Shown: positions 1-37,805, numbered from the stretch's first letter. The stretch is 37,805 nucleotides of DNA from Alphaproteobacteria bacterium (GCA_016780765.1 JADHLH010000014.1:1-37805); one strand, 5' to 3'. Program-made: numbers and translations. Notes: generated by a model from the sequence alone, not told the origin.

Positions 1-1
1 G

Positions 2-394
2 CGTTTGGTCACCCGCATGTCGACCCTCGGGCTGGTGCGTGTAATTGTGGCCGGTTTTGGCGCTGTTGGCGTGGCCTCGCTATTCCTGCTGCCGGTCTCA
101 GAGGCACATCCAGCGGCACTGACCATCACGATGATCGGTGCGTTTTGCGGTATTGGCGCGATGTTGAGCGCAGCGGCAACACTGGCGCTGGAAGCTCTGC
201 CGCGCAATGCCGGCATGGCCTCTGGTATCATGGGGTCATTCCAGATTTTGCTGGGCGCTGTGTTTTCACTTGTGCTGGCACTGGTCGATGCCAACTCATT
301 GTTCCTGCTTCACTTCAGCGTCGCAGGATGTGCCGGCCTGATGGGGGTCACGATTTTGGCAACACGCCGCCTTGCACCGCTCGATAATCGGTAG
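2..394 (+). CDS. MFS drug-efflux transporter, C-terminal part (Bcr/CflA-like)
   Basis: The reading frame is already open at the left edge, so only the last ~131 residues are seen and the true start lies outside the window. The fragment holds about four hydrophobic membrane-spanning segments separated by short loops. The stretch ALEALPRNAGMASGIMGSFQ followed by ILLGAV is typical of helix 11 of the Bcr/CflA group of 12-helix major facilitator exporters, which pump out drugs or small metabolites using the proton gradient. The short basic tail ends in TAG. A possible hairpin lies about 45 bp downstream. The MFS assignment is fairly safe; the subgroup and substrate are inferred from one motif. Confidence 0.75.
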   Translation, partial: RLVTRMSTLGLVRVIVAGFGAVGVASLFLLPVSEAHPAALTITMIGAFCGIGAMLSAAATLALEALPRNAGMASGIMGSFQILLGAVFSLVLALVDANSLFLLHFSVAGCAGLMGVTILATRRLAPLDNR

Positions 395-439
395 GGCAAT
401 CTGTCAGGCAGAAAAATGGCCGGCACCTGTTCCAACGAA

Positions 440-463
440 CTGACCGACACAATGGTCGGCCAG
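440..463. terminator. Weak hairpin between convergent genes
   Basis: The arms CTGACCGAC and GTCGGCCAG pair at 8 of 9 positions around a 6-nt loop. The hairpin lies between the stop of the MFS gene (+) and the stop of the CDGSH-like gene (-), where a shared terminator would be expected. No T-run follows on either strand, so this is only a candidate. Confidence 0.3.
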
Positions 464-489
464 ATTACGATTTCATGATCAAAAAGCCA

Positions 490-633
490 CTATGCCGGCA
501 CATCTGCCTTGGCAGCCTGACGCGCCTCATAGGCCTTCTTCTTGGCAGCAAACTCTTCTTCGGTCAGCTTGTGCCAGCCAACGCATTTGCCGGTGGGTGA
601 CCGGCCACAGCCGCATGCAGGTGCTTCACTCAT
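490..633 (-). CDS. 47-residue CDGSH-like cysteine protein
   Basis: A very short gene. It starts at ATG (633) after a good ribosome-binding site (AGGGAGA, about 6 nt upstream) and ends at TAG. The protein begins MSEAPACGCGRSPTGKCVGW and continues HKLTEEEFAAKKKAYEARQ, a charged helix-like tail. Cys7, Cys9, Cys17 and His21 are spaced C-x-C-x7-C-x3-H. The order CxC-x2-S...C-x-G-x-H parallels the CDGSH (mitoNEET-type) 2Fe-2S signature, but one residue is missing between Ser and the third Cys, and CVGWH stands where CDGSH is usual. I infer a single metal or Fe-S site; zinc is an alternative. It is divergent from the LysR gene at 748, so the two may share regulation. Confidence 0.7.
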   Translation of the reverse strand: MSEAPACGCGRSPTGKCVGWHKLTEEEFAAKKKAYEARQAAKADVPA

Positions 634-747
634 GTCATTCTCCCTTGTTCGTGGAAAGGCTTGGATGCGTCGCTTGGAGATGGGCCTTATCTACTGGTTT
701 TTAATGGGCTATGTTTTCAACTGTTCAGTAACCTGTGGTCATGAATT

Positions 748-1650
748 ATGTTGTATCATCCCGGTTTTGAAGCCCTGCGCGAGGTCGCGCGACAAGGCAG
801 CTTCATCAAGGCAGCACGCGCATTGGGCATTTCCGGCCCGGCCGTCAGCAAGCAGATCAAATCTCTTGAACCCCGACTGAACCTTGTGCTTTTGCATCGT
901 ACCACCCGTGCTGTCACCCTGACCGAGGCCGGCCAGCGCCTGACCGAAATTCTGAATCGTAGCGGCGGCGAGGTTGAATCGCTGCTGGAACAGCTGTCAC
1001 TGGGACAGGAAAGACCCTTCGGCCGGCTGAAGATGAATGTGCCGATGTCATTTGGCGAGATGTTCCTGCACAGGCCGATCGCCGACTATGCGGCCAGCTA
1101 TCCGGATGTGATCATCGATGTGGATTTCGATGACAAGCGCGTGCATCTGGTTGAAGAAGGGTATGATCTGGTGGTGCGGATCGGCGTGCTGGAGGATTCG
1201 GGGCTTTATGCACGCCGTGTCGGTGACTGCCCGATCTATCTGTGCGCGACACCCGCCTTTGCCGAACGCCACAATATGCCGCAATCGCCTGATGATCTTT
1301 CGGTACTGCCCGCCATCATCTATTCGAACAATCCGGCAGGCCTGACATTGAATTACCGTGATGCGGCGGGCATAACCGGGTCGGCATCCTTGCGACCGCA
1401 ATTTTATGCGAACAGCGCCGGGATGATGCTGGAGGCGTGTTTGCGCGGTGTCGGTATTGCCCTGCTGCCGTCATTCTGCTGCGAAGACCATCTTGCATCC
1501 GGTGATTTGATACGCCTTTTGCCGGATGTGGAAACATCCCCTGACCGGGGCATTTATGCGATCTATCCGGACCGGCGTTTCCTGCCACTAAAGGTGCGGG
1601 CCTTCATCGACATTCTGGAAGACAGCCTGCGGATGACACGGCGTCAATAA
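748..1650 (+). CDS. LysR-family transcriptional regulator
   Basis: A 300-residue protein, the usual LysR length. Residues ~4-62 form the winged helix-turn-helix (FEALREVARQGSFIKAARAL, then SGPAVSKQIKSLE and LHRTTRAVTLTEAGQRL). A short linker and a two-lobed effector-binding domain follow (~90-290), including the usual IGVLEDSGLYARRVGDCPIY and GVGIALLPSF segments. ATG at 748 gives the standard N-terminus for the family. It is transcribed away from the CDGSH-like gene across a 114-bp gap that should hold both promoters. LysR proteins commonly control the divergent neighbour, so that small protein is the likeliest target (inference). The effector is unknown. Confidence 0.9.
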   Translation: MLYHPGFEALREVARQGSFIKAARALGISGPAVSKQIKSLEPRLNLVLLHRTTRAVTLTEAGQRLTEILNRSGGEVESLLEQLSLGQERPFGRLKMNVPMSFGEMFLHRPIADYAASYPDVIIDVDFDDKRVHLVEEGYDLVVRIGVLEDSGLYARRVGDCPIYLCATPAFAERHNMPQSPDDLSVLPAIIYSNNPAGLTLNYRDAAGITGSASLRPQFYANSAGMMLEACLRGVGIALLPSFCCEDHLASGDLIRLLPDVETSPDRGIYAIYPDRRFLPLKVRAFIDILEDSLRMTRRQ

Positions 1651-1655
1651 CCGTC

Positions 1656-1883
1656 TTAGCTGTCATTCCCAGACACCGGCTGGCGCAAGGCAAGCCAGCT
1701 GGCTGTTGTCATCGTTCCGAAGTCTTGCGGCGTCTTCCAGACAGCAGTGTATGGATGCGCCTCGGACGACAATTCATCAACAACCTCTTCTTCAACCGGT
1801 TCTGCGAGCGGATACCGGCGGCGGCGCATATCGGGTCTTGCATGTGTTGCTGGCTTTACATCCGTGACATGGTAACGACGCAT
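1656..1883 (-). CDS. Hypothetical 75-residue protein, doubtful
   Basis: An open frame from ATG (1883) to a stop six bases past the end of the LysR gene, on the opposite strand. The product is basic at its N-terminus (MRRYHVTD, DMRRRRYPL), has an acidic middle (EPVEEEVVDELSSEAHP), and ends in a mixed tail. No family is recognised, no membrane segment is seen and the ribosome-binding site is poor (CGGAA). The acidic/basic composition is compatible with a real small protein, but this could be a chance frame. If it is not real, 1651-1965 holds no gene. Confidence 0.3.
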   Translation of the reverse strand: MRRYHVTDVKPATHARPDMRRRRYPLAEPVEEEVVDELSSEAHPYTAVWKTPQDFGTMTTASWLALRQPVSGNDS

Positions 1884-1965
1884 TTCCGATTCATGTTAGA
1901 TTTTTTTCAGGATCAGCATGCTGGCAAAAAGCAGATGCGCAATTGGCAATACCAGTATGGGCAAT

Positions 1966-2382
1966 CTAGCCGTGCGTCTTTGCAGCGGCCGAGGACAGCT
2001 CAGCCAGAGCAGCCATGGCATCATCGGCGCGGTCTTGCGGCACAAACAGATGATCATGGAAGTAACCGGCGACCGGATTGACCCCCATACCCTGCGCCGC
2101 CAATGCAGCAGAAATGGTGGCGATGAAGCCAACCGCCTCAAGCGCGGAATGCACCTCAAGGGTGATCATCCGGCAGGCAAAGCTGTGATCGATATGGCGG
2201 GCCATTGCTTCTTCACGTGTCAGGATCAGGGTTGTGCCCTCAGCCTCATGAAATCGCATCAGGGCCTCTATACCATCAGGGGTCACGCTATCTGGCGGAA
2301 TTGTTGCAAAGACATACACATCCGGAGCCAGCCGCGCCGTCATATTCATCAGCAGCGTTTGAAGATCATGTTCACCAGACAT
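1966..2382 (-). CDS. ACT-domain protein (ACT_3/ACT_7, DUF2241 type)
   Basis: A 138-residue cytosolic protein. The start chosen is ATG at 2382 (MSGEHDLQTLLMNMTARLAP), because GGGAG lies at a proper distance upstream; an open extension of 21 residues further upstream looks non-coding. The N-terminal part (VYVFATIPPDSVTPDGIEAL) and C-terminal part (SFACRMITLEVHSALEAVGF, then IATISAALAAQGMGVNPVAG) match the paired ACT folds of the DUF2241 family. These are related to the regulatory ACT modules of aspartokinases and bind small ligands, often amino acids. No catalytic domain is attached. It is divergent from the broken small gene at 2556. Its ligand cannot be told from sequence. Confidence 0.8.
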   Translation of the reverse strand: MSGEHDLQTLLMNMTARLAPDVYVFATIPPDSVTPDGIEALMRFHEAEGTTLILTREEAMARHIDHSFACRMITLEVHSALEAVGFIATISAALAAQGMGVNPVAGYFHDHLFVPQDRADDAMAALAELSSAAAKTHG

Positions 2383-2555
2383 GCACAGCTCCCAAGCCTC
2401 ATTCTCGTCCCGGCAATGGCCGGGCCACGGATATATTCGCTGCACACAGTCAATGCTCGAATCCGCCGTCAGCCTATGCCATCATATCAACAAAGCTGGA
2501 CTTGTCGCGCCAGCGCCAGGTTTTTGATCGGTAATGTGGATCTCAGGAGGCAGAG

Positions 2556-2837
2556 ATGGCTGTCGGGCGTATTGTAATCGGCGAATTTCAGGACGAGGAT
2601 GAGGCATCGCGCTTTGCCGCCCACTATGCCGATAACGCAAGCACCATATTCACCTAAGCAAAGGTTCTGCTGTCAATGCGTACAACCGATACCTCGGTGA
2701 TGACCATCTCGGTCTATGATGACGACGACGCAGCAGATCGCGCCAACGGTCTGCGCGAACAGGACATATCACAATGGCAGTTGCGGGATGTGACGCTGCT
2801 TCGCGGCACACTTGATCTCATGCATATCAAAACGTAG
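2556..2837 (+). pseudogene. Small gene interrupted by an in-frame TAA
   Basis: ATG at 2556 follows a near-perfect ribosome-binding site (AGGAGG at 2545-2550). The frame reads MAVGRIVIGEFQDEDEASRF and on for 33 codons to TAA at 2655-2657. It then stays open in the same frame for 59 more codons (AKVLLSMRTTDTSVMTISVY, DDDDAADRANGL, up to TAG at 2835). Both halves look like one ~93-residue small alpha/beta protein, with strand-like VIGEF and VMTISVY and acidic helices. One base change (for example CAA, GAA, AAA or TCA to TAA) would explain the break. Alternatives are two short peptides, with a restart at ATG 2676, or a sequencing error. No family is named with confidence. Confidence 0.6.
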
Positions 2838-2880
2838 CACCAAGAGCATAATCGGACAGGTCCAAAACAGGAGGAAACCC

Positions 2881-3075
2881 GTGCAACACTATAGAAGTAT
2901 GATCACCAAACTGGTCTGGGCAGTTGCCGTCATTGCCGGGGCGACCCGCATGTTCGGGGAAAAGGCCTTCATGCTTGGGCTGATCGAAGCTGTAATGATT
3001 CTGATTGCAGCCTTCGTTGCGCTGAAAACAGTGGATCTGATCCTGCCGCAGAAAAAGACCGAAGAAGACAGCTGA
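2881..3075 (+). CDS. Small membrane protein, 64 residues, GTG start
   Basis: GTG at 2881 is preferred because AGGAGG lies at 2869-2874 with a 6-nt spacer; an open extension further upstream overlaps the end of the preceding gene and looks spurious. The product has two hydrophobic stretches (ITKLVWAVAVIAGATRMF; AFMLGLIEAVMILIAAFVAL) and a charged tail ending KKTEEDS, so a small two-helix inner-membrane protein is likely. No family is recognised. It lies 43 bp downstream of the broken gene and may have shared its transcript. A perfect 11-bp inverted repeat starts nine bases past its stop. Confidence 0.65.
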   Translation: MQHYRSMITKLVWAVAVIAGATRMFGEKAFMLGLIEAVMILIAAFVALKTVDLILPQKKTEEDS

Positions 3076-3083
3076 AAAAAAAG

Positions 3084-3126
3084 ACCGGTCGGACACGCAC
3101 AATGCAGGCATCAGGGTCCGACCGGT
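3084..3126. repeat. 11-bp perfect inverted repeat
   Basis: ACCGGTCGGAC (3084-3094) and GTCCGACCGGT (3116-3126) are exact complements separated by 21 nt. It sits just after the stop of the small membrane protein. There is no T-run after the right arm, so a classical intrinsic terminator is not clear. An A-run precedes the left arm, which would give a U-run for transcription from the right. A transcript-end hairpin or a protein-binding site are both possible. Confidence 0.6.
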
Positions 3127-3618
3127 ATAAAGGAACGGCTTTGCAGCCGTGAATTTCGTGGAGGAGCTTCGAAATCCACCGTTGTCGTAGCCTGCTTCAT
3201 GCGGTGACTGGAAATGCTATGATTAGACTGCAGCGATGCAATATTTGCAGCACATATTCACAGCAGTTCGATGCCTGAAAGCTTGGCAAACTCGGTAATT
3301 TCCACCGCCCGGGGCAACCTGATTCTGGCTGGCTGATTCTGGCTGGCGGTGATTCCGGCGGTGACATCCTTGTCTGTCATCAGGGCATGAGTTTCTGGGG
3401 TGGTGTTGATCCTGAGACCAGCCGGATCATTGACGCGCATCATCCCGATCATGGCGCGTCACTTGCCGGGCGTGTGGTGATGATACCCTGACAGGCAACG
3501 CAACGGACCAGAATCTGACTTTGAAAAAAACATGGACTCATTGCGCCAACATGCGCATTGGCACAGCACGTGCCGCGACCTATATTAGACATGTACGCAT
3601 GGGTTCAGGGTGGGTGTT
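3127..3618. other. 492-bp stretch with no convincing gene
   Basis: Between the inverted repeat and the cyclase gene. On the minus strand there is a 64-codon open frame (3258-3452; begins MIGMMRVNDPAGLRINTTPE) with no ribosome-binding site. A 14-bp tandem duplication (3319-3346) lies inside it and must have shifted its frame, so it may be the remnant of an older gene. A short dyad (ATTTCG...CGAAAT) occurs near 3150. The last ~80 bp presumably hold the cyclase promoter, but no clear -35/-10 pair stands out. Confidence 0.5.
3319..3346. repeat. 14-bp tandem duplication
   Basis: CTGATTCTGGCTGG occurs twice head to tail (3319-3332, 3333-3346) and is followed by a degenerate third copy (GGTGATTCCGGCGG). 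The period is not a multiple of three. Confidence 0.9.
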
Positions 3619-5373
3619 ATGTCTGATGCGATTGTCCGCAAGATTGCCGTCATATTTGTTGCCGATGTTGTTGGCTTCAGCAAGATGATGGAGACGAACG
3701 AGGATGAAACTCTGCGGAGTTTTCGCGCCTGTCAGGACATAATGGAAAATCTGTTTGCCGAGCATGGTGGCCGGATTTTCAACACCGCCGGCGATGCTGT
3801 CCTTGCCGAATTCCAGAGCGCCGTCTCTTCGGTTGTCTGCGCCTCGGAATTCCAGAAACTGGTGGAACAGCGCAACAGTTCGGTCGACGATGACGCCAAA
3901 ATGATGTTCCGCGTCGGTATCAATATGGGCGACGTGATTGTCGAAGGAGACAATCTGTATGGTGACGGGGTGAATGTTGCTGCACGCCTTGAGGCTTTGA
4001 GCCAGCCGGGCGGCGTCTGTCTTTCAAAAAGCGTCCATGACTTTGTAAGTCAGAAAGTGGATCTGAGCTTTGATGATATCGGCGAGCAGCGGGTCAAGAA
4101 TACCGATGTCTGGGCCTACGATATCCAGATGACAACGGCCGAACGGCGGACATTGTCAGCCAGCCAACCAGCACCCGGAAATGCTGAAAGCAAGCCGCCA
4201 ACGATCGCCGTTCTGCCTTTCATCAACCAGTCGAATGATCCCGATCAGGACTATTTTGCTGATGGATTGTCCGAAGATATCATCTCGAATCTATCAAGCT
4301 GGAAGACCTTTCCGGTGATTGCCCGGAATTCCAGTTTTTCCTATCGTGATTCCGCCAGTACAGCCACACAGATTGCGGCTGAGCTTGGCGCTGAATATCT
4401 GGTGACCGGCAGTGTGCGCAAAGGCGGCAACAAGGTCCGGGTGACTGCCAGCCTGACCAGTGGGGCAGATAACGAGCAGGTATGGTCTCAGAAATGGGAC
4501 CGCCCGCTTGATGATATTTTCGAGGTTCAGGACGAAGTCTCACAGGCCATCGTGGCGCTTCTCGCGCCGGCAGTGACCGGCCAGGAACAGAAACGACTTC
4601 TCACGCAAAAGAAAACATCAAGCCTGTCTGCATGGGATTTGTATCTTCAGGCGCTCAGCATGTTCAACAGTGACGATGAAAATTACGAAGACGTCGTTGA
4701 GAAATGCAAAGGTGCGATCGAACTGGATAATGACTTCTGTGATGCCTATGTCCTCTTGTGCCGTTCGCTTTTCGGGAAGGTCTTTTCCAGCGAATACGCC
4801 GATAAGCGCGCTGAAAATGAGGCGCTTTATCATCAGATGGCCAACAAGGCCTTTGACATCGATCCAAATAATCCGGAAGCCGTCATTGCGCTCAGCAGGT
4901 CGTATAATATCAAGCGCGACTATGACAAACGCGTTGAGTTGGCGGAACGCGCGCTGGAACTGAACCCGAACCACCCTGCCTGCAATCACGATTACGGGCT
5001 GGCGATTACAAACCTTGGTCGCTTTGAAGACGCTCTGGATCATGTTTTCAAGGCGATGAAAATGGATCCTGCGCGACAAAGACAATATGACTTTATTCTG
5101 CCCCTTATTTACATGGCCATGGACGACAGTGAAAATGCCCTGAAATATACAAAAGAGCATAATAACTACAGGCCACACAGTCGATATGAAGGCTACCTCG
5201 CCGCAATTTACGCACACAGCGGTGATCTGGACATGGCCAAGACCCACCTTGCCACATTCCTCGAACAGCGCCCGGAAGTGAAAACGCTTGCTGACTATGA
5301 AAAGGTGGTGCCGACCATCTGCAAGGATTTTGTAATGGGCGGGCTTGCCAAGGCCGGGCTGCCCGAAGCCTGA
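3619..5373 (+). CDS. Class III adenylate/guanylate cyclase with TolB-like and TPR domains
   Basis: A soluble signalling enzyme of 584 residues that should make a cyclic nucleotide (cAMP most likely) from NTP. Residues ~8-170 are the class III catalytic domain. Metal-binding aspartates are Asp16 (FVADVVGFSKMM) and Asp59 (TAGDAVLAEF); the transition-state Asn119 and Arg123 lie in GDGVNVAARLEAL. Residues ~195-320 match the TolB/FlgO-like module (PTIAVLPFINQSNDPDQDYF, then ADGLSEDIISNLS and EYLVTGSVRK). TPR repeats fill ~345-570 (for example ALELNPNHPACNHDYGLAI). No membrane helix or signal peptide is seen. ATG 3619 is preferred; GTG 3610 is a possible start three codons upstream. This three-part build is common in rhizobia and other alphaproteobacteria. 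Activating signals are unknown and no partner gene adjoins it. Confidence 0.9.
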   Translation: MSDAIVRKIAVIFVADVVGFSKMMETNEDETLRSFRACQDIMENLFAEHGGRIFNTAGDAVLAEFQSAVSSVVCASEFQKLVEQRNSSVDDDAKMMFRVGINMGDVIVEGDNLYGDGVNVAARLEALSQPGGVCLSKSVHDFVSQKVDLSFDDIGEQRVKNTDVWAYDIQMTTAERRTLSASQPAPGNAESKPPTIAVLPFINQSNDPDQDYFADGLSEDIISNLSSWKTFPVIARNSSFSYRDSASTATQIAAELGAEYLVTGSVRKGGNKVRVTASLTSGADNEQVWSQKWDRPLDDIFEVQDEVSQAIVALLAPAVTGQEQKRLLTQKKTSSLSAWDLYLQALSMFNSDDENYEDVVEKCKGAIELDNDFCDAYVLLCRSLFGKVFSSEYADKRAENEALYHQMANKAFDIDPNNPEAVIALSRSYNIKRDYDKRVELAERALELNPNHPACNHDYGLAITNLGRFEDALDHVFKAMKMDPARQRQYDFILPLIYMAMDDSENALKYTKEHNNYRPHSRYEGYLAAIYAHSGDLDMAKTHLATFLEQRPEVKTLADYEKVVPTICKDFVMGGLAKAGLPEA

Positions 5374-5445
5374 CGCGTCACACGGCCATTTATCGGCATT
5401 GCATGCGTCTGTAGCGCCAGAAAATAGCGAAACGTGACGGTCAAG

Positions 5446-5643
5446 TCATTCGGATGATGTGCCCGACTTGTCTTCGCCCCAGAACCGGTTGATCAGCAGA
5501 TGCAGGATAACCGCGGGGCCCAGATAGATCGCGCCGAAAATGATCTGGTTTGTCAGCCCCTGAATAGTACTCTGCGCCTTTGCAGCCAGAAAAACCGCTG
5601 TCGCGTAAGTCAGCATGATCACAAGGCGTCGCTTGTTTTTCAT
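5446..5643 (-). CDS. Small membrane protein, 65 residues
   Basis: ATG at 5643, convergent with the cyclase gene. The protein begins MKNKRRLVIMLTYATAVFLA, with positive residues then a hydrophobic helix. A second hydrophobic helix follows (IIFGAIYLGPAVILHLLI) and a charged tail (RFWGEDKSGTSSE). This is the pattern of a two-helix inner-membrane protein with its N-terminus inside. The nearest purine-rich site (GGGAG) is rather far upstream of the ATG, so the start is uncertain. No family is recognised. Confidence 0.5.
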   Translation of the reverse strand: MKNKRRLVIMLTYATAVFLAAKAQSTIQGLTNQIIFGAIYLGPAVILHLLINRFWGEDKSGTSSE

Positions 5644-5863
5644 GAATATGGGTCTCCCATGAATACGGGTCTGATTGTCCAGCCAACGGCGATGATTGCC
5701 CGCCCTGCGGCCTGGCTATTTCAACAGCCACCAGCGTCATAACGACAACATGATCGCCTGCGTACAATGGTATGATGCACGCAACGGATTCCCAAGCCCA
5801 ATTTCACTTTTGTCTGGCAGCAGAGAGCGGGCATGCTGAACAAGACCAGCTTGCAGGCGGGTG

Positions 5864-7387
5864 TCAGGCGGGGGTCGTCTGATCCACATAGTGGCGTATT
5901 GTTGCCTCAACACCATTGCGATACAGGCTGGCCAGCCATGCCGCGAACGCATCTGCAAAGCGCTTGTTGGCCGCAAGGTCGCCATAGATGGGGGTCATCT
6001 GCAGCCAGCATAACGGGGTGTTGCGCGCGTTCATCGCAGTGTCTTTCAGCATATCCCACATCGGATCATTCGGTTCGATATGGCTGCCATCCTCACGCGT
6101 GCCAGCACACATGCGTGCCCAGATCGCTTCGACAAGGGCCAGTCCGGTCACATCCATGCCGGCTTCAAGCCCATCACGGATTGAGGGAAGAATGAACACG
6201 ACATGGCGCGCCGAACCGTCAAAGGCAACACGCCGGGTGGTGTCAACAATGGCCGGATTGGCAAATCGTCTGGCGATCATGTCGAGATAGGACGTCACCG
6301 ACATAGCCGGCAGATGCGGGACATGCGGGGTGATCTCCTCGGTTTGCACCTTGCGGAAAAAGGCATGGATCAGCGGATTGGCCATGGCTCCGGAAATCGT
6401 GTTGATGCCCATGACCTCGCCAACATTGGCAAGCAATTGATGGCCGCCATTCAGCATACGGATTTTCTGCGCTTCATATTCGTGAACACGATCGGAAAAT
6501 TCAGCACCGGCCTGTTCCCAGTCCGGCCGCCCAGCGCAAAAATTGTCTTCAACAACCCATTGCCGGAAATTTTCATGCGTGACCGGAACCGCGTCATCCA
6601 CCCCGATGCGTCTGGCCAGTTCCCGTTCGTGCGATCCGGTGGCAGGCACGATGCAATCCACCATCGAATTGGGAAATGCGCCATCTTTGTCTATCCAGCT
6701 TGCAAGCTCGGGGTCAACGAGCCTCGCCAACCCGACAACGCTTTGGCGCAATATCTCGCCATTGCCCAGCAGATTATCGCAGCAAAGCCCGCTGAACGGC
6801 GCGATGCCATTGGCATGTCTGATACGCAACGCGGCGACCATAGCCCCAAAGGCGGTGCGGGGCCGATCAAGGTTTTCCGCATCATGGCGAATATCAAGAT
6901 GCGCAACATCCAGCCCACCCGTTTCCGGATCAAGGAAATAACCACCTTCGGTGATGGTCAGCGACACAATGCGAATGCGCGGGTCAGCCATGGCGGTGAT
7001 CAGCGACTGGTTGTCATCTTCGACAGGCAGGTAATCGATCATCGATCCGATGATCTCGGTGGCTTGCCGGCCACCAGGATCAAGTTCGATCAGGGTTGTC
7101 AGGCAGTCCTGATCCAGCAGTTTTTCGCGCATTATCCTGTCATTTTCACGCACGCCCGCGCCAATGATGGCCCAGTCTGTGGCGCCGCCCTGCTGCATCA
7201 GCCGGTGGACGTACCAGGCCAGGTGCGCGCGGTGAAAGTTGCCAACACCGATATGCACGATACCAGGGCTCAGCATCTGCCGGTCATAAAGCGGACGCGT
7301 CATGCCCGCAGGCAGCCTGTCGAGCGTTGCGGCCGTCAGCGGGGTGGCACTGATTTCCTTTTCGGCAAGTTCCATCAGCTCATCCAT
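5864..7387 (-). CDS. mtlK: Mannitol 2-dehydrogenase (polyol oxidoreductase)
   Basis: Long-chain NAD-dependent polyol dehydrogenase, 507 residues. The reaction expected for this family and context is D-mannitol (or D-arabinitol) to D-fructose (or xylulose). Seen: an N-terminal nucleotide-binding region (GIVHIGVGNFHRAHLAWYV), the family signature around FSGLCCDNLLGNG, and the catalytic Lys308-x4-Asn313-x2-His316 in KIRMLNGGH, matching the Lys/Asn/His set of Pseudomonas mannitol dehydrogenase. Fructuronate/tagaturonate reductases are relatives, but the polyol-transporter neighbours argue for mannitol. It is the last gene of the smo operon and overlaps the end of smoS. ATG 7387 gives a 13-bp overlap; ATG 7375 would give a TGATG coupling and a protein four residues shorter. 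Confidence 0.9.
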   Translation of the reverse strand: MDELMELAEKEISATPLTAATLDRLPAGMTRPLYDRQMLSPGIVHIGVGNFHRAHLAWYVHRLMQQGGATDWAIIGAGVRENDRIMREKLLDQDCLTTLIELDPGGRQATEIIGSMIDYLPVEDDNQSLITAMADPRIRIVSLTITEGGYFLDPETGGLDVAHLDIRHDAENLDRPRTAFGAMVAALRIRHANGIAPFSGLCCDNLLGNGEILRQSVVGLARLVDPELASWIDKDGAFPNSMVDCIVPATGSHERELARRIGVDDAVPVTHENFRQWVVEDNFCAGRPDWEQAGAEFSDRVHEYEAQKIRMLNGGHQLLANVGEVMGINTISGAMANPLIHAFFRKVQTEEITPHVPHLPAMSVTSYLDMIARRFANPAIVDTTRRVAFDGSARHVVFILPSIRDGLEAGMDVTGLALVEAIWARMCAGTREDGSHIEPNDPMWDMLKDTAMNARNTPLCWLQMTPIYGDLAANKRFADAFAAWLASLYRNGVEATIRHYVDQTTPA

Positions 7388-8148
7388 TGTCCGCCATCCA
7401 CATTATAGGTCTGGGCCACGATATAATCGGCCTCGTCACTTGCCAGAAATACAGCCATGCCGACAAGGTCCTGAGGGGTAGCCATCCGCCCAAACGGCAC
7501 GCCAGCCTCGACTTCCCGCTTTTTCTGACCTTCCGGCTTGTTTTCATATTTGGCGAAAAAGGCATCCACGCCGTCCCAATGTTCGCCATCGACAACGCCG
7601 GGGGCGATTGCATTCACATTGATGCCATGCTGGATCAGGTTCAAACCGGCCGACTGGGTAAGGCTGATGACAGCTGCCTTGCTGGCGCAATACACAGCAA
7701 CAAGTGGCTCGCCACGCCGTCCAGCCTGGCTGGCCATATTGATGATTTTGCCCTTCCGGCCATCTTTGATCATCCGGCGCGCCACCGCCTGCATGGTGAA
7801 AAGCGTACCAGCAACATTGATCGAGAACACCTGCTGATAGTCGGCGCGGGTGATCTCGGTAAGGGGCGCGGCAGTAAAAACAGCCGCATTGTTGATCAGA
7901 ATATCTATACCGCCGAAACTGTCATGTGTGGCATCAACCGCTGCCTCTATGCTGTCTTCGCTTGTCACATCCATGGCCAGCGCAATGGCACCGTCACCGA
8001 TCTCTGCCGCAGCTGTCCGGGCGCGTTCAAAATCGATGTCGCCGATGGCTACACGCGCGCCTTCAGCCGCATAGGTTTTGGCAAAATGGCGGCCAATACC
8101 GCGCCCCGCGCCCGTGATCAGCGCCGATTTGCCAGCAAGACGGGTCAT
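7375..8148 (-). CDS. smoS: Sorbitol (L-iditol) 2-dehydrogenase, SDR family
   Basis: Short-chain dehydrogenase of 257 residues, close in length and sequence style to Rhodobacter sphaeroides SmoS, which oxidises D-sorbitol to D-fructose with NAD. The cofactor loop is TGAGRGIG (13-20) and Asp37 (IGDIDF) favours NAD over NADP. The catalytic set is Asn111, Ser140 (NMASQAG), Tyr153 and Lys157 (YCASK). The C-terminus ends in the usual VDGGQWMS. Its ATG overlaps the smoK stop by 4 bp and its own end overlaps mtlK, so it is translationally coupled in the polyol operon. Galactitol is a possible second substrate, as in Rhodobacter. Confidence 0.92.
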
Positions 8149-9149
8149 GTCAGACGCAGCCCCTTGTCATCGAAACGATGCAAATGTGCCTTGTCGGGCG
8201 TCAGGAAAATCTTGGTACCATAGGACAGGTCCACATCACCGCCGGCGCGCACCGTCAACGGATTGGCGAAGGCTGGACAACTCACATGAAAGAATGTGTC
8301 AGAGCCAAGATGTTCGGTAACCCCGACAACACCTTCCCAGTCACCTTTGTCAGTTGAGATCGAGATATGTTCCGGACGGATGCCGATGGTATGCGCATTA
8401 TGTGCAGCGGCCTCACTGCCCTCCAGCAGGTTCATTCGTGGTGATCCGATAAAGCCGGCCACAAAGATGTTCTGCGGATTGCGATACAGCTCCAGCGGGC
8501 TGCCGATCTGCTCAATCACACCAAGCTGCAGCACAACAATCTTGTCGGCCATGGTCATGGCTTCAACCTGATCGTGGGTGACATAGATCATCGTGGTAGC
8601 AAGGCGCTTGTGCAGTTCGCTGATTTCAAGGCGCATGCCAACGCGCAGTGCTGCATCCAGATTTGACAGTGGCTCATCAAACAAAAAGGCTGTTGGCTCA
8701 CGCACAATGGCCCGGCCGATGGCAACACGCTGACGCTGGCCACCCGACAGCTGGCCGGGTCGGCGGTCAAGATACTCGGTCAGGTTCAGGACATTCGCCG
8801 CATCTTCGACTCGGCGATTTTGCTCAGCCTTGTCGAGGCCGGCCATACGCAGGGGAAAGGCAATATTCTTGCGCACCGACATATGCGGGTAGAGTGCATA
8901 GGACTGAAACACCATCGCAAGGCTGCGGCGCGCCGGCGGAATGCCCGTCGCATCTTCACCATTGATGATGACAGCACCCGACGTGACATCTTCAAGACCG
9001 GCAATCAGGCGCAGCAAGGTTGACTTGCCACAGCCCGACGGGCCAACGAAGACAACAAACTCGCCATCCTCGATCTCCAGATCCAGCGGCGGGATAACCT
9101 CGACATCACCGAAACGTTTCGAGACCTGTGTGAGCTGTATCTGTTTCAT
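8145..9149 (-). CDS. smoK: Polyol ABC transporter ATPase (MalK/UgpC type)
   Basis: A 334-residue ATPase subunit on the inner face of the membrane that powers polyol import. Walker A is GPSGCGKST (36-44), the Q-loop is [10 protein letters not shown], the ABC signature LSGGQRQR begins at 134, and Walker B is FLFDEP (155-160), followed by the D-loop and [17 protein letters not shown]. The C-terminal ~100 residues form the MalK-type regulatory (TOBE) domain with [14 protein letters not shown] and IGIRPEHI. The length and neighbours match SmoK of Rhodobacter. It lies 10 bp after smoG and overlaps smoS by 4 bp. Confidence 0.92.
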
Positions 9150-9159
9150 CTGCGTTTTC

Positions 9160-9990
9160 CTATTTGACCGCGCCGAATGTCAGGCCGCGCACCAGCTGCT
9201 TCTGGCTGAACCAGCCCATGACAAGGATCGGTGCGATGGCCATCACCGATGCCGCGCTGAGTTTTGCGTAGAACAGCCCTTCGGGACTGGAATAGCTGGC
9301 GATGAAAGCTGTCAGCGGTGCTGCTTTGGCGGCTGTCAGGTTCAGCGTCCAGAATGCCTCGTTCCAGGCCAGGATCACATTCAGCAGCATTGTCGAGGCG
9401 ATGCCCGGTATCGCCATCGGAGTCAGAACATAAAGCAGCTCTGCCCGCATGCCGGCCCCGTCCATCCGTGCCGCTTCCAGAATCTCTGCCGGAATTTCCC
9501 GAAAATAGGTGTACAGCATCCACACGATGATCGGCAGATTGATCAGCATCAGCACAATTACCAGACCAGTGCGGCTGTCAAGAATGCCCAGCTGGATGAA
9601 CAGCAGATAGATCGGATACAGCACGCCAACTGCCGGTAGCATTTTTGTCGACAGCATCCACATCAGGATGCCGCGCGTGCGCTTTGACGGCACAAATGCC
9701 ATTGACCAGGCAGCAGGAACCGCCACCAGAATGCCGAGCAGCGTCGAGCCGACCGCGACGATTACCGAGTTGAAAAAGTGCTTCAGATAGTCCGAACGAT
9801 CCTGAACCACCGCATAACTATCAAGCGTCCAGGATGATGTCAGCACCCCCAGCGGCGTTCTGATCGCATCACCTTCTGCCTTGAAGGAAAGAACAATGAT
9901 CCACAGGATCGGGAAGAAGATCACAATCGCCGCCGCCCATGCGATGATGCTGGTGATCAGTTTCTGTCTGTTGCTGGTTGCGCGTGCCAT
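9160..9990 (-). CDS. smoG: Polyol ABC transporter permease
   Basis: A 276-residue inner-membrane permease of the MalG/SmoG type. It has six predicted helices, starting with [20 protein letters not shown], and a family C-terminus ending in [11 protein letters not shown]. The EAA loop that docks onto the ATPase is [20 protein letters not shown] followed by VLTPMAIPG. The start ATG 9990 has GGCGGGA upstream. It lies 12 bp after smoF and 10 bp before smoK. It pairs with SmoF to form the channel. Confidence 0.92.
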
Positions 9991-10002
9991 GATCCCGCCT
10001 GC

Positions 10003-10869
10003 CTATGCGTCCAGATTCTTGCCAACTATGCGCAGCAGGAACACCGCCACGATGTTGGCCAGAATGATGGCATAAACCCCGCCCGCGGATCCCAGCCCCA
10101 CATTCTGGCTTTCCAGCACACGCTGAAAGATCAGATAGGTCAGGGTCTTGGTGCCGAAAGCACCTGCGGTCGTGACGAATATCTCGGCAAAAATCGACAG
10201 CAGAAAGATCGTCTGAATAAGAATGACGACGGTAATCGCCCGCGCCAGATGCGGCAGGGTGATAAACCAGAACCGGCCAACGGGCCGTGCGCCATCCATC
10301 TCGGCCGCCTCCAGCTGTTCGAAATCCATCGACTGGATAGCTGTCAGCAAGATCAGCGTGGCGAATGGCAGCCATTGCCAGCTGATGATCATCACCAGTG
10401 ACGGCATCGATGCATGGCTGAGCCATTGTATCGGTTCAGCCCCGAATAATCGCCAGATATGAGCGAAAAAGCCGTTCACCGGGTCCATGAACATGTTCTT
10501 CCAGACCAGACCGGACACGGTCGGCATGACAAAGAACGGGGCAATCACCAGAATGCGCACGATGCCCTGGCCCCAGATCGGCTGATCAAGCAACAGGGCA
10601 AGCGCGATCCCCAGCAACACAGTGATCACCAGAACGCCGCCAACGATCAATAATGTGGTACCAACAGCGGGCCAGAACGAGCTGGAGGAGACGAACCGCA
10701 CATAGTTCTCAAATCCGACCCAGCCCAGGTCGCCCCCGCGAAGCGGCAGATATTTCTTGAAAGAAAAGAACAGCGTCATTGTCAGTGGCACGAGCATCCA
10801 GCCAAGAAGCAGGACAACAGCGGGTGCCATCATCAGTCTGGCTATCGATCTGGAGTGCCGCGTGGCCAC
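10003..10869 (-). CDS. smoF: Polyol ABC transporter permease
   Basis: A 288-residue inner-membrane permease of the MalF/SmoF type. GTG at 10869 (reads VATRHSRSIARLMMAPAVVL) is the preferred start because AAGGA lies 9 nt upstream and the N-terminus fits the family. A TTG at 10914 would add 15 residues with no ribosome site. Several membrane helices are seen (AVVLLLGWMLVPLTMTLFFS; TTLLIVGGVLVITVLLGIAL). The ATPase-docking EAA loop is EQLEAAEMDGARPVGRFWFI, then TLPHLA. The gap from smoE holds a strong hairpin at 10955-10980, so expression is probably stepped down from smoE. Confidence 0.9.
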   Translation of the reverse strand: MATRHSRSIARLMMAPAVVLLLGWMLVPLTMTLFFSFKKYLPLRGGDLGWVGFENYVRFVSSSSFWPAVGTTLLIVGGVLVITVLLGIALALLLDQPIWGQGIVRILVIAPFFVMPTVSGLVWKNMFMDPVNGFFAHIWRLFGAEPIQWLSHASMPSLVMIISWQWLPFATLILLTAIQSMDFEQLEAAEMDGARPVGRFWFITLPHLARAITVVILIQTIFLLSIFAEIFVTTAGAFGTKTLTYLIFQRVLESQNVGLGSAGGVYAIILANIVAVFLLRIVGKNLDA

Positions 10870-10954
10870 AGAGACGGGTCCTTCATTACCGGCGTGGATG
10901 GGTGGATGGATCAATCAATACATAAAATGCAACGCTGGACGCCCAGCGGCAAAT

Positions 10955-10980
10955 CCGGGGGGCGGCGAACCGCCCCCCGG
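10955..10980 (-). other. GC-rich hairpin between smoE and smoF
   Basis: CCGGGGGGCGG and CCGCCCCCCGG are exact complements (11 bp) around a 4-nt loop that reads TTCG on the transcribed strand. It starts 14 nt after the smoE stop. No T-run follows, so it is unlikely to be a full terminator. It fits a hairpin that protects the upstream binding-protein message and reduces read-through, as known for malE-malF in enterics. Confidence 0.8.
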
Positions 10981-10994
10981 CACATAATCAAAGC

Positions 10995-12299
10995 CTAGCG
11001 ATAGCCGGCAGCTTCCATGGCATCGTTTGTCAGGGCCTGCGCCTTGGCCAATGCCTCTTCAACTGTCTGCTGACCTGCATAGGCAGCCGAGAATTCCTGG
11101 CTGACTTCGGTTGCGATACCGGCAAACTCAGGAATGGCCGCAAACTGGATACCCACATATGGGCTCGGATCGACGGTCGAGTTGTTCGGATCGGCCGACA
11201 GGATCGAATCCAGGGTCATCTTGGCAAACGGAATATCCTTGTAGTTTGCATTCTCGTACAGCGATGTACGAGCGCCCGGAGGCACGTTTGCCCAACCTTC
11301 GTTGGCAGCAACCAGCTCAATATAGCCGTTTGATGTGGCCCACTCGATGAACTGCTTGGCAGCAGCTTCTTTCTGGGTGCCGGCAGGAATTGCCAGAGCC
11401 CACGCCCACAGCCAGTTTGAACGAACACCCATGCCGTTGTCAGGTGCCAGCGCAAAGCCCACCTTGTCAGCAACAGTTGAATCCTTCGGGTTGGTGACAA
11501 ACGATGCCGCTACAGTGGCATCAATCCACATGCCACACTTGCCTTGCTGGAACAGTGACAGGTTCTCGTTGAAGCCGTTTGTTGCAAATCCGGCAGGACC
11601 CGCATCATTCATCATGTTCACGTAGAAGTTCAGTGTGTCTGACCATTCGCGTGTGTCAAACTGGGCATTCCACTCATCGTCGAACCAGCGCGCGCCAAAC
11701 GAGTTTGACATGGCTGTGATGAAGGCACCACCCTCGCCCCAACCGGCCTTGCCCCGCAGGCAGATGCCGTTGATTTCGTTATCACGGTCTGTCATCTCGC
11801 GTGCAGCTTTTGCAATGAAAGACCAAGACGGTGCTGCTGGCATCTCCAGACCGGCTTTCGCCATCAGGTCCGTGCGATACATGATCATCGAGCTTTCGCC
11901 ATAGAACGGCGCTGCGAACAGTGTGCCGTCATAGCTGAGACCGCCAGCCATTGCAGGCAGGATGTCGTCGACATTGTAGCCTGCGCTGAGATCGTTAAGC
12001 GGTACCAGCCAGCCATTCTTGCCCCAGATCGGTGTCTCATACATACCGATCGTCATGATGTCGAAAGCACCGCCTTTGGTGGTGATGTCTGTCGTTACGC
12101 GCTGACGCAACACGTTTTCTTCAAGCGTCACCCACTCGACCTTGTGGCCTGTCTTTGCGGTGAAGTCATCGGTGAGACCCTGCATGCGGATCATGTCACC
12201 ATTATTTACAGTTGCGATAGTAAGTGTGTCAGCCTGGGCAACACCACACGCAAGAAGCGTGGCAGCAGTTGCCGTGCAGACAAATTTGGTAAGTTGCAT
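10995..12299 (-). CDS. smoE: Polyol ABC transporter substrate-binding protein
   Basis: A periplasmic binding protein of 434 residues, family 1 (MalE/SmoE type). ATG 12299 is chosen because AGGAGG stands 6 nt upstream. The signal peptide is MQLTKFVCTATAATLLACGV-AQA, with probable cleavage after AQA; LLAC could also be read as a lipobox. The mature protein shows family segments such as GGAFDIMTIGMYETPIWGKN, LFAAPFYGESSMIMYRTDL and ATSNGYIELVAANEGW. It captures sorbitol/mannitol and delivers it to SmoFG. It is the first gene of the polyol operon, with two LacI-type operators 46-80 bp upstream of its start. Confidence 0.92.
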   Translation of the reverse strand: MQLTKFVCTATAATLLACGVAQADTLTIATVNNGDMIRMQGLTDDFTAKTGHKVEWVTLEENVLRQRVTTDITTKGGAFDIMTIGMYETPIWGKNGWLVPLNDLSAGYNVDDILPAMAGGLSYDGTLFAAPFYGESSMIMYRTDLMAKAGLEMPAAPSWSFIAKAAREMTDRDNEINGICLRGKAGWGEGGAFITAMSNSFGARWFDDEWNAQFDTREWSDTLNFYVNMMNDAGPAGFATNGFNENLSLFQQGKCGMWIDATVAASFVTNPKDSTVADKVGFALAPDNGMGVRSNWLWAWALAIPAGTQKEAAAKQFIEWATSNGYIELVAANEGWANVPPGARTSLYENANYKDIPFAKMTLDSILSADPNNSTVDPSPYVGIQFAAIPEFAGIATEVSQEFSAAYAGQQTVEEALAKAQALTNDAMEAAGYR

Positions 12300-12344
12300 T
12301 TTATTCCTCCTGAATGTCATACCGGAAAATACAGCACAGAAATC

Positions 12345-12379
12345 TTTACCCGCGTCAATATAATTTTGACGCGCGTAAA
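12345..12379 (-). promoter_or_regulatory. Twin LacI-type operators in front of smoE
   Basis: Two near-palindromic 14-mers face each other: TTTACCCGCGTCAA (12345-12358) and TTGACGCGCGTAAA (12366-12379). Their centres are 21 bp apart, two helix turns. Together they form a 35-bp near-perfect palindrome. Read in the same orientation they differ at one position. A -10-like TATATT on the minus strand lies at the junction between them. A third copy occurs at 13614-13627. The LacI-type regulator encoded next door is the obvious binder (inference). Confidence 0.75.
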
Positions 12380-12519
12380 TAAAAGCTGCTTGTTAGACAC
12401 CCGCTCCGGGCAGGTCCCTTATGCTGCAACCCGTGGCTTTCAGTCGAAAAACACGTATATCTGTGCTGGGTGGCACTATCATTCAGCGGGCGTCATGCCG
12501 CGCCAACAGATTTTCAGGC

Positions 12520-13551
12520 CTAGGCAGACCCGCGCATGATCAAACGCGCTGCAAACAATGTTTCCTCGCGTGTTTCCAGCGCGCCGCCCGCATCAATCAA
12601 CCTGAACAGGGTCTCCACCGCATAATCTGATACAGCCTCATAATCATGCGCAGCTGTTGTCAGTGACGGGCAGGTGAAACGGGAATAGGGATGATCATCA
12701 TGCGAGGCGAGGCGAATCGTGCAATCCTCGTCCCGACCGACCCTGATTCCCAATTCATGGCACGCAGACAGAAACCCGATCGCCAGCCGGTCATTGCTGC
12801 ACAACACTGTATCGGTCGGCAGAAGACCTTCTTTCAGCACCTTCAATGCACCCAGGCGGCCAATTTCCTCAAAGCCCCAGCCAGCACCATCAATCTTGAC
12901 CAGATGCGGTTCAAGATTCAGCCGGCGCATCATTTCAAGATAGGCATGGCGGCGCTTGTTGGCATTAGGATTGGCCGGGTCCCGCATCTCGAAGAAACAG
13001 GGCACATTCCCCGTTCTGCTGAGATATTCAACAGTTTGTGAAACGAAACTGAAATTGTCGGAGCCAACAAAGGCGGCGCCTACGCCCTCAATATTACTGT
13101 CAAACAGGATCGTCGGCACATCGCGGCAAAATTCCTCGATCTGTGCCTTGTCCGACGCCCGCCCCAATGGCGCGAGCAGGACACCGGCGGGGCGGAGTGA
13201 TCGCAACGTATCCAGAATGGCGATCTCCTGGTTCTGGTCGCCATGTGATGAAAACAGCGTTGGCGTGAAGCCGGCATCAATACAGCGCCGTTCGATCACC
13301 CGCGCAATTTCGGCAAAGAAAGGGTCGGCAAGATACGGCACCACGATGCCGATATTCTTGGTCAGGCGCCTGTTTTGATTCATCGCATAGATGTTCGGGC
13401 GATAATCATATTCCTTCAGCGCTGCTTCAATCCGGTCACGCGTCGACGGCCTGACACTGTTCGGATCAAAGAAATATTTGGAAATCGTGGGACGGGAAAT
13501 ACCGCAGAGAGCCGCGAATTCATCCATGTTCCTGATGTTGTTTTGACTCAT
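12520..13551 (-). CDS. LacI-family regulator of the polyol operon
   Basis: A 343-residue repressor-type protein. ATG 13551 (MSQNNIRNMDEFAALCGISR) places the helix-turn-helix at the very N-terminus as the family requires (PTISKYFFDP, then VRPSTRDRIEAALKEYDYRP). The hinge has NIYAMNQNRRLTKNIGIVVP in place of the usual NxxARxLxxxxS pattern. The periplasmic-binding-protein-like effector domain follows (PYLADPFFAEIARVIERRCI; CSNDRLAIGF). Frames opening further upstream would add 8-20 unlikely residues. It lies directly upstream of smoE in the same direction and is divergent from the kinase gene. The operator copy 63 bp upstream of its start suggests autoregulation. The inducer is probably a polyol or fructose (inference). 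Confidence 0.88.
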   Translation of the reverse strand: MSQNNIRNMDEFAALCGISRPTISKYFFDPNSVRPSTRDRIEAALKEYDYRPNIYAMNQNRRLTKNIGIVVPYLADPFFAEIARVIERRCIDAGFTPTLFSSHGDQNQEIAILDTLRSLRPAGVLLAPLGRASDKAQIEEFCRDVPTILFDSNIEGVGAAFVGSDNFSFVSQTVEYLSRTGNVPCFFEMRDPANPNANKRRHAYLEMMRRLNLEPHLVKIDGAGWGFEEIGRLGALKVLKEGLLPTDTVLCSNDRLAIGFLSACHELGIRVGRDEDCTIRLASHDDHPYSRFTCPSLTTAAHDYEAVSDYAVETLFRLIDAGGALETREETLFAARLIMRGSA

Positions 13552-13613
13552 TACAATTTCCAGCAGAGGTGCCATTGCCGCCGGGCGACTGCCCGGTCCG
13601 TCTGCTGGCAATA

Positions 13614-13627
13614 TTAACGCGTGTAAA
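13614..13627. promoter_or_regulatory. Third LacI-type operator, between regulator and kinase
   Basis: TTAACGCGTGTAAA matches the two smoE operators at 12 of 14 positions across all three copies (TTRACGCGNGTAAA). It lies 62 bp before the regulator start (-) and 72 bp before the kinase start (+), so one bound protein could control both divergent genes. Confidence 0.65.
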
Positions 13628-13699
13628 GTTCAGGGCAAGTCAGCTATATGGTAATTATGAAAACAAAATCGAAAAAAGCAGAGTTTACAGGCAGGCAAC

Positions 13700-14332
13700 A
13701 TGGCATTTGAAAGACAGTCATCACCAGCCGATATCAGCCGAATCGCATCGGAAATTCTGTCTCTTTCAGCAGCTGGCGGCTTGCTGGCAGTCGCTGTTGC
13801 CGGCCCACCCGGAAGCGGCAAGTCCACATTTTCCGCCGCACTGGCAGCGCATATTGGCCCGTCCTGCTGCGTTGTGCCGATGGATGGCTTTCATCTGGAC
13901 AACAGCGTGCTTCAGGACCGCGGTTTGCTGTCACGAAAAGGGGCCCCTGACACATTCGATCGCGCCGGCTTCAGCCAGCTTGTCGACAATCTGAAACGCG
14001 GCGCGGTGACGATGTTTCCAACCTTTAACAGGGATTCTGACAGTGTTGTTGCGGCAGGTGGCCATGTGCCCGCCGGCACATCAGTGCTGCTGTTCGAAGG
14101 CAATTATCTGCTGTTTGATACAGCAGGTTGGCGCGATCTTGGCGCCAAATGGGACGCAAGCATCTGGCTTGATGTGCCGCCAGACGTTCTGGAAGCCAGA
14201 TTGATCCAGCGCTGGCGCGACCAGGGCATGTCCGAATCCGATGCGACTACCCGCGCCCAGACAAATGATCTGCCAAATGCCAGACATGTCGTCGAAAAAG
14301 CGCTGCCCGCAAAATGGATAATATCAAACTGA
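13700..14332 (+). CDS. P-loop sugar/nucleoside kinase-like protein (YggC/FrcK type)
   Basis: A 210-residue cytosolic kinase of the uridine kinase/phosphoribulokinase superfamily. The Walker A motif GPPGSGKST is at 35-43. The family segment MDGFHLDN (61-68) holds acidic residues placed for Mg and substrate, and RGLLSRKGAPDTFDRAGF follows. The second half has VLLFEGNYLLFDTAGWRDL and the lid-like RWRDQGMSESDATTRAQTND. Relatives such as Sinorhizobium FrcK and E. coli YggC sit beside sugar genes, but their substrates are not settled. Here it is divergent from the polyol regulator with a shared operator. Phosphorylation of fructose released by SmoS/MtlK is the natural guess, since no xylB or frk follows mtlK (inference). 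Confidence 0.8.
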   Translation: MAFERQSSPADISRIASEILSLSAAGGLLAVAVAGPPGSGKSTFSAALAAHIGPSCCVVPMDGFHLDNSVLQDRGLLSRKGAPDTFDRAGFSQLVDNLKRGAVTMFPTFNRDSDSVVAAGGHVPAGTSVLLFEGNYLLFDTAGWRDLGAKWDASIWLDVPPDVLEARLIQRWRDQGMSESDATTRAQTNDLPNARHVVEKALPAKWIISN

Positions 14333-14338
14333 TGTGAT

Positions 14339-14501
14339 GCGTTTTTTGCACATCAACCGTGCATTCTTAGCAGTGTTTGTTTCCACAAAAGGTCAGTACT
14401 ACTTACGTGTTGCCAACGCCAGTGCCGCACGGGGCCCTGCGTTGGCAGTACGGTTTCGTAGCAGAAGAGCTCTCACCTTTCCTCCGGGTGAGGGCTTTTT
14501 T
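14339..14501 (+). ncRNA. Candidate small RNA or structured 3' UTR ending in a terminator
   Basis: After the kinase stop the plus strand holds a perfect 9-bp stem (TGCCAACGC 14411-14419 with GCGTTGGCA 14439-14447), then the terminator at 14469-14501, with no gene behind them on this strand. The terminator loop carries TTTCCTCC, an anti-Shine-Dalgarno-like run seen in loops of several alphaproteobacterial small RNAs. No convincing promoter was found, so the 5' end given is only the base after the kinase region. The simpler reading is a structured 3' UTR of the kinase transcript. Confidence 0.35.
14469..14501 (+). terminator. Strong intrinsic terminator
   Basis: GCTCTCACC (14469-14477) pairs with GGTGAGGGC (14487-14495) with a single T-G pair, has a 9-nt loop, and is followed by six T (14496-14501). 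It points along the plus strand, so it ends the kinase transcript or a small RNA. Confidence 0.85.
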
Positions 14502-14540
14502 GTGCTTTGCCCCATGTTGAATCTGACCCGCAGCTTCGCC

Positions 14541-15302
14541 CTATGCTTTTAGACGATAGCCTGTCTTGAATATCCACCAGATCACGCCAAGGCATAAAAG
14601 CATAAAGCCGCCTACAGCGCCAAGGCTGACGGCCACAGCCACATCAGCCGATCCGAAAAAGGACCAGCGGAAGCCGGACACAAGATAGACAACCGGGTTG
14701 AACAGCGAAATCTTCTGCCAGACCGGCGGCAGCATATCGATCGAATAAAAGCTGCCACCAAGAAACACCAGCGGTGTGATAATCAGCATCGGTATCAGGT
14801 TCAGCTGTTCGAAATTCTTTGCCCAGATGCCGATAATAAAGCCGAACATCGCAAAGGACACGCAGGTCAGAATCAGAAAGGATATCATCCAGACCGGATG
14901 CAAAATCTGGATCGGTACAAACAGATGCGCCGTGCCAAGGATGATCAACCCGATCATCAGCGACTTGGTGGCAGCCGCGCCGACATAGCCAATGACGGCC
15001 TCAAACGGTGAAACCGGCGCTGACATCAACTCATACATGGTACCCATGAATTTCGGAAAATAGATGCCGAATGCCGCGTTGGTAAGGCTCTGCATCAGCA
15101 CCGACAACATGATCAGGCCCGGCACGATGAAAGACCCGTAGGCCACACCGTCCACCTGTTCTATTCGTGATCCGATGGCGGTGCCAAAGACAACGAAATA
15201 CAGACAGGTCGAAATGACCGGCGATACAATGCTCTGTACAATCGTGCGAAATGTCCGCGCCATTTCGAAAACATAGATGGCTTTCATTGCGTGAAAATTC
15301 AT
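14541..15302 (-). CDS. ABC-2 type exporter permease (YadH-like)
   Basis: A 253-residue inner-membrane protein of the ABC-2 family. ATG 15302 ([20 protein letters not shown]) begins 4 bp after the stop of the ATPase gene. About six helices are seen. Family landmarks include [40 protein letters not shown], and the C-terminal segment [20 protein letters not shown] followed by [16 protein letters not shown], which is typical of YadH/NodJ-like permeases. With the preceding ATPase it forms a complete half-transporter-type exporter. The substrate is unknown; relatives export lipids, polysaccharides or drugs. Confidence 0.9.
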
Positions 15303-15306
15303 CGGT

Positions 15307-16227
15307 TCAGTCTCGCACCAGATTGACAAAAATATCTTCAAGCGAACTCTGCGACGTCTGTACATCACGAATGCGCAGTCCGCTGGTATTGACGCTGGCC
15401 AACAGCCGGGTGATGCCGGTCCGCTCTTCGGTCGAATCATAGGTATAAAGCAATGTCTCGCCGCCACCCTCCAGCGTCAGCTCGTATTCTGCCAGCGCTG
15501 CCGGTATCGCCTCGATTGATTCCTGAAGGTCGATGCGCAGCGTCTTCGACCCCATCTTGCGCATCAGCGTGTCCTTGTCTTCCATAAGCAACAGCTCACC
15601 GCCATTGATAACACCAACGCGTTCGGCAATCGCCTCGGCTTCCTCGATGTAATGCGTTGTCAGGATGATTGTGACCCCGTCATTCTTCAGTTCGCTGACG
15701 ATGTCCCACATCTCTTTGCGCAGTTCGACATCAACCCCGGCTGTCGGCTCGTCAAGAAACAGGATGCGTGGTTCATGGCTCAGCGCCTTTCCGATCATGA
15801 CGCGCCGCCGCATTCCGCCGGACAGGGTCATATTCTGCGAATCACGCTTGTCCCAGAGGGACAGTTTTTTCAGCAGGCTGTCGACACGGGCCTGATCACG
15901 CGGTTTGTTGAACAGGCCACGCGAGTGATGGAACGCATCCTTAACCTTCTGAAAGCTCTCCAGCATAATTTCCTGCGGCACCAGGCCGATCAGGGCGCGC
16001 ACCTCACGGTAGTCATCGATGATATCGAACCCCTTGACCGTCACGCTGCCAGCTGTCGGTCGCACCAGCCCGCAAATTGTGGAAATCAACGTCGTCTTGC
16101 CGGCACCGTTCGGGCCAAGCAGGGCGATCACCTCACCCTCCTCAATATCCAGCGAAATGCCCTTCAGCGCCTCGGCACCATCATCATAGGATTTGCGAAG
16201 ATTGCGTATGGACAGAATGGGCGCCAT
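15307..16227 (-). CDS. ABC-2 type exporter ATPase (YadG-like)
   Basis: A 306-residue ATPase. ATG 16227 ([20 protein letters not shown]) follows AGAGAG and gives the normal N-terminus; upstream open codons look non-coding. Walker A is GPNGAGKTT (38-46). [18 protein letters not shown] holds the Q-loop, [15 protein letters not shown] is the signature and [16 protein letters not shown] is Walker B plus D-loop. [18 protein letters not shown] is the switch region. The C-terminal ~80 residues form the accessory domain common in exporter ATPases, ending [13 protein letters not shown]. It is co-transcribed with the permease that follows. Confidence 0.92.
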
Positions 16228-16579
16228 CGATCTCTCTAAAAAAGCAGAAGGTGCAGGAAACGGGTCAGCAAGGATTGTGCAGACACTACGTTGCTCCGCC
16301 GCATTTTTAAAGGCCATCATTGCCCTTATAGACAGAATTAACGGAAAAGCTGACGATCTCGACAATCATGCACCAACATCGCGGCAAGCGGGCCATCTCA
16401 CCAGTGGATGCTGGCGCGTCATCACATCTCCATTCTGTCCACCATCTGCTTGCGAAAAAGAACGGCGATGCAAAAATTGCAGCGCAGAGTAGTAAATTAG
16501 AAACTTCTCATTTATGGTTGGATGCCTGATTAATTCAGGGGTGCCGTAATACCCGGCCGTTAAATACAGGAGAAACATC
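16228..16579. other. 352-bp divergent intergenic region
   Basis: It separates the ABC-2 exporter (-) from the NMT1-type importer (+) and should hold both promoters. No gene is supported. I looked for a thiamin pyrophosphate riboswitch because of the THI5-like binding protein; the conserved CUGAGA core is absent. The ribosome-binding site CAGGAGAAA of the importer gene lies at the right end. Confidence 0.5.
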
Positions 16580-17593
16580 ATGATAAGACAGGCGATCAGA
16601 TTGCTGGCCATCGGGCTGGCAACCATATTCGCGACGGCAACAAGCCACGCTGCAACCAAGGTACAATTTGCCCTGGACTGGAAATTCGAGGGGCCATCAG
16701 CACCCTATTTTCTGGCCATCGATAACGGCCATTTTGCTGCGGCTGGCATGGATGTTGAAATTTCGCCCGGCAAAGGTTCGCTTGACGCCATCCCCAAGGT
16801 TGCAACAGGTGCCTTTCCGTTCGGATTTGCTGATATCAATTCGCTGATCAAATTCCTTGACCAGAATCCCGGCGCGCCGGTTACGGCCATCATGATGGTC
16901 TATGACAAGCCGCCCTTCGCTGTGATCGGCCGCAAATCGCAGGGCGTCAGTGGCCCTGGCGATCTTGAAGGCTCGGTTCTTGGCGCACCGCCACCTGATG
17001 GCGCATGGGCCCAGTTTCCGTCATTTGCCAAGGCGAACGGAATCGATATCGGCAAGATCACCGTCGAGCCGGTAGGCTTTCCAACGCGCGAGCCGATGCT
17101 GGCCGAAGGCAAGGTTGATTCGGTGACCGGATTTTCCTTCTCATCCTATCTGAACCTTGTGCGTCTTGGCGTTCCCGAGGATGACATTTCTACCATCCTG
17201 ATGGCAGATCACGGACTGGAACTTTACGGCAACGCGGTGATTGTGAACACCGAATTTGCCGCGGCCAATGCCGATATGGTCACCAGCTTCCTGACCGCTG
17301 TCGGTGCTGGCTGGAAGGACGCCATTGCCGATCCGCAAGCCGCAGCCGCAGCGCTGATCAAGCGTAATCCGGCCGCAGATGCAGGGCTTGAGCAACGCCG
17401 CCTGCAACTGGCGATCGATGCAAACGTCCTGACTGATTACGTAATGGCTAACGGCATGGGCAGCATCGACAACGCACGCTTTGCCGCTGCACTGGAACAG
17501 CTTGCTGAAACTTATGACTACAAAGCTGCGCCAAATGCTGCATTATACTTTACTGATGAATACCTGCCCAAGGGCGGTATAGCAGTTAAATAG
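16580..17593 (+). CDS. NMT1/THI5-like ABC substrate-binding protein
   Basis: A periplasmic binding protein of 337 residues (SsuA/THI5 fold). The signal peptide MIRQAIRLLAIGLATIFATA-TSHA has probable cleavage after SHA, and a good ribosome-binding site (CAGGAG) precedes the ATG. The mature start TKVQFALDWKFEGPSAPYFL is the family hallmark, with AIDNGHFAAAGMDVEISPGK and VATGAFPFGFADINSLIKF following. Relatives bind thiamin pyrimidine precursors, riboflavin, nitrate, taurine or aromatic sulfonates. Sequence alone does not choose among these. It is the first gene of a binding protein-ATPase-permease operon, with a P450 downstream. Confidence 0.88.
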   Translation: MIRQAIRLLAIGLATIFATATSHAATKVQFALDWKFEGPSAPYFLAIDNGHFAAAGMDVEISPGKGSLDAIPKVATGAFPFGFADINSLIKFLDQNPGAPVTAIMMVYDKPPFAVIGRKSQGVSGPGDLEGSVLGAPPPDGAWAQFPSFAKANGIDIGKITVEPVGFPTREPMLAEGKVDSVTGFSFSSYLNLVRLGVPEDDISTILMADHGLELYGNAVIVNTEFAAANADMVTSFLTAVGAGWKDAIADPQAAAAALIKRNPAADAGLEQRRLQLAIDANVLTDYVMANGMGSIDNARFAAALEQLAETYDYKAAPNAALYFTDEYLPKGGIAVK

Positions 17594-17673
17594 AAAGGCC
17601 GGCGGGGTGATCAAACCCGTGTGGCGGTTCGCTGGGCGAAGGCATTCGTCTGGCGGCCTGAATTGAGACCAAA

Positions 17674-17701
17674 GACACAGCCCGGTTGACCGGGCTGTGT
17701 C
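17674..17701 (+). other. 28-bp perfect palindromic hairpin between binding protein and ATPase
   Basis: GACACAGCCCGGT and ACCGGGCTGTGTC are exact complements (13 bp) around TG. The hairpin lies 80 nt after the binding-protein stop and 18 nt before the ATPase ATG. No T-run follows. It probably protects the upstream message or partly blocks read-through. Confidence 0.8.
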
Positions 17702-17719
17702 TGCAGAGTGGTAGAATGA

Positions 17720-18523
17720 ATGACGCCCGCATTACATAAAGACCTGATCAGGATTGATGGCGTCTCACACACCTTCACAACTGAATCCGGCAGCCTTCCC
17801 GTTCTCGACAATCTGACCCTGGGCGTGCCCGAAAACGGTTTTACCGCCATCGTCGGCCCGTCCGGTTGCGGCAAATCAACAGTGACGCGCCTTGTTGCCG
17901 GCTTGTTAAAGCCCGATGCTGGCAGTGTCTGGCTGCAGGGACAGGAAGTCACCTCGCCCCGGTCGGTTGTTGGCATGGCCTTTCAGAATCCGGTGCTTCT
18001 GGAATGGCGCAGTATTCTGAAAAATGTGATGTTGCCGCTTGAGATCGTCTCCAGTTCCCTCAGCTCTGCAGCACGAGAGGCACGCGCCCGCGACCTTCTG
18101 AAACTGGTCGGTCTTGCCGGCTTTGAAGACAAACGCCCGTCAGAACTGTCAGGCGGCATGCGCCAGCGCGCCTCGCTGTGCCGGGCACTTGTCCACCAAC
18201 CAGAGGTTCTGATCCTTGATGAGCCGTTTGGCGCACTGGACGCCTTCACCCGTGAAGATCTGTGGCAGACCATGCACCGGCTGCGCGAGGAAGAGCCGTT
18301 TACCGGCGTTCTGATCACACATGATCTGCGCGAGGCCATCTTCCTTGCTGACGAAGTCATTGTCCTGTCAGGCCGGCCGGCCACCGTGCAATACACGAAG
18401 GCCCTGCCACAGCGCGGACCACGAAGCCTTGATCAGCTCTACACGCCCGAAGCGACCGAGACGCTGAATATTCTGCGGGAACAGATCAAGATTGCCCGCG
18501 AAGGTGAGGAGCCCGGATCATGA
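17720..18523 (+). CDS. NitT/TauT-type ABC transporter ATPase
   Basis: A 267-residue ATPase of the SsuB/TauB/NrtD group. Walker A is GPSGCGKST (46-54), FQNPVLLEWRSILKNV is the Q-loop region typical of this subgroup, LSGGMRQRASLCRAL is the signature, and VLILDEPFGALDAFTRE is Walker B. THDLREAIFLADEVIVLSGR is the switch. It has no C-terminal regulatory domain, as is usual for the group. Its stop overlaps the permease start by 4 bp (ATGA), so the two are translationally coupled. Confidence 0.92.
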   Translation: MTPALHKDLIRIDGVSHTFTTESGSLPVLDNLTLGVPENGFTAIVGPSGCGKSTVTRLVAGLLKPDAGSVWLQGQEVTSPRSVVGMAFQNPVLLEWRSILKNVMLPLEIVSSSLSSAAREARARDLLKLVGLAGFEDKRPSELSGGMRQRASLCRALVHQPEVLILDEPFGALDAFTREDLWQTMHRLREEEPFTGVLITHDLREAIFLADEVIVLSGRPATVQYTKALPQRGPRSLDQLYTPEATETLNILREQIKIAREGEEPGS

Positions 18524-19275
18524 GACAGGTATTTGTTCCCGTTCTTGCGATCGTCCTGTTCCTGCTATTCTGGGAAGGGCTGGTCTGGGTCAATGACTGG
18601 CCAAACTACAAGATGGCATCACCAAGCGATCTGTGGCCTGCATTCTGGCGTTTCAAATGGCTGTTCCTGACTTTCGGCTGGGAGACGTTATGGCGCACTG
18701 TCGTCGGGCTGCTAATCGCCATCGTGGTCGGTGTTCTGCTTGGTATGGTAATGGGGTTTTCACGCGTGTTGCGCGAAGGGCTTTACCCGCTTCTTGTTGG
18801 TTTCAACGCCATCCCAAAGGCCACTGTTGTGCCGATTGTCGCGTTGATGTTTGTTGGCCAGCATGATCTGAACACTGTCCTGATCGCGTTCATGATTTCC
18901 TTTTTCCCGATTGCGGTGTCGGTATCCATCGGCCTGTCGACACTGGAGCCGGAATACCGCGATATTCTGCGCGCGTTGGGGGCATCGCAGATGACGATTT
19001 TCTGGAAGATCGCATTGCCGAAGACGCTTCCTGAGTTTTTTGGCGCCCTCAAGGTTGCGGTGACGCTTGCCTTTATCGGCACCAACCTGATGGAAATTGT
19101 CTCGCCGCATGGGCGCGGCCTCGGCGCACTGTTCGACAGCGGCAAAACAAATTCCGACTATCCGCTGATGTTTGCCGTGCTCATATCTCTGGCGATGCTT
19201 GGTATCGCGCTCTATTACGTCGTTGTGGTGCTGGAACGGATTTTTGCTGGCTGGGCTGAACGCCAGACCGACTAG
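18520..19275 (+). CDS. NitT/TauT-type ABC transporter permease
   Basis: A 251-residue inner-membrane permease (SsuC/TauC type) with six predicted helices. It starts MRQVFVPVLAIVLFLLFWEG and carries the ATPase-docking loop LEPEYRDILRALGASQMTIF, then WKIALPKTLPEF. It completes the importer that starts with the binding protein at 16580. It ends in TAG at 19273. The next gene, a P450, is 247 bp away and may or may not be on the same transcript. Confidence 0.92.
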   Translation: MRQVFVPVLAIVLFLLFWEGLVWVNDWPNYKMASPSDLWPAFWRFKWLFLTFGWETLWRTVVGLLIAIVVGVLLGMVMGFSRVLREGLYPLLVGFNAIPKATVVPIVALMFVGQHDLNTVLIAFMISFFPIAVSVSIGLSTLEPEYRDILRALGASQMTIFWKIALPKTLPEFFGALKVAVTLAFIGTNLMEIVSPHGRGLGALFDSGKTNSDYPLMFAVLISLAMLGIALYYVVVVLERIFAGWAERQTD

Positions 19276-19297
19276 GCGCGGTGACAACCGGATCTTG

Positions 19298-19348
19298 CAG
19301 GAACACTGGTCGAACAGGAACGCTGGTCGCGCAGGAACAATGGCCAAT
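19298..19348. repeat. Three 17-bp tandem repeats
   Basis: CAGGAACACTGGTCGAA, CAGGAACGCTGGTCGCG and CAGGAACAATGGCCAAT follow one another without gaps between the importer permease and the P450 gene. The copies are diverged, so the array is older than the near-identical ones elsewhere in the window. Confidence 0.85.
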
Positions 19349-19522
19349 ATGTTTGGAGGGGGTGAACAAGATTGGCCTTTACCCGCAACAGAACGCGCAG
19401 TGAAGCCGCAAGAACACGGCACAGGGATTTCTGTCGCCTTCTGCGGCCAGACCTCTTAATCTTGGGATGAATATAAAGCCCGTCCTGTTGTAACACCCGA
19501 CATATCAGAAAGGTAGGATGAG

Positions 19523-20701
19523 ATGGTTGACCTTGCGCCGCTTGATGAAGAGATCACCCTGCAGCAACTGGATGAGGATCCCTATCCGATTTACCAGCGG
19601 CTTCGTCGCGACGCCCCTGTGCTGCGCGTGAAAGCAACCGGTCGCACGCTGCTGACCAAGGCAGAAGACACCAAATATGTGAAGGACAACCCTGCACTGT
19701 TCAGCTCCAACGATCCAAACACACCGATGAAACGGGCTTTTCAGGCACACACATTGATGCGCAAGGATGGCGATAATCATATGCGCGAGCGTATGGCGAT
19801 GGCACCCGCCTTCAGCCCAAAGGTCATCAGGACCGACTGGATGCCGCAATATATGCGGGTTGCCGAAGAATATGTAAGCCGCCTGCCGCGCGGCGAGACC
19901 GTTGATCTGTTTCCGGCCCTTGCCGGGCCCTATGCGGCACGCGGCCTCGCCATTCTGCTTGGCATTGAAGAGGCAAGCGATGATGATCTTCAGCACTGGT
20001 CGCAGACCCTGATCGACGCGGCCGGCAATTTCGGGTGGCAGGACGAGCCCTTCGCCAGGTCAGACCGCGCAAATGATGAAATGAACAGGCTGTTCGACAG
20101 CCTTCAGGACCGTCACCGCGCGGTGCCCAACAACTCGGCCCTGTCGGTCATGTTGAACGCCGATGATCCGATCGAGACCACGCAGATATATTCCAACATC
20201 AAGATTGCGATTGGCGGCGGTATCAACGAGCCACGCGACGCGCTGAACACCATCCTTTACGGGTTGCTGACAAATCCTGACCAGCTGGCTGAGGTAAAAC
20301 GCCAGAATGACTGGGAGCGTGCTTTCGAAGAAGGTATTCGCTGGGTGGCTCCGATCCAGGTCTCTTCACGTCTGGTGATGGAAGATACCGAAATCCGCGG
20401 CTGTCATATCCGGAAGGGCGACACGGTGATGACCATTCAGGCCAGCGCCAACCGCGATGAGGACCGTTATGAGGATGGTGAATCCTATCAAGTGTACCGC
20501 GAGAAAAAATCACATCAGGCCTTTGGCAACGGGCCACATTTCTGTCAGGGCAGCCATGTCGCACGCCGCGCCGTGGCCGCTGTGATGCTGCCCCTGCTGT
20601 TCGAAAAATTCCCGAACATGTCCATACCCAACCTTGACGATGTGATCTGGCGCGGCTTTGGCTTTCGCGGCCCGACACAGATCCCGATCAAGCTGCAATA
20701 G
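19523..20701 (+). CDS. Cytochrome P450
   Basis: A soluble bacterial P450 of 392 residues. The haem-binding loop FGNGPHFCQGSHVARR gives Cys341 as the iron ligand. The ExxR pair is Glu270-Arg273 (EEGIRW). HMRERMAMAPAFSPK is the C-helix region. The I-helix reads IAIGGGINEPRDALNTILYG: Asn-Glu-Pro stands where most P450s have the acid-threonine pair that helps split oxygen. Such replacements occur in some bacterial P450s and can change the chemistry. No ferredoxin or reductase gene adjoins it, so electrons must come from partners elsewhere. The start ATG 19523 has AGGTAGGA upstream. The substrate is unknown; the adjacent importer might supply it. Confidence 0.93.
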   Translation: MVDLAPLDEEITLQQLDEDPYPIYQRLRRDAPVLRVKATGRTLLTKAEDTKYVKDNPALFSSNDPNTPMKRAFQAHTLMRKDGDNHMRERMAMAPAFSPKVIRTDWMPQYMRVAEEYVSRLPRGETVDLFPALAGPYAARGLAILLGIEEASDDDLQHWSQTLIDAAGNFGWQDEPFARSDRANDEMNRLFDSLQDRHRAVPNNSALSVMLNADDPIETTQIYSNIKIAIGGGINEPRDALNTILYGLLTNPDQLAEVKRQNDWERAFEEGIRWVAPIQVSSRLVMEDTEIRGCHIRKGDTVMTIQASANRDEDRYEDGESYQVYREKKSHQAFGNGPHFCQGSHVARRAVAAVMLPLLFEKFPNMSIPNLDDVIWRGFGFRGPTQIPIKLQ

Positions 20702-21039
20702 TGTGATGACCTGGGTCGGGTCGACCATGACCCACAGGTCCGTCTGCGTCTTCAAGCACCTGTCGAAACACCGCGTCCTTAAATATCTGGCGTGTTGCGC
20801 CGTTAAGGTTTTATGGACGATGTATTGATAATGGACGTCAGCGGCGCTTGGGTTCGAAAAGATGTGGGCTCGGCAGTTCAGCGGATGAACGCCAAGGCCG
20901 ACGAAACGGAGCGGCGCTTTCTTGCCAGGCATCTCGGCCGCGTGCCAGACACGCTTGACCCAAAAACCGCCTGCGACCGTGACAAACAAAAGCCTCTTGA
21001 TTAGGCCTCCTAGATACTGGCCCCCTAGATACTGGCCCC
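20702..21039. other. 338-bp convergent intergenic region
   Basis: It lies between the P450 (+) and the iron-type alcohol dehydrogenase (-). A 63-codon open frame on the plus strand (20813-21004; MDDVLIMDVSGAWVRKDVGS...) has only AAGG as a ribosome site and no recognised family; it might be a real small gene but is not supported enough to call. The right end holds 15-bp tandem repeats. No clear terminator was seen. Confidence 0.4.
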
Positions 21040-21050
21040 CTAGATACTGG
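21011..21050. repeat. 15-bp tandem repeats carrying in-frame stop codons
   Basis: TAGATACTGGCCCCC occurs twice and TAGATACTGG a third time. Read on the minus strand these repeat the last codons of the alcohol dehydrogenase gene: GCC AGT ATC TAG, then GGG GCC AGT ATC TAG twice. The 15-bp period keeps frame, giving three stop codons in a row of repeats. Confidence 0.9.
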
Positions 21051-22185
21051 CTTCAAACAGCGCACGCAGATTATCGGCTGTCAGCGGCACAGGATTGCCG
21101 CCGCAGGACGGGTCTTCCAGCGCCATCGACACCAGATCATCCACGCGCTCACCCGTCACACCCATCTCGCCAAGCCGGCGCGGAATGGCAAAGCTGTCAT
21201 TGAAAGCCTGTACGAATTCGCAAAATCCGTCGAACCCCCCTTCAATTCCCAGATAGGGGGTGGCGCGCTCGAAACGGTCCCTGATCATGGGCGCGTTCAG
21301 CGCCAGCACCGCCGGCATGCATACCGCATTGGTAGTGCCGTGATGTGTGTTGAAAACCGCGCCTACCGGATGGCTCATCGCATGGATAGCGCCAAGTCCC
21401 TTCTGGAAGGCGGTTGCACCCATTGCCGCCGCACTCATCATATGGGCGCGTGCCTCGATATCATCTGGCGTTTTATAGGCGCGCGGCAGATTGTCTATCA
21501 CCAGGCGCATGCCTTCAAGCGCGATACCCTGTGACATCGGATGGTAATGCGGACTGCTGAACGCCTCGACACAATGCGCAAAGGCATCAAGGCCGGTGCC
21601 AGCGGTGATGACGTCCGGCATGCCGACTGTCAGTTCGGGATCCGCAATCACGATGCTGGGCAGCACTTTCGGATGGAAGATGATCTTCTTTACATGCGTC
21701 GCCGAATTGGTGATCACGCTGGCCCGTCCCACCTCGGACCCGGTACCGGCAGTTGTGGGCACGGCGATGATCGGGGCAATGGCGTCGGCGTCGGCGCGGG
21801 TCCACCAGTCACCGATATCCTCAAAATCCCAGACCGGCCGTGTCTGACCGGCCATGAAGGCAACCATCTTGCCAAGATCAAGACCCGAGCCACCGCCAAA
21901 AGCAATCACCCCGTCATGCCCACCAGCCTTGCAGGCTTCGATACCGGCCGCAAGATTGACCTCATTCGGGTTCGGGTCGACCTCGGCAAACAGCGCATGT
22001 TCCAGTCCGGCGGCGGCCAGACAATCCAGCGCCCGCGCCGTAATCGGCAGACCGGCAAGCCCGCGGTCAGTGACCAGCAACGGGCGGCTGATACCAACCT
22101 GTGCGCAGGCCTCGGCAAGTTCAGAAATCCGGCCGGCGCCAAAACGGATCGCCGTCGGATAGGACCATTTTCCGGAAAGGTTCAT
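21040..22185 (-). CDS. Iron-containing (group III) alcohol dehydrogenase
   Basis: A 381-residue cytosolic NAD(P)-dependent dehydrogenase, the usual length for the family. ATG 22185 (MNLSGKWSYPTAIRFGAGRI) overlaps the ALDH stop as ATGA, so the genes are coupled. GGGSGLDLGK is the nucleotide-binding signature and PTTAGTGSEVGRASVI follows. Metal ligands are expected from the Asp-x3-His in LDAFAHCVEAF and the histidines in AIHAMSHPVGAVFNTHHG. It interconverts an alcohol and its aldehyde. Next to an aldehyde dehydrogenase and a glutamine-synthetase-like ligase, an amino-alcohol-derived substrate is plausible (inference). The 3' end is multiplied as a tandem repeat. Confidence 0.9.
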   Translation of the reverse strand: MNLSGKWSYPTAIRFGAGRISELAEACAQVGISRPLLVTDRGLAGLPITARALDCLAAAGLEHALFAEVDPNPNEVNLAAGIEACKAGGHDGVIAFGGGSGLDLGKMVAFMAGQTRPVWDFEDIGDWWTRADADAIAPIIAVPTTAGTGSEVGRASVITNSATHVKKIIFHPKVLPSIVIADPELTVGMPDVITAGTGLDAFAHCVEAFSSPHYHPMSQGIALEGMRLVIDNLPRAYKTPDDIEARAHMMSAAAMGATAFQKGLGAIHAMSHPVGAVFNTHHGTTNAVCMPAVLALNAPMIRDRFERATPYLGIEGGFDGFCEFVQAFNDSFAIPRRLGEMGVTGERVDDLVSMALEDPSCGGNPVPLTADNLRALFEASI

Positions 22186-23561
22186 GATATGACTTTCTTC
22201 AGATGATAGGATTTTGGCCGCGTCAGATTGTGATAGCCAATGACCGACAGCCCGCCGCCACGGCCAGTGTCTTTCACTCCGGTCCAGCACAGGCCGGGGT
22301 CAAGATAATCGGCACGGTTCAGGAACACGGTACCGGTCTCGACCCGGTTGCCAACGGCCTCGGCGCGGTCCAGATCGCCTGTCCACAGGCTGGCGGTCAG
22401 ACCGTAATGGCTGTCATTCATCATCGCAACAGCCTCATCATCATCACGCACCTTCATGATGCCAACCACCGGCCCGAAGCTTTCCTCGCGCATCACGTCC
22501 ATCGCATGCGTGACATTGGTCAGAACCTGCGGCGTCAGATAGGCACCGTCATCATCCGCAGCCATGCGCGCGATATGTGCCACAGCACCAGCGGCAACCG
22601 CTAAGTCAATCTGGTGGCGGACATGCGCTGCAAAACGGACATGCGCCATCGGCCCCATGGTGGTGTCACCATCAAGCGGGTTGCCAAGCCGGTAGTCATT
22701 CACCGTGGCCACGGCACGCGCCACAAAGTCATCATACAGGCTCTCGTGAACATAGATCCGTTCAATCCCGCAGCAGCATTGCCCGGAATTGAACATCGCC
22801 GCATCGACAAGGGTCGCCACCGCCGCATCAAGATCGGCATCGTCCATCACATAGCCGGGATCTTTGCCGCCAAGTTCGGTCCCGACGCCGGTAAAGGTGC
22901 CTGCCGCCGCGCGTTCCATGGCGCGCCCACCGCCAACCGAACCGGTGAAATTGATGAAATCAAACAGCCCGTCAGCAATCAGCGCGGCTGTTGTTTCATG
23001 ATCAAGACAGATATTCACGAACAGCTGTTCCGGCACGCCCGCACTGTGAAACGCAGCGGCAAGACGGTCCCCGGCAAGCAGCGTCTGGGTGGCATGTTTC
23101 AGCACCACCGCATTACCCGCAATCAGCGCCGGCGCGATGGTGTTGATAGCCGTCAGATAAGGGTAGTTCCAGGGCGCAACGACAAACACGACACCATGCG
23201 GCAAGCGCCGTATGAACCGTCTGAAGCTGGCATCCTCGCCAACCTCGATATCGGCCAGTGTGGCAGCGGCAATCGACGCCATATGGCTGGCCCGCTCCTC
23301 AACCCCGCCAAACTCGCCGCCATAGCGCACCGGGCGCCCCATCATACGGGCCAGCTCGGGGACAATTTCGTCATTCGCCGCACCCAGCGCTTTGACACCG
23401 GCATTCACCAGCGCAATCCGTTCATCGAGCGGGCGCGCTGCCCACGCGGTCTGCGTCGCACGAGCGGCTTTGATGGTGGCCGTTGCAGCGGCGGCATCCA
23501 TCGCCTGGCGCACAGCCACAACAGCCCCGTCGATAGGTGAAATACAGCTTATCTCTGCCAT
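22182..23561 (-). CDS. NAD(P)-dependent aldehyde dehydrogenase
   Basis: A 459-residue aldehyde dehydrogenase, in the shorter semialdehyde-dehydrogenase size class. PWNYPYLTAINTIAPAL and the cofactor-contacting Lys156 are in place. The general base is Glu229 (TELGGKDPGYV) and the catalytic cysteine is the middle of QCCC (Cys263). EESFGPVVGI holds the second conserved Glu. ATG 23561 has GGAAGG upstream. It lies 18 bp after the ligase gene and overlaps the alcohol dehydrogenase. In the E. coli Puu pathway an ALDH oxidises gamma-glutamyl-aminobutyraldehyde. A similar acyl-amide aldehyde is likely here, but the substrate is not shown by sequence. Confidence 0.92.
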   Translation of the reverse strand: MAEISCISPIDGAVVAVRQAMDAAAATATIKAARATQTAWAARPLDERIALVNAGVKALGAANDEIVPELARMMGRPVRYGGEFGGVEERASHMASIAAATLADIEVGEDASFRRFIRRLPHGVVFVVAPWNYPYLTAINTIAPALIAGNAVVLKHATQTLLAGDRLAAAFHSAGVPEQLFVNICLDHETTAALIADGLFDFINFTGSVGGGRAMERAAAGTFTGVGTELGGKDPGYVMDDADLDAAVATLVDAAMFNSGQCCCGIERIYVHESLYDDFVARAVATVNDYRLGNPLDGDTTMGPMAHVRFAAHVRHQIDLAVAAGAVAHIARMAADDDGAYLTPQVLTNVTHAMDVMREESFGPVVGIMKVRDDDEAVAMMNDSHYGLTASLWTGDLDRAEAVGNRVETGTVFLNRADYLDPGLCWTGVKDTGRGGGLSVIGYHNLTRPKSYHLKKVIS

Positions 23562-23579
23562 GCTCGGCCTTCCTTCCGG

Positions 23580-24941
23580 TCAGGCGCGCTCGAACCCGCG
23601 CGCCACCTCGTAATCCGTCACAACTCGGTCGAATTCCTCGATTTCCCAGCTTGCTGCACGTGCGTAATGCCGGACAACAGCCTCACCAAATTCGGTGCGC
23701 AGCATCTTCGAGCGCAGCATCGCGGCCCGCGCCTCACGCAGCGTTGTCGGGAGCATCGCCGTGCGCCCGCGATAGACATCGCCCTTGGCTGCGGCTGGCA
23801 GGTCAAGACCCTCCTCAATGCCTGACAACCCGGCGGCAAGCTGTGCCGCCATCGCCAGATACGGGTTCAGATCAGAACCACCAATCCTGCATTCCACCCG
23901 CACCCCGGGCGTGCCGTCACCGCAGACACGAAACCCGGCAGTGCGGTTATCCACCGACCAGATTATCCGCGTCGGTGCGAACGTGCCCTTGGCAAACCGC
24001 TTGTAGCTGTTGATATAGGGCGCCAGAAAATAGGTCGTCTCGCCAGCATATTTCAGCAGCCCGGCCAGATATTGCTGCATGGTTTTTGACATGCCAAGCG
24101 GGGCGTCCGAATCATAGAAGGCAGGCGCGCCGTCCTTCCACAGCGACTGGTGGATATGCGCTGCCGAACCAACCTTGTCATGATGCCATTTTGGAAGGAA
24201 TGAAACAGCACGGCCCTGCTGCCAGCCGATTTCCTTGGCTGCATGCTTTGCGATGGTGTGGTGGTCGGCGGCCAGCATCACCTCGGCATATTTGATGTTC
24301 AGCTCTTCCTGCCCGGTCTCGGCCTCGCCCTTGGAATTCTCGACCGGAATGCCGGCTGCCCGCAGATGATTGCGGAGCGGGCGCATGACATGCTCTTCCT
24401 TCGTCGTCTGCAGGATGTTGTAGTCTTCGTTATAGCCGCTGATCGGCGCAAGATCGGTGTATCCCGACTTGCGGATTTCATCGAAACTCTTTTCGAAAAT
24501 GAAGAATTCCAGCTCGGTGGCCGACATCGCCTCGAACCCCATTGCGGTCGCCCGCGCCACCTGTGTCTTCAGCAAGGCGCGCGGTGAATGCGGCACCTCT
24601 TCATGCGTATGGTGGTCAAGCACATCGCACAGCACCAGCGCCGTGCCTTCAAGCCAGGGAACACGGCGCAGGGTCGAAAGGTCGGGCTTCATGATGTAAT
24701 CGCCATAGCCCGATTCCCATGACGTGGCCTCGTATCCTTCAGGCGTTGCCATTTCAAGGTCAGTGGCCAGCAGATAGTCGCAGCAATGCGTCTCTTCCCA
24801 GGCGCTTTCGACAAAATGTTCGGCGTGAAAGCGTTTGCCGGCAAGCCGCCCCTGCATGTCGACAATACAGACAAGCACCGTATCGATCGTGCCTGCTGCG
24901 GTTTCCGATTTCAGATCCTCAAAAGAGATGTTTCCCGCCAT
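23580..24941 (-). CDS. Glutamine-synthetase-family ligase (gamma-glutamyl-amine synthetase-like)
   Basis: A 453-residue member of the glutamine synthetase superfamily. ATG 24941 (MAGNISFEDLKSETAAGTID) is preferred. Seen: an N-terminal beta-grasp (TVLVCIVDMQGRLAGKRF) and the catalytic domain with MSATELEFFIFE, KGEAETGQEELNIKYAEV, GSAAHIHQSLW, NRTAGFRVCGDG and the metal/ATP segment RIGGSDLNPYLAMAAQLAAG. It resembles PuuA, IpuC and related enzymes that join glutamate to an amine using ATP rather than true GlnA. Its operon with oxidoreductases and ALDH and a Pot-like importer supports an amine-capturing role. The amine could be putrescine, an alkylamine or an amino alcohol. Confidence 0.88.
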   Translation of the reverse strand: MAGNISFEDLKSETAAGTIDTVLVCIVDMQGRLAGKRFHAEHFVESAWEETHCCDYLLATDLEMATPEGYEATSWESGYGDYIMKPDLSTLRRVPWLEGTALVLCDVLDHHTHEEVPHSPRALLKTQVARATAMGFEAMSATELEFFIFEKSFDEIRKSGYTDLAPISGYNEDYNILQTTKEEHVMRPLRNHLRAAGIPVENSKGEAETGQEELNIKYAEVMLAADHHTIAKHAAKEIGWQQGRAVSFLPKWHHDKVGSAAHIHQSLWKDGAPAFYDSDAPLGMSKTMQQYLAGLLKYAGETTYFLAPYINSYKRFAKGTFAPTRIIWSVDNRTAGFRVCGDGTPGVRVECRIGGSDLNPYLAMAAQLAAGLSGIEEGLDLPAAAKGDVYRGRTAMLPTTLREARAAMLRSKMLRTEFGEAVVRHYARAASWEIEEFDRVVTDYEVARGFERA

Positions 24942-25091
24942 GGTCACTTCGAACCCCCTGTTAACAGCCGGATATGCAGACAAACAGACTAGCCGGTCCA
25001 ACCCGTGACGCCAGCCATTTTCGACCTGAATATGATGATATCGGCGGCTGGATCATCGACAAAGCAGGCCAGCCAGGCCCGAACCGCCAAT

Positions 25092-26357
25092 CTATGCCCC
25101 GTTTTGGTCAAACCGGCTTGCAGAATAGCCGTCAAGGCTGACATTCGGGCGATCACCGCAGACCAGCTGTGCTGTCAACTCTCCAGACGCAGGCGACATC
25201 ATCAGACCATAATGCGAGTGGCCAAAATTCAGGAACAGTCCCGGTTGTTCGTCAAGCTGGTCAATCATTGGCAGGCTGTCGGGAAACGAGGGTCTGCACC
25301 CCGTCCACAGGGACACATTGCCTGTCTGCAGATCGGGGAAGGCCGCCTTGGCAAGGCGCAGGAATATCTTCTGTCGCCGCTTCGAGGGCGGCGCGTCTGG
25401 CGGCGCGAACTCGGCATGGCCAGCGACGCGCACACCGCCTTCCATGCTGCTGGCGATGAATTTTGCATCCGCGTCCATGACCGAATGATTCAGTTCGATG
25501 CCCGGGTTCGAAAACTCGGCGTGATACCCCCTCTCTGACATCAGGGGAACTTTATGCTTTATATCCGGCAGCAGATCCGCGCTCCAGACACCCAGACACA
25601 TGATGATGCGTTCAGCTTCATGGTCCCCGTCTTCACACTGGACCGTCCAGCCGGTTTCGCTCTTCTGAAGCCGCTTGATATTGGCCTTCACAAATGTGGC
25701 ACCCAGCCTGGCAGCCTTTTCCGCCAGGATAGCTGCCAGCCGGCCCGGCGCACGCACTCTGGCGGTGCCTTTGACCAGCAATCCGGCCTTGAAATCAGCG
25801 CTGACGGCAGGCTCGAGCCGCGACAGTTCATCCTGTCCCAGAACTTCCATATCCGCGCCTTTCTCGGCGCGAATTCTGCAATCAAGTGCGTCCAGTGTCA
25901 GTTTGCTGCCATCGCGATACAGTTGCAGATACATGGTGTCCACAAGCAACCCCTCATGACCCGTGCCAGTCAGATGCTTTGTGAACAAGTCAATTGAGGG
26001 GCCGCAGAGATTGGCCATCGCATCGGATGTAGCGCGGACCCGCTCCTCACTGCTCTGTTGCAGGAAGCGCGCGCCCCAGGGCAGAATTTTCAGGGCATAT
26101 TTTGGGTGCACGGACAGAGGGCGCCCATGGCCCAGCATCAATTTTGGAATATTCCGCCAAATTCCCGGCACCGCCTGCGGGACAAGTGACCATGGCGAGA
26201 CGACCCCCGCATTGCCGTAGGATGTCGCCTGTCCGGGCTCACCCCGATCAATCAGGATGACCGGCACACCGCGCTCCAACAAGGACAGGGCCGTACAAAT
26301 CCCGACTATGCCAGCGCCAAGGATCGTGACAGGAGTCGCTTTGTCAGGCTGCTGCAT
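25092..26357 (-). CDS. FAD-dependent amine/D-amino-acid oxidoreductase (DadA-like)
   Basis: A 421-residue flavoprotein of the DAO family. The N-terminal Rossmann motif ILGAGIVGICTALSLLERGV binds FAD; IDRGEPGQATSYGNAGVVSP is a strong DadA-type signature. The C-terminal FAD-contact segment is SLWTGCRPSFPDSLPMIDQL, then LFLNFGHSHYGLMMSPASGE. DadA enzymes oxidise D-amino acids to keto acids and pass electrons to the respiratory chain; relatives act on sarcosine and other secondary amines. ATG 26357 has GAGAGG upstream. It starts 10 bp after the PuuB-like gene and 150 bp before the ligase gene. The substrate is open. Confidence 0.88.
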   Translation of the reverse strand: MQQPDKATPVTILGAGIVGICTALSLLERGVPVILIDRGEPGQATSYGNAGVVSPWSLVPQAVPGIWRNIPKLMLGHGRPLSVHPKYALKILPWGARFLQQSSEERVRATSDAMANLCGPSIDLFTKHLTGTGHEGLLVDTMYLQLYRDGSKLTLDALDCRIRAEKGADMEVLGQDELSRLEPAVSADFKAGLLVKGTARVRAPGRLAAILAEKAARLGATFVKANIKRLQKSETGWTVQCEDGDHEAERIIMCLGVWSADLLPDIKHKVPLMSERGYHAEFSNPGIELNHSVMDADAKFIASSMEGGVRVAGHAEFAPPDAPPSKRRQKIFLRLAKAAFPDLQTGNVSLWTGCRPSFPDSLPMIDQLDEQPGLFLNFGHSHYGLMMSPASGELTAQLVCGDRPNVSLDGYSASRFDQNGA

Positions 26358-26367
26358 TCACGCCTCT

Positions 26368-27714
26368 CTAGGCCGTCAACCGGTTGTGGGCAGCCGCACG
26401 CCGGATTTGCCAGTGATCACGCAAACGATACCATTGCACAACCGATGGCAAGAACCACGGCTTGCCAAAATACAGCGGGCGGGTTGGAAACTGCAGATTG
26501 TCGAACGCCGTAGCGCCTTGCGGGTCGCCGACCAGCTGTTGCCCGAGACGCATGCCGAGATAGCTCGCCATGCCAATACCAGACCCGCAATACCCCATGG
26601 CGTAGTGAAGCCCCTCATGCTGGCCAAGATGCGCGTGCGTATCGAAGGTAAAAGCAACCTTGCCTGTCCAGGAATGGGTATAGCCGTAATCCGCAAGCTC
26701 AGGAAAAATCCGGCACATGTCATGATGCAGCCTTGGCCCGCTGATCGCGGGGTTTGTCTCGGCCGCCGACACACGGCCACCAAACAGAATCCGGCTGCGG
26801 TCTGGTGACGGGCGGTAATAATAGATCACCTTGCAGGTGTCACTTGCCACACGGTCCGTCGGAAACAAATTGTCCATCAGAGCCTTTGGCAAGGGATCAG
26901 TCGCAATCATATACGTGCCGATGGGAATGACCCGCCGCTGCAACCACGGCACCAGACTGGTTGTGTAGCCGTTTGTTGCGATGACGATCTTTTCAGCCCT
27001 GATGTCACCCGTCGGTGTGGTCACAACAAAGGCCTTGCCTTCGCGCCTGATGTCCAGAGCCGGGCAGTTATCAGTAACCGCAACACCGGTTTTCTTGGCA
27101 AGATCGAGGACGCCGCTATAGTATTTTGCCGGGTCCACTGACGCGTGCTGCTTCAGCACCACACCTCCGAAATATGCATCCGTGCCAATCTCTGCATGCT
27201 GGTCATCGCGGGACACCACCTCGAATGGCACGCCCTCTTCACGGCCAAGCGTCTGGGTGTCTCTGACAAGGGCATCAAAATGCGCAGGCGTATGCGCGGC
27301 GTGAAATCTGCCACACCGCTGGTAGTCACACGCTATACCCTCGGATTCGATGAACGCGCCAATCCATTCGAGCGAGCGATATCCCTCATCACGAATCGCT
27401 TTCGCCCGCTCGGCGCCGTGGCGCTGGGCAAGCGCGGTGCGCGAGGGTTTTATGCTGGGGCTGATCTGGCCGCCATTTCGCGTGCTGCATCCCCAGCCCA
27501 ATTCATGCATGTCGATAATCTGGGTTGACCGACCGCCACGCGCGGCGGCAATGCCGGCATGAAGCCCGGTGTATCCGGCACCGATGACCACTACATCGGC
27601 ATTGTTCATCGGTGTTGTCGCCGTCGGTGTCAGCGCCGCGATGCCGTCATGCCAGTACACATTGCCCGCGCCGGAATTGGCACTGTTCTGTGCCCCTTCA
27701 CCTTGTCTCGACAT
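26368..27714 (-). CDS. FAD-dependent oxidoreductase (PuuB/OrdL-like)
   Basis: A 448-residue flavoprotein. ATG 27714 (MSRQGEGAQ) has GGGGA upstream; an alternative start nine codons earlier lacks one. The N-terminal GNVYWHDGIAAL and the FAD motif VVIGAGYTGLHAGIAAARGG, followed by GWGCSTRNGGQISPSIKP, are typical of gamma-glutamylputrescine oxidase (PuuB)-type enzymes. The C-terminus has YAMGYCGSGIGMASYLGMRL and FPTRPLYFGKPWFLPSVVQW, again family-like. It would oxidise the amine end of a gamma-glutamyl-amine to an aldehyde. It is the first gene of the five-gene operon and is divergent from the Pot-like importer. Confidence 0.9.
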   Translation of the reverse strand: MSRQGEGAQNSANSGAGNVYWHDGIAALTPTATTPMNNADVVVIGAGYTGLHAGIAAARGGRSTQIIDMHELGWGCSTRNGGQISPSIKPSRTALAQRHGAERAKAIRDEGYRSLEWIGAFIESEGIACDYQRCGRFHAAHTPAHFDALVRDTQTLGREEGVPFEVVSRDDQHAEIGTDAYFGGVVLKQHASVDPAKYYSGVLDLAKKTGVAVTDNCPALDIRREGKAFVVTTPTGDIRAEKIVIATNGYTTSLVPWLQRRVIPIGTYMIATDPLPKALMDNLFPTDRVASDTCKVIYYYRPSPDRSRILFGGRVSAAETNPAISGPRLHHDMCRIFPELADYGYTHSWTGKVAFTFDTHAHLGQHEGLHYAMGYCGSGIGMASYLGMRLGQQLVGDPQGATAFDNLQFPTRPLYFGKPWFLPSVVQWYRLRDHWQIRRAAAHNRLTA

Positions 27715-27792
27715 AATTTTCCCCGGTTCACAATGTCTCAAACGCTGACTAGATTAGAAACCCGACATAGCGGTTGTCGTCAAATGAAACCT

Positions 27793-27821
27793 TTGCCACA
27801 GGCAACTTCTGTGTTTACGCT
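27793..27821 (+). promoter_or_regulatory. Possible promoter of the Pot-like importer operon
   Basis: TTGCCA (27793-27798) and TACGCT (27816-27821) are 17 nt apart, 31 nt before the binding-protein ATG and within the 138-bp divergent region. The -10 box matches consensus weakly, so this is tentative. Confidence 0.25.
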
Positions 27822-27852
27822 TAGGCCAATAACGATCAGTCGGGAGGAATTG

Positions 27853-28914
27853 ATGAGATCATTGTTAAAGTTCAAAACAGCCGCAATTGTAGCCGCCGCA
27901 GTCGGCTTTGCGGGTTTTTCAACCGCAAGCATGGCTGAGGACACACTCCGCATCGTGTCCTGGGGCGGTGCTTACCAAAAAGGCCAATCGGTCGGTATTT
28001 TCCAGCCTGCTGCCAAGGCAATGGGTATCACCGTAAAGGAAGATACTTATGGTGGCATTTCTGACGTCAAACTGATGGTCAAATCTGGCGCAGACAAGTT
28101 TGACATTTTCTCCAGCGGCGCTGGTGGATGTGCTTCAGGTGGTGCCGAGGGCATTCTCGAGAAGCTTGACTACTCGGTGATTGATGTCAGCAACCATCTG
28201 CCAGGCATGTATAGTGACTATTGTGCTGGTGCCGATATCTTCTCGGTTGTGGCCGCTTGGAACACCGAAACATATGGTGATAACGGGCCCCGCACATGGG
28301 CCGACTTCTTCGATGTTGAAAAGTTCCCGGGCACGCGTGCCATGCGCGCAAAAGTGGATGCCCAGCTTGAAGCAGCACTGCTTGCCGATGGTGTTCCTAT
28401 GGAAGACATATACCAGGTGCTTGATAGCGAAGAAGGCATTGACCGTGCCCTCGACAAGATCCGGTCAATCAAGCCGCATATCGCCGTATGGTGGACATCA
28501 GGTGCACAGCATGCACAGCTGATGAAAGACGGTGAAGTCGACATGACAACAGGCTGGAACGGCCGTTTTGACGTCGCCAAACTGGATGGTGCGCAGGTGT
28601 CCTATGACTGGAAAACAGGCATCATGGACTGGGAAGGCTATGGCATTCCCAAGGGCGCCAAAAACAAGGATCTGGCGATGAAGTATATCGCCGAGATGAT
28701 GAAGCCAGAATATATGGCTGAATTCGCCAAATACATCACATATGGACCAACCAACAAGAAGGTCTATGAGCTTAACCTGATGGAAGAGTCTCGCGCGCTT
28801 GAGATGCCTTCACATCCGGATAACGCAAAGCATCAGTTGACATTGAGGACAGCATGGTACGCCAAGTGGAGAACCATTGCCGCCGAGAAATACACTGAAA
28901 TGATGACTGAGTAG
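27853..28914 (+). CDS. PotD-like ABC substrate-binding protein
   Basis: A 353-residue periplasmic binding protein (polyamine-binding PotD/PotF class). ATG 27853 is set by GGGAGGA just upstream; the frame is open further left but non-coding in character. The signal peptide MRSLLKFKTAAIVAAAVGFA...ASMA has probable cleavage before EDTLRIVSW. The start of the mature protein, DTLRIVSWGGAYQKGQSVGI, and the conserved WNTETYGDNGPRTWADFFD and MTTGWNGRF segments fit the family. Members bind putrescine, spermidine, GABA, opines or other small amines. The divergent gamma-glutamyl-amine-type operon points to an amine. It is the first gene of a four-gene importer operon. Confidence 0.88.
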   Translation: MRSLLKFKTAAIVAAAVGFAGFSTASMAEDTLRIVSWGGAYQKGQSVGIFQPAAKAMGITVKEDTYGGISDVKLMVKSGADKFDIFSSGAGGCASGGAEGILEKLDYSVIDVSNHLPGMYSDYCAGADIFSVVAAWNTETYGDNGPRTWADFFDVEKFPGTRAMRAKVDAQLEAALLADGVPMEDIYQVLDSEEGIDRALDKIRSIKPHIAVWWTSGAQHAQLMKDGEVDMTTGWNGRFDVAKLDGAQVSYDWKTGIMDWEGYGIPKGAKNKDLAMKYIAEMMKPEYMAEFAKYITYGPTNKKVYELNLMEESRALEMPSHPDNAKHQLTLRTAWYAKWRTIAAEKYTEMMTE

Positions 28915-28927
28915 ATCATCCTGGGTT

Positions 28928-28947
28928 GGAGGGCGGCGACGCCCTCC
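28928..28947 (+). other. Hairpin between PotD-like and PotA-like genes
   Basis: GGAGGGCG and CGCCCTCC are exact complements (8 bp) around GCGA, 13 nt after the binding-protein stop. The T-rich stretch after it (CATCTTTGTTT) is interrupted, so partial termination or message protection fits better than a full stop. Confidence 0.75.
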
Positions 28948-29033
28948 TACATCTTTGTTTCTGAAATTCTTTGGTTTTGAAAATCGTATTTCAGCCGATC
29001 TGTGCCTTTCAATCTATGGCGGTGACGTGATCC

Positions 29034-30128
29034 ATGGCAGACAGTTCACTTAACATTTCGATCAATGATGTGACAAAAACCTACGGCGATTTTCATGCGC
29101 TGAAGGATGTGAGTCTTGAAGTCACCTCAGGGGAATTCCTGACCTTGCTGGGGCCATCCGGGTCCGGCAAGACGACATTGCTTATGGTGCTTGCCGGCTT
29201 TACCAGCCCTGATTACGGCAGCGTCAAATTTGGTGATGAAGAAGTTATTCTGAAGCCGCCTCACCTGCGCGGCATCGGCATGGTGTTCCAGAATTACGCC
29301 CTGTTCCCGCATATGAATGTGGCGGAGAATGTCGGCTATCCGCAAAAGCTGCGCGGTGTCAGCAAGGAAGACACCCGAGAGAGTGTCGATAACGCGCTGG
29401 CCACCGTAAAGCTTGACGGGCTTGGGCATCGCCGCGTTGATGAATTATCCGGCGGTCAGAGACAGCGCGTTGCGCTGGCACGCGCCATCGTCTTCCAGCC
29501 AAAAATTCTGTTGATGGACGAACCGTTGTCAGCTCTCGACAAGAAATTGCGCGAGGAAATGCAGATCGAGCTGCGCCAGCTTCACGACAGTCTGAACATG
29601 ACTACGGTCTATGTGACTCACGACCAGAAAGAAGCGCTGACAATGTCAGACAGGATTGCTGTCATCAATGACGGGCAATTGATGCAGCTGGGCACACCGA
29701 ACGAAATTTACCGCAGGCCGAACAACGCGTTTATTGCGGATTTCATTGGTGAGTCGAGCTCGTTGCCGGCAACCGTCAAGAATGGCATTGCCAGCATCGG
29801 GTCGGCGAAACTCAAAGGCGCGCAAAAACTCGAAAAGGATGGGAATTTTCTGCTGGTTATCCGCCCGGAAAAACTCTTCATCGCCACCAAAAAGTCTCGT
29901 GACGCAAACCATTTTGAAGGCGTGGTAGAGGATTCCATTTTTCAGGGTGAAAGCCAGTTGATGGTCATCAAGCTGGACCCGCAGAACTATGGTGAGCAGT
30001 CGCTTCGCCTGCGGCTGCCAAATGGAAGTGCGCAGGATGACGAACTGCCCGGCATTGGCGAGAAAGTCACCCTTGGTCTGAAAGTTGCCGACAGCTATTT
30101 CGTGGAAGCAGCCAATGGCGGTGCTTGA
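29034..30128 (+). CDS. PotA-like ABC transporter ATPase
   Basis: A 364-residue ATPase of the polyamine/opine importer class. Walker A is GPSGSGKTT (40-48), VFQNYALFPHMNVAENV is the Q-loop, [15 protein letters not shown] is the signature, and ILLMDEPLSALDKKLRE is Walker B. THDQKEALTMSDRIAVIN is the switch. The C-terminal ~110 residues hold the TOBE-type regulatory domain (FIADFIGESSSLPATVK; VIRPEKLFIA), as in PotA/PotG. The 119-bp gap before it holds a hairpin. Its end overlaps the first permease gene by 14 bp. Confidence 0.93.
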   Translation: MADSSLNISINDVTKTYGDFHALKDVSLEVTSGEFLTLLGPSGSGKTTLLMVLAGFTSPDYGSVKFGDEEVILKPPHLRGIGMVFQNYALFPHMNVAENVGYPQKLRGVSKEDTRESVDNALATVKLDGLGHRRVDELSGGQRQRVALARAIVFQPKILLMDEPLSALDKKLREEMQIELRQLHDSLNMTTVYVTHDQKEALTMSDRIAVINDGQLMQLGTPNEIYRRPNNAFIADFIGESSSLPATVKNGIASIGSAKLKGAQKLEKDGNFLLVIRPEKLFIATKKSRDANHFEGVVEDSIFQGESQLMVIKLDPQNYGEQSLRLRLPNGSAQDDELPGIGEKVTLGLKVADSYFVEAANGGA

Positions 30129-31002
30129 TCAGAACCTCAATCAGGCTGCGCTGACACAGCTTGCGCAGCGTGAGCATTACACCTTTTTTGGCCTGACCCT
30201 GCCCTACCTGGTCTTGGTCGGGGCGATGATCATCATCCCGATTGGCTGGCTGTTCTTCCTGTCCTTTATCGGCAGAGACGGGTCATTCTCGTTCGAGAAT
30301 TACGAGCGGATGATCAATTCGAAAGCCTATATCCGCATCTTTCTGACAACTTTCAAGATCAGCATCCTGACTACATTCTTCTGTGCATTGCTTGGCTATC
30401 CGCTGGCTTACTTCATGTCGCAGATTTCCCGGAAATGGGCCAACATCTGCATGATCGGCGTGTTGATCCCGTTCTGGACAAGCCTTCTCGTACGCACCTA
30501 TGCATGGCTTGTTTTGCTTCAGAAAAAGGGGTTGGTGAACAGTGTCGCTGTCGATCTCGGCCTGATCAGCGAACCGATCAAGTTTGTGCACAACACGTCG
30601 GGAACGCTGATTGGCATGGTTCACATCATGCTGCCATTCCTGATCCTGCCCCTTTATGCCAACATGCGCGCGATTGACCCGCATTGTGTCAAAGCGGCCT
30701 CAAGCCTTGGCGCGACGCCGACGCGGGCGTTTTGGACGGTGTTCTTCCCGCTCAGCATCCCGGGCCTGCTTGCCGGCCTGCTGATCGTCTTTGTTCTGTG
30801 CCTTGGTTTCTACGTCACCCCTGCGGTTCTTGGCGGCGGCAAGGTCATCATGGCGGCGATGAAAATCTCCAGCAATATCGAGCTTTATTTCAGCTGGGGC
30901 GCGGCAAGCGCGCTTGGCGTTGTCCTGCTGGTTGTCACCATGCTGATATTGTTCATCGCATCGAAACTGGTCTCGCTGGACCAGTTTGGTCAGCGGAGCT
31001 AG
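30115..31002 (+). CDS. PotB-like ABC transporter permease
   Basis: A 295-residue inner-membrane permease. ATG 30115 (MAVLDQNLNQAALTQLAQRE) with GGAAG upstream is preferred over an earlier in-frame ATG inside the ATPase gene. It has six predicted helices beginning at LTLPYLVLVGAMIIIPIGWL. The segment WTSLLVRTYAWLVLLQKKGL is typical of PotB/PotH. The ATPase-docking loop is IDPHCVKAASSLGATPTRAF, then WTVFFPLSIPG. It ends 3 bp before the PotC-like gene. Confidence 0.92.
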   Translation: MAVLDQNLNQAALTQLAQREHYTFFGLTLPYLVLVGAMIIIPIGWLFFLSFIGRDGSFSFENYERMINSKAYIRIFLTTFKISILTTFFCALLGYPLAYFMSQISRKWANICMIGVLIPFWTSLLVRTYAWLVLLQKKGLVNSVAVDLGLISEPIKFVHNTSGTLIGMVHIMLPFLILPLYANMRAIDPHCVKAASSLGATPTRAFWTVFFPLSIPGLLAGLLIVFVLCLGFYVTPAVLGGGKVIMAAMKISSNIELYFSWGAASALGVVLLVVTMLILFIASKLVSLDQFGQRS

Positions 31003-31005
31003 GTC

Positions 31006-31842
31006 ATGGGATTTCTCGACAAGAATGTCTCTGACACCCAGATCAAGCTGCGCAACCGGCTTTGGCTTTACTTCCTCTCGGCGATCATTCTGTTCCTTCT
31101 GATCGTGCCGTCGCTGGTCGTGATACCAATGTCCTTTTCCAGCAGCCAGTATCTGGAATTCCCGCCAAAGGAGTGGTCGTTCCGGTGGTATGAGAATTAC
31201 TTCTTCTCATGGAAAGTGGAAAATGGATTCAATGACTGGATGGCAGCGACACGCACATCCTTGCTGGTTGCCGTCCTGACCATTTTTGTTGCGACACCGA
31301 TTGGCACGCTGGCGGCCTATGGCCTGACCAACAGCACTTCCCGCCTGCGCGCAGTTCTGTTCCCGATCATGATCTCGCCAATGATGGTGCCGATCATCCT
31401 TGTCGCGATCGGGCTTTTCTATTTCTACGTCCAGTTCAAGATGGTGAACAGCATTCTCGGGCTGGTGCTGGGACATTCACTTGTGGCCATGCCGCTTGTT
31501 CTGATCATCGTCATGTCGGCGCTGAAGAATTATGACATGAACCAGGAAAAGGTGGCCCGCTCGCTTGGTGCCAGCCGGCCCCGCGCCTTTGTCGAGATTA
31601 CCCTGCCGCAAATCAAGTTCTCGCTGATTTCCGCCTCGCTGATCTCGTTTCTTACATCGTTTGACGAGATTATCATCTCGCTCTTTGTGTCGGGTGGTGA
31701 CAATTCAACCATCACTCGCAGCATGTTTCTGACGTTGCGCGACCAGATTGATCCGACGATTGCAGCGATATCGACAATCCTCATCATCATTTCGTCAGGC
31801 CTGTTGATTATCTCGCAATTGCTCAGCAGCAAGAGCAAATAG
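31006..31842 (+). CDS. PotC-like ABC transporter permease
   Basis: A 278-residue inner-membrane permease with six predicted helices. It starts MGFLDKNVSDTQIKLRNRLW, followed by the first helix (LYFLSAIILFLLIVPSLVVI). SFRWYENYFFSW is the periplasmic motif typical of PotC/PotI. The docking loop is YDMNQEKVARSLGASRPRAF, then VEITLPQIKFS. It closes the importer operon. The 80-bp gap after it, towards the convergent acyl-CoA synthetase gene, shows no clear terminator. Confidence 0.92.
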   Translation: MGFLDKNVSDTQIKLRNRLWLYFLSAIILFLLIVPSLVVIPMSFSSSQYLEFPPKEWSFRWYENYFFSWKVENGFNDWMAATRTSLLVAVLTIFVATPIGTLAAYGLTNSTSRLRAVLFPIMISPMMVPIILVAIGLFYFYVQFKMVNSILGLVLGHSLVAMPLVLIIVMSALKNYDMNQEKVARSLGASRPRAFVEITLPQIKFSLISASLISFLTSFDEIIISLFVSGGDNSTITRSMFLTLRDQIDPTIAAISTILIIISSGLLIISQLLSSKSK

Positions 31843-31922
31843 GCCGAAGCGAACAGGCCTTAGCACACAGGCTGTAATTGACAAGTTTGTTGTGACAACT
31901 GCGTGCCGAAACGCCTGTCCGG

Positions 31923-34031
31923 CTAGTCCCGGGGCCCGGGCACCACAAGGCAATCGACGGCACAGGACCCGTCCGCACCGCAGATCATCGGGTTGATGTC
32001 AATTTCAGCGATCGCATCATCAAGCGCGGCGACCATCTGTGAAAAGCGCACCAGCTGCGTGACCACTGCCTCCATATTAGCGGGCGGTTGCCCCCGGTAT
32101 CCGGCAAGCAATTCTGAAATGCGTAATTCACCAAGCAGGTGCCGCGCCTCATCCGCATCAAACGGGGCGCGTGCCGCGACCTTGTCCGCCAGAAATTCGA
32201 TCATCACACCACCGGCAGACACAATCACCACCGGGCCAAAGCCGGGATCATAAATCGCGCCAAGTGAAAGCTCGGTGCCGGATGGCACCATCTCCATGAC
32301 CAGCGCTTGCGGTCCAAGCCGAAGGGCAATGTCCTGATAGGCGGCGCTGGCCGCCACCGCATCAGTGATGTTGAGTCTGACACCGCCAACATCACTTTTA
32401 TGGGCATAGTCCTCGGCGGTCTTAATCACCACCGGGAAATGCATATCTGACAACGCCGCCTCAAGCTCATGCAAGGAGGCGACCCTCGCCATCCCCGGTG
32501 TGACAAGTCCGAAATCAGCGAGCATGGCAAGGCCGTCAGCTTCTGTGACCGGTCCTTTTTCGCCAAGCCGGGATCGCCAGCGCGTGACCATCTGGCCATC
32601 AGGTGACGGCGCGGCTGGTGTGGTGGCGCGTGCCCTTGCATGACGGTCATGACGGTCACGATAGTCCCGATCATTCATCACATGGCGCACGGCAAGCAAT
32701 GCATTGCGTGTCCCGCGCAACAACGGTACGCCGGCCTGGCGCAACCTGATGGCAAGATCACTGTCACCGGCCATCGAATAGTTGGAGGCCAGTGCCAGCG
32801 GCTTGTCGGTCATCTGCGCTGCCTTCATCACGGCCCGGCTATAGCTTTCCGCATATTCATAGCCGTCACGCGGGTTTGACATGAACAGGCCGATGCCAAC
32901 ATTCGGATCATTGACCAGCGCGGCGATCAGGGCGGCAAACCGGTTTTCAAGATCATTATGCGTGCCAAAGGCATCAAGCGGATTTTCAGCCACCAGACCG
33001 GGTTCAAGATGGGCCGCAAGCGCGCTGCAGGTGGCCGGCTCCAGGGCGGCAAATTCAATGACGTAATCCTCGGCGATATCGACGATCAGTTCACGCTCAC
33101 CGCCAGAATCATGAATGGATCCCAACTGGCCGGGGGCTGGTTTGCGCGAGGTGTCAAACAGCGCCAGCGTCGCCGCCATTTCATCCATATCAGCAACCCG
33201 GTGTACGCCATAGGCGCGAAACACCGCCTCATAGACCGCGTCATTGCCGGCGATTGCCCCTGTATGCGACACCGCCATCTGTGCACTCTTCGCTGTCCGA
33301 CCTACTTTCAATATCACCACCGGGATGGCGCGCTGGCGCGCCGCGTCAAGTGCCTGCAGAAATCCTGCCGGATCACGAATTGTTTCAACAAAAAGGCCGA
33401 TAACCCTGGTCTCTGGCTGATGCAGCGCCCAGTCCATATAATCGGCAACTGTGGTGACAAGTTCCATGCCGGTGGAAACCGCAAGCGTGAACCCCAGCCG
33501 CCTGTCGTTATTTGGCAGCGCGCTGAAGGCCGATCCCGATTGCGCAATCCACGCAATGCCGCCCTTTTGCAATCCTGACGGTGAAACAGCACTGGCCACG
33601 CGCAGCCCTGCAGACGGCGTGTAAAAACCCATGCAATTCGCGCCGCAGACCGCCATGCCTGCTTCTGCGGCCTTTGCAGCAATGCGGGCTGACAAATGGG
33701 GGCTGTCATCATCATCCAGATAGCAGGCGGCAAAAATTGTTGCCGCCTTTACGCCAAGCCCGATCGCCTGATCAAGGATGGCCTCAACAAACCGGCTGGC
33801 GACCCCGATTACCACATGGTCAGGCACCTCTGGAAGCGCACCAAGATCGGGGTAGCAAGGCTTGCCAGCAAGCACGGCAAGGCGCGGGTTCACCGGATAG
33901 ATAGTCCCCGTAAAGCCGTCGATCTGGCTCATCGCCAGCATCGCCGCGCCTGTACTGTCTGGCCGGTCTGATGCCCCGACAAAGGCAATCGACCGCGGAC
34001 AAAGAAGGGGACCGAGAGGGTGTTGTGTCAT
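31923..34031 (-). CDS. NDP-forming acyl-CoA synthetase (fused subunits)
   Basis: A 702-residue enzyme of the acetyl-CoA synthetase (ADP-forming) / acyl-CoA ligase family, reversibly joining a carboxylic acid to CoA with NTP. Domains in order: CoA-binding (LCPRSIAFVGASDRPDSTGA, residues ~8-135), succinyl-CoA-ligase-like with the phospho-histidine in VSHTGAIAG (His256), and a C-terminal ATP-grasp domain (~480-700) with FPVVIKTAEDYAHKSDVGGV and AEIDINPMI. The alpha-beta fusion order is common in bacteria. Specificity cannot be read; archaeal relatives use acetate or aryl acids, others pimeloyl or malonate-like acids. It is divergent from an enoyl-CoA hydratase-like gene, so the two may act on one acid (inference). 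Confidence 0.9.
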   Translation of the reverse strand: MTQHPLGPLLCPRSIAFVGASDRPDSTGAAMLAMSQIDGFTGTIYPVNPRLAVLAGKPCYPDLGALPEVPDHVVIGVASRFVEAILDQAIGLGVKAATIFAACYLDDDDSPHLSARIAAKAAEAGMAVCGANCMGFYTPSAGLRVASAVSPSGLQKGGIAWIAQSGSAFSALPNNDRRLGFTLAVSTGMELVTTVADYMDWALHQPETRVIGLFVETIRDPAGFLQALDAARQRAIPVVILKVGRTAKSAQMAVSHTGAIAGNDAVYEAVFRAYGVHRVADMDEMAATLALFDTSRKPAPGQLGSIHDSGGERELIVDIAEDYVIEFAALEPATCSALAAHLEPGLVAENPLDAFGTHNDLENRFAALIAALVNDPNVGIGLFMSNPRDGYEYAESYSRAVMKAAQMTDKPLALASNYSMAGDSDLAIRLRQAGVPLLRGTRNALLAVRHVMNDRDYRDRHDRHARARATTPAAPSPDGQMVTRWRSRLGEKGPVTEADGLAMLADFGLVTPGMARVASLHELEAALSDMHFPVVIKTAEDYAHKSDVGGVRLNITDAVAASAAYQDIALRLGPQALVMEMVPSGTELSLGAIYDPGFGPVVIVSAGGVMIEFLADKVAARAPFDADEARHLLGELRISELLAGYRGQPPANMEAVVTQLVRFSQMVAALDDAIAEIDINPMICGADGSCAVDCLVVPGPRD

Positions 34032-34194
34032 GCCATCGTCACACCAAAAAATTCCACATTACATGAACACCCAAAAAGCAACATTCGTCCAGCGTCCAAT
34101 TGGTGATTTGATCCCGGTGTCCAGAAATTTTCCTTACCCCTGTCCCCAACAGCTTGTTAGCCTTTATGGGCACGCCACGATAAAGGACGGTTCC

Positions 34195-35040
34195 ATGAGC
34201 AATGAAAATCCGGGGAGCAATGAAAATCCGGAGAGCGACCAAAGACCAATCACCACCCGAATTGATGGCCGTGTTGGCATTCTGACCTTTCATCGGCCGC
34301 GGGTGATGAACGCCTTTAACAGCGCGCTTATTGATGCAACCAATCAGGCAATGGATGCCTTCATGAATGATGACGCGGTGCTGGCAATCATCGTGCATGG
34401 CGATGGCCGGTGCTTTTCAGCCGGATTTGACATGAAGGAGAGCGCTGCCCGCGGAATCAGTGGTGAAGATGAATGGCGGGACGTTCTGACCAAGGATTTT
34501 GACTTCATCATGCAGTTCTGGAACGCGCCGAAGCCGACCATTGCGGCGGCGCACGGCCATTGCATCGGCGGAGCGATGGAATTGTTGATGGCGTGTGATC
34601 TGGCCGTTGCAAGTGAATCCACCTTGTTTGGCGAGCCAGAAGTTCGCTTTGGATCCGGCATTGTTGCCATGCTTGCGCCCCATGTGATTGGCCCGAAGCA
34701 GGCCAAGGAATTGTTGCTGACCGGCAATGACAGGGTCAACGCCCAGCGTTGCTATGAGATGGGCATCCTGAACCGTGTCGTCGCCGACGGTGATGAGATG
34801 AAGGCGGCGATGGCATTGGCCACCCAGATCACCAGCGCCGCACCGCGTTCGGTGCAGATGACCAAGGCCGCAATTCACCGCAGCTATGAACTTGCAAAGA
34901 TGCGAACAGCATTGCTGGAGGCGCTGGAAACAGACATCCTGATCGAGGCCGATGAATCGCCCGAAAGAGTGGAGTTCAACCGCATCCGCAAGGAACAGGG
35001 GCTAAAGGCGGCATTGGCATGGCGTGATGCACGCGCGTGA
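34195..35040 (+). CDS. Enoyl-CoA hydratase/isomerase family protein
   Basis: A 281-residue crotonase-fold enzyme acting on acyl-CoA. ATG 34195 has AAAGGA upstream. The N-terminus MSNENPGSNENPESDQRP comes from an 18-bp duplication. The oxyanion-hole segments are GRCFSAGFDMKE and AAHGHCIGGAMELLMACDLA. Both acidic residues of true hydratases are present at the right 20-residue spacing (Glu129 in AMEL, Glu149 in FGEPEV). The usual PGAGG loop after the second Glu is replaced by GSGIVAMLAP, so the substrate or reaction may differ from plain enoyl-CoA hydration. It is divergent from the acyl-CoA synthetase. Its last 65 bp overlap the tail of the convergent membrane-protein gene. Confidence 0.9.
   Translation: MSNENPGSNENPESDQRPITTRIDGRVGILTFHRPRVMNAFNSALIDATNQAMDAFMNDDAVLAIIVHGDGRCFSAGFDMKESAARGISGEDEWRDVLTKDFDFIMQFWNAPKPTIAAAHGHCIGGAMELLMACDLAVASESTLFGEPEVRFGSGIVAMLAPHVIGPKQAKELLLTGNDRVNAQRCYEMGILNRVVADGDEMKAAMALATQITSAAPRSVQMTKAAIHRSYELAKMRTALLEALETDILIEADESPERVEFNRIRKEQGLKAALAWRDARA
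34198..34233 (+). repeat. 18-bp tandem duplication in the hydratase N-terminus
   Basis: AGCAATGAAAATCCGGGG is followed at once by AGCAATGAAAATCCGGAG, one base different. It keeps frame and repeats the peptide SNENPG/SNENPE just after the start codon. Confidence 0.9.
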
Positions 35041-35494
35041 CTGGCGCGGATCGGGGTTGCCGGGGACGACTTGAAAGCCTGACCCATAAGCTGAGTGCGA
35101 TCGTCGACGCGGAGACCAGGCTCGTGACGGTTCCTGGAACAAAATTCACATAGCCGGGCAGATTCACAAACGCCAGATAACCCAGATCGGCCAGTCCGCC
35201 AACCATACCCGTTACCCAGATCGCGGTCAGATTTATCCGATAGATAAAGATGGCGCCGATCAGGGTAACAGCCCCGAACCAGAACAGGTTGAAACCATGC
35301 TGGCCCAGCACGCCGCCAACGGCCGGGTGGTGCTCGGCGACAAGAAGCATCGGATCGACCGCATCCGCGATGACAGCAAAACCCTGCGAGGTGGTCTGGG
35401 CCATCACCATCACGCCGGCCAGCATGTGAACAAGGCCCCAGATCACCCACAGGCAAGCAGCGATTTTCAAGGCAGAAATCTGTGTTTTTGTCAT
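34976..35494 (-). CDS. Four-helix membrane protein
   Basis: A 172-residue hydrophobic protein starting MTKTQISALKIAACLWVIWG after AAGGA. Four helices are predicted: around IAACLWVIWGLVHMLAGVMV, FNLFWFGAVTLIGAIFIY, AIWVTGMVGGLADLGYLAFV, and TVTSLVSASTIALSLWV. The last ~30 residues (RPRQPRSAPVTRVHHAMPMP and on) are low-complexity and partly antisense to the hydratase gene, so the original stop may have been lost and the frame run on. No named family is assigned. It is the third gene of a row with DoxX-like and FMN-reductase-like genes. Confidence 0.7.
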   Translation of the reverse strand: MTKTQISALKIAACLWVIWGLVHMLAGVMVMAQTTSQGFAVIADAVDPMLLVAEHHPAVGGVLGQHGFNLFWFGAVTLIGAIFIYRINLTAIWVTGMVGGLADLGYLAFVNLPGYVNFVPGTVTSLVSASTIALSLWVRLSSRPRQPRSAPVTRVHHAMPMPPLAPVPCGCG

Positions 35495-35543
35495 TCAGAA
35501 ATCCTTCAAGGGGCGTATGTCAGTCAGTCAGCCCGGTGCCCGA

Positions 35544-36110
35544 TCATTCTGCGGCCATTGCGGGCGCTGGTGCGGCGAGACGGACAAGCAGTTTATCCAG
35601 CGCAGCAATGTCTTCGCGGCGGGTTAGCTGATCAGTGTCTGTGTCCCAGGCTTCCGGCCAGCGTCCGATACCAAACGTGCCGCGCAGATCGGCACCAAAA
35701 TGTGGCGCAAGAAGCTCTTGACTTGCCAGCACTCCCGCACCAGCCCTTGGCCCGGGTGACGCGGCCAGAAGCGCCATCGGTTTTCCCTGCCACAGCTCCA
35801 TTCTGATCCGGCTCATCCAGTCGAAGATGTTCTTCCACGCGGCAGTCACAAAACCGTTATGCTCGGCAAAGGCCACCAGCAGCGCGTCAGCCGCACCGAT
35901 CCTGTCAAAGAGATCCAGTGCCCGGGCCGGAATGCCCTGTTCACGTTCACGCTCTGGTGAATAGATCGGCATCTCAAAATCATTGATATCGAGATATTCG
36001 ATCTCTGCATCGGCAAGGATGTCGGATTGCATCTTGATAGCTGCATATTCAACAAGCGTGCGATTGATGGACTGGAGGCTGTTGCTGGCCGCAAAGGCAA
36101 GAATTTTCAT
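35544..36110 (-). CDS. NADPH-dependent FMN reductase family protein
   Basis: A 188-residue flavodoxin-like oxidoreductase. The N-terminal phosphate loop MKILAFAASNSLQSINRTLV is the FMN-binding signature, and ADALLVAFAEHNGFVTAAWK, followed by NIFDWMSR, is the second flavin-contact region; usual members have PEYNGS there, here AEHNGF. KPMALLAASPGPRAGAGVLA is also family-like. Such enzymes reduce FMN, quinones, azo dyes or chromate using NAD(P)H. ATG 36110 has AAAGG 9 nt upstream. It lies 57 bp after the DoxX-like gene and 49 bp before the membrane-protein gene. Confidence 0.88.
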   Translation of the reverse strand: MKILAFAASNSLQSINRTLVEYAAIKMQSDILADAEIEYLDINDFEMPIYSPEREREQGIPARALDLFDRIGAADALLVAFAEHNGFVTAAWKNIFDWMSRIRMELWQGKPMALLAASPGPRAGAGVLASQELLAPHFGADLRGTFGIGRWPEAWDTDTDQLTRREDIAALDKLLVRLAAPAPAMAAE

Positions 36111-36167
36111 CGGATTGAACCTTTCTGTCTGCCCTTATCGAGGCATTGATGATTCGGAGCAGATTGC

Positions 36168-36524
36168 TCAGGCGCGACCAAGTTGGGCCAGAAGCTGGGC
36201 CCGGTGGATATAGAGGACGGCGGCCGACATCAGGCCAAGCACCATCGCAGGAACTGCAGAGGGGCCAAGAATGAACCAATTGGCAAGTATTGCGCCGACC
36301 ATGGTGGCACCAAGAAGTACCGCGCCGGCAACCTGGCGGTTGGGTAGCCACAGCAGAACAACACCGCCCACTTCGATGATGCCTGTAAGGTATCTGAACC
36401 ACTGGCCAAGCCCGATTGTGTTATAGGTCTCGACCATCATTTCAACGCCGGCAAGCTTGGCGCCGCCAGCCCCCAGGAATACAAGTGTCAGAAGGGCGCG
36501 AAGAGCGATTGAGATATATTTCAT
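36168..36524 (-). CDS. DoxX-like membrane protein
   Basis: A 118-residue inner-membrane protein with four predicted helices. It begins MKYISIALRALLTLVFLGAG and GAKLAGVEMMVETYNTIGLG follows, which is the DoxX/DoxX-like family start. Later segments are YLTGIIEVGGVVLLWLPN and VLLGATMVGAILANWFIL. Family members are linked to quinone or thiol redox processes and often sit beside small oxidoreductases, as here. ATG 36524 has AGAGG upstream. It is the first gene of the row and is divergent from the LysR gene. Confidence 0.85.
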   Translation of the reverse strand: MKYISIALRALLTLVFLGAGGAKLAGVEMMVETYNTIGLGQWFRYLTGIIEVGGVVLLWLPNRQVAGAVLLGATMVGAILANWFILGPSAVPAMVLGLMSAAVLYIHRAQLLAQLGRA

Positions 36525-36539
36525 GACATGGCCTCTCGA

Positions 36540-36584
36540 GTTGGATGTCTCCCTGTTGGATGTCTCACTGTTGGATGTTGTGCG
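36540..36584. repeat. Three 15-bp tandem repeats upstream of the DoxX-like gene
   Basis: GTTGGATGTCTCCCT, GTTGGATGTCTCACT and GTTGGATGTTGTGCG follow one another, 16 bp in front of the DoxX-like start, so they lie in its leader or promoter. Confidence 0.9.
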
Positions 36585-36602
36585 TGGGAAGATTTATCCC
36601 AC
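36584..36602. promoter_or_regulatory. Inverted repeat in the LysR/DoxX divergent region
   Basis: GTGGGA (36584-36589) and TCCCAC (36597-36602) are perfect complements 7 nt apart, between the two divergent starts. The size and place fit a regulator-binding site, most simply for the adjacent LysR protein, though a T-N11-A core is not evident. Confidence 0.4.
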
Positions 36603-36683
36603 CAATTCGCTATGCGCACCAGATGACCATATGCACACCTAATGCGCGTTGATGCGACATTACAATCATGCTAGTGATAACCT

Positions 36684-37553
36684 ATGCAGCATTGGTTGGA
36701 ACTCAGAACAGCGCTCATGCTTGCCCGCCTGGGCACAGTCAGCGCCGCGGCGGAATCCCTTGGTGTGCACAGGGCCACCGTCAATCGTCACATAGACACA
36801 CTGGAGACAGTGCTTCGCGCGAAGCTTTTCCAGCGGCACGCACGCGGCTACACATTGACCGAGAGCGGGCAGGAGATGCTGGACGTTGTTGGTCGGGCAG
36901 ACGAGATGTTCAGTGATCTGGCCGGAAGGCACCATGGACGCTCCGAGACATTGTCCGGCAATCTGATTGTGACTGCCCTGCCCGGCATAGCATCGCTCCT
37001 TACCCCGGCCCTTCGCGAGTTTCACCTTGCACATCCGCAGATCAACATCGAATTTGCGGCAAGCAGCAATTTGGCAAAGCTGGAATATGGAGAGGCGCAT
37101 ATTGCGTTTCGCGCGGGACCAAAACCGAACATGCCGGACTATGTTGTCAAATTGTTCAAACGCATCTGTTTCGGCCTGTATGCAGGCAGGCGATATGTGG
37201 AATTGAATGGACACCCCGCCGCGGGCGCGCTGGCAAACCACAATTTTGTCGGATCAATCGAACCGTCATCTCGCTTGCCCTTCGCACAATGGATGAAAAC
37301 CCATGTCAGTGATCGGAATCTGTCTCTGAAAACCACAGACCAGCAGGTCACTATCAGCGCTGTCAGGGACGGCATCGGCCTCGGATTCTTGTCTGAAAAC
37401 GATGTGTCCGGTGACCCTGATTTCGTGGAAATACTGCCATCGGCACAGGATTGGTCCGTCGCTATCTGGCAGGTGACCCATATCGACCTGCACCGGACTG
37501 AAAAGGTGCAGCAGTTTCTGAAGCACATCCGCTATCTCGATAGCCGGGCGTAG
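36684..37553 (+). CDS. LysR-family transcriptional regulator
   Basis: A 289-residue LysR protein. The N-terminal helix-turn-helix is MQHWLELRTALMLARLGTVS, followed by AAAESLGVHRATVNRHIDTL and FQRHARGYTLTESGQEML. The effector domain (~90-285) includes LSGNLIVTALPGIASLLTPA and AVRDGIGLGFLSENDVSGDP. It is transcribed away from the DoxX/FMN-reductase/membrane-protein row, 159 bp apart, with an inverted repeat between, so it probably regulates that row. The inducer is unknown. No ribosome site of note precedes the ATG. Confidence 0.9.
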   Translation: MQHWLELRTALMLARLGTVSAAAESLGVHRATVNRHIDTLETVLRAKLFQRHARGYTLTESGQEMLDVVGRADEMFSDLAGRHHGRSETLSGNLIVTALPGIASLLTPALREFHLAHPQINIEFAASSNLAKLEYGEAHIAFRAGPKPNMPDYVVKLFKRICFGLYAGRRYVELNGHPAAGALANHNFVGSIEPSSRLPFAQWMKTHVSDRNLSLKTTDQQVTISAVRDGIGLGFLSENDVSGDPDFVEILPSAQDWSVAIWQVTHIDLHRTEKVQQFLKHIRYLDSRA

Positions 37554-37805
37554 ATCGCTGGTATCTGAAGCCTGACACAGCAAGGATCGAGGCAAGCGGG
37601 CCAAATGGAAAAATGGGAAGGTGGAAAAATGGGAAAATGGTGCCCGGGGGCTGTCTTGGTTCCGTACGTATGTACCAGCTGGCAGCCTTGATTGAAGCTG
37701 TGCCTAGAATCTCACTCAGCAGATGCACCGTCAAGATGCATCAAAGACCTACCCTGTGACCTACCCGCAAGAAATCTACTGGTAATGGAAAGAGCCTACT
37801 GTAGT
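37554..37805. other. Right-end stretch without a supported gene
   Basis: 252 bp after the LysR gene. It holds a 16-bp tandem duplication (TGGAAAAATGGGAAGG at 37606-37621 and TGGAAAAATGGGAAAA at 37622-37637) and a short near-palindrome GTACGTATGTAC. No coding frame, terminator or RNA gene is supported here. Confidence 0.5.

Follow-up and report, generated by a model that had tools for sequence, protein, structure and literature searches.

The closest described counterpart of the genes considered here is the ethanolamine operon of Phaeobacter sp. MED193 (MED193_10021-10056), which encodes an RpiR regulator, the gamma-glutamylglycine amidohydrolase GGAH, EtoV, EtoW and EtoX, the ethanolamine gamma-glutamylase ETAGA, GAADDH, and the gamma-glutamylethanolamide dehydrogenase GETADH (PMC10132767). 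The proteins of this operon are induced on phosphorylethanolamine, EtoX binds ethanolamine (7.9 uM), as does its C. salexigens homologue, and surveys of marine ethanolamine users have relied on the EtoX transporter gene as their marker (PMC10132767). Gamma-glutamylethanolamide is also the first intermediate of the Streptomyces GlnA4 route (PMC6529630), which we liken to this pathway by its published description and not by sequence. A second related locus, SPOA0380-0384 of Ruegeria pomeroyi, carries a PuuB-like oxidase and an ABC importer. The label of spermidine for SPOA0381-0384 goes back to an earlier expression study, as cited in PMC9038784, and mutants of the same organism assign polyamine uptake to SPO3466-3469 (PMC10130141). 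The E. coli Puu pathway follows a common logic of glutamylation, oxidation and hydrolysis, and likewise employs a GS-family ligase and an aldehyde dehydrogenase (ALDH).

The window, i.e. the whole stretch of DNA analysed here, comprises 37,805 nt from Alphaproteobacteria bacterium (GCA_016780765.1 JADHLH010000014.1:1-37805), with the region under study at 21040-31842. The source assembly (2.25 Mb, 124 contigs, 82% complete) is a member of the SAR116 clade. Translation and profile searches located all genes with intact reading frames (Table 1). As described in the original prediction, five minus-strand genes are divergent from a complete PotDABC-like importer, with ~240 bp between the two sets, and an extra alcohol dehydrogenase and a DadA-like enzyme are present. 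The five genes had been read as a single operon; all are present on one strand, but their spacing hints at two units. The PuuB-like and DadA-like genes are 10 bp apart, the ligase and ALDH genes 18 bp, and the ALDH and iron-type alcohol dehydrogenase (Fe-ADH) genes overlap by 4 bp, whereas 147 bp separate the DadA-like gene from the ligase gene. A promoter and terminator scan of this gap, the module boundary, gave no informative signal, its single hit being a weak promoter-like minus-strand match; the genes on either side may be co-transcribed. We refer to the ligase, ALDH and Fe-ADH genes (21040-24944) as module A, and to the PuuB-like, DadA-like and importer genes, probably together with the flanking acyl-CoA ligase and enoyl-CoA hydratase genes, as module B. 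The names DadA-like and PuuB-like denote the family only, as the two proteins score far below the curated NCBIfam cut-offs (202 bits against 383 and 154 bits against 600, respectively).

Table 1 Features of modules A and B in the window.
Feature	Coordinates	Strand	Evidence
Module A: iron-type alcohol dehydrogenase, GETADH orthologue	21040..22185	-	Fe-ADH Pfam; metal-site motifs present
Module A: aldehyde dehydrogenase, GAADDH orthologue	22182..23561	-	Aldedh Pfam; catalytic Cys and Glu motifs present
Module A: GS-family gamma-glutamyl ligase, ETAGA orthologue	23580..24944	-	5dm3 match, tree, residues
147-bp gap, boundary of modules A and B	24945..25091	-	Sequence; DadA and GS on different contigs in G056
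Module B: DadA-like FAD oxidase, DAO family	25092..26357	-	Profile searches; 81% identical G056 copy
Module B: PuuB-like FAD oxidase, DAO family, SPOA0380 orthologue	26368..27615	-	57% to R. pomeroyi SPOA0380
Module B: solute-binding protein (SBP), GABA/opine branch, SPOA0381 orthologue	27853..28914	+	58% to SPOA0381
Module B: ABC ATPase, PotA-like	29034..30128	+	potA subfamily model above cut-off; conserved across module B loci
Module B: ABC permease, PotB-like	~30115..31002	+	Profile searches; module B loci
Module B: ABC permease, PotC-like	31006..31842	+	Profile searches; module B loci
Probable module B partner: NDP-forming acyl-CoA ligase	31923..34031	-	Profile searches; position in other loci
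Probable module B partner: enoyl-CoA hydratase family	34192..35040	+	Same position in other loci; family by translation

Further genes lie elsewhere in the window. The gene at 3610-5373 encodes a TPR-repeat protein with an adenylate/guanylate cyclase domain. The minus-strand cluster at 5864-13608 comprises a LacI-type regulator, an SBP, two permeases, a UgpC-type ATPase, a mannitol dehydrogenase family protein and an L-iditol 2-dehydrogenase-type SDR scoring above its cut-off, and probably serves sugar-alcohol uptake and oxidation. An NMT1/taurine-type ABC importer (16580-19275, identified by eye) and a cytochrome P450 gene (19523-20701) are located between ABC-2-type exporter genes and module A.

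In a sequence search of the structure database, the best solved relative of the module A ligase was 5dm3 (750 bits), the ligase of the Chromohalobacter counterpart. A scan of public genomes with the ligase yielded 80 loci, mostly from Roseobacters, plus Halomonas, Chromohalobacter and others. Most of these keep the order ligase-ALDH-Fe-ADH, and their Fe-ADH and ALDH are 70-82% and 60-78% identical, respectively, to the window proteins at the same position; the ligase is 73-76% identical to its nearest TRAP-linked relatives. In Roseobacters, the three genes are preceded by genes for an RpiR regulator (divergent), a hydrolase of the FGase family and a TRAP transporter, which matches the published MED193 order. 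At the Chromohalobacter locus, the TRAP binding protein matches 4uab (762 bits), a structure that we take to hold ethanolamine. A MAG with the label Rhodothermales and the actinomycete Enemella also carry ligase relatives of 72% identity, through horizontal transfer or mis-binning.

In a phylogenetic tree, the window ligase is nested inside the TRAP-linked ligase clade, with the five other GS genes of the genome outside. Relative to E. coli GlnA, the ammonia-site residues E327 and Y179 are replaced by F and D, respectively, both being retained in the genome's own GlnA, while the glutamate and metal residues E129, E131, E212, E220, H269, R321, R339, R344, E357 and R359 are kept. The same ammonia-site residues are replaced in the TRAP-linked relatives. 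A variable ligase position (H/N/S in GYNEDY-x-I) gave no usable pattern. Together with a score of 230 bits against the GlnA cut-off of 429, the tree and the ammonia-site replacements rule out a true GlnA, as had been anticipated. By orthology, order and phylogeny, module A is thus assigned to the ETAGA/GAADDH/GETADH ethanolamine pathway of Phaeobacter and Chromohalobacter, and ethanolamine would be its substrate in this genome. The earlier proposal that the two dehydrogenases suit an N-glutamylated amino alcohol oxidised at its hydroxyl end agrees well with the published pathway of the orthologues, and for the same reason the description of the system as uncharacterised does not hold for module A, whose pathway is not new (PMC10132767).

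The surroundings of module A differ from those in MED193 and Chromohalobacter. RpiR, GGAH and EtoVWX are not found at the window locus, where the core is joined to module B. Neither GGAH nor EtoX was found in the window genome (82% complete), EtoX giving only a weak partial match. We surveyed 61 genomes of the family, calling the module A ligase at an identity of at least 60% and the B-type SBP at at least 48%; the ligase was present in 15, the SBP in 13 and both in eight. GGAH was not found in 14 of the 15 genomes bearing module A, the sole carrier (G015) acting as a positive control, nor was EtoX in 13 of the 15; G015 has EtoX, and G052 has two fragments of it at contig edges. Several of the genomes without GGAH or EtoX are 99-100% complete, so that incompleteness alone does not explain these absences. 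Module A in SAR116 usually occurs without the TRAP transporter and GGAH, which is a new finding; our literature search returned no paper naming both SAR116 and ethanolamine. The absence of both leaves the final step and the uptake step of the pathway without their known proteins, and because GGAH was not found, the core is classified as a variant of the ETAGA pathway rather than a complete member. EtoVWX is not universal elsewhere either, as rhizobial module A loci carry an amino acid permease in its place. The cores of rhizobia and of some Roseobacters (L171, L172, L052) adjoin ABC importers that are not of the window SBP type and are possible alternative ethanolamine importers.

Several genes were considered for the missing hydrolytic step. 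A gamma-glutamyltransferase, encoded in 12/12 genomes of the genus, might act on gamma-glutamylglycine. In several members of the genus, module A has an Amidase-family gene at a distance of 2-4 kb. This gene is only a weak candidate for a replacement hydrolase, since it is also present in G054 and G058, where the module A ligase was not found, and the window genome carries it (68% identical) at an unlinked position. Peptidase_C26, sought for a PuuD-type hydrolase, gave only weak partial matches in the window genome, typical of other amidotransferases. MBL-fold (G029, G025, G051) and nitrilase-family (G055) neighbours were rejected because they are not conserved beside module A, and an FGase-family gene next to a Der-like GTPase gene was rejected as not GGAH-like. 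The rarity of GGAH would be explained if module A of SAR116 acted on another amino alcohol, such as alaninol or aminopropanol, with the product cleaved by a different hydrolase. The close identity of the ligase to its TRAP-linked relatives and their common ammonia-site replacements speak against such a change of substrate, as does the gamma-glutamyltransferase, and we see only a slim chance for it.

Comparison of genomes indicates that modules A and B are separate loci brought together here. A 99% complete genome of the same genus (G056) carries PuuB, DadA, SBP, PotABC, acyl-CoA ligase and enoyl-CoA hydratase genes together on contig C1, where DadA (81% identical) follows PuuB without a GS gene, apart from the ligase-ALDH-Fe-ADH genes on C7. 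On one 2.75-Mb contig of G015, about 1.9 Mb separate an eto operon with GGAH, EtoX, EtoV, EtoW and RpiR (0.12 Mb) from the module B SBP gene (1.99 Mb). The available flanks of module A in the 80 loci, some of them short, yielded neither a B-type SBP nor a PuuB orthologue. Within module B, a PuuB-like gene accompanies the SBP in nearly all loci, and the acyl-CoA ligase and enoyl-CoA hydratase genes occupy the same place in six other loci of the family. Orthologues of module B without a GS-family ligase are found in R. pomeroyi (SPOA0380-0384, tags inferred by gene counting from SPOA0374), Pseudosulfitobacter and Roseovarius plasmids. The R. pomeroyi locus resembles the window in its PuuB-like oxidase, SBP and importer and in a nearby acyl-CoA ligase of the same family, but has no DadA-like gene by PuuB, and GMC and enolase-superfamily genes lie nearby. 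Module B is widespread in marine Roseobacters. Its frequent partners are a GMC oxidoreductase and a mandelate racemase-like member of the enolase superfamily, with a cupin in some cases (L166-L168, L116, L161).

Of the eight genomes with both modules, three (the window genome, G020 and G031) have A next to B, and four (G056, G015, G025 and G029) do not, their modules lying on different contigs except in G015. G018, in which module A follows the B-associated GMC-MR genes, was counted in neither group. In G031, G020 and G018, GS-ALDH-FeADH follow directly on B-associated GMC and enolase-superfamily genes, at spacings of ~40 bp or less. In the tree, the window ligase is placed away from those of G020 and G031, and a second genus of the family also has joined A and B genes, so that module A was apparently joined to B genes twice independently. 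Under a crude five-placement model, applied post hoc, the chance of two independent junctions is ~8e-4. Hot spots for catabolic genes could cause such repeated junctions, and a looser functional link between the modules is possible. In four genomes (G056, G052, G057, G049), module A is located near an amidase, and contig C60 of the window genome shows the same amidase neighbourhood without it; module A thus seems to have moved from its usual genus site in the window lineage.

Co-conservation of the ten genes had been set in advance as the test of a single uptake and glutamylation system. It is largely lacking, and one integrated ten-gene unit is not supported; the counterpoint is the rejoining of A and B in the other genus. 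On the integrated reading, the ABC importer would stand in for the lost TRAP transporter by importing ethanolamine or a similar amino alcohol, and the FAD oxidases would act on the imported or glutamylated compound. The recurrent adjacency, the rarity of EtoX in the family and the ABC importers beside rhizobial module A loci, though of another subfamily, are in its favour. Set against it are genomes with B and no A (G010-G014), genomes with A and no B (e.g. G052, 99% complete), the unlinked modules in four genomes with both, and a predicted binding site whose carboxylate-type Arg would be superfluous for ethanolamine. We consider this reading improbable.

This site was derived from the SBP sequence. 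In the structure-database sequence search, the SBP gave its strongest matches to 4i1d, MotA and GABA sensors and a far weaker one to PotD, and it scored 44 bits against the PotD model cut-off of 582, which places it in the GABA/opine branch. Eight residues define the GABA site in 9d57 (PMC12999171). Five of them are identical in the SBP (W35, F128, W233, R236, Y295), one is conservatively exchanged (D228->E259) and two differ (T13->Y39, F100->D126; SBP numbering counted from base 27859). Across 14 aligned homologues, R236 is invariant and position 259, 23 residues further on, is always E or D, and the site pattern is common to all but one. A carboxylate-type Arg combined with an amine-type acid suggests a zwitterion over ethanolamine or a plain polyamine. 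The module B ligand is therefore predicted to be a zwitterionic, GABA- or opine-like amino compound, probably, and ethanolamine or plain polyamines are unlikely ligands.

A Puu-type polyamine system, with PotDABC import, glutamylation and PuuB-like oxidation, was also weighed. Although the PotA subfamily model passes its cut-off and the R. pomeroyi orthologue bears the expression-based spermidine label, the R. pomeroyi mutants place polyamine uptake elsewhere. Polyamine catabolism is rejected as a candidate on the basis of the ligase score (178 bits against the gamma-glutamylputrescine synthetase cut-off of 650), the affinity of the SBP to the GABA/opine branch rather than PotD, and the separation of PuuB and ligase on different contigs in G056; we regard such a system as very improbable. 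Compared with E. coli, oxidation in the window would be carried out by Fe-ADH, and the PuuB-like gene belongs to the separate module. No PuuD, PuuE or PuuR was found at the locus, and PuuD, the GABA transaminase and PuuR are missing from the whole window, as already noted in the original prediction.

Taken together, the comparative data make it likely that a known ethanolamine core, module A, has been joined to a separate module for uptake and FAD-dependent oxidation. The ligase would couple ethanolamine to the gamma-carboxyl of glutamate, yielding gamma-glutamylethanolamide; Fe-ADH would oxidise the hydroxyl to an aldehyde, ALDH would convert this to gamma-glutamylglycine, and cleavage would then release glutamate and glycine. 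Module B, of the SPOA0380-0384 type, would combine ABC uptake and FAD oxidases, likely for a zwitterionic amino compound. Module A, which seems to have left its usual genus site, lies head-to-tail behind PuuB-DadA. Points against this explanation are the A-B joins in the G031, G020 and G018 context, the failure to find GGAH and EtoX, and the 82% completeness of the genome. As a long shot, module B might import an amino-acid-like N-substituted compound (e.g. N-hydroxyethyl, opine-like), from which the FAD oxidases release ethanolamine for module A; such an internal supply would account both for module A lacking a transporter and for its repeated joining to B.

Beyond the known pathway, two features make this locus worth attention: a hydrolase and a transporter that are missing in SAR116, and a junction with module B that recurs. 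The case warns against reading adjacent marine operons as a single pathway. Ethanolamine from membrane lipids is a marine nitrogen source, and surveys based on EtoX will overlook SAR116 genomes that encode the catabolic enzymes, should most of these lack it.
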